A DNA stretch of 64,000 bases from Buxus sempervirens. Lineage: Eukaryota; Streptophyta; Magnoliopsida; Buxales; Buxaceae. Position 1 is the first letter of the stretch. Each line of letters begins with the position of its first letter. The position numbers and the translations under genes were made by a program. Location of the stretch: positions 27,150,276-27,214,275 of the forward strand of contig OX387193.1 of NCBI GenBank assembly GCA_947561395.2. The letters run 5' to 3'. The notes beneath the pieces are model-generated. The model saw only the letters and a program-made list of their open reading frames with translations. It was not told where the DNA came from and ran no database searches. Shown piece after piece: positions 1 to 64,000 of this stretch.

Positions 1-99
1 CTATAACGTGCTTGACATCATCATCTTTGACGGATTTTTTTAGCTTCGGCAGGTGCAGATTTGTCAAATCAGATACGGTCCAATACACCCAATTGGCTG

Positions 100-382
100 A
101 ATCTGAATCCACTTGTGGCCCTATAGGCACGGATTCAAATATGGACACGCTTTCAGAGGCCACGAGTTCATCTAAGCAAGCCAAGCCTAAATCTGCTTGT
201 GGCCCTACGGGCATGAGTCTAGGCACAAACACGCTTGGCTTTGAGGGCGCAAGTTCATCATGTTAGGCTAGGCCTGAATCTGCTTGTGGCCCTGTGGGCA
301 CGAACACGTTTGGCCCTGCGGGCACTAGTTCGTCAAGTGAAGCTAGGCCCAAATCCGATTGTGGCCCTACGGGCACAAACCC
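100..382 (+). repeat. Imperfect tandem repeat, unit about 75-95 bp
   Basis: The phrase CTTGTGGCCCTACGGGCAC and close variants recurs four or five times, each followed by a GGCACGAACACG-like and an AGTTCATC-like stretch. A short open frame (12-266) crosses the array and is read here as a product of the repeat, not a gene. The sequence resumes after S1 at 3204, so S1 inserted into this repeat. Family not recognised. Confidence 0.6.
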
Positions 383-3203
383 TATAACGCCCCAGATCCA
401 GGTGCATTTAATAATTCATAAACCCAAACCCTCAACGTTAACTTGAATTTCAAAACATAAACTAAACTAGGCATTAAAGGTAATTAAATATTTTTTCATC
501 AATCAGAGTGCGACTTCAATAATAAAAATCCTTAAATCAAGAGTGATAGAAAATAACAAATATCCAACATTAAACCATTAATAAGTTCAAGTCTAGTCAA
601 GGTCAATTAAAGTAAGCCTATTACAACCTATAACTAGAATTCAAAGGTCCTAACTCAATTAAAAGTATCAACTCCTAAATCTACATAAAAAAGTAATCTT
701 CCTCTTAAAACCAAAGCCCGCGATATCATCCTCTCTGAGAGTATGTGAAAACAAAAGCGATAAAACGATGTGAGATATAAAATCTCAATAAGTAGTCATA
801 CGGAAAATAGATCATATATAGTTCTAAATATGCCACCAATAATGAGGTAAAGCCAAAAAAATCATACGTATTAAGAATATCAAACACATCAGTAAGCAAG
901 AAGACATTGCTATCTAAAACAATACAAAAATCCCTACTCTATATAAGACATGAACCAAGCAATGTAATCAAATAATCCAACTACCTTCTTGGATGAGTAC
1001 ACATGCTAGAAACAACAACTAATTACTAATCCAACATTCCCACTGAGTACACGGATGGAGAAACAATAAACAGGTTACCAATATCACAGTCCTACCGAGT
1101 ATACGGATTTAGAATGTAAGTAAATCCCACCAAGTATACAGATGGAGAACAAGAAGGCATACGTCATATAACACAATATTCCAACCAAACTACCAATACT
1201 ACATTCCTATCAAGTACACATATTTAGAATGTAGCAAGTCCTGCCGAGTACACGGATGGGGAATAATAAGGCATATACCACATCCCAGGTACATGGGTGA
1301 ATCCAAAATATGAATACTAGAAATAAGGCATACACCATGAAATAACAGCATACACGAGAATATAAGGCATATGCCAAGTCAGACACATGATAGAACAAAC
1401 CCACATACGTGGAGACATATACATGTCAAGAACTAGGTAACTGTGAATTTCATCTGTTTAAGCCATAAACGATAACATGATCAAAATATTCAAATCTGGA
1501 TCAACTTCTATTTGAACTTTTTTGGAACTCAAAACATGCCCAAATAGTCCTAATAAAAGTGTTGGAACCAATAAATACTTCTCAAGTTAAAAAGAATTCC
1601 ACATGTTTTCCTAAAACCCCAAAATATGAGTCACTTTAGTAGAATGTACCCAAATCCAATTAATTCTTTGGCTAGTGCACACACTCTCAAAATACCATAA
1701 TCTAGTTGGTACATGAATTGGAATCACTCAAAAACAAGTTTAGAATCGAAAACTAGGTCAAAACCTCAAATAATAAAATCTGATAGTGAACGCTCGTTGT
1801 AACACTCGAGCGTTGTCTCTGGCGTTCGGTTTAACTATAAATTTCATCTAATCGCTCAATACAGAGCTCGGGCATCCTATTGGGCGTTGAATAATCTCAG
1901 TCTCAGGCTTGGACACTTGCTATGATGTTTGGGTGGCGGTGACTCGGGCTCTTGTTATGTTCTAAAAATTGACTCTCGGGTTCTAAAAACATAGGCGGGG
2001 CGCTCGATTGGGCGTTCGAACGATGAAGTTGGCATCATAAACAAAACAATATGAACTAAAGGGTGCTCAATATGACGCTTGAACCACAATTCAGGCAACC
2101 GTGCAAATTCGCAATTTCACAGATTTTTCTAGATTTTCCGAAAATCAATATTTAAAACCCCAAATCTTATTTCCAACACATCAAATATATTCTAATTCAT
2201 CCAATATCACTTCTAAAACATTCCCAATTAATCCAAAACAAATAAAACATAACGTACAAAGATTTGATCATCAAAACTCTAATAAATCATGCGTATAATC
2301 GTGGATTCCGATAAAACTGAAAATCTGATTTTAATGCATGTTAGAAGGGACTACTTGCCAGATATCACCCTCTTGAATCCCCACGAAATATAGCAACCTC
2401 TCCTTTTGTCTAGATCCGCATAAATATAAACCCAGAAAATTTCAACAATCTAAACTATGGGTATGGAAGACAAAACCATGAGTTTGATATGATTCTTATC
2501 TTGAATCCACACGAAATCTCTTTCTTCCTTCTCTCTCTAGCCGTATGAATCCCCCATGAATAAGAAAACTTAAATTCTCCCTATCCGCATCCCTTTATAC
2601 TCACCTAACTGGGACTCCTAATTGTATTTGAAAACTTTCCCATTAATCCAAGTTTCCTATTTTATCTCCACTCTTCTTTTAAATCCTTTCTCCTAATTTT
2701 CCCTATAAAAGAAACTGCTATTTTTATCTATATTCGTGCTAATTAATTCCCCTATTTTTAAATATTATTAAAACACCCTAAAACTCCTCTTTTCCCTCAA
2801 CTTAAGTCTCCTAATTAAGTACAATTACCAATATGCCATTCTCCCACTTGTTATGCTATAAATCTCACTATTTATGATCAATTTAAATCCAACTTAGATC
2901 TAATTTAATTTCTCAAGTCTAATAATCATTTAATTAATCTATTTAATAATTTAGCTAATTAGAAAATAACCAAAATACCCTTTTCTTTATAATTCCATAT
3001 CTAACCATTTGATATTTTCCAAAATTTTTAGATTTAATCTCTTCATTATTTTAAATCAAATTATGCATCCAAATTGATGAAAATTTATCCAAACCTTAGA
3101 CTATCACTAATTTCCCAATTTATTTTCAAATAAAATCATTGATTCTCCAATTATTCATATTTAATTGTTTTTATTTATTTTTCTGAAAATTTGGGATTTC
3201 ACA
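383..3203 (-). mobile_element. Solo LTR S1 (S family, Ty3/gypsy-like)
   Basis: On the minus strand the unit starts TGTGAAATCCC and ends GGGGCGTTATA, a one-base variant of the S-family end GGGGCGTTACA. It is flanked by AACCC at 378-382 and 3204-3208, a perfect 5-bp target duplication, so both ends are fixed. No internal region is present, hence a solo LTR of 2.8 kb. It carries the family landmarks in minus-strand order: a donor-like GCAAGTAG near 2358, a palindrome-rich stretch at about 1785-2095, a cluster of GAGTACACGGAT-like words at 990-1430, and the pre-acceptor hairpin at 771-787. Tekay/Del-type chromovirus LTRs have similar ends, but lineage cannot be fixed without internal genes. Confidence 0.85.
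771..787 (-). promoter_or_regulatory. S-family conserved hairpin, S1 copy
   Basis: Minus-strand TGAGATTTTATATCTCA. The arms TGAGAT/ATCTCA pair perfectly. A pyrimidine-rich acceptor-like tract follows downstream on that strand, as in the other S copies. Confidence 0.6.
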
Positions 3204-3208
3204 AACCC

Positions 3209-4589
3209 GATCACGGGTTCGCTAGTTCCATGGGCACAAGTAGAAACCTTCCTGTTTGCTTAATTATTTGTCATGAGTATGTTTGTGACGCGACTTTTAA
3301 ATCCTTGCATGTGTGACTCTGGCACACCTATATAAAAAAAATAGAACGAAACCATGTTAGAATGAAAAAGAGATTGCATGAGATATTTTTTAAAAATGGT
3401 ATGTAAAAATGTGCAAAAGTGAGATATGGATGCATACATAAGAATATACACAAGAAAAAAATGAGAATAAAAAATTCGGGGGTCAAGAGGGCTAAAAACA
3501 CACCCAAAAACGTGTTTTTGGCGTCTAGAACCGCTAAACAGAGCCCTGGCTCGGCCAGCAGGCCTGGGTACGCCAGGCCCAGGCGCACACTAAGGGCATC
3601 AGGCCCAACTCCCAAGCGTGCACCAGGCCTGCGCCCACATGGGGCTTGCCCTAGCCCTATGACCCAGCCCGCGCGCGCTTGGACCCATGGCGCGCCCGCC
3701 CAGGATTCCAAGCCCAAGCGCACCAGGGGGCTTTCCCCAAGCCCATGGCGCCTGGCGTTTTATATATTAAAAAAAAAAAAAGTAACGGAGGAGAGAGAGA
3801 GATAACAGGGAGTGCGTGTCAGCATTAAGAAGAAAGATGAGTAGAAAAGAGAGAGAGGGTGCCGAGCAGAAGAATAGAAAGAAAGAAAAAAATAAAAATA
3901 AAAATATCCTACGTTTCAAAAACAACAATATATAAATAAAAATAATAATACCTGGATTTGCAGAGAGCTTGTAAGTTGCAAAGGTTTGATAATCAAAACT
4001 GAGATTGATCAGATGTATTTATAGAAATTTTGTATGAGATTACTTGTTTGATAAATGATAGCGACTCTAATTCCCCTGAGTTGGACTTTAAATCCAACTC
4101 TATCTTTAAGCAATTAAATCTATTCTTATATTTATCTGGTTAGAGTTAGAGTGTAACTCTAGCAATTAGAGTTCCATACAACTCTTACTTGTACTAATCT
4201 TAATTAGACTTTGTTTACGAGAATTTGAATCCAACTGTGCACTAACGTATCATAGTCTTGGTAAGACCTAGGCACAGTCAATTTAATTGAGACATACTTT
4301 CCTAGTTAAATATTATTGAAATATTGTTAATTGCTAAAATACCCCATATACTTGTGTTTTGCTTTTGGCACTTGAAAATTGCCACAATGCAAAAAGGGGT
4401 CTTAATGCAGATGATCATTTTTTATACTTGATACGTCACCCATATAATTATCTATCATGGATTATTTGTCATAAGACAAAGACAACTCGTCATAGGTCAT
4501 TTGTCACCCGACAAAGATAGCCTGTTATGGGTTATTTGTTACCCAATAGAATCAATAATAATAAAGTATGACATGATTTATTTATATTA
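3209..4589. other. Unassigned repeat-like DNA with a GC-rich palindrome cluster and TATA-like box
   Basis: No gene is recognised. At 3530-3745 the AT-rich background gives way to a GC-rich patch full of short inverted repeats (AGGCCTGG, CCAGGCC, GGGGCTTGCCC). It is followed by TTTTATATATTA near 3758-3770 and a purine-rich transcribed-looking stretch. This resembles the palindromes-then-TATA layout of the LTRs elsewhere in the window, so it may be the U3 of another LTR. No ends or target duplication were found. The 128-131 aa open frames here lie across the GC patch on both strands and look incidental. Confidence 0.35.
4456..4555 (+). repeat. Short tandem repeat, about 2.5 units of roughly 40 bp
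   Basis: ATTATTTGTCATAAGACAAAGA, GTCATTTGTCACCCGACAAAGA and GTTATTTGTTACCC-type phrases follow each other. The units carry small inverted repeats around GTC/GAC. No gene in or near it. Confidence 0.55.
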
Positions 4590-4904
4590 AATGTAGCTGT
4601 CACATTGGAGTGAAGATCTCCGTCTTGGGCAAAAGCCTACTTAGGGGGTTTTTTGGCAGTCCTTAAGGTGTGGTAGACACGGGCGCGGGGATCGTCGACA
4701 GCTAGTGACGAGTCATGGCATGTCGACCTAGAACAATAAAGACATCAAGTGATTTATAATTCCACATGCTGACGTGTGGGACCTGGTGTACCAATCAGAG
4801 GGCTCTATCTTTATCCTCATTATCTCTTATTTTATTCTTATCTTGAACCTAGACATTTATGAGATCAAATTCATGATAGACATCTAAATTTTCCTGAAGC
4901 CTTA

Positions 4905-4952
4905 GATTGTGACAAGTGTCACAATCCTAGAGACCCACACTTGCTATAAATA
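4905..4952 (+). promoter_or_regulatory. Promoter-like site: palindrome plus TATA box
   Basis: Two 10-bp arms (GATTGTGACA and its complement, 2-base spacer, 4905-4926) lie 18 bp upstream of TATAAATA at 4945-4952. A pyrimidine-rich stretch with CTCTTCTATTTGAGGGACCC follows, typical of a retrotransposon LTR R/U5 region. No downstream gene is identified, so it is probably an LTR relic. Confidence 0.4.
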
Positions 4953-6104
4953 TGAGAACCCTCTTCTATTTGAGGGACCCTTTGATCTTTGGCTGATCTT
5001 TGCCTGCTTGGAACAAGATTGGATCTTTGATTCCTGTACAGCTAAGAGCAATAATTATCTTCTTCTTCTCTAGACCTTCTCCAACCGCTATTGGAAATTC
5101 TCTAAGTCAATCTTGGCACTTATTTGTCTTCTACACATTCTACAACCATTAAAAAAGCTCTCTGGTTTGGTATACGTGAGGATAACTTGAGTATCTCCCG
5201 TTTCTCATTCTAGCCATTGTCTACCTATCACGTCTTATCTACCCAAAGCCCTCTTCTATTCAGTAATGACACGGGAACGGTTGTTGAATCAGTGGTTTAG
5301 GCCAACGTCGGTCATCCTCTCCAACTCAGAATCCAGATTTGAAGACACGTCATCGACATATTGACACTATGGAGACAACATTAGACATGTGGATGTGGAT
5401 TCAAAAAAGACACCTATATACTTCTTAACAAATTGCTCACAAATCTACATGCGAAATCTGTCAAATCTACCATTTTCTTCTATTTATGTCACATTCATCA
5501 AGGAAGATCCCAAACCAATTTGAGATTAAGCTATCTTAGCTCTCAAATCGAAGATGTAAAAAATAAATAAATAATAATCACAATAAGCACCCTCCACTAA
5601 AAATTTGTGGACACAATTATGAATCTTAGGAATTGATAGAAGTTAACAACACAATTATGGCTCTTAGGAGTTGATAGAAGTTAACAAGGACTGAAAACCA
5701 AAGAAAGTGACTTCATAAAGAAATCCATCACTTGGTATCAGATTCATGCATACTGGGACCCACATTTCTTTTTCTTACTTTGTACTCTAGCAAGAAGAAT
5801 CTACAATCTTCCATGGTTTCTCCGTGTCGAAATACGGTGACAGCAGGAAAGTCCTTTGCAATGCTCTCTGCTACGGGAGACATTGTGGAATTCGGTGGCC
5901 CGTTTATTCGATCACCACATATATTTTGTGTACCGAAGGGTGACAACCCAGCGACTAAAAAATGGGCAAGTTTGAGAGGTAGGAAAATTGGACACGCATT
6001 AACATTGGCCATTCATGCGTTTCATGCACGTAGTAACAGAGCCAAGGGACCTTTTCTTTCTTTCTTTTTACCCCCTTTTTACTAATACCAAAATAACTAA
6101 GGAT
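4953..6104. other. Unassigned intergenic or relic transposon DNA
   Basis: No gene is recognised. 5608-5687 holds two tandem copies of a unit of about 39 bp built on ACACAATTATG...GATAGAAGTTAACA. Open frames of 94 and 117 aa at about 5728-6085 overlap on opposite strands and match no family known to me. Confidence 0.35.
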
Positions 6105-6258
6105 ATCAACTGTTCGGTTTTGAGAAAAACCGAAACTGAACCGATTATATATATTGAAAACCGAAACCGAACATAAGCCCTCTGTTTATTTTAGTATAAA
6201 ACCAAAGCCGATTAATACAAACCCAAAATCGACATAATAGGATTTACTAGCTTTAGTG
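6105..6258 (+). repeat. ACCGAA-rich repeat, copy alpha (continues after MITE at 6667)
   Basis: Dense words of the type AACCGAAACTGAACCG and ACCAAAGCCGATTAATAC. A second copy (beta) runs about 6960-7247 and continues at 9209-9440, with the same order of phrases, including CTAGTTTTAAC followed by TTATAAATCA or CGATAAAAATAAAT. Both copies are interrupted at that phrase. Probably a degraded non-autonomous transposon; family not fixed. Confidence 0.5.
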
Positions 6259-6266
6259 GCTTTAAC

Positions 6267-6658
6267 TAGGGATAGCGATGGGGTGGACGGGTTTTGCTGA
6301 ACCCGAACCTGCCACTTTAGGATTTTAGAAAATTAAAAACACTACCCCGTCCCGATCGGGTTGGTAATGGGGTGGGGTAGCTCTACCATGGTTGGTATAT
6401 AAAATGAAAAAAGGTGCTTTTAAAAATAGAATATGTAAGGCTAATAAATTTATTAATAAAATACGTATTTTTTATATATAAAATATATGAAATATTAGTT
6501 AAAACATATTAGAAATAATAGTTTAATATATGAACGTTGGGTACAAGGCACATTAGGCTAAACCCAAACCCGCCCCTAACTCGATTTTAAGCATACCAAA
6601 CCCTAACCATTAGGAGTGGGCAGGTTACCTTGTATAACCTGACCCATTGCCATCCTTA
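6267..6658. mobile_element. hAT-like MITE, 392 bp
   Basis: Starts TAGGGATAGCGATGGGG and ends CCCATTGCCATCCTTA. These are imperfect terminal inverted repeats of the Ac-like hAT type (TAGGGATGGCAATGGG). It is flanked by GCTTTAAC (6259-6266) and GTTTTAAC (6659-6666), an 8-bp target duplication with one difference, as expected for hAT. No transposase. Confidence 0.85.
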
Positions 6659-6666
6659 GTTTTAAC

Positions 6667-7247
6667 TTATAAATCAAATCATCCTTAGGTGGTAGCCTAA
6701 CTTAAATGTGAATATATGTGCTAAAAGCAAAAAACCAAAGTGAAAATATATTGGTTTTATCTATACTATTAATAAAGGAAGAGGAGGTAATATTTGGTTA
6801 AGATTCTAGCCTCCCTTTTTTTATTTATTAATTTTTTTTAACTATTGCCCTCCTCAACTAAAACAATCTCAAACTATAACTGCCCCACTACCCTTTCACA
6901 TTTGAATTTAAACCCTTACTTATATGCTAAATTAAGGGTAAGTATGTGCAGTATGCACATGCCTTCCCTAGTATAGCATAAAACCAAATGCAAGCAAAGA
7001 CCGATTAAGGCAAATCTAAACCGACCCTAATACGTTTGATTCAGTTTAGTCTATTGGTTTTAACCAAACCGTTGCCATTTCTAACCGAAACCATTATAGA
7101 AAGAGGGGGTGTGGACCCCCAATTGAATTGGGGACTCCGTTCCATGATTGGTGGTAAAGAAAGATATATTTGTTTTAGTAGAAAACCAAAAGCAATTAAT
7201 ACAGAACCAAAACCAACTTAATAGGTTTGGCTTAGTTCAGTTTACTA
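6667..7247 (+). repeat. ACCGAA-rich repeat: end of copy alpha and left part of copy beta
   Basis: Continuation of copy alpha, then a second set of ACCGAAACC words. Inside, 7107-7165 (GTGTGGACCCCC ... GATTGGTGGTAAAGAAA) closely resembles 9487-9545, just upstream of the P450. The flank of the gene therefore seems to have been duplicated around these insertions. No gene. Confidence 0.45.
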
Positions 7248-7255
7248 GTTTTAAC

Positions 7256-9200
7256 TAGAGCTGTAAATCTAATCCGAACCGCTCAAAGCCTACCAACCCA
7301 ACCCGAATAAGAGCCCGAATTGAGCATTGAGTTTGGGTTTGTGTTTGCATTGGGCTTCATTTTTAGCCTTAAGTCGAGTTCGGGTTTAAGTTATACAATT
7401 GAAAAGCCCAAAGTTAATGTGTTTCCACCCATCGTAACCCGGCAAATGAACAAAAGCCACGTGGCATCTACATGGGCTAGTCTCATTAATAAAGCCACGT
7501 AAGCATATACATGTGTCTAAAACGAGAAAACCGTATTTATATGTCTGAGGGATGACGTCACCTTCAATACAAGACCGACAACCGAGACTATCTGGATAAG
7601 CAACGGGAACAAGGAAGTCGTTTATTGGGATCGTGGCAGGCGGTTATATTACCCGAATGAAGTGGAATAAGGTGATAACTGCTGGAACTAACATGAGGGT
7701 CGTTCAAACATGGGACGGTAAGCAACCGTCAAAGTTCAGCTACAAAAGGCACAGTTGCGAAGGGCTCAAGGACAACATCCACTCGATCGCAACTGGTTAT
7801 TATGATTATAATTCGATCATCCGTGATCATTATCCAGTCTCCTACACTCATCTTGTAGCAAGAAAGGATAATTTAAGACTCCTCTCACTACTTCCTGTCG
7901 TAGTAACATTTCGGGCTACTATTTACTCCGATTGAAGTGAAGACCCTGCCACCGGCAAGGAAGTTGAGGCCGCTCCTGTCTCCTAATTTTGTACTCCGAC
8001 TACGGGTACAGGATTATAAACAGCCGGTACCGAAGCTGTCTTTGGTCAAGCCAAGTGATTAGCGGAACATCGGCTAAATAGTATTCCTGGGTGAATCCTC
8101 AAATCAACTTTACTAACAGACGCCCCCTATATCCCTATCTTATACTCATATTACGACTATAAGGTCAGGGGAGGCTGGTACTGTTAGCATTGGTGGTTTT
8201 CATTTGTTTTATTTCTTTTTGAGTTATTAGGAGATTTGTTATAATTAACGGTTGCATCTTTGGCGACCGGTATCTAAATATATTATTTCGTTATTTGCCT
8301 CGGTCATTTTCAGACACGAATAAGAACCCAAACGAAGACCGAACCCCTAGTCTTCATTCTTTTGTTTGATCAATTTTATTACATGTGACTTGCAATACGG
8401 CTATACCGACTCCGATTTAGATTTGGAACAAGTGCCGAGGGCCAGGATCCAACCCGAATCATTGTATTGATAGATACTGGCATGCCCGCACAAAGACACA
8501 TCATCCCTATCGCCACGTGTCAAGCCCGAACCAATTTGGGAGTAACATAATGTTGACTTTATGTACACACTCTCATATAAGAATATATAACTTCACCAAA
8601 TTTATATAATAAGTGAATATTTACTTGCATATATATATATACCATTGCTTTTTTTTCTTTTATACTGTCTTTGTAGTAATGCAATCAAATATTAAACATA
8701 AATGTATAACATGTGAAAACAAATTTATGAATTTATTCTCAAATAAATAATTTTATACCCACATATATGCTACAATAAATGTGATATTTAGGCGCACATC
8801 TTCCACAAAGAAGGATTATGCAAAACCACAAATATAAAGGGCCAGTATTATATTTTAAAAATAATTTTTTAAAGAAATAAATTAATTAAGTGTTTTTTTT
8901 CTAAATTCAAGGGACTTAATCAAGAGGCATTTATAACAAACGTAAAATTATGTTGATAGATGATTTAATTGATGATATTCCAACATTTTGACCATTTTGA
9001 AAGGAAATGTTCAAAATTTTATAATTTTTTTTGGGTCAACCATAACCTAGCCTAAACTCAAATAATAATGTTTGGGTTGGGTTCAGATTTAATGATTTTG
9101 AGTTAGGACGTGTCATTGACGAATTTGGGATAGTAAATCTTAGATTGGGTTGAGCTTGAATTCTCATAACCCGACCCAACCCGGCCTACTTGCATCTCTA
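7256..9200. mobile_element. hAT-like non-autonomous element, 1.95 kb
   Basis: Starts TAGAGCTGTAAATC and ends GCATCTCTA, with AACCCAACCCG-type subterminal words at both ends in inverted orientation. It is flanked by GTTTTAAC at 7248-7255 and 9201-9208, a perfect 8-bp duplication. No transposase motif was seen. The interior at about 7430-8530 (a 100-aa open frame at 7633-7935, a TGACGTCA site near 7554, CCACGTG words at both edges) looks like captured or inserted foreign DNA that I could not identify. Confidence 0.8.
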
Positions 9201-9208
9201 GTTTTAAC

Positions 9209-9704
9209 CGATAAAAATAAATCCATTCTTAATTAGCGATTTAACTTAAACATATGTATATATGTAACCGGTTAGGTTCGGTTTTACCTAAAAGCCGAAA
9301 CCAAACCGAAATCAAATCAATTTTATATAGGATAAAATCAAAGTCGAACCAACAACTGATTAAGGCCAATCCAAAACAGACAATATAGGTTTGATTTGGT
9401 TCACTTTATCAGTTTTAATCCGCACATATTTCCATCCCTAACCCAAAACATTAGAGAGGTGTGGGCCCTCATATAGCATAAAGTGTGGTGTGGGCCCCCT
9501 ATTGAATAAGGAACTCTGCCCATGATTGGTGGTATAGAAATTCCTCTCCATGATTTACCACATTACTTCGTAAAAGCTGTTGCTTTCACACACACTTTTG
9601 TATTTTTTGGTGAAATTGCTTTCACACACACTTACAAGTATTCCCCGCCACAATACTCAATTGTTATATTGTACATCACACTTTTTGGCTTTCTTCCATC
9701 TCCA
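9209..9704 (+). promoter_or_regulatory. Repeat end and upstream region of the P450 gene
   Basis: 9209-9440 is the rest of ACCGAA repeat copy beta. 9441-9545 resembles 7081-7165. The remaining 160 bp form the probable 5' leader. No clear TATA box can be assigned; the insertions end within 270 bp of the start codon, so the promoter is likely built partly from repeat DNA. Confidence 0.4.
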
Positions 9705-11231
9705 ATGGACCTCTGGTTCTTTCTCGTCATCTTCCTCTGTCTCTCTGCTCTCCTGAAATCTTTTTTCACACACTTTCTCCACAATCCACAAAAGAACCCT
9801 GCAACCCTCCTCCCCCCAGGCCCCTTCACTGTCCCTATAATCGGCAACCTCTTATGGATTCGCAAATCCTTCTACCAAATCGAACCTACCCTCCGTCACC
9901 TACGAACCCAGTACGGTCCGATCATGACTCTTCGCATCGGCTCGCGTCCAGCCATCTTCCTCTCCTCCCACGAACTCACCCATCAAACCCTCATCCAAAA
10001 CGGAGCCATCTTCGCTGATCGACCGCCGGCCCTCGCAACCAGTCGACTGTTAACCAGTAACCAACACAACATCAGCTCTGCAAGCTACGGCCCCCTATGG
10101 AGAACTCTCCGCCGGAATCTCACCTCCGAAATCCTCCATCCTTCACGGGTGAAGTCCTACGCTCATGCTCGCAAATGGGTTTTGGATATACTGATCAACA
10201 TCCTCAAATCCCGAACCGAACCAGGCGATTCCGTTCGTGTTGTGGATCACTTCCAATACGCCATGTTCTGTTTGCTTGCCCTGATGTGTTTTGGTGAAAA
10301 GCTTGATGAGAAAACCATTAAAAGCATAGAAGATACGCAGAGATTAATGTTGTTGAGTTTTCCTAGATTTGCTGTTCTTAATTTCTTACCCAGATTGGGA
10401 AAGATCGTGTTTCGAAAGCGTTGGAAAGAGCTCCAAGAGATCCGTCGAAATCAAGAAGACGTACTTATCCCTCTGATAAGAGCTCGAGAAGAAAACAAAA
10501 AGTCCATCAAAGAAGAAGTAGAAAATTTTCTTGTATGCTACGTGGATACCCTTTTGGATTTGCAACTACCAGACGAGAAGAGGAATCTGAACGAGCAAGA
10601 GATTGTGAGCTTGTGCTCGGAGTTCTTGAATGCAGGTACAGACACGACTTCTACGGCGTTGCAGTGGATCATGGCTAATTTGGTGAAGCATCAACACATA
10701 CAAGCAAAGCTGTTTGAAGAGATTCAAAGGGTGATAAAAGAAAGAGAAGAGATCAAAGAAGAGGATTTGCAGAACATGCCTTATCTGAAGGCAGTGGTTT
10801 TGGAAAGTCTAAGGAGGCATCCACCAGCACACTTTGTACTGCCACATGCAGTGAAAGAGGATTTCATGTTGAATGGTTATGTCATACCCAAGAATGGTAC
10901 TGTAAATTTTATGATTGCAGAGATGGGGTGGGATCAAATGGTGTGGGAGGACCCAATGGAATTTAAACCAGAGAGGTTTATTAATGGGGATGAAGCATTT
11001 GATATCACAGGGAGTAGGGAGATTAAGATGATGCCATTTGGTGCAGGGAGAAGGATATGTCCAGGTTTGGCTTTGGCTTTACTTCATTTGGAGTTCTTTG
11101 TGGCAAATTTGGTGAGGGAATTTGAATGGAATGCTGCTAATGGAGATGAAGTTGACTTGTCTGAGAAGCCTGTGTTTACTGTTGTTATGAAGAATCCATT
11201 GCAGGTGCACTTGTCTCCGAGGGTAAATTAG
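9705..11231 (+). CDS. Cytochrome P450, CYP89A-like, 508 aa
   Basis: Membrane-bound haem monooxygenase, inferred to sit in the ER through an N-terminal hydrophobic anchor (residues 2-20, MDLWFFLVIFLCLSALL). A proline-rich hinge follows (LLPPGPFTVPIIGN). The family core is complete: I-helix AGTDTT at residues 310-315 (oxygen activation), K-helix E367-x-x-R370, PERF at 422-425, and the haem loop PFGAGRRICPG with cysteine ligand C452. The C-terminal stretch GLALALLHLEFFVANLV and the lack of introns fit CYP89A. Known CYP89A members include Arabidopsis CYP89A9, which acts in chlorophyll catabolite oxidation; the substrate here cannot be read from sequence. The frame is open upstream to 9522, but the ATG at 9705 (CCAATGG) gives the normal family length and N-terminus. 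It appears intact and is the only clear host gene in the window. Confidence 0.95.
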   Translation: MDLWFFLVIFLCLSALLKSFFTHFLHNPQKNPATLLPPGPFTVPIIGNLLWIRKSFYQIEPTLRHLRTQYGPIMTLRIGSRPAIFLSSHELTHQTLIQNGAIFADRPPALATSRLLTSNQHNISSASYGPLWRTLRRNLTSEILHPSRVKSYAHARKWVLDILINILKSRTEPGDSVRVVDHFQYAMFCLLALMCFGEKLDEKTIKSIEDTQRLMLLSFPRFAVLNFLPRLGKIVFRKRWKELQEIRRNQEDVLIPLIRAREENKKSIKEEVENFLVCYVDTLLDLQLPDEKRNLNEQEIVSLCSEFLNAGTDTTSTALQWIMANLVKHQHIQAKLFEEIQRVIKEREEIKEEDLQNMPYLKAVVLESLRRHPPAHFVLPHAVKEDFMLNGYVIPKNGTVNFMIAEMGWDQMVWEDPMEFKPERFINGDEAFDITGSREIKMMPFGAGRRICPGLALALLHLEFFVANLVREFEWNAANGDEVDLSEKPVFTVVMKNPLQVHLSPRVN

Positions 11232-11600
11232 TGTTCTTCGTACATTTTTCTGCATCCCTTTTAGCATCCAAACGCAGAATTTGTAATAAATCTGTATGAT
11301 TTTGTTGCAAAAATTGGAATCTTTCTCCAAAAAAAAAGGGACCACTCGTGGATTTGATTTATTAAATAATATATAAAAGTGATGGTTTGAGCTAGAGGAA
11401 AAGCCCCTGTAATATTTTTAGGCTTGAGTGGTAGATTGAATTTATTATCATAGCGAAGGCCATGCTGCTATTTCAGCTGTGTATTTTATCAAACTAGTAA
11501 AAAGCACTTGCTTTCTAGTTGAAGATCTTTAGGCTATGTTTGGAAGTTTGATTCGGGGAGAAAGGAAAAAAAAATGCTAAAAGTGATTTCAATAAACTAT
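11232..11600 (+). other. P450 3' UTR and short intergenic stretch
   Basis: An AATAAA signal at 11285-11290 with T-rich DNA after it would serve 3' end formation. From 11531 GGCTATGTTTGG begins sequence like plant MITE termini, but a matching end was not found. Confidence 0.5.
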
Positions 11601-12271
11601 GGTTGTGTTTGACATTGCTTTTTGCTTATTGCTTTAAAAAGCGAAAAAAGAAAAACAATTAAATTGCTTTTACTTCTATAAAGATCTTTTCATGAAGCAA
11701 AACTGTTTGGTTCACATTTGCTTTTGTTAAAAAAGAGCAAAAAAGCATGTTTGTTAATATCAAAAGCGTAAAAATTGTTTCTTAGTTAATATTATGATAA
11801 AATGTACTATTATGGTAAAGGTGGGTGATGGTGGTAGTAGATATATGATGGGTGGTAGTGGTGGTGGGTGAGTGGTGATGGAAGTGGTGATAGTTGTAGT
11901 AGGGCTATGGGGGTGGTAGGTAGTGGTGGTATAGGTGGATGGTGGTAGGTGGTTGTGGGAGTGTTGTTGGTGGTTGTAGTGGTGGGTGGTGATGGGCGGT
12001 GGTGGTTGATGGTGGTGATAATGGTGGTGGGTGATAAGTTGTACTAGCAATGGTGGATGGGGTATATGGTTGGTGGATTGGTGGTGTTAGTAGTGGTACC
12101 CATAGTGGGAAATAAGGGTGAATGGTGGTGGTAGTTGCAGTGTAAGTGGTGGTGGTGGGTGGTTTTATAGTGGTGGTTGGTAATGGTAGTGAGTGGCAAT
12201 GGTGGTGTGAGTAGGTTGTTGGTATTAGATTAGTAACAATAAGCAAAAGAAGCAAAAAATAAAAAAATGAG
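11601..12271. mobile_element. Left part of a TIR element split by solo LTR B
   Basis: Starts GGTTGTGTTTGACATTGC, followed by several TTGCTTTTTGCTT words. The right end after LTR B (43990-44082) is the inverted counterpart: read on the minus strand it starts GCATGTTTGGTTAGTACTTG and continues GCTTTTGCTTCTC. The split is proved by ATGAG at 12267-12271 and 43990-43994. No transposase. Probably hAT or PIF type; its own target duplication is unclear. Confidence 0.6.
11815..12235 (+). repeat. G/T-rich GGTGGT-type minisatellite
   Basis: About 420 bp of degenerate GGTGGTGGG and GGTGGTAGT units with almost no C on the plus strand. The complementary strand yields spurious His/Pro/Thr-rich open frames. 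It forms the core of the split TIR element. Confidence 0.75.
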
Positions 12272-13423
12272 TGTCAGCACCTCATTTTTGCGCACCGAAA
12301 GTGCCGAAAATGAAAACCCTAATTGGAAAGTCAAACCCGGAAGGATAAAAAAATTGACTTTTTGATCTGATGTGAATTGACCACCAAACTTTATACCATT
12401 AGATAGGGGATTCCGATACGGTTCTAACAACACCAAGTTTGTCCAAATCGGAGTCTAGATGAAGAAGTTGTGGGATGGTCAAAACTGGGAATAGCAGAAA
12501 TCAACTTGCTGCTAAAACCTAGATCAGCTGTCTTATTTGGCCCCAACAGAAAGAGCACTTCGACACGATTCCAACGCAATCAAATTTGCCGGAATCGGGG
12601 TCCCGGATAGGAAATTATAAACAAAACCAGCTCCCAGAGAGCAGTTTTGACTTTATGCTAAAAGCTGATTAGCAATTCATTTTTATACTGGCAAATAGGG
12701 ATTTCTGACATAATTCCAACGCAACTGAGTTTGTTGAAATCGGACTCCGGATGAAGAAGTTATGGGCCGGTCAAACCTGAAAATAGCATAAATTGCCTTT
12801 TTTTCTAAAACCTAATTCAGCTGCCAAACCTGATCCCATTGGAAAGAGAATCTCTACACAAGTCCGACACAACTGAGTTTGCCAGAATCGGAGTCCCGGA
12901 TTAAAAGATATGAGCAAAATTGACTTCTAAATAGTAGTTTTGCAATTTTGCTAAAAGTCTGAATTTGCTACTTAACTCTAGCTTGGTGGATAGGGAATCT
13001 CGCACTGATTCCAACGCCACTAAGTTTGCTAAAATCGGATATCGCATGAGCAATTTGTGGGCAGTGAAAGTCTCAGAAAATCTACACATGTGGCAAAAGC
13101 AGCAAAAGAAAAGAATCTTGGATTAAAATAATAATATTTTTGTTAAAAATCTAATTAAGGTATTTAATTTAAATGAAAAAGAAAATAAAAAAAGGGGGCA
13201 AAAGACACATGTACGTAAGTAACAAAAATCTTTCATTAAAATATTATAAAATCAAGCAATATCTAAGAATTTAAATAAATGTAAAATAAAAGAAAATGAA
13301 AAACTAATAAAAAATTTGAATTTTTGCTCATGGGGAATATGTGTCCCCTATGAGGTGATGAATGAGCTCATGGATGAACTCGTGGGGAGGGTGCGTGTCA
13401 TTCAATAAGAATGTGATTTGTAA

Positions 13424-13515
13424 CCGAAATTTAATTTCGGTTACAAATTACAAACAGCTGAACCGAAATATGTTTTCGGTTCACATTTTTTTTGTTTTGT
13501 TGTTATAAAAAGGGG
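13424..13515 (+). promoter_or_regulatory. LTR B promoter: paired palindromes and TATA box
   Basis: Two inverted repeats, ACCGAAATTTAATTTCGGT (near 13424) and GAACCGAAATATGTTTTCGGTTC (near 13460, about 10-bp arms), lie directly upstream of TATAAAAAGG near 13504. Similar units recur at about 15420-15530 and in LTR B' at 52085-52170 and 56409-56600, again next to a TATA box on the matching strand. Confidence 0.6.
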
Positions 13516-13946
13516 GTCAGCCCCCCATTCCACACTCTTAGCTCTTCTATTTTCTCCAGCAACTCCACCCTGCCCGAATCACTCCGGAACCCCTTCTCAC
13601 CTCACTTCAAGCCTTGAACCCTTGACCAAACTTCTTCTAATCACTTCCCTACACTTCTTTCTTCATCCCAAACACTTTAAGAGCTCTTGAAGGTGCCTTT
13701 GAAGAAGAGGAAGTGCTGTCAAAGTGCTGTCCAAATTCAAAGGAGGATCAAAAGTGTTCCAAACAATTTTGTTAACCCAAGGTGAGATACTTTGTGCCAT
13801 TTTAGTTGACATATATAAATTTTAGTTTATTTGGAGAATGATGATCTTCATGTGTGCTGTAGTAATCTAGTCATGTACCACATGCATGTTCTTTCTCTAT
13901 CATCTTCTTAGTTCACCTTCTCAAGGTAAGTTAAAGGTCTTGTTTG

Positions 13947-14166
13947 CAGTGGCGGAACCAGGACTCCAAACCTGAGGGGGCAAAAAAAAATTTCAATTAA
14001 CACTTATACATAAAATATAGAAATTTCATGGAGATAGAGGGGCAAACCAGAAATTTTAGGGGGGGCAAAACCTGAATTTCAATTAAAAAATATATACTTT
14101 TAATTAAAAAATAAAAATTTAGGGGGGGCAATTGCCCCCCCTAAGCAAAGCCTGGTTCCGCCACTG
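13947..14166. mobile_element. hAT-type MITE, 220 bp
   Basis: Perfect terminal inverted repeats CAGTGGCGGAACCAGG at both ends, flanked by CTTGTTTG at 13939-13946 and 14167-14174, a perfect 8-bp target duplication. Internally symmetric with G-rich and C-rich runs. No coding capacity. This is the widespread plant CAGTGGCGGA MITE type. Confidence 0.9.
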
Positions 14167-15644
14167 CTTGTTTGTACCAAAGGGGAGGAGGAGAGTTTTA
14201 TTCTGGTAGGCTATTAGCACACTGTTTTGATATGGTATGTAGTTATTTCATTTTTTAAGAGGAGCATATTCCTCTTGTGCAAGTCTAATGCATCCCTTCA
14301 AATAACCCCCCTTCCTCTTCCTTTCTTTGATTGTTTTTTTTAAAGCTGAGTAGCATGGTAGCTTAATACGATCATGACCAAGACTAGATGTGATGCATGC
14401 TACGTTCATTATTTTATTGTGGTTATATACGGTTAAGTGTGTTTTTTGTCTATACATGAATCTTTCACTATTGAGAGCATGCTCTTGTTTTAGGACTAGG
14501 TAAACATCACTTTTTCTTCTACTGTTTTGTGTGTTTTTTTAATGATTTCTATCCCTTTTTAGTTACTGTTTTCGGCCTCATGAGATCACCCCTACTTGAC
14601 TTTGTATATGGCCTATTCACATGTCTAGTTAATTTACAAGTTTTAGTTAATTTTGTAAGTACAATAAACCCACACTTACACATGTTGATATGAAATATAC
14701 TTCTTGAAATAAATTGCATGTTATTACCTATTCTTAGGATCATGAGAATGATGATTTATTTTACTGATTTTACAAGTTTTACCAAGATACTTTTTGTTTT
14801 ATTAAGTTACTATTTTCGATTGCATGAAACCATTCTTCTTAGCCTTATGGATACCCCATAAATATGTCCATTCTTTCATTCATTAGAAGCATGCTTATAC
14901 ATGCCACATGCTCATTTTTACAAGGTTATTTCCTTTTGGCTTGGAAAGAACACATGCTTTGTCATGATTTTTGTCTTATATTAGCTCCTGTTTAGCATAA
15001 GGTTGAGTGCATGAAAAATCTGCTTGCTGTTTTTTTTAAGCACAACAAGCGCATACATATGCACTTTGATGCAAAGCATGTCTAATTGAGTATGTCTCGT
15101 TGATTTATTTTGTATATCATGGTTGCTTCTTTTTTATCATGAGATACCCAAAACAGGGATGCTTGATCCCTGTTTAGGTACTGGTCACAATACAAGAGAA
15201 AGGTGAAAAGGGGAGGCTCCAGGCATTCCCTTTAGTGTCGGTTTTGAAAACATCAAAGAAGAAGCCAAATGGCTTCATCCGGACCACTGTGGGCCCACAC
15301 AGGGGCCCACATAGACTTGTACATGCCCACAAACCCTGGGAATTGATTCTCTGTTAAAAATTGCAGAAAAGTGACTTTTTATAGTTAACCGGAAACTCAG
15401 ACTGGTCAAGAGTGTTTTTTGGCTTAACCGAAATTTATTTTTGGTTAAAAAAGAAATACAGTATAGCCGTAAATGAATTTCGGCTATACTATATTTCTTG
15501 GTTAGCCGAAATTAAATTTCGGTTGCATTAAAATTTTAATAAAAATCAGATTTTTAATTGTTTAATAATTAATTGATTTATTTAAGGTAACCGGTGTAAG
15601 AACCTGATTTTTGGTGAGTTATTTATTTATTTAGTTATTCAGTT

Positions 15645-15646
<2 letters not shown>

Positions 15647-15691
<45 letters not shown>
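15647..15691. repeat. (AT)n microsatellite
   Basis: About 22 uninterrupted AT dinucleotides inside LTR S2, about 50 bp from its start. Confidence 0.95.
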
Positions 15692-15696
<5 letters not shown>

Positions 15697-16534
15697 TGTT
15701 TATCAGGTGATTTTTGTGGTTTGAGGGCTTAGCCCATACTCGTATGTACAGGCGTTATATAGCCATTTTTCTGGAAAAATTCATATTATTATTTTATTAT
15801 TATTAAAGTATAGTCTGCATATTAACGTAAGTGGATGCAGAACATGTAGGGTTTTAGTGGGCGAGCGCGCATAGGATCAAGGGAAAAGAGGAAAGTTATC
15901 AAGCGGCGTATGTCTCGCGGGGTAATGATACCAAAAAGGGAAAGTAGGGTTTGGGTTGTAGGAATACGCGTAAGTAGGAGTAATTTTCGTTAGTCTTGTT
16001 TTAGCTGGAGAGTGCTGTGGGCGATTTGGCGATTGCGGCTGTAATGGCGATTGGGGTTATTCCATGAAGAGCAAGACTCGGAAGGACTGCTAGGATTTCA
16101 TTGGAGTCGGATTTTTGCGGGTTATCTCTCGCGAGCAGAGGAATTATTCGGCTACCATTTCATCTTCACGCGCAGTCGGAGTCGTGATCGGCCGATTTTG
16201 GAAGAACCTGTTGTTCTGGGTTTTAGCGAATACAGGTAAGTGGCACTCTTTTACAACCGAGTTTTCGGGTTTATTCGTGTATTGGTGGTTGAATGAATGC
16301 ATTGTGTTGATTGTATTGATTGAAGTTTTCTCGGTGTTCTGGACAATAACAGTTACGGAGGGTTTTGTACTGTGGAATTGGGGATAATTGGAAATCACAT
16401 TAGATTAAATCCAAAATAGGTTTGAATGTGTCCTGGGAGTGTTGGGTGGCTAGATAAGTAGTTACAGACAGTAAAAATTTAGTCAGAGTTGGAGTTCTGG
16501 GATTAACAGAGAAGTGAAAGTCGCAGTGGGTCAC

Positions 16535-16790
16535 CGCCCATTTGGCGCCCACTTCAGGAAGTAAGCACCGAGAAATGTGACCCGGCGCCGAGCTAGTGCC
16601 CACTCCGCGCTCAGCTCGCGCCTACCTCAAATTCCCGCGCCCTTCTCCCGCTCTTCTCACGCCCGTCTGGCGCCTGGCTCGCGCCCACTCGTCCACGAGT
16701 GAGCGCCAGCCTCATTTTGATGAAAGGAGCCACCGCTCACTTGGCGCCCACTTGGCGCCCACTTCAGGAAGTGAGCGCCCAGTTGTTTTT
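16535..16790 (+). repeat. GC-rich GCGCC palindrome cluster in S2
   Basis: Repeated words TTGGCGCCCACTTC, GAAGTAAGCACCG, GCGCTCAGCTCGCGCC and CACGAGTGAGCGCC form many short inverted repeats. Equivalent clusters lie downstream of the donor in S3 (41668-41885), S5 (49985-50125), S6 (53730-53865), S4 (47370-47995, minus) and S1 (1785-2095, minus), with different exact sequence. Confidence 0.6.
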
Positions 16791-17108
16791 CTTGCCGAAT
16801 CCTAAATTTCGTAAAACCAAGGGGTTTTGGATGCTAGAGGGTCTTCGACCACTTACCCAAATAATTGTTTACGACATTAGAGATAAAAATTTGCCCTTGA
16901 GAACATTGAAAATAGATCCTAGGTTTAGTAAAGGCTTATGAAGTAGATGTTGGGAAATAAGTCGACGATGTTCGGGATATCTACATACTAGGGCTTTATT
17001 TTAGTCCTCTTGAAGCATGCACTGTTTGGTACTTGATTTGTTTTATAAAACCCCGTTTGATGGCAAGCTTTGAATTAAGTTGTAAATATTATTCACTTGA
17101 TTTCTTGT

Positions 17109-17226
17109 GTGAGTTGATGTTCTGGTTGGAACGCTGGTGTGAGTTGATGTTCTGGTTGGAACACTGGTGTGAGTTGATGCTCTGGTTGGAACGCTTGTGT
17201 GAGTGGATGTTCTGGTTGGAACAACG
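17109..17226 (+). repeat. Four tandem copies of a 30-bp unit in S2
   Basis: TGTGAGTTGATGTTCTGGTT followed by GGAACGCTGG, four times with few changes. S3 has one copy (about 42281-42305). The unit is a multiple of three, which creates a spurious repetitive open frame. Confidence 0.8.
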
Positions 17227-17400
17227 GGTGATGTGTACTAAATGCAAAATTTTAAACGGTTATTTATCGGTTTGGGTTTAGCTTCCCATGGATCCTTGTT
17301 AAGCTTAGTAATGTGATGGTATGTGTTTGTTGGTGTAATTGCATGGCCTTGTGTGTTGCCACGACCAGTGTAGAGCAGCCAGATACCCTGAGTAGGCCTG

Positions 17401-19663
17401 TGTGAGACATGGGAAAAAATCACCGGTGTGATCATCCCTCCGTCAACACACGGGCTCAACGCAAAAATGGGAGAGTCGCCACCATTCATGATTTTGGGGT
17501 GAGAATGGACACCAAAGAGTTCAAAAATAAGCAAAAAGTGCTAAAATGCCAATTCTAAGGTAAAAATAACCCTACTTGAAAATCAAATCCAGAGATGGGT
17601 AAGGGGATTAGATTATGAACGGGGGAAGGTGTTAGGCACCCCCATTCATCCACACGGAGTGGTTGCCAAGTGTATGTTCATGCTAAAAAAATAAGAAGCT
17701 TGCTAAAAATCATGAAAAAGCCTTGAAAAAGGAACAAGTGTATGATATATTCACATGAAGATCCAAATGGATTTTAGATCTTCTCTTATGTCAATATCAC
17801 TTCTGGAATATCTCAAAAAATGGAAATCAAAGCACAAGTTGATCAAAACCAAGTTAAATCAAATCCGGAAAAATCGGTAAAAAGTATGCCATTTGCCTTG
17901 AAATCACTCAAATCCAATATTAAATTGAACCAAACCAAATCCATTTGAAAGATTAGGGTAAATGAGAGTTTCATGCAAAATTTCAATCCATTTTGATAAA
18001 AAACCTAGGAGTTATGCTCCTTTGAAGTTGCTGCTGGGGATTTTTAAAAGTGGTAAGTGGGCAACTTTGGAAAATTGTCTAGAAAAATCCACTACATAAA
18101 AGTTCACGAAATTTGGTGTGATTGAAGTCTGTATGGCCATATTTCCAGAGAAACTAGCCTCATACAAAAATCCCTTCGGATGTGCCTTGGGTGGTCTCCC
18201 GAACAAGCCCCGAAGATCACAGATTTACCCAGAAAAGTACAAATGAACAGTTCTGAGTAAATCGGCTACCAATAATTCAAATGGAATCCAAAAATTATGA
18301 CACTAATTGGATTTGAAAATAGACTCATTAAGGAGTACCCAGAAACAAAAATCACTCGAATCGGACTTAAAATGAACACATGCCGCTCTGTCGAAGTGAC
18401 AAGTTCTGTATTTGAACCTGAACTGTCCACATAACTTCGACAGAGAGGTGTCAAAAAGCCGCTTGATAGAAATTCATGAAATTTGGTGGACATAAACTAG
18501 ACAGCCTCACCTTTCCCATGGTTCAAGAATCACCCCAAAATTCATCCGGATGATGAAGTTATGGGCGTCCAAAGTAAGGGTACAGGTGCTGTCAAGCTAA
18601 GCCATTTTTGAGTAAAACCAAATCCGAAAATTGATAAAAAATGAGATTCGTGCAAGATGAACACAAATACTTTAAAAATCATCCAAAAGGCATTCCAGAA
18701 TTGATTGAGGCCATTTATTTGAGATTTATCACAATAAATGCAATAAACCCCAAATAGGAGCCTATCCCGCCAAAATAGTGATATGTATGTGCAAGTGTAA
18801 AAAACCAAACAAGATCAATAGCATGCATACATATTCATCCAAATAGGGTTCTAAGACAGCCTAGGGTTCCGTTCCATTATCGTTTCCCTCTGTTCTCTCT
18901 CCCCGTTAAACACGGTTCTTCAAGATAATCAAGGGTACTTTGAATATGGAACGGTTTACAATCAATCAAAAAGGCCTTATGCTATATGGGTTCTAGCACT
19001 AGGGTCAATCCCCAGTCTCGTTTCTCCTAGATCCGCCTTCACGTTTTACGGCTAGGGGAGTCTTGAGATACTTTGAGCCGGGGAAGGATTTCCACACATA
19101 CAAACAAGGCTTTACACTACAGAAAGGTAGAAGAAGAGATCTAGATCTAGGAATGTAAAGACAGAAAATAAAAAGAAAAGTTGAGGCTTACCTGAGTTCT
19201 GGAGGCGATTCCACAGCGGTTTTCTTCTTCTCTTGGAGTTCTTCTTTGCGAGAATTCAAAACAAGAGTTGTGTTCCATTTGCTTAAGGAGGAGTCTCCTA
19301 TTTATAGGCAAAGGCTAAGGTCATTGGTAGACACAAATTAATGTCTAGAACCCCTCCAACCTTAACCCTAAGGTCATTTCCGCGATTTCCCCTCATTTAA
19401 TGAGGGACATGATGGTAAAAGTGAAAAGCTCTCGGAAAACCCTAATTTTGAGCAAACTTAAGGTATCCGGTATGTCAGACCGGATAAAAAAGGGCCTTAA
19501 GGCTCACATGTATCCGGTATGAGTATCCGAATATGGGAAAGGGTACTTGTATCCGGATTGAGTATTCGGATACAGGTAAAAGTTTATTTTCTTTAAATTC
19601 TGTGCTGGCTTTCCAGGAGATAATGATTTTTGATGATTGTTTGTGCAATTTGGGGTGTCTACA
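17401..19663 (-). repeat. Tat22 3' LTR
   Basis: 2,263 bp. On the minus strand it starts TGTAGACACCCCAAATTGCAC and ends CCCATGTCTCACA. Nearly identical to 37332-39624, but shorter by one palindrome unit near 19500. TATA box CTATAAATA on the minus strand near 19300. Confidence 0.97.
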
Positions 19664-19682
19664 ACTGCCCCTCTTTGCGGGA
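19664..19682 (-). other. Polypurine tract of Tat22
   Basis: The minus strand reads CCGCAAAGAGGGGCAGT directly against the 3' LTR start. This is the usual primer site for plus-strand synthesis in this class. Confidence 0.75.
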
Positions 19683-20079
19683 GCTACAAAGCAGTGAGCT
19701 GCAAAGAGTAGACGAGCCCAAATTGCATTCCCTTGAGCATGATTTGCTCGGTTCAATTCAATTTCTGTAGAAAACAATTTTTGAGTGGAGATTTGCCAAA
19801 AAGCCCTCACTTTAAGGGGGCATCTCTCCAAGAGTTCTTAAATTCCACGTAGCTCTCGTGGCTATGAAGTGGATTTTAAGCCCAAAAATAGGATTTTTTT
19901 TGAAAAACTGATTTTTTATCAAACCAAGTTGAAAATTGAGTGGATATCATCCTTTTGACCAGGCACATTTCCCAAGGTTGTCCTAAATTCCACAGAGCTC
20001 TCGTGGCTGTGAGGTGGATTCCAAGACAAAAATAGGATTTTGAGAAAATAGTAAGAATTGTAGCACAAGTTTGCTCTTT

Positions 20080-20250
20080 TTTCTTTTTTTTCCTTTTCTT
20101 CTTCTTTTCTTTTTTTTTCTTTTCTTTTCTTTTTTTTTCTTTTTTTTCTTTTCTTCTTTTTCTTTATTTTCCCTGTTTTTTCTCTATTTTTTCTGTTTTT
20201 TTTTCTATTTTTCTGTTTTTTCTATTTTTTTTTCCTTTTTTTCTTTGGTA
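20080..20250 (+). repeat. Polypyrimidine (T/C) tract
   Basis: About 170 bp of TTTTCTTTT-like sequence inside Tat22, between the 3' LTR and the first opposite-strand gene. It encodes only a Phe/Ser-rich spurious frame. Confidence 0.85.
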
Positions 20251-20313
20251 TCCGGTATTTATATCCGGATAATCAAGGATCTGCGGGTATCCGGCCTGAG
20301 TATCCAGATCCTC
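20247..20313 (+). promoter_or_regulatory. GTATCCGG palindrome cluster upstream of opposite-strand gene 1
   Basis: GGTATCCGGTATTTATATCCGGATA and GGTATCCGGCCTGAGTATCCAGATCC-type units (arms 7-9 bp) lie just before the GC-rich leader exon of the gene that starts at 21495. The same unit type occurs at 24421-24562, 35675-35823 and in both LTRs. Confidence 0.6.
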
Positions 20314-20329
20314 CAAGTTTACTTAAGTC

Positions 20330-23300
20330 GCGCGCGACCGCGACTTTTCATTTCTTTTCTCCTTGCTCCGATTACTCAGACCGGCTCCAGACCTTCGTCC
20401 TCGGTTCCGACGGCTGCTCCCTCCTTCTCCGACGAATCCCTGAGCTCCGGTGCCTCCTATTGTTGCCAGCGACGACCTGCAACTCCGGCGACTTCGGTGA
20501 TCGGCCATTCAAGGCAGCAGTCGAGCCCTAGCCCGATTTCTTCCAATTTTCGGTGGTTCTCTCAACCCAATATCATTGTCTTTGCTCCGGTGATCTTCTT
20601 TGAACTCCGGCGAATCCAATTTCACTTTCTCTATTGCCCATCAAACAGTAAGTGCAATTGGGCACCTTTATGTATTTTTTTGTTCATGCCGAATTGCCAC
20701 TTATTCTATGAATTTTCTGTTAATTTCATTTGATCACTTACTCCCCCTAGGCAAGAAGGATTCAGACTTTTCATTTGCTATTGAATTCTTGGATGAACCA
20801 TTTTCGGCCTATTTCTTTGCTGCTGAAACTTTTCAGACTTAATGCCTTGTGCTTTGCTATGATCATGATTTCTTTCTTCTTTTGTGGTATCCTTGAATTA
20901 ATGCTATCTCAGAATTTTGGACTATCGGCTGCTGATATGAACTGATGATGTCCTGCTGCTTGCATGCCAATTTTGTATGTTAGAACAAACTTTGCTTTCC
21001 TAATTCAGTTTTGCCACAATTCTTTAGAACTGTCTTGTTGGTGATATTTTTCACTGTTCCTGTACCAATCCCCAATCGGATGGTTCACGGTATGATTTTG
21101 CTTTTCCAGCCTTGATGCGACATCTGTTTTTCTGGTCTTGCTCCTTCTTGATGTATGTACTAACTGCCAGTGGATTACAAGCTTTTGCTTACTCCCCCTT
21201 TTGTTGTGAATTTTTCTTAATTAACTGTCCAATCTGGATTTCTGCAATTCTGCTTGCTTTTGATGCCTTGACCTTCCCGCTTCTCATATCCTGGAACCAT
21301 AACATACAGGAAATGTTAAGTATTTTAGAAAATGTTTCAAGATTAGAAACAGAAATATTCCTCACTTCAAAACTTTAGAGATAACTTAGGTGAGGTAAAA
21401 TTCCCATGATAGTTTCGGAAAATAATCATGTAAAACTAGATATGCACCTTAAGCAAAACCAACTTTGAAATTTATAAAACACTTCCCTGTGTAGATGGCT
21501 AGGAGTCGTTCCCGAGTTAGAGAGGAGGCTGACCCTGCTGATCAGCCCTCCAGTTCGCGGGCTCGGACAGAGGCGAGCTCCAGCGCCACCTTGTCTGAGC
21601 CATTAGATGTCTCCAGGGAGAGCTCTGCTGAGGTAGGCTTTCAAAAATTTCTTCATTCTTTCTTCATTCTCCTCCTACATCAATCGTCACACCTTTCTCT
21701 TTGAAATTTAGCCCGTGGTTGCACCGGCTCGGGGTCGAGGCAGAGGCAGAGGCAGAGGCAGAGTTCAGGATCAGGCCCTTGAGGACGAGAGAGGCCGTGG
21801 CAGAGGCCGAGGCAGAGCCAGAGATACGGCTCCGGAGGGGGTTACTGTAGCCCTTGCAGGAGTTCCTGAGGAGTTGAGGGCCTCTGTGCATGATACAGAG
21901 CTCCTCCATGGCTTGGATAGCCACCCCTCCATGTGCATCAGGGCCGATGTGCCGCTTCCATACCATTCTTCCCATCTGCGGGGTAGTTGGGGGAGATTTA
22001 GCGAGTTAGCTCAGTCATTGTCTCCGGCACTCAGGCGGGAGTTTGGGAGATGTCATCTGGACCACTTTCTTAGCATCCCATCCTTCAGAGCTGACCGTCC
22101 ACTCATCTTTGCCATGATGGAGAGGTATTTCCCAGAGACTCAGTCATTCCATCTGCCGGACGTGGAGCTGGGGATCCGCCCCTCTGATTTTGTGATGATT
22201 ACTGACATTCCTCTGACGGGGCGGACCATTGTCTTGGAGCGGCCTTCTGCGGAGGATATGGGACTTCTCTTGGGATATCAGGCCCTGCCACCTACTGCTT
22301 GGGATGGGCGGAGCGGCCGGCTCTCCATTAGCTGGCTGCGGGAGAGTCTGGCTCGTCATTTTGAGAGGAGGCACGAGACCGTCTCTGTGGAGGATGCAGC
22401 CTTTGCACCGATCTTCCGACATGTATTCCTGTTGATGTTGGGGAGCTGCTTCTTCCCGGAGGATACTACCGGTGTCAGTCCGCTCTTTTTGGACGCCTTG
22501 AGAGATTTCCATCAGACCCGCCAGCTAGCATGGGTCGGCTTATCTATGGGACCATCTTGGCCGGGCTGTGCCGAGCGGTTCGAGGCTTAGCATCTCCAAG
22601 AGGTGATGGAGTCAGCAGCCGGTTCTTCTGGCAGATTCTACAGGTATTGCATTTATCTGTCTGGTTTAAGTCCTTAGGCTTTATCTTTTCTTGACTGATT
22701 TTTCTTTTTTTAGGTGTTCATGTACACCTATATGACCTTCTTCCGCCCCTCTCTGGTTCCTGAGGTTGCGGATTTCCCTGTGGCCTTGCGATGGTCGGCC
22801 CAGGTTCGAGATGCTGATAGGAGCCAGCCTCGCACTGCCCGGGTGCACTTAGACCGTGCCCGCCGATCTGATGTAAGTCCTCTATCTTTTTTCCTTTCTA
22901 TTTCTTTTCCTGTATCTTGACTGTACCTGACAGTTTCCCTTTTTTGCAGCTCCTTCTGTCCCGATTTGATGACGTGGATGTTGGAGTGGCTCGTGAGATG
23001 ACGGTACAGGACGCCTTCGATAGAGATCGACGACGTCAGCCCTACCAGTGCTTCCTCGGGAGGCTTGGTAGGGTGATGTACTTAGGAGAGCGTCTGTACT
23101 TCCAGCACACCAGTGAACTTCGCATCCCCGTCCCTCCTCCTCCTGTGGGTCCCGACACACTCCTCCCGGGTTTTGATGTTGATCAGTTTGATCACTTCCT
23201 GGATGCAGAGGGGCTCACAGTAGCCGGAGATTATGACGAGTGGTTCCAGAGGGTGTCTATTGGATGCTTGATGGATCGACCCACTCGTGCCGAGGTGACT

Positions 23301-24186
23301 GAGATCGGAGGGATCCGTATCCGGATCCATGAGGACACAGTAAGTCTTGTACTTTTCATATCTTCATCTTTTCTTCCTTTATGTATTTCTGACCCTGCTT
23401 CTGTTCTTGTTGGCAGGTACACGAGCTGAATACCATTCGGGACCGGTTTGAGAGTCAGCGGGCCGCGATCGATGATATGATCGTTGAGCACGATGCGGTC
23501 GTGGCCCAGCGGGATGCCCGGATCAGGGAGCTGGAGGCCTTAGTTGCTGAGCTCCAGTCTAGACAGGTATCTGGCCTTCTCATATTTTCATTTCTTTCAT
23601 TTTCCTGTTTCTGCTATTCTGATATGCTTGTTTGACTTGTGCAGGGCCCAGCCCATGATCAGGATGCTGCTTTCGAGCCTGACTTCCTTGCCCCTGATCC
23701 ATCCCCCATTTGGGCTACTGCTCCTGTGGATGTCCCAGCTGTTGATCCTGGTGATGCTCCAGTGACGGTTCCTGAGCCAGAGGAGGTCCCTGCTGCCGAC
23801 CCAGTGGATCCGGATCCCATAGTGCCTGCTGGTATGTTTTCCTTAGTTTCTTCTCTTCTATTCATTTTAGTATCCCAATTCCTGATTTTTTCCCATTTGG
23901 TACAGATATTTCTGATCCTGGCCCTTCTTCTGATGCCGGGCCCTCTGGAGCTGCGGGAGCAGAGCCTGCTATGGCTGAGGGTCCAGTTGAGCCCGTACCT
24001 GCTGAGCCAGAGGTTTCCTCCCCAGATTCTGCTCCTGCTCTACCCCCAGACATCGAGGAGTATTGCCTGGAGTATCAGCTCCAGCAGGTGGTGGGTCGGC
24101 ATCCTCGTCATGCAGCCGAGCGTATTCTTGCCTACTCTAGGGGCAGAGCGCTTCGAGGGAGAGGTCGTAGGGGTGGACGCATCTGA
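20330..24186 (+). CDS. Opposite-strand gene 1 of Tat22: plant mobile domain-like protein with RG-rich ends
   Basis: A GC-rich leader exon ends near 20647 at a GTAAGTG donor. An acceptor ends at 21494, directly before the ATG at 21495. Splice-bounded coding blocks follow: 21495-21632, 21712-22643, 22714-22872, 22950-23339, 23417-23566, 23645-23831, 23906-24186, each with GT/AG edges. The first blocks carry an RGRGRG tract, then FRADRPLIFAMMERYFPETQ, FHLPDVELGIRPSDFVMI and a WLRESLARHFER-like stretch. This is the pattern of the plant mobile domain (aminotransferase-like, PF10536 type) seen in MAIL1/MAIN and in transposons. A short coiled coil, an acidic Pro-rich part and a final RGRGRRGGR tail follow. 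Function unknown. It lies antisense to the retroelement genes, between integrase and the 3' LTR. It looks slightly damaged (about one break). Confidence 0.65.
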
Positions 24187-24420
24187 GGACACGTGGATGA
24201 TCCTGCATAGGAGTAGTTAGAGATTTTAGGATTTTCATGTCTTTTTCATCATCATTGTACCAAAACTTGCATATATATATATGAAAAAAACTTTGATTCA
24301 TTTTATCTTGTGTTGCACATCTTTTGTTCTCAATTTTATGCGATTATGACATGTAAGCAGGTAAAACAGGTAAAAAATTCGAATTTTTTCATCCTTAGCT
24401 CCTTTTTTCCATTTTTTCTT

Positions 24421-24581
24421 TGTATCCGGTCTGACATACCGGATACATTGACTAGTCTTAGTATCCGGTATGTCATACTGGATACTCGTGCCATCCTTTG
24501 TATCCGGTATACATATCCGGATATTAATAAAGCCTTTGTATCCGGTCTGAGTTACCGGATACGTTAAAAGATGCTATAAAT
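24421..24581 (+). promoter_or_regulatory. Palindrome cluster and TATA box of opposite-strand gene 2
   Basis: About four units of the GTATCCGG-spacer-CCGGATAC type lie at 24421-24562. Thirteen bases further is TATAAAT (24575-24581). The gene 2 ATG lies 112 bp downstream of that. The palindromes thus sit in the place of upstream promoter elements. Confidence 0.65.
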
Positions 24582-24692
24582 GCAACCAGCCTCGGGATTT
24601 GAGCATTTTTTTACGAGTTTTTGAGTTTAGAAACCCCCTTTTTTGCCTTTTCCTTCCTCCTCTTGAGTTCTAGCTTGCTCCCATCACATCCA

Positions 24693-26397
24693 ATGGAATC
24701 CGGATCATCTTCTGCCCCGTTATTGTCTGTCCACACTGCCTCCCCTGCAAAACAACCTTTTAGATCAAAACCCCCAAATCTCACTAGGTACAACCCTGTG
24801 GATTCCTTTTACACAAGGTGGGTTAACTCTATGACCCTAGATGAGGAGAGGAGATGGGGTTCTACTAATCTAGGCCATACCCTGCTCATTCCCAAGGTTC
24901 CCTTCAGGTGGGAGATTATAGAGGCCATGATTGGTCATTGGGTTCCTGATCTCAACTTGTTCCGTTTTGGGACCCATGAGATGACCCCAACCATTGAGGA
25001 GGTGGAAACCATCTTGGGCCTGAGGTTTGATGAGAAGGTGGTGAATCCACCTCTAAGGCCCAGTTACAAAAAGGAAGCTTCTACATTCCTGGGCATAGGG
25101 AAGAAGGACTTGGGGGACTCTGACACCCTTTTGACCCTATCTAAGGCCTTTTTGACTGAGAAGCTTTTGAGGGGGGAAGATAAGGAGGCCCGGTTCAATG
25201 CGTTGACCCTGATAGTGGTCAACCAGTTGCTTTTCCCAAGGGATGATGATGAGGTGGACTTGGCCTTGATCTCAGTGATATGCCAGGTTCGGGAGAGGGA
25301 GAGGTTGGCCCCTATGATTTTAGCAGGGATATATCAGGCCTTAACCGACTGCTACAATAGGAAGTCGAAACGCTTCCTAGCATGTGCCCAGATCCTGCAA
25401 GTAAAAAAAAATTCTCTTTTTTTTTTTATTTTTTTTTCTTGCTTTTTGGCTTTCTTTTTGCCTTTTCTGCTTTTTTTTTTTTTTTACAATGTGCTGACAT
25501 ATCTCCCTTCCTTTGCAGCTTTGGCTACTTGATCATTTGAGCCAGATTGAAGAGATCAATCGACACTTCTTCCAGAGTCTAAAAGTCCCCCTCTTGATAA
25601 GCAACAGGGGGTGCCCCGATATTCCAGGGGGCAAACAGGGTTGGTTCACTTTCTTGGTCTCGCTTCAGGATGACCAGGTGAGATGGCCTGGTACTTATCA
25701 GCCTAATGCAGAGACAGTGATTAGCTTCCGTGACCGCAACTTTTTGATCCTAGCGGGCCTGAAGCATGCAATGCTGTATCTTCCTCTGCGGGTCCTTCGT
25801 CAGTTCCGTGCGACCCAGGGGATTATCATCCCGTGTGGATATGAGGATCGTCTTGGGCCCCTTTCTATGAAGCTGAATGCCTGGTTGATGAAGGAGTGGT
25901 CCTATGTCCGCTTTATGCATGGTCCAGTCTTCTCAGAAGCCCATGTGAAGGATTATCTCTTCTGGATCAAGGAACAGATACAGACCCAGGCCCCGGTACC
26001 CGAAGATCCTCCTGTAGTCTTGGCTCCCACCTATGAGGACATTCTAGAGTCTGAGCGGGCTTCTCATAAGCGGCTTCAGCAGATATGGGTACGGGAGGCC
26101 CAGGAGCTCAGGATACAAGGCGCTTATCTGGAGAGGCAGCTTGAGGAGCAGATCTCACGCCGTATTGCCGTGGAAGAGAAGCTGGAGGAGCAGAGGCAGG
26201 CCCGTTGCTTCGAGGTCCGTATGATCCGGCAGAAGTACCAGGCTACTTTGGCCAGCCTTAGGAGTATGAGGATCAAGCAGGCCCTTTCAGATGAGGTCAT
26301 TTCCTTCCTGAGTGATCCCGCTGCAGAGGGGGCTTCAGGAGTTATTGCAGCTCAGGCAGCTCGGATTCGGGAGCTTGAGGAGCGGCTAGGAGACTAG
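24693..26397 (+). CDS. Opposite-strand gene 2 of Tat22: DUF7745-like / mobile-domain-like protein with C-terminal coiled coil
   Basis: Two coding blocks, 24693-25400 and 25519-26397, are separated by a T-rich 118-bp intron with a GT donor after CTGCAA and acceptor TTTGCAG. The intron is in phase 0. The N-terminal block has WEIIEAMIGHWVPDLNLFRF and GTHEMTPTIEEVETILGL, resembling plant mobile-domain and DUF7745 proteins often found with plant retrotransposons. The second block ends in a heptad-rich, charged coiled coil (about the last 110 residues). The start is the ATG at 24693 (CCAATGG), 112 bp after a TATA box; the frame is open further upstream, but without an ATG. AATAAA follows near 26477. 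Function unknown. It appears uninterrupted. Its neighbour gene 1 lies upstream in the same direction; both are antisense to gag-pol. Confidence 0.7.
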
Positions 26398-27331
26398 CTT
26401 TATTTCCTGCACATTTTTCATACCTTTGTACAAAATTGAACTCCAATAGTGGAAATACAAAGGATTTAATTCAAAATAAAGTTTTTATATTATTGGCCTC
26501 AGAATGCTCAGATGCTTGTAAAAACAAAGGTTTTATGAAAAGTATTTGATTTATCATCACTGGCCAAAGTATAATTTTTCCTTTTTATATATTTTTTTTT
26601 GAAATTTGGTCCATGCACTTAATCACCTATAATTAAAGGAATTAGAACCAGGTTAAATAATGAAAAGGGTAGTCCACAAAATACTGAGGGATCAGAACCG
26701 TCCATCTTAGGACCTTTAGAGTCATCCCCAACTGCCAAAACTGCCCCATTCTGCTCATGCCAACTTTGCTTAAGGCTCAGATCCCCATGATTAACTCAAC
26801 CTCTGATTTTCTTTCATTTTTCTTATTTTTTTTTCTTTTTGCCTTTTTGCCAATATTGCCCCTAGCGCCAGTTACGGTTTTCACTAGGGCCGGCTTCTGA
26901 ATTCCGTCATCACCCATCTTACTCTGACATTTGAATGAACAAGCTAAGATCACCGAGGGCTTAAAAATATGACGAAATAAAGGCTAGGCTCAGTTTATGA
27001 AAGAAAGGGTATTAAAGGCCCAAAAATTTCAAAGGTGGAAATAGGTCAACCGGACTTACAGTCATGATGAATTTAACCCTTTTCCCCCAAATTGCATTTT
27101 TTGCATTTTTTTTTTCACACTTGGCTTTCATTTGCCATTTCCATTGCTTTTCCTCTCTTTTTCTTTTTCTTTCCTTTCTTTGCCCCAATTTGTTTTGCCC
27201 CAATTTAAGACTGTAAATCCGATTTGGGTTTATCAAAGAAACGAACCGGCTCAACTTGGCTAGACTAGGGATTAAAATTTTTGAAGGAAATAAAGAAAAA
27301 TGGCCTCGGATCATTTCCTAGAAATATTCAC
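26398..27331. other. Tat22 spacer between integrase and opposite-strand gene 2
   Basis: 3' flank shared by two convergent transcription units: integrase ends at 27332 on the minus strand and gene 2 at 26397 on the plus strand. T-rich tracts, no further gene seen. Confidence 0.6.
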
Positions 27332-28210
27332 TCAAGGGAAATACCTTTTTACCGCATCAGAGTTAATGGGCTCAGGAAAATCTGACCCATCCATTTCTGC
27401 TAAGATGAGTGCTCCCCCTGATAGGACTTTTTTGACGACATATGGGCCTTCCCAATTGGGCTTGAACTTACCACGAGGGTCTTCCAAAAATGGTAGAATT
27501 TTCTTTAGCACTAAGTTTCCTTCTTGGAAAGTTCTGGGCCTCACTTTCTTATTGTAGGCCCGGGCCATTCTCTTCTGGTACAACTGTCCATGGCAAAGCG
27601 CTTTCAACCGCTTTTCTTCTATCAGGTTAAGTTGATCATGTCTCGACTGGACCCATTCGGCTTCTTCTAGTTCTGCTTCCATGAGCACTCGGAGTGAGGG
27701 GATCTCTACTTCCACGGGCAAGACTGCTTCCATCCCATAGACTAGGGAGTATGGGGTTGCCCCAGTTGAAGTCCGGATCGAGGTTCTGTAGGCATGTAGA
27801 GCAAGTGGTAGCATTTCATGCCAATCCTTGTAGCTTACTACCATCTTTTGAATGATTTTCTTTATATTCTTGTTTGCTGCTTCCACTGCCCCATTCATCT
27901 TTGGCCTGTACGGAGCTGACTTATGGTGGGTGATCTGAAACTGCTCACACATTTTCTTCATGTCCTTGTTCTTAATATTTGAAGCATTGTCTGATACTAT
28001 GGCACTTGGCAGTCCATAGCGACAAATAATGTTGTGCTTCAAAAATTTAATAACATGGTTGCTTGTGATATTTGCATATGATGCCGCTTCCACCCACTTA
28101 GTGAAATAATCAATCGCCACCAGGATGAATCTGTGCCCGTTCGATGCCTTAGGGGAGATCATGCCGATGACATCTATGCCCCACATAGAGAAGGGCCAGG
28201 GTGATGTCAT
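27332..28210 (-). CDS. Tat22 integrase core
   Basis: Retroviral-type integrase (rve fold) that joins element cDNA to the genome. The catalytic triad is visible in WGIDVIGMI (first Asp), IVSDNASN (second Asp) and NGAVEAANKNIKK (Glu). The HHCC zinc-binding part lies at the end of the upstream reading frame (about 28256-28400). A C-terminal chromodomain is absent, as expected for Tat elements. Confidence 0.9.
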   Translation of the reverse strand: MTSPWPFSMWGIDVIGMISPKASNGHRFILVAIDYFTKWVEAASYANITSNHVIKFLKHNIICRYGLPSAIVSDNASNIKNKDMKKMCEQFQITHHKSAPYRPKMNGAVEAANKNIKKIIQKMVVSYKDWHEMLPLALHAYRTSIRTSTGATPYSLVYGMEAVLPVEVEIPSLRVLMEAELEEAEWVQSRHDQLNLIEEKRLKALCHGQLYQKRMARAYNKKVRPRTFQEGNLVLKKILPFLEDPRGKFKPNWEGPYVVKKVLSGGALILAEMDGSDFPEPINSDAVKRYFP

Positions 28211-28255
28211 GTTGTGCAGCTCATCTGGGGGTGCATGCTTGTTATCTGCATAGAT

Positions 28256-30958
28256 TTAGCATTGATGGCACCTCCTGACATGTGTACAGCAATCGTGCTC
28301 CATGGTTGTCCAGTAGTAGCCCAGCCTCAGGATCTTCTTAGCCAGCATGTGCCCACTCATATGGGGCCCACAGACTCCTCCATGTACAGTCTCGATCAAC
28401 CTTTCCGATTCAGCCTTGGCTACACATCTTAGCAGAATGTCGTTATGTGACCTCTTGTACACATGTCCACCACTTAGCAGAAACTGACCCGCAAACCTCT
28501 GTATTGTCCTCTTCTCAGTAGCAGTGGCATTTTCTGGCAAACTCCGATTATTCAAGAAATTCTTGATATCTTGAAACCATGGAGCTTCTTCTTCTGGTGC
28601 TCCCTCTAGAACGAGACAGTAAGCCGGTTCATCTCTAACCTCAATTTCCAACGGTCTGATGTCTACTCCTTCTGGTATGTTGACCATTGAAGCCAAGGTG
28701 GCTAGAGCATCCGCAAACTGATTCTTGGCCCTTGGCATATAGTTGAAGGAAATTCGAGTGAAATTTGTGCTTATTTCTTCCAAATACTGGTGATAGGGGA
28801 TCAATTTGTGATCCTTGGTTTTCCACTCACCAGTTGTTTGGAAGATGATAAGACTCGAATCCCCGTATACGTCAAGTTCCTCTACTCCATGATCCATGGC
28901 TGCTTGCAATCCAATTATGCATGCTTCATATTCTGCTATGTTATTAGTGCACTGGAATCTCAGCTTTACTGCAATCGGGATGTGTGAACTATCTGGTTTG
29001 ACCAAGACTGCCCCTATTCCGTTTCCATTCATGTTGGCGGCCCCATCAAAGAACATCTGCCAAGAACTCTCACTGTCCTCCTCTTCAGTGTACAGGATTG
29101 CCTCATCTGGGAAGTTGGTCTTCAAGGGTTGATATTTTGGCAAAGGATGTGCAGCCAGGTGATCAGCTATGGTTTGACCCTTGATCGCCTTCTGGGTGAT
29201 GTATGTGAGGTCAAACTCGGACAGTAGCAGTTGCCACTTAGCCGTTCTGCCAGTCAATGCTGGTTTCTCAAATAAATACTTCAGCGGGTCCACCCGGGAT
29301 ATCAATAGTGTGGAGTGACTAAGGAAATAATGCCTTAGCCTCTGAGTGGCCCACACTAGAGCACAGCAAGTCTTCTCCAATGGTGAGTATTTGGCTTCAT
29401 ATTCTGTGAATTTTTTACTCAGATAGTAAATTGCCCTTTCTTTTCTACCAGTCTCATCGTGCTGCCCCAAGACGCATCCCATCGATGTTTCCAACACTGA
29501 CAAGTACAGGATCAGCGGTCTTCCTGTAGTTGGTGGCACTAGCACAGGCGGGTTCAGCAAATACCTATTTATTGTGTCAAATGCCTGCTGGCAGTCCTCA
29601 TTCCAGACCGTAGGGTTATCTTTCCTCAAAAGTTTGAAAATTGGTTCACAGATAGCAGTGAGCTGTGCTATAAACCGGCTTATGTATTGAATCCTTCCAA
29701 GAAAGCCCTTGACCTCCTTCTCGGTTCTGGATGCTGGCATTTCAATTATGGCCTTGGCTTTTGCCGGGTCAATTTCAATTCCCCTTCGGCTCACTATAAA
29801 CCCAAGCAACTTTCCTGATGTAGCCCCAAAGACGCACTTAGCCGGGTTAAGCCGTAGACTGTACTTCCTGAGCCGATCAAACACTTTCTTCAGATTGATC
29901 AAGTGGTCCTCCTCTTTGCATGATTTGGCAATCATATCGTCCACATAGACCTCCATCTCCTTGTGGATCATGTCATGAAAGAGTGCTGTCATGGCCCGCT
30001 GGTATGTTGCCCCAGCGTTCTTGAGTCCAAACGGCATGACTGTGTAGTGGAATGTGCCCCAAGGTGTGATAAATGCTGTTTTCTCTTGGTCTTCCTTAGC
30101 CATCTTGATCTGATTATATCCAGAGAACCAATCCATGAAGGTGAATAGGCTATGTACCGCAGTATTATCGACCAGAATGTCGATGTGTGGAAGCGGAAAA
30201 TCATCTTTTGGGCTTGCCTTATTCAAATCTCTGTAGTCCACGCACATTCTGACTTTCCCGTCCTTCTTTGGTACTGGCACTATGTTTGCGAGCCACTCAG
30301 CGTACGTTGAGACTGCCAAAAATCCGGCTTGAAATTGTTTGACCACTTCGTCCTTGACCTTCAAGGTCCATTCAGGTTTCAATCTTCTTAGCTTCTGCTT
30401 AATTGGCTTAACCTCTGGTAAAATTGGCAACTTATGCACCACCATGTCCGTGTCCAACCCCGGCATGTCCCGATACGACCAAGCAAACACATCCTTGTAA
30501 TCTGCCAAGAACTGTGACATTTCATCTTTCTGCACATCAGACAAGCATGACCCGATTTTCACAATTTTTGGGTCCTCTTCGGTCCCAAGGTTTATGGATA
30601 TGGTCTCCTCAATATTAGGTTGGACCCCCTTTTCATGACTTTCTAATTGGTATTCAATTTCTTTTGGAACATCTTCTTCTTCGACCTCGGTCTCTTCTTC
30701 GACCCCCATGAGATCAAAGTCGAGCTCAAGGTCGAAGTCATATTCAACCTGGTCCAATTCGGTCTGATTATATGGTTCATAAGTGGTGTGGACTTTTTTG
30801 AAAAATTTAAATTTTCTAGAAAAAATAGAAAAATCTTTTTGGGTTTTTTGTGGGCCTTCTAAACATAATTCCCCTGAAGACGAAGGCCCATTAGAACCTT
30901 CAAGGAAATGGCATTCCACTATTGGAGTTTTTTTTTGGAACCCGCGTCGGTTTGCCAT
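28256..30958 (-). CDS. Tat22 reverse transcriptase, dual RNase H, integrase zinc finger
   Basis: RT signatures: RMCVDYRDLNKASPKDDFPLP, FMDWFSGYNQIKM, TPWGTFHYTVMPFGLKNAG and the catalytic YVDDM. The first RNase H follows (LYLSVLETSMGCVLGQHDE, YEAKYSPLEKTCCALVWA). A second RNase H comes after it (MFFDGAANMNGNGIGAVL, NNIAEYEACIIGL, DVYGDSSLII, NQFADALATLASM), the archaeal-type domain that marks the Tat lineage. The end has the H-H-C-C integrase finger (VHGGVCGPHMSGHMLA, CCTHVRRCHQC). The product would copy element RNA to cDNA in cytoplasmic particles. Confidence 0.95.
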   Translation of the reverse strand: MANRRGFQKKTPIVECHFLEGSNGPSSSGELCLEGPQKTQKDFSIFSRKFKFFKKVHTTYEPYNQTELDQVEYDFDLELDFDLMGVEEETEVEEEDVPKEIEYQLESHEKGVQPNIEETISINLGTEEDPKIVKIGSCLSDVQKDEMSQFLADYKDVFAWSYRDMPGLDTDMVVHKLPILPEVKPIKQKLRRLKPEWTLKVKDEVVKQFQAGFLAVSTYAEWLANIVPVPKKDGKVRMCVDYRDLNKASPKDDFPLPHIDILVDNTAVHSLFTFMDWFSGYNQIKMAKEDQEKTAFITPWGTFHYTVMPFGLKNAGATYQRAMTALFHDMIHKEMEVYVDDMIAKSCKEEDHLINLKKVFDRLRKYSLRLNPAKCVFGATSGKLLGFIVSRRGIEIDPAKAKAIIEMPASRTEKEVKGFLGRIQYISRFIAQLTAICEPIFKLLRKDNPTVWNEDCQQAFDTINRYLLNPPVLVPPTTGRPLILYLSVLETSMGCVLGQHDETGRKERAIYYLSKKFTEYEAKYSPLEKTCCALVWATQRLRHYFLSHSTLLISRVDPLKYLFEKPALTGRTAKWQLLLSEFDLTYITQKAIKGQTIADHLAAHPLPKYQPLKTNFPDEAILYTEEEDSESSWQMFFDGAANMNGNGIGAVLVKPDSSHIPIAVKLRFQCTNNIAEYEACIIGLQAAMDHGVEELDVYGDSSLIIFQTTGEWKTKDHKLIPYHQYLEEISTNFTRISFNYMPRAKNQFADALATLASMVNIPEGVDIRPLEIEVRDEPAYCLVLEGAPEEEAPWFQDIKNFLNNRSLPENATATEKRTIQRFAGQFLLSGGHVYKRSHNDILLRCVAKAESERLIETVHGGVCGPHMSGHMLAKKILRLGYYWTTMEHDCCTHVRRCHQC

Positions 30959-31614
30959 ACAGACGCTGCTTCAAAGGTAAGGGAAGTTTCCTCCCAATTG
31001 TTCAATACAAAATTTTGGGGAGCAGGGGAAATATGGAAAGTCCGCTCCTCAAGCCCAGCATCCGATGCCATCATCACCGGGTGGGTACTGCCCTTTTCTG
31101 CTATGGGGCCCAATCCAAAAATGACCTTGTCTGGAATCCTTACTGCGGCCCAGTCAATAAACGGCAGTTCCATGTCTGCCCCTGTCCTTTCGCCTTCAGT
31201 CATGGCGAAGAATGCACCAATATCTTCAGAAAAGTCTTCTTGCTGCTCGGGCTGTGGTCCAGGCCCATCTGCTGCTCCCAGTATTGGAGATGGGTTATAG
31301 GGTTGTAGGGCCGAAACAACAGGCTTCTGAAATGGGTTGATATTTCGGTATGGGGGTTTGGACTGGTCTATAGGAGGAGAAATTTGGATTATGTAGGAGG
31401 GTTTTGGAAAGTTCACCTTTAGATGCGGGAGTTTTCCTTTGCTTCTGCTCTCCCCTTCTTCATGCTTCATTCTCCTCCAACCTCTGGGCTTGAAGCCCAA
31501 CCCTACCCTTGGGACTAGTTTCTTAGCCGTGATTGGCTCCACCATACCCTGCAGATTGATCCCCAAGCCTTTCCCTGGGTGAAAGTGGTATTTCTCCATC
31601 ACTTTCTTGACCAT
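30919..31614 (-). CDS. Tat22 G-patch-containing segment between protease and RT
   Basis: An open frame of 231 residues overlapping the ends of its neighbours. The first 45 residues read as a G-patch: KYHFHPGKGLGINLQGMVEP and, later, VPRVGLGFKPRG, with the expected glycine spacing. G-patches bind nucleic acid or RNA helicases and occur after the protease in betaretroviruses. In the Ogre family an intron is reported between protease and RT, so part of this segment may be spliced out. Confidence 0.65.
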   Translation of the reverse strand: MVKKVMEKYHFHPGKGLGINLQGMVEPITAKKLVPRVGLGFKPRGWRRMKHEEGESRSKGKLPHLKVNFPKPSYIIQISPPIDQSKPPYRNINPFQKPVVSALQPYNPSPILGAADGPGPQPEQQEDFSEDIGAFFAMTEGERTGADMELPFIDWAAVRIPDKVIFGLGPIAEKGSTHPVMMASDAGLEERTFHISPAPQNFVLNNWEETSLTFEAASVWQTDAGSKKKLQ

Positions 31615-32978
31615 CTTTTCTGCAGTGGTCCCCTTTTCCTTCTTTTTCTCACTCCCCCAGGTATGTAATTGACCGCCTCAAGTTGGAATGAGTGGAATGC
31701 AATCTTGTCGACAGTTAGGTCTACATTGATCAAGGGTACATCAGGTGACACAATGGGCGGCACCAAGTTTTCGGCTAGGACTGTTATCACCCTTTGCCCT
31801 CTTATATATTTCACCCTTTGGTGGAACGTGGATGGTATTGCCCTAGCCGAGTGTATCCACGGCCTTCCTAGGAGCAGATTGAAGGCTGCGGGTATATCCA
31901 TCACTTCAAATATGATGTTAAAGATATTCGGCCCAATTGTGACCGGCAGTTCAATCTCCTCTAGGGAGTGGGTCTTGGAGCTATCAAAAGCCCTAACTAT
32001 CCGCCCATTTTGTTTGATCCTTGACTGGTCCAGACCCAGCTTGGTAAAAGTGATTAACGGGCAAACGTTTAATGCCCACCCGTTGTCAATTAAAACCCGT
32101 GCAACCATGCAGCCCTTACAAAGCACAGTGATGTGCAAAGGGTCCACATGATAACACCCACCTGGGCTGATCTCACCCTCTGAGAAACTTATCACATTAT
32201 GTGACAAGATTTGACCAATCATTTTACCAAGCTGGTCTGGATCGATGGTCTGGGATACATGTGCACTCTGTAGCACCCTTAACAATGCATCCCTGTGCTT
32301 TTCGGAATTCAGCAAAAGGCCTAGTATTGAAATCTGGGCCGGGACCTTGTTCAGCTGATCCACAAGATTAAATTCACTTTTCTTTATTATTTTTATGAGG
32401 TCTGCTGCCTCATTTTCTGCACCCTGGGGGGTGTCTTCTCCTACTTTATTTTTTCCCTTCTGTTTTCTTTTTTCATTTTCTTTTTCTATTTTTTCTTTTT
32501 CTGCTTCTGTTTCTTTTTCTTTCTCTTCACCCCCTGCACATCTCCCCGACCTCGTCATGAGGTTCACCTCCTCCTGGTTCTGGTCCTTGACCACTGGAAC
32601 CGTAGCCGTGATTGCCTCGCTGTAATTCCATGGTACAGCGGCCTCAGAATAGGCTAGTTTAGGGATGTTTACCACTAATGGCTGGAGTCTGGACCGAGAT
32701 GTAGGGGCCGGTTTAGGGATAGCATGGGCTGGCTGCACATTTACAACCAAGGGTTGAAGTTTGGATTTTGTGGGGACAGAAGAAGTGATGGAAGCAGTGG
32801 TGGGGTCAAGATTGATGACCAGTGGAGCCTTAGACGGCTTGGATGGGGAATAAGTGGGTGGACTGCAATTGAAGACCAATGGAGGCCTTGCAGTATTCAT
32901 CCGGGTCATAAGAGATGAGACCCGGTTTAAAGAGGAACTTATGTCCTTAGCAGCTGTATTGTTTTTTTGGGAGACCAT
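31599..32978 (-). CDS. Tat22 protease region
   Basis: 459-residue frame. A charged, Lys/Glu-rich first half is followed by an aspartic protease-like core: ITVLCKGCMVARVLIDNG, then FEVMDIPAAFNLLLGRPWIH, the LLGRPW signature of plant gypsy proteases. It would cleave the Gag-Pol polyprotein. Sits directly after gag and before the G-patch segment. Confidence 0.8.
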   Translation of the reverse strand: MVSQKNNTAAKDISSSLNRVSSLMTRMNTARPPLVFNCSPPTYSPSKPSKAPLVINLDPTTASITSSVPTKSKLQPLVVNVQPAHAIPKPAPTSRSRLQPLVVNIPKLAYSEAAVPWNYSEAITATVPVVKDQNQEEVNLMTRSGRCAGGEEKEKETEAEKEKIEKENEKRKQKGKNKVGEDTPQGAENEAADLIKIIKKSEFNLVDQLNKVPAQISILGLLLNSEKHRDALLRVLQSAHVSQTIDPDQLGKMIGQILSHNVISFSEGEISPGGCYHVDPLHITVLCKGCMVARVLIDNGWALNVCPLITFTKLGLDQSRIKQNGRIVRAFDSSKTHSLEEIELPVTIGPNIFNIIFEVMDIPAAFNLLLGRPWIHSARAIPSTFHQRVKYIRGQRVITVLAENLVPPIVSPDVPLINVDLTVDKIAFHSFQLEAVNYIPGGVRKRRKRGPLQKRWSRK

Positions 32979-33017
32979 GTTGATCTCCTCTTCTTCCTCT
33001 TCTGGGAAAAATCGGAC

Positions 33018-34586
33018 CTAGACTGTAGTCCCCACAGGTGCTATAAGCTGAGATGGGTCAAAGGCCCTTCTCGCGGTGGATATGACAGTGATGGAGTTGG
33101 ACGGGCCTGCCCCATTGTGGTAAGGCAGAGGGTTCTGCCCAATATCATTCCCGGACGGGGCGGGTGCAGCAGTGTTGAACACCAAGGCCTTCTGGTCCAA
33201 CAAATCCTGGACTGCATGCTTCAATACCCAGCAGTTCTCTGTAGAGTGTCCTGGTGCACCCATGTGGAAGTCACAGGTGACCGATGTGTCAAAATTTCTT
33301 CCCTTAGTGGCATTTGGGTTAGGCTCCTTCAGAGTCAAGTATTCCCCCTTCAGCAGGGTTGGCAGTAGTTGGGACAGCGATATGGGTAGAGGGGTGAAAA
33401 CTCGGTTCTTCCTTGCTGCAAACCAGGCATCCCGTTCCTCCTTAGTAAAGGTCCTCCTTGTGTTAGCTGGCACAGAGGGAGAGAAGTTGACATTCAGCGG
33501 GGTCTGGTACGACTGCTGGGCCTGTTGGGGTGCCGAGATGTTCACCTGAAGTGGCTTCTTGGCTGGAGGAGCCTGGACCAGTTTCACCTCCCCTTCTTTT
33601 CGAGCCCCCGTCTTTTTGAACCCGGCCCCTTTCTTCTGGGCCATGGAGGCAGAGGAATCAGACTGCCCAGTCAGAGTAGAGTAGTCTATCAGCCTTCCTG
33701 ACCTGACCCCTTCCTCAATCCGGTCTGCCACTTGTACCAAGGCAGCAAAGTTGGTGGTGATTTGGCCCACCAGATGGTTGTAAAAGGGCTGGCCCAGTGT
33801 GCCCATAAATGTGGAGATCATCTCTGGCTCTTGCATAGGTGGCCTGACCTGGGAGGCGGCCTCTCTCCATCTCTTGGCGTACTGCCGTACCGGTTCATCT
33901 TTCCCCTTGGTCATCCTCATCATGTCGTACCGGTCCGGCACAATCTCCGAGTTGAACTTGTACTGGTCCAAGAAAGCGTCGGCTAGGTCCTTCCACCTCC
34001 TGATCCTTCCATGGTCCACTGTAGCGAACCACCGAAGGGCTGACCCGGTCAGACTCCTCTGGAAGAGCTGGATCAGTATTCCATCGTCCCGGCCAAACTG
34101 GCACAGGGCCCCGCAGTATAATTTGAGATGGCTTAATGGGCAGCCCGTGCCATCAAATTTATCGAAGTCTGGGCACCTGAACTTAGCCGGTAGACAGACG
34201 TCCGGGTACATGCACAGGTCCTCGAAGGTGGTGCCTGCATGGCTGCCTCCCCCCTTCACTTCCTTCAGCTCTGCCTGGATCCTCTCTATCCTGAGCAGCA
34301 TTTTCTTTTCCATCTCATCTCGGGCCTTTCCTTTTTCCAGCTCTTTCTCAGACTCCACTGTATTTTCCCTAATCAGAATGGGCTCAGGGACTGGTTCAGA
34401 AATGAGCTCAGGCATGGGCTGAGCCGGAGGCGGAATATAGGCCTGAGGTGGCGGTGCCGGATGAGAAGTCGACGCCTGATTTTGGGCTTGGGCCTGAGCC
34501 GCCAGTAAGTCTCCCAGGGTCCCAATTTCTAGGGCTTCCAAGGGTCCCAATTTTTTTTTTTTGATTTGATTGATAAAAATAACCAA
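33018..34586 (-). CDS. Tat22 gag
   Basis: Capsid/nucleocapsid protein. The retrotransposon gag domain is clear: FDKFDGTGCPLSHLKLYCGA, FQRSLTGSALRWFATVDHGR, WKDLADAFLDQYKFNSEIVP. A zinc-knuckle-like CDFHMGAPGHSTENC follows near the C-terminus. Its first residues read out of the 76-bp tandem array (LGPLEALE repeats), whereas TatD gag starts with its own unique N-terminus, so the array seems to have expanded up to or into the gag start. Confidence 0.85.
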   Translation of the reverse strand: MVIFINQIKKKKLGPLEALEIGTLGDLLAAQAQAQNQASTSHPAPPPQAYIPPPAQPMPELISEPVPEPILIRENTVESEKELEKGKARDEMEKKMLLRIERIQAELKEVKGGGSHAGTTFEDLCMYPDVCLPAKFRCPDFDKFDGTGCPLSHLKLYCGALCQFGRDDGILIQLFQRSLTGSALRWFATVDHGRIRRWKDLADAFLDQYKFNSEIVPDRYDMMRMTKGKDEPVRQYAKRWREAASQVRPPMQEPEMISTFMGTLGQPFYNHLVGQITTNFAALVQVADRIEEGVRSGRLIDYSTLTGQSDSSASMAQKKGAGFKKTGARKEGEVKLVQAPPAKKPLQVNISAPQQAQQSYQTPLNVNFSPSVPANTRRTFTKEERDAWFAARKNRVFTPLPISLSQLLPTLLKGEYLTLKEPNPNATKGRNFDTSVTCDFHMGAPGHSTENCWVLKHAVQDLLDQKALVFNTAAPAPSGNDIGQNPLPYHNGAGPSNSITVISTARRAFDPSQLIAPVGTTV

Positions 34587-35345
34587 CCAAGGTTTTCATG
34601 GAATATTCTAGGGCTTCCAAGGGTCCCAATTTTTTTTGATTTGATTGATAAAAATAACCAACCAAGGTTTTCATGGAATATTCTAGGGCTTCCAAGGGTC
34701 CCAATTTTTTTTGATTTGATTGATAAAAATAACCAACTAAGGTTTTCATGGAATATTCTAGGGCTTCCAAGGGTCCCAAGTTTTTTTTATTTGATTGATA
34801 AAAATAACCAACCAAGGTTTTCATGGAATATTCTAGGGCTTCCAAGGGTCCCAATTTTTTTTGATTTGATTGATAAAAATAACCAACCAAGGTTTCTTGG
34901 AATATTCTAGGGCTTCCAAGTATCCCACAAATGTTTTGATTTGATTGATAAAAATAACCAACCAAAGGTGTCTTGGAATATTCTAGGGCTTCCAAGTATC
35001 CCACAAATGTTTTGATTTGATTGATAAAAATAACCAACCAAAGGTGTCTTGGAATATTCTAGGGCTTCCAAGTATCCCACAAATGTTTTGATTTGATTGA
35101 TAAAAATAACCAACCAAAGGTTTCTTATAATATTCTAGGGCTTCCAAGTATCCCACAAATGTTTTGATTTGATTGATAAAAATAACCAACCAAAGGTGTC
35201 TTGGAATATTCTAGGGCTTCCAAGTATCCCACAAATGTTTTGATTTGATTGATAAAAATAACCAACCAAAGGTGTCTTGGAATATTCTAGGGCTTCCAAG
35301 GGTCCCACTTTTTTTTTTGACTTGATTGGTAAAAAGGAGACCAAC
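34531..35345 (-). repeat. Tandem array, 11 units of about 76 bp, upstream of Tat22 gag
   Basis: Each unit contains, on the minus strand, TTGGAAGCCCTAGAATATTCC followed by a GGTTGGTTATTTTTATCAATC stretch. Two subtypes exist: the five or six nearest gag have GGGTCCCAATTTTT on the plus strand, the distal ones TATCCCACAAATG. TTGGAA/TTCCAA can pair around the loop GCCCTAGAATA. 76 is not a multiple of three, so frames through the array are incidental. Confidence 0.95.
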
Positions 35346-37312
35346 CAAGGGTTTTCTTTTTTTTTTTTTATTTTTTTCTTCAAATTTGCTGAATTTTCTC
35401 AGTTTTCAAATTCCAAAGTTTAACTGACACATGCTTGAGTTGAGTTGGTGTCAAAAAATATGACACCTTGGTTTACTCTTTGATTTTCAAACTTTTGGGT
35501 TAAATCCTGAAAGAATATTTTATTTGTTTTTTTTTCTATATATATATATTTTTTGATTTTATATTTTTGGGAACATTTCTTATGTTCTTTTCGGGGTGCC
35601 TAAGGATTATCCACAGTGTTTTAGGCATTTTATTCTGAAAATTTGGGCTGAACAGCCAATTTGTGCATTTTTTTGAATGTATCCAGTATACTATACCGGA
35701 TAAGAATATGCCTTATTGTATCCGGTCACCCTAACCGGATATACGCATATGCCTTTGTATCCGGAAATACATACCGGATATGATTAGAGTTGTTATTAAC
35801 CGGCCTGAGTTGCCGGTTATTGCCGAAATGGCCCTTTTGGACTCATTTTTTCACCAGATTTGATTTTTTTTCATTCCCTCTTGGTGTTCACCTTAACTTG
35901 ACCTTCAAAACTTGCCCCAAATTTGGCTTGGACATCATACTTGTAAAAATCCCCAAATTTATGGATAGAACATGGCTTTACCTTGCCACCTTGTATTACC
36001 TTCATTCAATATGGTATTCACATTATACCTTAGCCTGTAAAACATGCAAACGGCCTTCCCACATTTACACCCAATTCCCCAAACGCAATTGTGTGCTTTT
36101 AGCCGAAAACGTGTTTCTCCACCTTCAAGCGTATGGTTTTTGGGTTTTGGCTTAATTGGCAACTTAGAACTCAAGTCTAGTGATGCCCGGAATCGAATCA
36201 CAGATCCCATTGTCATCACATCATTGACCCAAATTCTAAGGTAAATGTTTTCACTTTCGCTTTCCGAAGTCACGACCTCGGTGCGCCAAGCTACACACAT
36301 TCATGGTTCAACTTCCTAATAGGCAAAGGGTAGGCTGTGCAAATTGTTTCAAGTGCTCAAGTGCAATTTTAAATTGTGGTAACATTCATAACGTCCCAGC
36401 CCCTTGCCACTCTTTTTCGTAGCCATGCATTCATTCCAAGCCAAGGCATATATGACAAAATAATGAAGCCAAATACAAGCAAGCAAGCACCAAATATGTA
36501 CAAAAATATTACATGCCCAAAAAGTAGTATACAAAACATGTTATTTGCACAAACAACAATTAAATCATGTAAACATGCTTGAAACCCAAAAGCATTCCTA
36601 TAATTCCAGATTTCATGCTCAAAGTGTACCATTTTTACCCAAATTGGAGCCTAAAATTTTAGCACTACTTGACATGGTTCAAAAGTGTTTCAATGAGGTA
36701 AAACATGCTTGAAAACCCCTAAATATACACTGAAATTTCCAGATTTTTGTTCTTCATTTTTTTTGTGCTCAAATGACATTGTTTTATGCCCAAATCCAAG
36801 CCTAAAACCCAGAAGCTAACAATATGACATAAAAAGCTTTTAGCTTGGGAAACATATGCTTGAAAATTCCCAAAATTCCCACCAAGCATTTCAGATTTTT
36901 TTTTCATTGTTTTCATGCTCAACTCATGTCATCCCATACCCACCAAGTCCAAATCATGGCATAAAACAACCATTAAGCACAAAAAGCATTATTCATGGAA
37001 AACATGCTTGAATACTCAAAATTTACACCAAATTTCCAGATTTCGAAAATTTCTTTTTCATGGCATAACAACTTAAATCAGAGCATGTTATCACAAAACA
37101 CATCCAAATCATGTTTCAAAATAGGCTTCTTCCAGACACATTTCTAGCCAACATCAAGCCACACATACATGCTTTTGATTCATATAAATTCTAAGCATCC
37201 GAATCTGATTTGAAATATAACAATATGCACAAATGAAGTAAACAAAATAGCAAGCATTCAAAAGTAGAGAAAAGCATGAACAAATACACAAAAATGGCTT
37301 AAATCCACAAGT
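35346..37312 (-). other. Tat22 leader (between PBS and array)
   Basis: About 2 kb without a supported gene. A stretch at about 36040-36440 matches, in the same element orientation, the TatD leader at 60765-61200 (shared phrases ATGGCTACGAAAAAGAGTGG, AACGAGGTCG-like, CACCTTGAAGGTGG-like). 35675-35823 holds the leader palindrome cluster. Confidence 0.6.
35675..35823 (-). promoter_or_regulatory. GTATCCGG palindrome cluster in Tat22 leader
   Basis: Four inverted units: GTATCCAGTATACTATACCGGATA, GTATCCGGTCACCCTAACCGGATA, GTATCCGGAAATACATACCGGATA types and AACCGGCCTGAGTTGCCGGTT (arms 7-8 bp, spacers 6-10). TatD has four different palindromes in the same place (61577-61690). Confidence 0.65.
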
Positions 37313-37329
37313 CCCCAGCAGAGTCGCTA
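37313..37329 (-). other. Primer-binding site (tRNA-Arg) of Tat22
   Basis: The minus strand reads TAGCGACTCTGCTGGGG two bases after the LTR end, matching the 3' end of plant tRNA-Arg (known primer of Ogre/Tat elements). Confidence 0.85.
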
Positions 37330-37331
37330 GT

Positions 37332-39624
37332 TGTGAGACATGGGAAAAAATCACCGGTGTGATCATCCCTCCGTCAACACACGGGCTCAACGCAAAAATG
37401 GGAGAGTCGCCACCATTCATGATTTTGGGGTGAGAATGGACACCAAAGAGTTCAAAAATAAGCAAAAAGTGCTAAAATGCCAATTCTAAGGTAAAAATAA
37501 CCCTACTTGAAAATCAAATCCAGAGATGGGTAAGGGGATTAGATTATGAACGGGGGAAGGTGTTAGGCACCCCCATTCATCCACACGGAGTGGTTGCCAA
37601 GTGTATGTTCATGCTAAAAAAATAAGAAGCTTGCTAAAAATCATGAAAAAGCCTTGAAAAAGGAACAAGTGTATGATATATTCACATGAAGATCCAAATG
37701 GATTTTAGATCTTCTTTTATGTCAATATCACTTCTGGAATATCTCAAAAAATGGAAATCAAAGCACAAGTTGATCAAAAACAAGTTAAATCAAATCCGGA
37801 AAAATTGGTAAAAAGTATGCCATTTGCCTTGAAATCACTCAAATCCAATATTAAATTGAACCAAACCAAATCCATTTGAAAGATTAGGGTAAATGAGAGT
37901 TTCATGCAAAATTCAATCCATTCTGATAAAAAACCTAGGAGTTATGCTCCTTTGAAGTTGCTGCTGGGGATTTTTAAAAGTGGTAAGTGGGCAACTTTGG
38001 AAACTTGTCTAGAAAAATCCACTACATAAAAGTCCACGAAATTTGGTGTGATTGAAGTCTGTATGGCCATATTTCCAGAGAAACTAGCCTCATACAAAAA
38101 TCCCTTCGGATGTGCCTTGGGTGGTCTCCCGAACAGGCCCCGAAGATCACAGATTTACCCAGAAAAGTACAAATGAACAGTTCTGAGTAAATCGGCTACC
38201 AATAATTCAAATGGAATCCAAAAATTATGACACTAATTGGATTTGAAAATAGACTCATTAAGGAGTACCCAGAAACAAAAATCACTCGAATCGGACTTAA
38301 AATGAACACATGCCGCTCTGTCGAAGTGACAAGTTCTGTATTTGAACCTGAACTGTCCACATAACTTCGACAGAGAGGTGTCAAAAATCCGCTTGATAGA
38401 AATTCATTAAATTTGGTGGACATAAACTAGACAGCCTCACCTTTCCCATGGTTCAAGAATCACCCCAAAATTCATCCGGATGATGAAGTTATGGGCGTCC
38501 GAAGTAAGGGTACAGGTGCTGTCAAGCTAAGCCATTTTTGAGTAAAACCAAATCCGAAAATTGATAAAAAATGAGATTCGTGCAAGATGAACACAAATAC
38601 TTTAAAAATCATCCAAAAGGCATTCCAGAATTGATTGAGGCCATTTATTTGAGATTTATCACAATAAATGCAATAAACCCCAAATAGGAGCCTATCCCGC
38701 CAAAATAGTGATATGTATGTGCAAGTGTAAAAAACCAAACAAGATCAATAGCATGCATACATATTCATCCAAATAGGGTTCTAAGACAGCCTAGGGTTCC
38801 GTTCCATTATCGTTTCCCTCTGTTCTCTCTCCCCGTTAAACACGGTTCTTCAAGATAATCAAGGGTACTTTGAATATGGAACGGTTTACAATCAATCAAA
38901 AAGGCCTTATGCTATATGGGTTCTAGCACTAGGGTCAATCCCCAGTCTCGTTTCTTCTAGATCCGCCTTCACGTTTTACGGCTAGGGGAGTCTTGAGATA
39001 CTTTGAGCCGGGGAAGGATTTCCACACATACAAACAAGGCTTTACACTACAGAAAGGTAGAAGAAGAGATCTAGATCTAGGAATGTAAAGACAGAAAATA
39101 AAAAGAAAAGTTGAGGCTTACCTGAGTTCTGGAGGCGATTCCACAACGGTTTTCTTCTTCTCTTGGAGTTCTTCTTTGCGAGAATTCAAAACAAGAGTTG
39201 TGTTCCATTTGCTTAAGGAGGAGTCTCATATTTATAGGCAAAGGCTAAGGTCATTGGTAGACACAAATTAATGTCTAGAACCCCTCCAACCTTAACCCTA
39301 AGGTCATTTCCGCGATTTCCCCTCATTTAATGAGGGACATGATGGTAAAAGTGAAAAGCTCTCGGAAAACCCTAATTTTGAGCAAACTTAAGGTATCCGG
39401 TATGTCAGACCGGATAAAAAAGGGCCTTAAGGTATCCGGTACATGGTACCGGATACACTAAGGCTCACATGTATCCGATATGAGTATCCGGATACGGGAA
39501 AGGGTACTTGTATCCGGATTGAGTATTCGGATACAGGTAAAAGTTTATTTTCTTCAAATTCTGTGCTAGCTTTCCAGGAGATAATGATTTTTGATGATTG
39601 TTTGTGCAATTTGGGGTGTCTACA
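37332..39624 (-). repeat. Tat22 5' LTR
   Basis: 2,293 bp. In element direction: palindrome cluster (39392-39534), TATA box CTATAAATA (about 39229-39237), then a leader exon with donor CTCAG|GTAAGCC (GT at 39121-39120). It has one palindrome unit (about 31 bp near 39431-39462) absent from the other LTR. Confidence 0.97.
39392..39534 (-). promoter_or_regulatory. Four GTATCCGG palindromes upstream of the Tat22 LTR TATA box
   Basis: Units at 39392-39416, 39432-39456, 39471-39495 and 39510-39534. In the last one GTATCCGA/TCGGATAC-type pairing is kept with different bases. The nearest unit is about 155 bp upstream of the TATA box in element direction. Confidence 0.7.
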
Positions 39625-39903
39625 GCGTGGTTGTCAGTGCCGATACCCGGAGTAGGCCGGCATTGGATGACGATACCCTGAGTAGGCCGTCATTTCAGAG
39701 TATCCGATACCCTGAGTAGGCCGGAACTGTGTACATGGAGGTGTGGAGTGTCTACTTGGCATGTAAATTAATCAATGTAACCATATGCATAACATTGACC
39801 TGGTTTGAGTTGTTATCGGAATTTCGTTGTTATTATCGTTGGTTATTTGTCGAAGCATGTCTTATAACTGTGTTAACTATTTCTGCATGCATGTGTCACT
39901 CGC

Positions 39904-39921
39904 TGAGATATTCGTATCTCA
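39904..39921 (+). promoter_or_regulatory. S-family conserved hairpin, S2 copy
   Basis: TGAGATATTCGTATCTCA: a perfect 7-bp stem with a TTCG loop. It follows TGCATGCATGTG and lies 27 bp before the acceptor TTTTTCAG (ends 39948). Confidence 0.8.
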
Positions 39922-40968
39922 TTCCCTCGTTGTTGCTTTGTTTTTCAGACATTTGTGGTGAGGTGCCTACGGGGGTAGATCCAGCTGATACATATAGGGA
40001 GGAGGATTATTACTACCGACCTTAGTCCAGCAGGTTGTTTGGTCTTAAACTTGTTAAGTTGAATTTTGAGGATTGTAATAAGATAGTAAACTTGGGACCA
40101 TTTGATGTATTTGATGATTTCAGAACTTGCCTGAATAAGAATTTTGATATGTGCACTCTGATGTGATATAAAATGTGGGTGATTATCCAGCGATCACCAT
40201 TATTGAGATCCTTAACTAACCCCTAGGAGACATGTTATATCTATAATGAAGAACACGGATCCGGGGCGTTACAACCGGGTGAACCAGCAGGGTTTCCGGG
40301 TCAACCGGAAACCCAAAATGGGACATGGGCTTCTAAGCCCAATTTGATTCCTTAGCGGGCCTTCCAACGAGGCCAACCCAACCCAAGATCACCGCTGAAG
40401 ATAAATAAAATAATTTAAATAATTTAAATGAGCCAAACCCTATGAGGCCCATCAAAAGCCCAAAACTGTACATGTAGGCTTAGTTTAGGACTAGTTTAGC
40501 CAAGACCTCGGGCCAGGGCTTGCTGGGCCCACTAATCCCATCAACCCAACTGGATAGGGTCCAACGCCCTGACCCATTGAACCATGGACCACCTGGTCTA
40601 GGTCTAGCCCACTTTGGAAATTAAAATAAAATAAATAAATCCAAATAAATTATTTGGCAACCATGGTGAAGCCCACCCAATGGGCCCACCAAATTAATTA
40701 GACATACCCTAAATAAAACTTTCCAACTTAAACCCTAAGTTAAAAATAATCAAAATTAGCCAAAGCCCACAGGGCCTTTTAGACTTAGACAAGGCCCAAT
40801 AAGGGATATGTGAATCGGCATGGCCCAACATGCCCAAGGCGGCCCGGCACTGCACGCGCATTGTAGTGTGCTGTGCCGGGCCGGGGGTCCTGGGGCGAGC
40901 CGCGGCACGTCGACACGCATGCTTGCCCAGGCCCGTGCTTATGCGGGCCGCGCGTACCAGCCCGTTTG

Positions 40969-43172
40969 TGTAAAACCGCGATATTTTCTAAGGATGATTT
41001 ATTCATTTATTTATTTATTTATGTGGACGAATCAACTCAAGGAGCTGTGTATATGTAGGAATTTCGGTGGGGAGCATGTATGGAATCAAGGAATTTCAAA
41101 GGTTCGTAGAGCGGCAATTTACTTATGGAAGGTATAAATACTTAAGGAAAATTAGGTTTGTAGTTTCGGAAATACTCGTATACATTGTTGAAGGCGATTG
41201 CGGCGATTGTTTTAGGTTTGGGAGAAAAGAAGAACTTTTAGTCTTCCTCTTGGCGAACTGGGTGTTTGAGATCAAGGATTTTAGAAGAGTTTTCCCTCTG
41301 GCGATCAGAGGAGCTTCTGGGTGACGATAGCAACCAGGTGATCGACTGTTGGTGTGGGTTTTGCTCTACGAAGGGTTGCTGTTGCAAAGACTTGGAAGCG
41401 TATAAGGTGAGTAGCATCGTTTTCGTTTGTCGATGGTTTTGTCCTCTGTATTTTACCGAAAGCATGTTCTTAGTCTTGTTCTGCTGTTGCATCTGTTCCG
41501 TGAGTTTGGTTTGATGAGGGAAGAATACGTGAATTAAAAGTGGTTCTGATTAAGTCCGAAATATATCTAAGGGTTTTTTGGTAATGATAGAAGCGTATAC
41601 GAGAGGTTACAGGGGTCAGAAACACAGCCAGAGATGGAGATTTGGGATTAACAGAGAGTCGTTTATCAGAGGTAGGATCAGCCGACTTGGTGCCTACCTA
41701 GCGCCAAGTGAACTGAGTTGGCGCAAGCTAAGAAAAAATTGTTAAAGCCTATCTTGCGCTAAGCGCGCGCGAGGTTTTTTTTGTTCTTGCCTCTCGCTTA
41801 ATGATTTTCATCCGCGCTAAGTAGATTTTGGGTGTGCGCTGAGTCCATGCTGACCTCGCGCCCAGCACCAGAGGTCAGTGCACCCTATGGAATTTTGCCG
41901 AAGCAGGACTTTTGCCAATCCTAACCAAAATTTGATACTCTGAATCTACAAACCCCTGTCCAAAGGTTATACTAGGACGTTAGAAATATTATTTTTGTGC
42001 AAAACAAATTGGAGAGTATTGAATCATATTCTGAGTATTTCTACAAACTGTCGAAAGGTGAGTTTAAGGAATTTAGGTAGGATGTTGCTATTCATGATCC
42101 TATAAGAAAATGAGTTAATTTGGTTATATATATTTTTATCTGTTTCCTGTTTTTGAAATTTGTATATATCTGTTTTGTTCAATATCCAATGACTGAAAAG
42201 AATTGAAAGGTTTTTGTGTGAGTAATGGGAAGTTTATTGCGTGAATGTGTTGTTGAGAGGCTGGGAAACTTATAAATTTGTGCGAGTTGATGTTTTGGTT
42301 GGAACAACTTGTGATGAGTGTATTGGGTTACACAGGATTTAAATAAATGTGGGTTTACTGTTTTGCCAATGCGGAGTTTTATGTGGTTATTAATCGGTTT
42401 TGGGTTTAGCTTCCCTTGGATCCATGTTAAGCTTAGTAATGTGATGGTATTTGTTTATTGGTATAATTGCATGGCCTTGTGTTGCCACGACTAGTGTAGA
42501 GCAGCCAGATACCCTAAGTAGGCCTGGTTGTCAGTGTTGATACCCGGAGTAGGCTGGCATTGGATGACGATACCCTAAGTAGGCCGTCATTTTAGAGTGT
42601 CCGATACCCTGAGTAGGCTGGAACTGTGTACATGGAGGTGTGGAGTGTCTACTTGGCATGTGAATTAATCAATTTAAGCAATATGCATGACATTGACCTT
42701 TTCGTTTGATTTATCGGTAATCTGGTTGTTTAATTGTTGGTTATTTATTGAAGCATGTTTATAACTGTGTTAAACTATTTCTGCATGCATGTGCTACTCG
42801 CTGAGATATTCGTATCTCATTCCTCGTTGTTGTTTTGTTTTTCAGATCTTCGTGGTGAGGCGCCTACTGGGGTAGATCCGACTAACACCTATAGGGATGA
42901 GGATTATTACTACAATCCTTAGACTAGTAGGTTATTTTAGATTTAAACTCTGTTTCAATTGATTTTGTGGGAAATGTAATAAGGTAGTAAATTGGAACCA
43001 TTTGATTCTACTTGAAGATTCTATAGACTTCTTAGATAAGAATTTTAATTGTGCACTCTGATATGGTATAAATTGTGTGATTATCCAGCGATCACTTTTA
43101 TTTGGATCCTTACCTAACCCTCTGTGAGACGTGTTATATCTTTAATGAACAACATGGATCCGGGGCGTTACA
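40969..43172 (+). mobile_element. Solo LTR S3 (S family)
   Basis: Starts TGTAAAACCGCGATATTTTC and ends GGATCCGGGGCGTTACA. Flanked by GTTTG at 40964-40968 and 43173-43177, a perfect duplication. 2.2 kb. Donor AAG|GTGAGTAGCAT at 41407, palindrome cluster at 41668-41885, GATACCC...GAGTAGGCC repeats at 42515-42625, hairpin at 42802-42819, acceptor ending at 42845, short exon-like frame to the stop at 42920-42922, then GTGCACTCTGATATGGTATAAA, also a family-wide phrase. Inserted in LTR B. Confidence 0.92.
42802..42819 (+). promoter_or_regulatory. S-family conserved hairpin, S3 copy
   Basis: TGAGATATTCGTATCTCA, identical to S2. The acceptor follows 26 bp downstream. The exon-like frame after it shares with S2 the pattern D-[IL]-x-G-E-x-P-T-G-V-D and ends in D-Y-Y-Y-x-P. 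Confidence 0.8.
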
Positions 43173-43249
43173 GTTTGGCACGGCCCAACGGCGGGCCGAC
43201 CCGCTATGGGGCATGCCCAATTAGGCTAAATAAACCCAAAAAATGTCCA

Positions 43250-43318
43250 TAACAAGGTTCGAACCTAGCCCAACAGATTTTAAATCTGTCTCCTTAACAA
43301 CTGAGACATAGCAACTTC
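43250..43318 (-). tRNA. tRNA-like relic (Leu UAA-like)
   Basis: The minus strand has GTCTCAGTTGTTAAGGAGAC (D-arm with a perfect 5-bp stem), ACAGATTTAAAATCTGT (anticodon arm with a perfect 5-bp stem, loop anticodon UAA) and GGTTCGAACC (B box). No good acceptor stem and no long variable arm are seen, so this is a decayed tRNA gene or a tRNA-derived SINE head within LTR B, not a working tRNA. Confidence 0.4.
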
Positions 43319-43989
43319 TTGCATCAATAGTATCATAATTAAATTATTTTAGCTAAAAATTAAGGATACCCCCACGATTGTTGGAAAATATAATTATAGA
43401 AGCTCTTATATAATCAATCAAAACTAAGAAAATAATTAGGTATAAATAAGCCCAAAAAGCTATTATAAAATCTCCAATTAAATATATTTGTTAAGTCTAT
43501 GGTTTTTAATTAGACTACTTTAAGTCTCTAATGGGTGTAATTTATTTATTTATTTTTTTTGAGCAAAATCTATCCCAATAAGTGTAAAACAATTTTGTGA
43601 ATAATAAAAATAGTTTTTAGAATTGTTTTGGGATTTTTTGGGACTACACCTGCAGAAAGGTCCCACTCAGACTTAATAAGATATATGTTGGTTTAGGACA
43701 AAAAGGGTGAGATTAGAAGTTGACTCGATAACTAGGAAGACCCCAGGGACCCGTCAACCGACGGGGCGGACCGAGGTATCTTCGGACTTCCCCGGACCGT
43801 AATCGAGAGCTTAGCCGGAATCTCGAAAAATCGCAGACTAACCAAATTAGACAAACCTAGGCATCCAGGTGTCCGTCTGCACCCCATCAGACGGTGGCGA
43901 CTCCCTTTTCCCCAATGTATCATTCGGAGGTACGCACACCCGTGAAAACCCTATCCATGCGCCCCGCCATACGATCTCACATGCACACA

Positions 43990-44082
43990 ATGAGATGCAA
44001 AAAACTTTTGCTTCTCAAGAAAAGCAATTAGATTGCTTTTGCTTCATCATGAGAAGCAAAAGCAAGTACTAACCAAACATGC
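43990..44082. mobile_element. Right part of the TIR element split by LTR B
   Basis: Begins with the second copy of ATGAG, then CTTTTGCTTCTCAAG, GCAATTAGATTGC and GCTTCATCATGAGAAGC, and ends ACTAACCAAACATGC. It is complementary in style to the left end at 11601. Confidence 0.6.
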
Positions 44083-44478
44083 TTATTATGCGCACGTCGA
44101 TTCGCGGTCCACACTCTGATTCTGGGAGGTGTCCTTTAGGGATATTGGGTCTTGGCGCGTTATCCGACGAAAACACACTCGATTGCGTGTTTTCGGGATC
44201 GGGAAATGAAGTAAGGGAATGGGGAGTCGCCATTGCCTAATAGGGTGTAGGCAGACACCTGGGTGCCTAATGTTTATCTATTAGGTGGTCTGTGACTTGA
44301 GATTCTGGTTAAGTACTCAATTATGGTTAGGAGAAATTCATAGATACCTTGGTCCACCCCATTGAATGACGGGTCCCATGGGTCATCCTGGTTATGAGTC
44401 AACTCGTTTTACCTCACCCTGTCTTAAACAAATATGCACTCATTGATTAGGTCTATGTGGGGACCACTTAAGTGGTTT
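44083..44478 (-). mobile_element. Outer B-family LTR fragment (continues at 56982)
   Basis: GAATGGGGAGTCGCCATTGCC, GGTGCCTAATGTTTATC and TCATCCTGGTTATGAGTCAAC here recur about 415 bp further on inside LTR B', giving the look of a tandem duplication. It is better explained as one B-family copy (B') inserted into another. After B' the outer copy goes on at 56982. Confidence 0.6.
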
Positions 44479-45027
44479 AGGTCTGTGTGTGCGTCAATCC
44501 GTGGGTCGCACGCTGGGATCTTGGGAGGCGCACGTGGGTGCGTGCCTCCTTTAGGGATTTACGGTTCCCGGCGTGATATCCAGTGAAAGCACAAAGGTTT
44601 TGGTGCTTTCTGGATTGGGAAATGAAATAGAGGAATGGGAGTCGCCACTGCCTGATGGAGTGCAAGCAGATACCTGGGTACCTAGTGTTTGTCAATTAGG
44701 TGGTTTGTGGTTTGAGATTTTGAATAAGTTCTCAGTTACGGTTTGAGGAAGTCCATAGACACCCCGATCCTCCGCGTCAGGTGACGGGTCCTATAGGTCA
44801 TCCTGGTTATGAGTTAACCAGTTTTATTTCACCCGTCCTAAGCAAACATACACTCATTTAATTAGGTCTTATGTGAGGACCATATGTGTGGTGTAAATCC
44901 CCTTTATTTGGTTTTATCTTCTTTACTTAAGTGATCTTGGTCTGATTGGGCGAGCCCGGTTGGAAGGGCCACAAGATCCTAGATGAGCTAAGGTATAGTC
45001 CATATGCCCCTTTTGGTGGGCTTAATC

Positions 45028-48000
45028 TGTAACGCCCCGGATCCAAGTTACGTAGGTAAAACCGTAACTTATCTCCGAAGGTTATTATATAACCTAGGAT
45101 AGCAAATCAGAGTGAAAGAAAAACATGAGTTAAACAATAACTATAAAATCAGAGTGCACTATAACCCAAGCTTCCATATAAAATAGCATAATCGAGGCTA
45201 ACTCACATTAACCAAGCCTATACCCGCTGATGCCATCCTTACCAGAGTCTGAAAACAAAACAAAACGGAAAAGAATGAGATACGAATATCCCAGTAAGCA
45301 GCACATGCATGCTCAAATACAATTTGACAATTCTAAAATATGATACATTTTTAAATCATGCAACCGTAGTGATAACAAATCAGTTATGAATAATCCGAGT
45401 AATCCAACGGTAACCATCGATCAGTACAAGATAACAGGAATAATCCAACATAAGCAACAATCTATAACATCAAATCAGTAGTTCATAAGTCACAGCAGGA
45501 CTCATGAAATAAGACTGCCTTTAACTAGCGTAATGCCAATGTCCACTATGCCACCTCCCGGCTTAGGTGCGATATGCCAAGTACATGATCATCGTCTTAT
45601 TGCGGGAGAACCCACCCAGTACAGTGATGGGTTGGCATGTACTAATCCAGTCACAGTCCGAGTACACGATAAAATGAGGGATAGCCGCAGCCAGCCGAGT
45701 ACACGATCAGGCCTCACTGAGTACATAGTGGAAACGCGTGCGTGAACAAAGTATTACAACTAGCAAAGAACAATCCTTTTCACTAACTAGCTCCTAACAT
45801 GGATCCATACCGAGCTATGCCCACTAGACTCTAAAACCAAAACCAACACAGAAATCCAGTAAGCACAATTCATCTCAATCTCAATCATATCATCCCGAGC
45901 TATACGGGGCATCTCTGAGATACACGGAAATAAGAACATCCCGAGATACACGGGGCATCTCCGAGATACACGGAGGAATCTCAAACCGTCTCTCCAAGTA
46001 CATGAAAGAAAACCAAATCCAAACTAGAAAACCAAACATTCATAATCAATTTAAAATTCTCTTTTCGTAGAATCCGCATAAACCGGTTCGATGTAAAGAT
46101 TCCATAACCATGGCAATCCCATCTAATTCGCGATGCAAATTTAGTGATAATAATAAAGGTTCAATCGTATTCGCAAAGTCATAACTTTAGTCCGAATAAT
46201 CATTTTAAAACAAAATAATTTGTTAAAAATCTATTTTCCATAATTTTGCATACAAGTCCCTTTTATAGTTCAAAGTTTACTAAAACTGTCTATCTCGGCT
46301 AAACTGGCAACTTCGAGTGCAAAATCTCATATTTAAAACTTATTATCCAATTTAAATGTGTTTACTCAATTAAAAACCCAAGCTGAAGATTTTTACTATG
46401 AACAGGACCTTAGTTCACTTATTTAATAATAGGCTATTGATACCTTCTATTAAAACTTTCTAATTCAATTATATAAGACCCATAGCTTTCTACCTTTTTA
46501 TTTAATTTAAACTCTGTAATTATTCTCTAGTATATTCCCAAGTAACCCCAGATTTTATCTAAACCTAAAAGAGACCTTCATATACTCTTTACTTTGAAAC
46601 TCCAATGCTCCTAACTCACCCATACCGCATCTAACATATTCACTATGCTCATTTGGTTAAAACTCTTTATTTATACACTTGTTTCAGCAACCCAAGATTT
46701 CCACAAATCCCACTTAATCATCCCTAGATAATCCTTAAAGTAGATCCCCAATTAAGTTCGACAATTTAAAATGTGAATGTGCTGGAAATTATTTTAACAA
46801 TTGCAGATTTCTGATTTCCTTATTTGATACCTTAAATAGATTTCCATTTCAGCTCCTCCTGTTTATCCCAAGTATATCAGTTTACTCCTAATTACGCCTT
46901 CTCATTTAGTCCCTAATTAAGTTCAACTGCACACTAACCTCTTGCTGAAAGTCCCTATATACTATGCTTGCATAGACTACACAGTCTCTACCTAAACCAG
47001 ATTCCCCATCTCATGAATTAAAACTCAGGTCTGATCCCTATTTATGGTCTTTGTTTCCATTAAAAATCCTTTCATTTAACTACTAATCAAACCCCTAAAT
47101 AATCCCCAAAGTGAGATTTAACACCACTTAAAATAAATGAAATAAACTGGAATTGAGCTGGACAAAATTCAGATCTCAACAAAACACTCAACTTAATACT
47201 AATACTATTTTTAGATTTCAAAACTTAATGTCTTAATATAACCCCAGTTTCCAGAACCTGTATTTTACATGAAATACTTCAATTATACCTATCTAAATCC
47301 CCTAAGAGAATTCCCTAATTGTCATTTTATAACTACCACAAGATCTAAATAAAGAAAACTAGAAAAGAGAGCTGGGCGCCAACTACCAGATTTGCTAGTC
47401 TCAACAGAAATTCCATTTCATTCTCCTATAATTTTTCTTGTGTGAAATCTCCAGCTCCTAACCTCCCTAACCTAATGTTAACACTTAGATTAAACCCTTA
47501 AAGAAAGCTTTGGCCATTTAGTCAACAAAAACTGCTTGAAGTAACAGCCGCACTTGGCTGCAAGGGTGTGACTGAGTGCTGACCTCTAGAGAGTTCATGT
47601 ACTCAGCGACAACTAAGTCTTCTGTCACTTTTAAATAGTCAAAATTTTCTGCTGGCTAAGCTGTACTAAGCTTGAAAGAAATGAGCAGAAAACTAAGTGC
47701 TATCTTCTACAGATTTTATGCAACCAGCGCCAAGTCCTCAACATGCTGAATTCAACAAAATTCCTTTTATTTCTCTCATAATTTAATTGGGTGGTTTCTT
47801 TATTTTTCATTTAATCACCTTGGTCTATCATTAACATCTAATTTATACTATTAGAACAGGTTTTATTAAATTAGCTAATAAGATTTGACTTCTGCTAAAC
47901 TAGCCGCAACTGGCTAGGAAAGGAGTGGCTGGTGCTAACCTCTGATGAGGTTGGCGCCAACCTTTTATGCTCAGCGCCAGGTCCCCTTCAGTAAAATCAG

Positions 48001-49118
48001 CAAGACTAACTGAAGAATTGGTTTTCGAATTTGTTCCTAGGATCGTCTTAACCCATTCCATGTCCTGATTAACCTGTTTCACATTTAATTAAACCACTAA
48101 CAACATCTGAACATTGTCTTTGACTGAATTGTTTTCTTCAATAACAATAAGTAATCCTAATATGCTTTGGAAGAAATTTTCTTCAGTACCTCAGGTATAG
48201 CAACTCAATAGACATGAAATTAATCAAAAGTTATCCGTTAGAATTTATTTGATTCACCTAAAACCTCAAATCAGATCTAGGCGTCAAAACTAGCAGAGCA
48301 GGGATTTTCGTGTGATGTCAGGTTCAAAACAGCAACTAAATTCAGATTAAAAACATTGGAGACAAACCAGGTTGTGCTACTTACCTGCTTGGAAGCTAAC
48401 CACAGATCAGAACCTCCTAATTCCTCCCAAATTCTCTACACAATTGCCATCCGAAATGAACTTACAAACAGGTTTCTGCAGAGATTCAAATTCCAGATCA
48501 GATCTGGTCAGATCTGAATTCTCTAATAAAACTCAACGAAATAAAACCTACTTAAACAAATCTTACCTGAGTTAGTCTCAAATTGGCAGAAATTCTGCTC
48601 CTAAACCAACCGGCAGTTGCTGCTGCCATTGATTTACACCTCCTCTCTACAGCCACCAATGAACACTACAAAACTCTTCAATCTCCAGCAACTTCTCCAA
48701 ATCAGCTCCAGAACCCTAGCTTCTCCTTTTCCACTCTCAGATCTCAGTTCAGCTACTCAATGTCCAAAACCAACTCACGACTTAATTCTTCTCCTATTTA
48801 TAACCTACAGGCAACTTAATTCCCAATTCCCTACTATGGCACTCCATAAAGAATCCTACACCAGCATCTTTAGTAACTTAATACACACCATTGAACTTGA
48901 TTTGATTACATGCTAGCCACACTACGGACCCACTAAAAACCCAGCCAATGAACTCAATTAACCAATATACACTTATAACAATTCATTGCCTCTTAATTTC
49001 TATTTTTTTTTAATACTTATACTTTTCTTTCTTCATTTCTGAAATTTTCCATCAATTAAATATTTTAATTAGCCATAAAATCCAAATTTTTTATGTTATT
49101 AAAATTCGGAATTTTACA
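45028..49118 (-). mobile_element. Solo LTR S4 (S family), 4.1 kb
   Basis: The minus strand starts TGTAAAATTCCGAATTTT and ends GGATCCGGGGCGTTACA. Flanked by TAATC at 45023-45027 and 49119-49123, a perfect duplication. Donor CAG|GTAAGTAGCAC (GT at 48384-48383), palindromes at 47370-47995, GTACACG and GATACACGG word clusters at 45540-45990, hairpin at 45276-45293, acceptor GTTTTCAG just after. Longer than its relatives, partly through an internal near-duplication around 47300-47900. The exon-like frame motif is not preserved here. Confidence 0.9.
45276..45293 (-). promoter_or_regulatory. S-family conserved hairpin, S4 copy
   Basis: Minus-strand TGGGATATTCGTATCTCA. One arm base changes to give a G-T pair, loop TTCG kept. 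GCATGCATGTGCTGCTTAC precedes it. Confidence 0.75.
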
Positions 49119-49333
49119 TAATCTAAGCCTAAAAAGCCCTTTAGGGTTTTGGGTTAAGTTTGATTAATGTTATTAGGTTAAGGTTTAAAGAAGTTAGGGT
49201 TAAGTTTTATACCTTCAAGTGAGCATGGATGATTTGTGGGCCCTCAAGATGGGCCCTACTATGGCTTCCTTTGATTTTATTTTCTTTATCTTAGTTGGGT
49301 CCTATTGGACTAGGGATGGGTTTGGGGCCCACC

Positions 49334-51758
49334 TATAAGACCCCGAATTTTTCCTAAATAATAAAATAAAATAATAATTAATATTCTTGAGGATTTTTAT
49401 TGATGAAAATAATTTATAATTGTAGGTGATATTATTATTAGTGGAGATCAGGAGTTTGGCGCAGATCAAACCGTTCGATCGTGAATTATCGAGGTAAATC
49501 TAATATTTTAATATTGCTATATTATGATTGGGTGAGCGTATGGTGATTGATGCATGAGCGCTGTATAGGATAGTGGGTATTTAAGTATGGTATTTGCCCT
49601 AGGGGTGTACGGTTGAAAATACTTTTTGTATCTATTTAGTATTCGTCAGCCGCAAGACTAAAGAGCGACTGTGAACGACCGTGAGCAACCAGAGAAGAAG
49701 AAGAAGAGAAGAAGAAGAAGGGTGAAAGTTTCTGGTTGAGTCTCATCGTGCTTAGAGTGTCTTCACGTCTGTGTTAGTTGCTGTTCAGAAGATAAAGAGA
49801 GGAAACGCGTCAATAGAGGTAGGTAGCACTCGTTTTGTCATTCATTTTGTGTTCCTTGGTTATCTGATTCGTATTGCATGATTTGATGATGTATTTGTAT
49901 GTATAGTTTGATTTTGATCATATATGTATGTTCGAATCAATCAGAACACATAAAAACATGGATTGTAGTCACGGTTTGCTGTTTTTCCATGGGCGCTAAC
50001 CTTGCATCCATTAGCGCCCGTAGGTGCCTATAAAAAATTTCGACTTCCAACCACCGCTTAGAGGAGGGAGGTGAGCATTTAAAAAATGAACTGGCACTAA
50101 GCGCCCTGAGCGCCCATATCAGAAAATCTCAATTTTCAGAATTTAATTCTTAATTCAATACCAAATAAATTTTAATAAATTTCATTAATTAAATGAGATG
50201 TTTTAAGTCAAAATAAATTACCAAAATACTCCGTTTTGCAGAAAAATAAATAGGAAGTTATTTTAGGATATTAGTTGCCGAAATTTGTAAATGATAAGAA
50301 ATTCTAAGTTTTATAACAAACAAACTTTATAAATTGGGTTAATTAATTATGAGACATTATATTATACAGTATTAACCAGATTTCTACATACTGAATATCC
50401 GGATCAAAATTTCAACCCAGATAACCCGATAATGAACAAAATTTCAGATTCACCATTTATATGCCGCTAGGTACTATTGTTTACATAAAGATGAGTCCTT
50501 AGGAATCTTTGGTGTCTAGTGGGCATAGCTAATTATAGATCGATAAACTAAGCTAGATAGCTAGGGGATATTTCATTTGGGTTGAGTTACTCCCTTATGC
50601 GAGCACGCTTCCTTTGCAAGTTGGTTTGCACTAGAGGGTCCCGTGTCTGTAGGGCCATTTTGAGCCTCGCTGGTGATACATGTACACGTGGATTAGCGGC
50701 CATCTCCATGTATTGATTTCGATGCTACATGCTGGTGGTTCATGCCAACTCTGTTGAGTTGTGTGCAATAAGTTGATGACTACGACTCTTATCTAAGGAG
50801 ATGTCTCGGGTTTGAGTATCATTAATAGCATCACCCCTAAGCTGCACGGCGGTATAGCAATTGGTCGAGAGTCATCACAAAAGGTTTATCTTTCTTTGTG
50901 AGTCCTACAATGACATTGAAATCATGAAACACTGGTTACTATTATTTTGGCACATGCGAAAGGCATGTATGTGATACATTATGGTTGGATGTGACTAATT
51001 AGTACATCCCAGTTTTATTGGACACGGAGTTGTCTGATTTGGTTGAATTATGCTATAAATTCTGTATCTTGGTTCTTATCATAAAATTCTTCTATTCTCT
51101 GAGACTTAGAAATGTTTTAAATGCTGATTTGTGTTTCAAGTTCGCTATGGCTGTTTAATCGAGCCTGCTTATCCGTGTTTACTTAATCGTGCATGAATGA
51201 TTACTTTCATATATAAACTGTTTATAGCATGCATGTGTTACCGACTAAGATATTTGTATCTCACCTACTTTCTATCTTGTTTTTCAGCTGATACGCGAAA
51301 GAGGGACTTTAGTGGTGATTATCAGGCAGATTTTGCTGACTTTGTGCCGGACGATTACTACTATCCGGAGTGAGCTGATGTTGAGGAGAGATGATGATTT
51401 AGAACTTATTGACAGTTTATTTTATTTATTTGGTTTTGATGAATCTTGAGACAGAGAGACTGAGAGTTTTTAGCACCCATTGATTACCAAACTTGATTTA
51501 TTTGATATTGGTGGATATTCACTTATTTTATATTTATGATGATGTTAGGTTTACACTTCCGCACATTATGTTTCCGCACTCTGATAGATATAAATGGATT
51601 CTTATTTATTTTCAGTCTGGTTATTTTGTTGATGATATGTTCATATGGGCCCAGTAGCACCTCGGATTCGATTGTTGAACTGGATTCGGGTTGCTACAGT
51701 AGCAAACCGGATTCGGGTCAGGTGCCGGTTTGCATTGACCCGGGTTTGGGGCGTTACA
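49334..51758 (+). mobile_element. Solo LTR S5 (S family)
   Basis: Starts TATAAGACCCCGAATTTTTC and ends TTTGGGGCGTTACA. The flanks CCACC and CCCTC do not give a clean duplication, so the left end may have shifted by a base or the flank has decayed. Donor GAG|GTAGGTAGCACTC at 49819, palindromes at 49985-50125, hairpin at 51246-51263, acceptor ending at 51287, short frame to a stop at 51371-51373 with a D-D-Y-Y-Y-P end. Confidence 0.8.
51246..51263 (+). promoter_or_regulatory. S-family conserved hairpin, S5 copy
   Basis: TAAGATATTTGTATCTCA. Six of seven pairs are kept, loop TTTG. Acceptor TTTTTCAG 24 bp downstream. Confidence 0.65.
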
Positions 51759-52719
51759 CCCTCCTAGGGTTGCGTCCAAACAATCTAAAACTATCCAAAC
51801 ATGCTTCATCTTGGGCCTCAAAGGGTATGGCCCTTAATTATGTTAATTCTTGTTTAATTAGTCAAAGTAAGTTAGTCGGAAGGGGTGGGCCTCGTTGGAA
51901 GGCCCACCGGTATTAAATTTGGACCTAGTAGACCCAAGGCCCATTTTAGGTCATAGGAGAACCCTACAACCCTATTGGGTTTATTAGCTTGATTAAAAAG
52001 GGATTAAAAACAATTAAGAAACTAAAATAGGCACTTCTGGGTTTTATTCAGGTTGACCGAAAACATAGTTTGGTCAACCTGTATTTTATTTATGACTGAA
52101 ATTTAATTTCGGTCATACTAAAAATATGCATAGCCGAAATTAAATTTCGGCTTGACCGAACTGAGTTTTTGGTCAAGCATGAAAACACCAAAAACACCCC
52201 TTTTAGCTAGGGTTTGGGTTCTCTGGTCTCTTGGGAAGATCAAAGACTACATGGACCCCACCATGGGCCCACAGTGGTCTGAGATTAGGATAATAAGCCT
52301 AATTAAACTAGTTTTGTCAATTTTAACCCAAGGAAGTGGGGAGGTGAGGCTTGGGGCCTTCTCCTCCACTTTGGGATGGAATCCCAGTCATTAAAGGGGA
52401 CCTTAGGTGTCCCCCTCACTGTATATATATGACAATCTCTCCCTCTTCATGGGAGAAGAAGGGGAGAGAGGCTTGATTGGCCTATGCCACGGTCTACACG
52501 GCCACACCATGGGCATGCCCAAGCAACATACTCAAAACAACATACTTAAGATGAGATATTTTAACATGTGAACATTGTTGAAAGGCTATGTGAGTGTGCG
52601 TTCAACATGGAGTGTGCATGAGAAGGAACTTGACTAACTTAGGGTAAATGAAATGAGACGAGCATGCTTTAAACACTAAAGTATAGGGAGTGTCATTCTT
52701 GAGGTTTATGTAGGCATGC

Positions 52720-55631
52720 TGTAAGATCTTGAATTTCAATAAAAATTAAAATTCAGATTTTATGGTTGATTAATTTATGTAAATGATGGAAAATTTCAGA
52801 AATGAAGAAAAAGGGGTCAAATCGGAGATTTTGTTATTTAGTGCAAGTTGTAGTTATATTATATTGTAATATTGAATAAATAATGCAAGGAAAACTAAAA
52901 TAGTTGTAATTAAGAAATAATATGTGTGTTCTATTGGTTAGAATGGCAAATCATTTGATCAAGGCTTTAATAGAGGGTTGCTGTAGGAATTCGGTAGAGC
53001 GGTGCTACAGCGGATCAGGAAGAAGGAATTTGAAGAGTTAAGTCTGAGCACATTATAAATTCCTCTGCACACGATCAGAATTCCATTTGGTCGCATGGGA
53101 ATTTGAAGCATCAGAAGTCTGGATCTGAGAGCTTGGGAAGAGTAATCCGGGTCATTGGAGGTGAAATTGAGTAAATCTGATCTGAAGTTTTGAAAGAAGA
53201 GAGAGAGCTCTGTTTCATAGAGGAAGTGCGGTTGGTCCTATTGCTCAGATTTCCATCAGATCATAGTTCAAACCAGGTGAGTCTAATTTGATGTTAATCT
53301 AGTCGAATTTAATTAGGTTTTATTCCATTATCAGTGGAGAAATTAGATCCGATGTTAAATTAGAGTTTTCTGCAAAAATTTCAGTCGTCAGAAGGAGATC
53401 AGGCGCTTAGGATTTGTTCGGCCATTGCTGGGTTTGGTTGAGTTGGATTTTCAGCAAATCAGGCAAGTAGCACCCTTTTAACAATCATTTAATCGCAGGT
53501 TTTGTGTTTATATGAGGATTTAGCATTGAATTAAACGAAATTCTAATATCTATTGAGGAATGGCGCTTAATCTCTGATTCATGCGAAATTTGTTTAGATT
53601 AATTTCGAAGGAGTTTAATCAAGTTATTTGGATCATGTGTGTTGTGTTTGAAGTATTATAGAAGAGTGGATTTGGTTCAGTAGATGAAATATAGAGAATA
53701 CAGCATGTTCGGAAATCTCAGAGTGGGAAAATATGCTAGGTGCTTAGGAGCGCCTAGGATTGCTAACCTCTCCGAGGTTAGCGTTGGTGCTTTTCCTTGA
53801 GAATGCTCAGGGGCACCCAGGAGGGCCTACCTGAGTGAGGTAGGCGCCCTCTCTATTTTACACATTCATGTGCGGCTGATTTGGTTTTTGAGCATAACTA
53901 AAGTTTTAGCTTCTTAAACCTGTTCAAATAAGTTTATCTAAGATCAAATTAGCATCTAAGATTATTAGATTCTTATGAAGGTCAAATTAATAATATGGAT
54001 TAAGAGTTTGTTGGAAGGAATAATTCCAAAAGCATGTGATGAATTTTCTGCAACAAACTGGGGAGACTCTTTTAAACTTATTTTTGTGTCAAGCTTATCT
54101 AATTACTTCACATGAGATTATTCAAGAATTAAATGGGAGTTTTCATAACCGTTAGTAACCTATGGAAATTATCTTTGACAATAAGGGTTAAGGATTAACT
54201 ATGCATTGGAATCAATTAGCAAAGGATATTATTAAATTAAGTTTGTGATTTAAGGCGGTTGGTTATTAGTGAAATTCTTCTGAGTTGATTTCTAATTTCT
54301 TATTGAATTAGCTAAACCCCCTGGCATGATCTGAATATTATTAAAATTATGTTTTCTAAATGAATCACTGGTTATGCTCTTTGGGTTGTAAAATGAAGGT
54401 AAAATGTTGAGATGAGTCAGCTAGGAGCTGTTTTTTGTTTTATGTTTAATCAAAATTCCAACGCTTGTTTTTGTTTCCAGAACAATGTGTTTAACCTCGG
54501 AAACTCCAGATTTGAGGTGATATCTATTTTAACTAAATTTTATTGAATTTATGGTGCTGGGACAGATTTGAATACCTTGATTGTTTTTTGAACGATTTAC
54601 TTGATTACTATTTCTTAATCGGAAGTTGGTATTGGAATAGCATGTGTTTTATTCTTGAGAATTGTTACTTGAGAAAGTATCTAGGAAACTCCATGGGGGA
54701 TTAAGTTGGTCCTGAGTGGCCATGTTATGTTTGATCGCAATCGGTTATATGTTGTTCTACACGTCAGAATACTTTTTGACTTAAATCAAAGCTTTTGTTT
54801 CACTTGTTGGTTTATTTAAGCTATTTAGGGCTTAGCTTGTTATGGATTCATAATTTATCTAGTAAGTGAAGTCTGTCTATCTTGTTTGGTTTAAGTCTAG
54901 TCTTCTTCATGCGTTTCCTCTATTTGGAGAGGCCTTCCATGAGGGATGTGTTGCAAATCAAATTACCCTAGTGCGTTTCCTCTAGGATAAAGAGGCTTTC
55001 CATGAGGGAAGTGCTGCAGCAGCTCCGTTTCCACCCCAAAGGGGGTGAGATCTAGATTGGCATCAGATTTGACAGTGGTTCTCAGACTGGATTGTTATCC
55101 GTTTCCACCTTGGAGGGGGTGAGGTCTTGTGTTTTCCATCGAGAGACGATGACATTGGAATCAGATTTTGCAGAGGTATCAGATTTGGCAGAGGTTCTCA
55201 GACTAGACTGTTTAGAGATAGAACTAAACCTTACAAAGTGGTCAAATTTCATGAGTCCCACCATACTATTTTGTTTGATATTGTTTTGCCGGATTAGTTG
55301 GATTATTCGTGTTTCTCGGTAAACTTATATGTTTGCAAATCATTCATGTTTTAGAACTGAATAAAAATGTATTTGAGCATGCATGTGCTACTTGATGAGA
55401 TATTCGTATCTTACATCGTTTTGTTTTGTTTTGTTTTTAGATCTTGGAGAGGACGATACCAGCGGATATATGCTTCGTTCAAGTGAGTTGGGGATTATAG
55501 TTGATGCTCATTCTATATTTATTGTTTATTTCATGTTTTCCTTCACTCTGATATAGTGATCCTGTGTGAAAAGACAACCTTCGGAGACGAGTTACGGTTT
55601 AGTTCACATAACCCAAATCCGGGGCGTTACA
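52720..55631 (+). mobile_element. Solo LTR S6 (S family)
   Basis: Starts TGTAAGATCTTGAATTTC and ends AATCCGGGGCGTTACA. Flanked by CATGC at 52715-52719 and 55632-55636, a perfect duplication. 2.9 kb. Donor-like CAG|GCAAGTAGCACCC at 53463 (a GC donor), palindromes at 53730-53865, a second cluster of CGTTTCCTCTA / CCTTCCATGAGGG / CGTTTCCACC words at 54910-55140, hairpin at 55396-55413, acceptor ending at 55440. The following frame keeps D-L-G-E-D-D-x-x-G but not the Tyr-rich end. Confidence 0.92.
55396..55413 (+). promoter_or_regulatory. S-family conserved hairpin, S6 copy
   Basis: TGAGATATTCGTATCTTA: stem kept except for one position, loop TTCG. Preceded by GCATGCATGTGCTACTTG. Confidence 0.7.
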
Positions 55632-56981
55632 CATGCAATATAGCCATTGAGAAGGAAACCAAGCAAGCTTTCATTCAAGTGCAATGGTGAGTGAGCCATG
55701 AGCTTGGTGTACATGCAAGACCATAAAGATCCATACAGCTATTCACATCAAACAAGATAATAATAAAATAGCACAAAAATAACTAAAAGAAAACAAGTAA
55801 AGAGAAAGGTTAGAGAGGGGTTCTAAAGGGATACATTAAACATAGGGGAGGAGGAGAAGAACATGCTCTTCTCTTTTAAAAATGAAGATCAACATGAACT
55901 AAAAATGACCCACTAAGTGATGTTGTTATTCCCTCTTATCCTCCCATTTACCTCATCCTTTCCCCCTTACCAAGGGAGTATCATTTTAGAGAAAAACATT
56001 AAAGAAATAATGAAAGGAGATGGGAGGAAGAACAAGATGAACTAGAAGCCTAAGCATGTAACTCAAAATATGCTTATAATGACATGAGACTCATGTATGT
56101 TACATGAAACTTATTGGAGAAGCTTACCTTGGGGTAAGAAGTCTCCTTGGGGTGCTTGTGAAGGTCCCTTGAAGCCTTGACAACAGGTGGAGTACTCCTT
56201 CTTCAAGCCCTAGCTGATCTTGGGTTTCCTTCTTGGTTCAAGTGGAAGAAGAGGGGGATTAGAGGTGATTTGGAGAGGTTTGAAAGGGGTTATTAGGTTT
56301 AGAGAGTGAGGGAGAGGGGTATAAGAGAGAGACGTACGTGGGAGGAGAGCTAGAAGAGAGAAAAATGCTAAACCCCTTGAAATGAGCTGAATTTTAGCTT
56401 ATATAGACAAAAATATTGTGACTGAAAACTCAGTTCGGTCACACTATTTTTATGCATAGCCGAAATTATAACATCAAATCATCATCATTTGTGTTAGAGA
56501 TTTGTGCAGAGAATCCTGACACAAAAATCTAGGACAAAATCTATGAACTAAAATTATATTTTGGTTATGCATGTTTTATTCATATCCGAAATATAATTTT
56601 GGTTCATATCAAATCTTTAAAAATTAAAATTTTCTCTTTTCTTTTTGTGTTTTGATATTTCCATATTTTGTCCTTTAGCCATTTAATTTGCCATTTGGCA
56701 AATGTACAAGCCAAATTTGCCCCGTGGACAGAATGTCTAAATTTATTTACAGTTTTGCCCTTAAGGTTGTTCTGCTCATATCTTCTTCGTCTGGACTTCG
56801 ATTCTGGCAAACTCAGTTGCATTGAAATCGTGTCGGGATTTCCTATCCATTCGGACAAGGTATGGTAGTCAATTCAAGCTTGATCAGAAACTCAATTTCT
56901 GTTCCTTAGGGTTTGACCTGTCTTTTAGGGTTTTCATTTCTAGCTTTCCAAGGGGTGCAAAAATGAGGTGCTTATAAGGTC

Positions 56982-57592
56982 CCGTAGGATTTTTTTTCTT
57001 ATCTTCTTTATTAAGTGATCTGTGTCTGGGATGACGGACCCCATTGGAAGGCCCGCGGAATCCAAGGTGACTAAAGGATAGTCCATATGTCCTGCTCTTG
57101 GGCTTAGTCTAGGCCTAGAAGCCCTTTAGGATTTTGGTAGGTTCATTTGATTCTAAACCACAAGATTTTACTAAATGAGTCTGGATGATTTGTGGGCCAA
57201 AAGGTGGGTCCCACAAGGGTTGCCTTTGATTTATTCCAAAAGGGGTGCTAAGGGTTGGCTTGAGGCCACCTTTAGGCTTAGATTTAGGAAAACTTAAGTA
57301 TTTTCATGAATAAGGGATGAAGTCCCTTATTTTTAGTTATTTAGATGTTTCTTATTTCCTTTTGAGAAACGAGAAAGAGTGGGGCATGCTATATATTGGG
57401 CTTTGATTTGGGCCTCAAAGGGTATGGCTTTTAATTAAGTTATTCCTTGTTTATTTTAAGCCAATGAGTTGGTCTGAAAGGGTGGGCCCCGTTGAAAGGC
57501 CCACTGGTGTCCAGTTTGGGCCCACAAGGCCCAAGACCCATTTGGGTTATAGGTTAATGTAAAACCCTAGTTTTTAATAAATTGTAGGAATT
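56982..57592 (-). mobile_element. Outer B-family LTR fragment, second part
   Basis: Phrases TTAAGTGATCT, GGAAGGCCC, GATAGTCCATATG, GATGATTTGTGGGCC and GGGCCTCAAAGGGTATGG match the pieces of B' around S4 and S5 (44910-45020, 49130-49320, 51800-51960). No gene. Confidence 0.55.
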
Positions 57593-57822
57593 ATCTAATA
57601 ATTTCTAATTATATTTTTATGGTGGAAAATTCAGGTAAGCGAAGTCAAGAGTAAATATAGAATTTCGCGAATATGAATTTTGAAGGTTAAGCTAAGGTGA
57701 GAGGTAACAAAAAGTCTGAGTTGATAATTTCATATGGTGATTTAATTGCTATTAAGTGAAGGGGCTAAATTAATGTGATTAGGTGAAGAAGGAAATCACG
57801 GGATCAAGGTTAAGGAGCTGTG
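57593..57822 (+). mobile_element. Possible S-family LTR fragment
   Basis: TGTAGGAATTATCTAATAATTTC ... TTTTTATGGTGGAAAATTCAGG resembles the first 100 bp of S6, but only about 230 bp are present before the next LTR starts. Weak. Confidence 0.3.
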
Positions 57823-58537
57823 TGTAACGCCCCGGATCCAGGTTTATTTAAACACATAAACCCAAATCTGGTTCGTTAGGGAAAATGGCCCAAAACATTG
57901 TTCCAGACTTAAAAAAATTCATTTATTATATCAGAGTGCAGAAATAACAACATCTTTCAGAAAGCGCAGAATTAAACTACCAAAATAATCCTTTTATATT
58001 TAATCTAAAAAGTCTGGAAATGGTTCAACTAAATAACATCCACCAAGGGTGTGGAATAAAGAGACCAATCATCCTCCAAATAACATCAAACTCCTCAATC
58101 AAAATACTAAAAATAATCCATAAGAAAATAAATCTAAATGTTTCTCCATGTCCTTCTGGACCTACACAGGAATGAAATAATCTTTTTCCTGGTAATCACA
58201 GTAATCCCTCGGTGTCTCTACCCCGGCAACGTCCTCTCTACGAATATCTGAAAACAAAACCGATAAAACAATAATGTGAGAAACAAGATCTCAGTAAGCA
58301 GTCATGCAAATAGTTGACCACAATAAAATATGCAATGCTTAATCCGAATAATTACAATAAGATTCAAGACAACAATGAAATACAATTTGTCCACCTCATG
58401 GGACTCATGAAATAGTATACCAGAAAAAGAGAGTATACATGTGTCAGTATGCTACCTAACCGAATTACGATGGACCAACCGCCCTGCAATCTGGCTATTC
58501 AACACCAACAGAAGAACCCAACCATGAGTTAGCATGT
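57823..58537 (-). mobile_element. S-family LTR S8, cut by TatD
   Basis: The plus strand begins TGTAACGCCCCGGATCCAGG, i.e. the 3' end of a minus-strand S LTR. It keeps the CTGCACTCTGATATAATAAA phrase, a short exon-like frame with acceptor GTTTTCAG (about 58249), and the hairpin at 58277-58293. TatD starts at 58538; the rest of S8 would lie beyond the window. Confidence 0.75.
58277..58293 (-). promoter_or_regulatory. S-family conserved hairpin, S8 copy
   Basis: Minus-strand TGAGATCTTGTTTCTCA: outer arms TGAGA/TCTCA kept, loop changed. Confidence 0.5.
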
Positions 58538-60343
58538 TGTAGACACCCCAAATTGCACTAAAAATGAGAAAATAATGAAAACATTAATTGGAATTTAAAA
58601 CAGGCCAAAAATGCATGAAAATCAGTAATTAGAGCCTGGACCGTATTACCACTACGGGCTAAGCATGCCCGAATTCTAAATACGGGTAAGCAGCGCCCGT
58701 AGTAAATATACGGATATTGTGGGACCGTAAATCATTTACGGGCACATCAGACTCGTGCGAGTTCTGTTCTTCTCTCGATTTCTGAGCCTTATCTTTAGTC
58801 CAATATCCCTTTAAATGAGCGAATTATATATTTTATTCGTGCGAAATATCTTTGTGGATAAAGGATGGGCATGACCTTGTGTTTAACTCAAACTGAAACT
58901 CTATCTTGCCAAACCTTGGACCAACCATACCCCTGGGTTTGCCTATAAATAGAGGGCCTTTCCTCAAGCAAAAGGCCACGAAAATTTGAAGTCTAAAAAG
59001 CTCGAAGAGAAGACGAGGAACCCCTGCTGCTTTGCTTGCTCAATCCAGGTAAGTCCCTTTCCCCTTTTATTTTCTATCTTCAATTCTAGATGTAATAGGA
59101 TCATCTCTATTGCTGTAGAATAAGGCCATATCTTTTGTATCTAGTATTCCTAAACTTGTCTCCAAGTACCTCAAGAGTCTCTCTAGCCGTAAAACGTGAA
59201 GAGAGAGCTAGGGGAAAAGAGAACAGGTGGATCCCTAGAATAGAACCCCATATCTGTTTTTCTCCTTTTTTCTAGAATAAAGCCTTTGATTGTGTTTGTA
59301 TAACCAAACCTATCTCGAAGTACCTCAAGAATCCTCTCTAGCCGTAAAACGTGAAGAGAGAGCTAAGGGAAAAGAGAACAGGTGGATCCGTAGGGTAGAC
59401 CCCCATGTGCTCTAATCTGTGAGATGTGGCTGCTTTGAATATCTTGATCATGTTTTAATGCTTTTTATGATGAATCTGAATGAATAACATGAATCCATGA
59501 TGTTTATAGCATGAGATCCCCACTTTTTTTTATAAAATTTGGATTTTTGCCACTTTTGCACCTACAGCACTGTTTTTCGTGATTTTTGTGAGATTAGGCT
59601 AAGATCTTGGATTTATCATGATCAATATGGTATATCTGAATTCAGAAGCCTGAAAATAAATTCTAGGGTTTCATGAAGTTGTTTTTAAATCGTTTTTCAT
59701 TATTGAGAGAAGACCCTACGGTCTAAGTTTTCCCCTTTTGATGTTCTTCATCAACGTGGGTATTTTTGGTTTTAATTTCTTGATTTAATGTGAAATTTAG
59801 GCTATATCTATGTCCTGGACCATTCAAGTTCAATTTTGAAATATTTTATAAAAATCATATTTTTCTAGATTTCTAGAATTTGACTTGAAGCCAGATTTTT
59901 GGGATTTTTCACTTTAAATTGATTTTATTTGATTTTATCTAAATTTTATTTTGTTCATGAAACCCTAGGAATGGTATGATTATATTTGAAAGTTCTGGAT
60001 CAATCAGACTATTCATATGAAAAAACCATATATTTTTGTCTTTTTTGTGATTTTTATAGCAAGCTTTTTTCCTTTATTTTAACATGAACAAATACCTGGA
60101 AACCACCTTGTGTGGATGAATAGGGGTGCCTAACACCTTCCCCTGTTCATAACCTAATCCCCTTACCCATCTCTGGTTGTTTTTTTTAGGAGGGTTATTT
60201 TTACCCTAAAATTGCCTTTTGTGCTTATTTAATATTTTGGTGTCCATTCACACCTAAATTGAATGGTGGTGACTCTTTGTTTCATTCAATCCCATGTGAT
60301 GATGAGGAAGTCAAAGGTTTTTGATTTTTTCCCATGTCTCACA
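58538..60343 (+). repeat. TatD 5' LTR
   Basis: 1,806 bp. Palindrome cluster at 58650-58742, TATA box CTATAAATAGAGG at about 58944, leader exon, donor CCAG|GTAAGTCCC at 59049. Two near-copies of a segment (AAGTACCTCAAGA.TC, CTCTAGCCGTAAAACGTG, GAGCTA.GGGAAAAGAGAAC) lie at about 59160-59250 and 59310-59400. Confidence 0.93.
58650..58742 (+). promoter_or_regulatory. ACGGGC-type palindrome cluster in TatD U3
   Basis: CTACGGGCTAAGCATGCCCG, ATACGGGTAAGCAGCGCCCGTA (outer arms) and CCGTAAATCATTTACGG. They lie about 110-205 bp from the LTR start and about 200 bp upstream of the TATA box, the same place as the unrelated GTATCCGG units of Tat22. Confidence 0.65.
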
Positions 60344-60345
60344 AC

Positions 60346-60362
60346 TGGCGACTCTGCTGAGG
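60346..60362 (+). other. Primer-binding site (tRNA-Arg) of TatD
   Basis: TGGCGACTCTGCTGAGG two bases after the LTR end; nearly perfect match to the 3' end of tRNA-Arg. Confidence 0.88.
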
Positions 60363-61835
60363 ACTTGAGGATTTCAGCCTTTTGGTGTTTGTTCATGTTT
60401 TTGATATTTTTTGATTTGCTTGCTATTTTGTGTTCTTAAGTATGTTGGGTATGTTTTAAATCTGAATTATTGCTTAAGAATTCATGGGGGTAGAAACATG
60501 CTTAATTTTGATTTATAGGATTGTTTCTACAAACATGCGTAGGGGAGGTTCGTTTTGCTGAACCATGTTTATTTCTTGCTATATTTTTATGATAGCATGT
60601 TTTAATTTTCAGCATGATCTTCATGATGCGTTTTTGGGTGTATAACATGATCATATGTTTGCATGATTGGATGATTTTTATGAGCATGTTTTAGGTGCTA
60701 TAGGATTGTTTTGTGTATTTGTTTAATTTAAATATGCTTTCATATTATGCCTTGGTTTGTTTATGCATGGCTACGAAAAGAGTGGCAAGGGTTTGGGACG
60801 TTGTGAATGCACCTTATTTTTACAATGCACTGTGCACCTTTTATTTTTTTTACACAGCCTACCCTTAACCTATAAGAAGTTGAACCCAAATGTGTGTAGC
60901 TTGGCGCAACGAGGTCGATACTTCGGAAAGCGAAAGTGAAAACATTCACCTTAGAACTTTGAGCTAATGATGTGATGATAACGTGGATCTGTGATTCTGG
61001 TCATCACTAGGCTTAAGTGCTAAGTTGCCATTAAGCCAAAACCCAAAACCCCTACGCTTGAAGGTGGAGTTACACGTTTTTTGCCAAAGTACACAATTAC
61101 TTGGGGATATGAGCTTGTAATTGTGGGAAGGCCGTTTGCATGGCTTACAAACCAGGGCATAATGCGGATGCCATATTGAAGGTAAACAAGGTAACAAGAT
61201 AATCCTATTGTTTTGCATTATTTTCATGTCATAGGGGTGTCATGGTGCCCATTGGTTAGGGATAAAATTGGTCCCAAAATATGCATGTTTCTAAAACATG
61301 GTGTAACCCATTGGAAGAGTCTCTAACTCTGTTTAGAATCAATCCTACACAATGTTTGTACAAGAGGCAACAAAAGGGTATCAAAGTATGAGTATGGTGT
61401 CAATTTGGAGGGTACATGTGCCCTCCTAAACATGTGTTTTAGCGAAAAGGTCAAAGTCCACTTTGGGACAGTTTAGAAGTCCTGCACTGGGTGAACTATA
61501 TGTTTGGATGAGCAATTATAATGATCAAATCATGTAAAAACTGGAAAAATATAACAGAATTCAGTAAAACCGCATTTAGTACACGGGCTGGGCTTACCCG
61601 TAGTGGTTATACGGGCTCAGCTCGCCCGTGTTTTCCATACGGTCACGGCTTGCTCGTAATTTGAATACGGGCAGGGCTGGACCGTATTGTATATGCGGTT
61701 TTCGCGGAATATTCAATTTTAATCAGTTTTTCCCACTAAAATCTTCCTTTAACCTTTAAATAATGATAAAGGGAAATGAGTTTTAATAAAATGCTTCAAA
61801 AAAAATAATAAATAAATAAAATGTGAAGAGAAAAT
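60363..61835 (+). other. TatD leader
   Basis: No supported gene. 60765-61200 is similar to the Tat22 leader. 61577-61690 holds four palindromes built on ATACGGGC ... GCCCGTAT: TACACGGGC.../CCCGTA, ATACGGGCTCAGCTCGCCCGT, ATACGG.../CGTA and ATACGGGCAGGGCTGGACCGTA types. Confidence 0.6.
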
Positions 61836-61839
61836 CCTT

Positions 61840-63045
61840 TGGGCCTCTGAAAGCCTTTGAATTTCAGACTTTTTCTCAAAAACTCCTTGGGCCTCTGAAA
61901 GCCTTTGAATTTCAGACTTTTTCTCAAAAATCCCCGGGCCTCTGAAAGCCTTTGAATTTCAGACCTTTTCTCAAAAAAATGTCCTTGGGCCTCTGAAAGC
62001 CTTTGAATCTTAGATCTTTTGGGCCTCTGAAAGCCTTTGAATTTTAGACCTTTTTCTTTTGGGCCTCTGAAAGCCTTTGAATTTCAGATCTTTTGGGCCT
62101 CTGAAAGCCTTTGAATTTCAGACCTTTTTCTTTTGGGCCTCTGAAAGCCTTTGAATTTCAGATCTTTTTGGCCTCTGAAAGCCTTTGAATTTCAGACCTT
62201 TTTCTTTTGGGCCTCTGAAAGCCTTTGAATTTCAGATCTTTTGGGCCTCTGAAAGCCTTCGAATTTCAGATCTTTTGGGCCGTCTAAAAGCCTCTGAATT
62301 TTAGACACAACCTTTTTGGGCCGTCTATAAGCCTCTGAATTATAAACACATATCCTTTGGGGCCATTTGAAAGCCTCTGAATTTCAAACATCAATTTATT
62401 TGGGCCATTTATAAGCCTCTGAATTATAGACACATTTCATTTTTGGGCCGTCTATAAGACTCTGAATTATAGACACATATCCTTTTTTTGGGCCGTCTAT
62501 AAGCCTCTGAATTATAGACACATATCCTTTTTTTGGGCCGTCTATAAGCCTCTGAATTATAGACACATCTTTTTGGGCCATTTGAAAGCCTCTGAATTTC
62601 AAACATCCATTTCATTTTTGGGTCGTCTAAAAGCCTCTGAATTTTAGACACAACCTTTTTGGGCCGTCTATAAGCCTCTGAATTATAGACACATATTCTT
62701 TGGGCCGTCTATAAGCCTCTGAATTATAGACACATATCCTTTGGGCCATCTAAAAGCCTCTGAATTTTAGACAATCATTTCTTTGGGCCGTCTAAAAGCC
62801 TCTGAATTTTAGACAAATAATTTCTTTGGGCCGTCTAAAAGCCTCTGAATTTTAGACAATCATTTCTTTGGGCCATCTATAAGCCTCTGAATTATAGACA
62901 CATATCCTTTGGGCCTATGAAAGCCTTTGAATTTCAGATTTTTTTCAAAAATATCCTTGGGCCTCTGAAAGCCTTTGAATTTCAAACTTTTTCCAAAAAT
63001 TTCTTTGGGCCTCTGAAAGCCTTTGAATTTCAGATCCTTTTCTTT
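61840..63045 (+). repeat. Tandem array of about 29 hairpin units, 33-50 bp each, upstream of TatD gag
   Basis: Each unit is GGGCC + arm + AAGCCTYTGAA-type loop + complementary arm + short T/C-rich spacer. Arm pairs seen: TCTGAAA/TTTCAGA (most 5' and 3' units), TCTAAAA/TTTTAGA, TCTATAA/TTATAGA and TTTGAAA/TTTCAAA in the middle. Almost every unit pairs perfectly or with one G-T pair. Short frames across it are incidental. Confidence 0.95.
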
Positions 63046-63048
63046 TTT

Positions 63049-63112
63049 TTGTGGGACCTATTGGAAGCCCTAGAATATTCCAACAATTCAAATCAAACAA
63101 AAAAAAAAAAAG
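63049..63112 (+). repeat. Single copy of the Tat22 76-bp unit in TatD
   Basis: GTGGGACCTATTGGAAGCCC and TAGAATATTCCAACAATTC then AATCAAACAAAAAA matches the monomer amplified 11-fold in Tat22. It sits right after the hairpin array and before gag. Confidence 0.8.
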
Positions 63113-63280
63113 AAGCAAATAATGAAAAAAATCCAAACTCGTGTTCACCCAGCTTGCACATAGGCATTCCTAGGCATGTGAATGAGATTAAATGGACACT
63201 GATATTTTTCCTTTATTGTTTTGCCAGGTACCAATACACTTGCAATCATAGCTCCTGTAACCATATCAAGAGCTTGCGCC

Positions 63281-64000
63281 ATGAATCCCATTGAGACTGA
63301 AGCTGATGCTCCTCACCCAGATATTGTCTTGCTTCAGGAGCAAGTGGCAGGACTAGCCCGAATGTTAGAGAACATACTATCGGTGCAGGCCCAACAAGTG
63401 CAAGTCCAGAATCAAGCATCCACTTCCAACCCAGCACATCCACCCCAAATCAATATCCCACCTCTGGTTCAACCTATTCTTGAACCCATTTATGAACCCA
63501 CCCCTGAACCTATACTGATCAGGGATGAGACCGTTGAATCAGACAAAGAAAAGGAAAAAGAAGGGATGAGGGATGAGATAGAAAAGAAGTTCATGCATAG
63601 GCTGGAGATGATTCAAGATGAACTGAGGGAGGTGAAAGGGGTGAATAACTTTGGAGGCACCAATTTCGAAGATTTGTGTCTATACCCCAATGTATGCTTA
63701 CCGGCCAAATTCAAGTGTCCGGATTTCGATAAATATGATGGCACTGGCTGCCCAATGAGCCATTTGAAGTTATACTACGGGGCTTTATGCCAGTTTGGTC
63801 GAGATGACGGCATACTAATTCAGCTCTTCCAGAGGAGTTTAACTGGAACTGCTTTGAGGTGGTTTGCCACCTTAGACCATGGAAGGATCAGAAGATGGAA
63901 AGACTTAGCAGATTCCTTTTTGGCACAATATAGGTTCAACTCTAAGATTATACCAGATAGGTATGACATGATGAGGATGGCGAAGAGAAATGATAAGACC
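63281..64000 (+). CDS. TatD gag, N-terminal part (runs off the window)
   Basis: Starts MNPIETEADAPHPDIVLLQE. The frame is open to the window end (240 codons). It aligns with Tat22 gag: TNFEDLCLYPNVCLPAKFKC, KYDGTGCPMSHLKLYYGALC, FQRSLTGTALRWFATLDHGR, WKDLADSFLAQYRFNSKIIP. An acceptor-like TTTTGCCAG ends at 63227, 53 bp before the ATG, so the leader and array could be an intron removed with the LTR donor at 59049 (inference). Confidence 0.88.
   Translation, partial: MNPIETEADAPHPDIVLLQEQVAGLARMLENILSVQAQQVQVQNQASTSNPAHPPQINIPPLVQPILEPIYEPTPEPILIRDETVESDKEKEKEGMRDEIEKKFMHRLEMIQDELREVKGVNNFGGTNFEDLCLYPNVCLPAKFKCPDFDKYDGTGCPMSHLKLYYGALCQFGRDDGILIQLFQRSLTGTALRWFATLDHGRIRRWKDLADSFLAQYRFNSKIIPDRYDMMRMAKRNDKT

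Follow-up and report, generated by a model that had tools for sequence, protein, structure and literature searches.

A tandem hairpin array upstream of gag in putatively Tat-like Ty3/gypsy retrotransposons: a candidate multicopy RNA element of the leader

Retroviral packaging and dimerisation signals are hairpins placed between the major splice donor and gag, and are carried by unspliced RNA only. They comprise a few distinct hairpins, whereas the array reported here, a candidate signal, holds about 30 copies of one; its placement is the same if the leader intron predicted below is real. Little seems to be known of how plant Ty3/gypsy elements select their genomic RNA for export and packaging: the available part of a 2025 review (PMC12786077) covers export, capping and decapping, mentions no packaging signal in the RNA of any plant element, and lists Ogre and EVADE among the notable intron-bearing exceptions. 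The closest described arrays are those of Tat/Ogre/Retand elements (PMC7004042 and PMC11963269, both available in part), which like ours are family-specific and tandem and probably come from reverse transcription. Theirs lie between pol and the 3' LTR, whereas ours lies between the primer binding site and gag and keeps a paired module; a term search of the accessible main texts of the two papers did not find the word hairpin. Sireviruses share with our element conserved, repeated palindromes in non-coding parts of plant LTR retrotransposons (PMC2829016, in excerpt). These CGG-CCG motifs differ from the hairpin array in lying upstream of the LTR TATA box and ahead of env, and have been interpreted as promoter elements. 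Diaspora resembles our element in its potential LTR donors, acceptors flanking the gag start and very long leader, but belongs to a different lineage, and the accessible text (PMC1142308) describes no hairpin array; similar splice sites were predicted there, and in 2005 its authors were aware of no intron upstream of gag.

Cis-acting RNA structures in retroelement leaders and tandem arrays in Tat elements are thus already known, and what would be new here is the multicopy form of such a structure. The sequence-only reading that first drew attention to the locus knew of no covarying hairpin array upstream of gag, and none is described among the matches listed from the open-access literature. 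We favour, tentatively and at somewhat less than even confidence, the reading in which the repeated unit, multicopy in the leaders of Tat-type elements, acts in cis as a selected RNA element that would tag unspliced RNA for export, dimerisation or packaging.

The window, a stretch of 64,000 nucleotides of Buxus sempervirens DNA, contains a pair of related Ty3/gypsy elements, plus-strand E1 and minus-strand E2 (Table 1). E1 leaves the window inside gag, its pol and 3' LTR lying beyond. The LTR starts of the two elements are 93% identical over the first 28 nt, and the 3' end of the E1 LTR falls inside a segment 77% identical to E2. The pol of E2 encodes RVT_1, RT_RNaseH and then RVT_3 (residues 641-759), and an integrase is also present. 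A second RNase H domain after the RT-RNase H is a hallmark of the Tat lineage of Ty3/gypsy elements, and this domain order supports a Tat-like affinity of E2. E1 can be placed with it through gag, which is 75% identical in amino acids over the compared part and which in E2 passes the Retrotrans_gag cut-off.

Table 1. Features of elements E1 and E2 in the window; splice sites and branch point are predictions, and a slash marks the exon-intron boundary.
Feature	Position	Strand	Remarks
E1 5' LTR	58538-60343	+	begins TGTAGACACC, last bases TCTCACA
E1 LTR TATA box TATAAATAGAGGG	58944-58956	+	from sequence; TATA-to-donor distance similar in E2
Predicted donor CAG/GTAAGT	59046-59054 (intron from 59049)	+	in the E1 LTR, 105 nt after TATA
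Primer binding site-like TGGCGACTCTGCTG	60346-60366	+	directly 3' of the E1 LTR; near-identical in E2
Conserved leader block, apparently non-coding	60740-61202	+	80% identical to E2 36455-35978 (-)
Hairpin array, 29 units	61838-63034	+	arm types A (TCTGAAA), B (GTCTAAAA), C (GTCTATAA), D (TTTGAAA)
Unit 30, E2 type	63053-63083	+	6-bp stem; GGGACC..TTGGAAGCCCTAGAATATTCCAA
Predicted branch point CTGAT and acceptor TTTTGCCAG/GTACC	63199-63227	+	T-rich tract; 53 nt before the gag ATG
E1 gag	63281-64000, runs past the window end	+	Retrotrans_gag E 1.6e-4, under the curated cut-off
E2	17401-39624	-	LTRs 17401-19663 and 37332-39624, 97.8% identical
E2 predicted donor CAG/GTAAGC	39116-39124	-	115 nt after TATA; repeated in the other LTR near 19193
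E2 hairpin array	34527-35354	-	10 full units and 1 truncated; also 11 copies of a second, 10-bp hairpin

The tandem hairpin array claimed upstream of gag proved real, with 29 units and a divergent 30th behind them. Each unit runs TTTGGGCC, stem arm, GCCTYTGAA, opposite arm and spacer, with a stem of 7-8 bp; stated more broadly, the module of about 31 nt is a GGG(A)CC flank, a stem of 6-8 bp and a GCC-rich loop with a GAA end. The TTGGGCC flank resembles the site II motif of plants; it is exact in 25 of the 29 units, and the near-constant loop AAGCCTYTGAA, rightly recognised by the sequence-only reading, in 27 (u11 and u16 are one base off each). The four arm pairs that it listed are all present (TCTGAAA/TTTCAGA in 10 units, TCTATAA/TTATAGA in 6, TCTAAAA/TTTTAGA in 5 and TTTGAAA/TTTCAAA in 2), together with six further combinations of one unit each. 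Arm types come mostly in blocks, type A in u1-u11 and u27-u29 and types B-D in u12-u26. Unit 30 has a loop two bases longer and was omitted from the pair counts, trees and simulations. A coding reading of the array was rejected, as the unit spacings of 34 to 51 bp hold no frame; for the same reason we take the GPLKAFEF-like peptides in its open frames to be incidental.

Standard pairs fill 199 of the 203 stem cells (98.0%; seven pairs in 29 units). Three of the seven pairs are changed on both sides (pairs 3, 4 and 6 from the loop: A-T/T-A, G-C/A-T and C-G/T-A), three are invariant and one departs by mismatch only, while an eighth pair is G-C in only 10 of the 29 units and A·C in 5. Among the 16 distinct rows 96.4% of cells are paired, against 87.2% in shuffles (none of 500 as high), and pairing falls to 20-53% when the stem register is slid. 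The covariation claimed for the arms also stands out from shuffled arrays, with a score of 0.319 against 0.145 that none of 500 shuffles reaches. The number of double-change pairs (three) and the number of further pair types (five) do not exceed the shuffles, being matched in 115 and 138 of 500, respectively.

Six units hold the odd cells: A·C together with G·T in u4, G·T alone in u5, C·A in both u13 and u28, T·G in u15 and A·G in u27. The G-T intermediates that had been described are thus present, in u4, u5 and u15, but they are equalled by the three A·C cells of u4, u13 and u28, to which u27 adds its A·G. We observe no preference for sense-strand G·U over A·C in the E1 stems, and with 3 against 3, which are small numbers, this strand test of the intermediates does not favour RNA. 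Recombination as the origin of the G-T unit u5 was rejected, its loop and spacer being those of type A. The same table of intermediates bears on the possibility that a polymerase or reverse transcriptase corrects one arm by copying it from the other through template switching, which would yield pairing without selection, the corrected units then spreading by unequal copying. Pair 3 went from A-T to T-A with no intermediate among the 29 units, and this, together with the equal frequency of A·C and G·U, speaks for it. RNA hairpins are reported to be both created and maintained by template switching (PMC8794818, available in part), and Tat tandem repeats have been proposed to originate by strand transfer during reverse transcription (PMC7004042, likewise). 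We regard such correction as an unlikely, though by no means negligible, explanation, for reasons that appear below in the rates of change and in E2; it may also act together with selection.

Because the array is built largely of four main arm types, plain shuffles overstate the case for pairing. In a tree-aware null, unit trees were made from the full alignment and from a stem-masked alignment, evolution was simulated along them without pairing, and runs were kept if their change count lay within two of that observed. The stems need at least 14 changes on the full tree and 19 on the stem-masked tree. Pairing averaged 82% in the neutral simulations, against the observed 98.0%. On the full tree, when transitions made up two in three changes, 98% pairing appeared in 2 of 3041 kept runs and in 3 of 3079; a share of four in ten yielded none (0 of 2943 and 0 of 3050), and the extreme share of nine in ten yielded 34 of 2961 and 35 of 3015. 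Along the stem-masked tree, each setting reached it in 0 to 2 of its 2436 to 2586 kept runs (0 of 2446 in one). Three double-change pairs arose in 52 of 3041 simulations on the full tree and in 226 of 2446 on the stem-masked tree, and the pair-type count is ordinary (reached in 849 of 3041). The claim that pairing is kept beyond chance therefore survives the tree-aware neutral null (2 of 3041 kept runs), and maintained pairing is supported at roughly the one-in-a-thousand level, which is not overwhelming.

These simulations also weigh on neutral, satellite-like amplification of three or four founders, in which the units would simply have inherited their pairing. The sequence-only reading had itself raised the case of arm changes traceable to a few founder units: this applies to the double changes, which by our reading of the pair table reduce to about three founder events, but not to the stems as a whole, with their minimum of 14 changes on the tree. 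The main arm types are four and lie mostly blockwise, tandem repeats are common in Tat elements (PMC7004042 and PMC11963269, as far as available), and the double-change pairs stay within the shuffles and recur in 52 of 3041 simulations, as founders would have it; the observed percentage of pairing, recovered in only 2 of those 3041, speaks against them, as do the conservation of the module across elements and the uneven change along the unit described next. We consider amplification of this kind improbable.

Change is distributed unevenly along the unit. In the rate alignment, where the flank of type A stands one column out of register with that of types B-D, the full tree assigns 6 changes to the 14 columns of flank and loop, 14 to the 14 columns of the stem and 37 to the 12 columns of the spacer. 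Flank and loop thus have about seven times fewer changes per column than the spacer (p 6e-8 in a binomial test that assumes independence of changes which share one small unit tree). On the stem-masked tree the corresponding numbers are 6, 19 and 34 (p 4e-7 for flank and loop against spacer), and with the GGGCC of the flank aligned in register its 5 columns have 2 changes. Flank and loop are conserved, and the stem varies freely but pairwise. Copying of one arm from the other leaves the low rate of change in flank and loop, relative to the spacer, unexplained.

A comparison with related Tat elements had been proposed, and the same region of E2 bears it out: E2 carries 11 copies of the module between the primer binding site and gag, as in E1. 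Unit 30 of E1 (63051-63083) and unit 1 of E2 are 94% identical over 33 columns, and the remaining full E2 units match the E1 module at 90-94% over 31 to 40 columns. The local score between the modules is 54; shuffling the E1 stretch 1000 times never gave more than 30. The gag genes agree at 85, 87 and 51% of first, second and third codon positions (197 sites each), and the value at third positions implies that unconstrained sites have largely diverged between the elements. When E1 58501-64000 was compared with E2 39700-33001 at E 5e-6 or better, the alignable patches were the LTR start, the TATA and donor region, an LTR patch at 59252-59377, the LTR end with the primer binding site, a leader block of 460 bp, the module and gag. 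Conservation of the module between two such diverged elements is, to judge from these alignments, the strongest evidence for a function, and template switching leaves it unexplained.

The E2 copies are not uniformly well paired. Five of the 10 full stems (the truncated unit lies outside this count) are perfect, four have a common T·T mismatch and one has G·A and G·T. The imperfect stems are uncompensated, and one mismatched unit was itself amplified; mismatches that survived amplification in this way count against arm correction by template switching. In the second, 10-bp hairpin of E2, a C-G/T-A double change separates copy 1 from the five that follow, and the other five copies have a C·A mismatch at that position, one of them with an extra mismatch. 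In both E2 and unit 30 of E1 the flank is GGGACC or GGGATA rather than TTGGGCC. A role at the DNA level, with the TTGGGCC flank and palindrome binding a host factor as an internal enhancer or silencer, or with cruciforms acting in recombination, would suit the constancy of that flank in E1, the palindromic repeated motifs known in Sireviruses (PMC2829016, in its available part) and intermediates free of strand bias, but the change of flank in E2 and unit 30, and the compensating arm changes that a sequence-binding protein would not predict, make it improbable.

The predicted position of the array within the leader adds to the reading of the unit as a selected RNA element. Exact matches to the nine donor bases number three in the window against 0.34 expected, and the shorter AGGTAAG has 11 occurrences, the LTR donors of E1 and E2 being three of them. 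Only 3 of the 829 YAGG sites in the window equal or better the E1 acceptor, itself counted; this acceptor is seen in E1 alone, the corresponding region of E2 having been deleted with the gag start. The array is accordingly predicted to lie in a leader intron of 4.2 kb (59049-63227), and being inside it would be retained only in unspliced, genomic RNA. Between donor and array there are 80 ATGs in E1 and 98 in E2, the array has 2 in 1256 nt, and the predicted spliced leader has none ahead of the gag ATG. Such an intron would explain how gag is translated despite a leader of about 4 kb with more than 80 upstream ATGs.

Under the selected-element reading, splicing would remove 59049-63227 to give a gag mRNA whose short leader has no upstream ATGs, and the unspliced genomic RNA alone would keep the array. 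The many hairpins could then be bound by Gag or by a factor of the host, or could join two RNAs by pairing, and might in this way steer the unspliced RNA to export, dimerisation or packaging; new copies of the unit would arise through strand transfer during reverse transcription. Of the roles proposed earlier, packaging, dimerisation or export appear to fit the predicted intron best, and splicing control is possible. The evidence comes from the sequences of two elements, and within that scope a multicopy leader hairpin together with a predicted LTR-gag intron offers a concrete candidate for the selection of genomic RNA in plant Ty3/gypsy elements.

Folding energies were compared with those of shuffles. 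Single units have z scores of +0.71 to -1.47, which are ordinary values; for unit 30 the predicted fold has a GGG/CCC helix where the arm stem would be. A 991-nt stretch of the E1 array (61840-62830) has z -1.98 on the sense strand, lower than all 20 shuffles, and -0.78 on the antisense strand, where 5 of 20 shuffles were as low; for the E2 array z is -0.52, matched by 6 of 20. Support for structure comes from the comparison between copies and hardly from energy. The flank GGGC could form an additional helix with the loop GCCT, its four pairs being intact in 27 of the 29 units (u9 and u16 lose one each), and the corresponding pairing in unit 30 and E2 would be GGG with CCC. This candidate helix shows no compensatory change. 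A pseudoknot, with short linking loops around the covarying stem, would cover every conserved part of the unit, flank included. That each unit is an H-type pseudoknot, and that some 30 of them in a spliced-out leader form a multivalent tag marking unspliced Tat RNA for export or packaging, is a doubtful elaboration that we offer as speculation.

Further observations concern the leader and its relatives. Rfam has no match above the gathering score in 58500-64000, and three matches lie far below it (E 0.15-0.22). Searches of viral contigs (module pattern, gag and a piece of RT), genome contigs (gag alignment and module pattern), plasmids and phages, none of them a collection of plant genomes and all therefore silent on other plants, returned no relatives. 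In one IMG/VR viral contig (L001:2461-2486) the core of the E2 hairpin recurs exactly, as a 22-mer match that extends to 26 nt. It was rejected as a relative, being single, inside a coding frame and free of tandem repeats, and is most likely a coincidence, though improbable by base counts. The leader block shared by E1 and E2 has no long frame common to both in any of three frames. It contains a run of 68 columns with 4 mismatches (GTGTGTAGCTTGGCGCA..GAAAGCGAAAGTGAAAACATT), is better conserved than the gag DNA and is itself a candidate RNA signal. Separate from the array, short palindromes with a CGG/CCG core occur in the LTR upstream of the TATA box and in the leader before the array (E1 58681-58740 and 61597-61690; E2, minus strand, 39535-39394 and 35819-35718). 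They recall the Sirevirus motifs and differ between the elements, for example TACGGG/CCCGTA versus TATCCGGT/ACCGGATA.

E2 has lost its gag start and acceptor region (minus strand, 34480-34600), so that the array abuts gag codons directly, and on this account the element looks defective. It was apparently inserted into a repeat (17258-17400 and 39625-40273) of which an uninterrupted copy lies at 42385-43172, and a 5-base overlap of two BLAST matches (42522-42526) suggests a 5-bp target site duplication. E2 also has a short repeat at 24418-24562. Between its pol and 3' LTR, two plus-strand frames that are antisense in the element (21712-22590 and 24606-25532) match the plant mobile domain (PMD), the second of them also DUF7745. 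Elsewhere in the window, a host open reading frame at 9510-11231 appears cytochrome P450-like, judged by eye from its translation.
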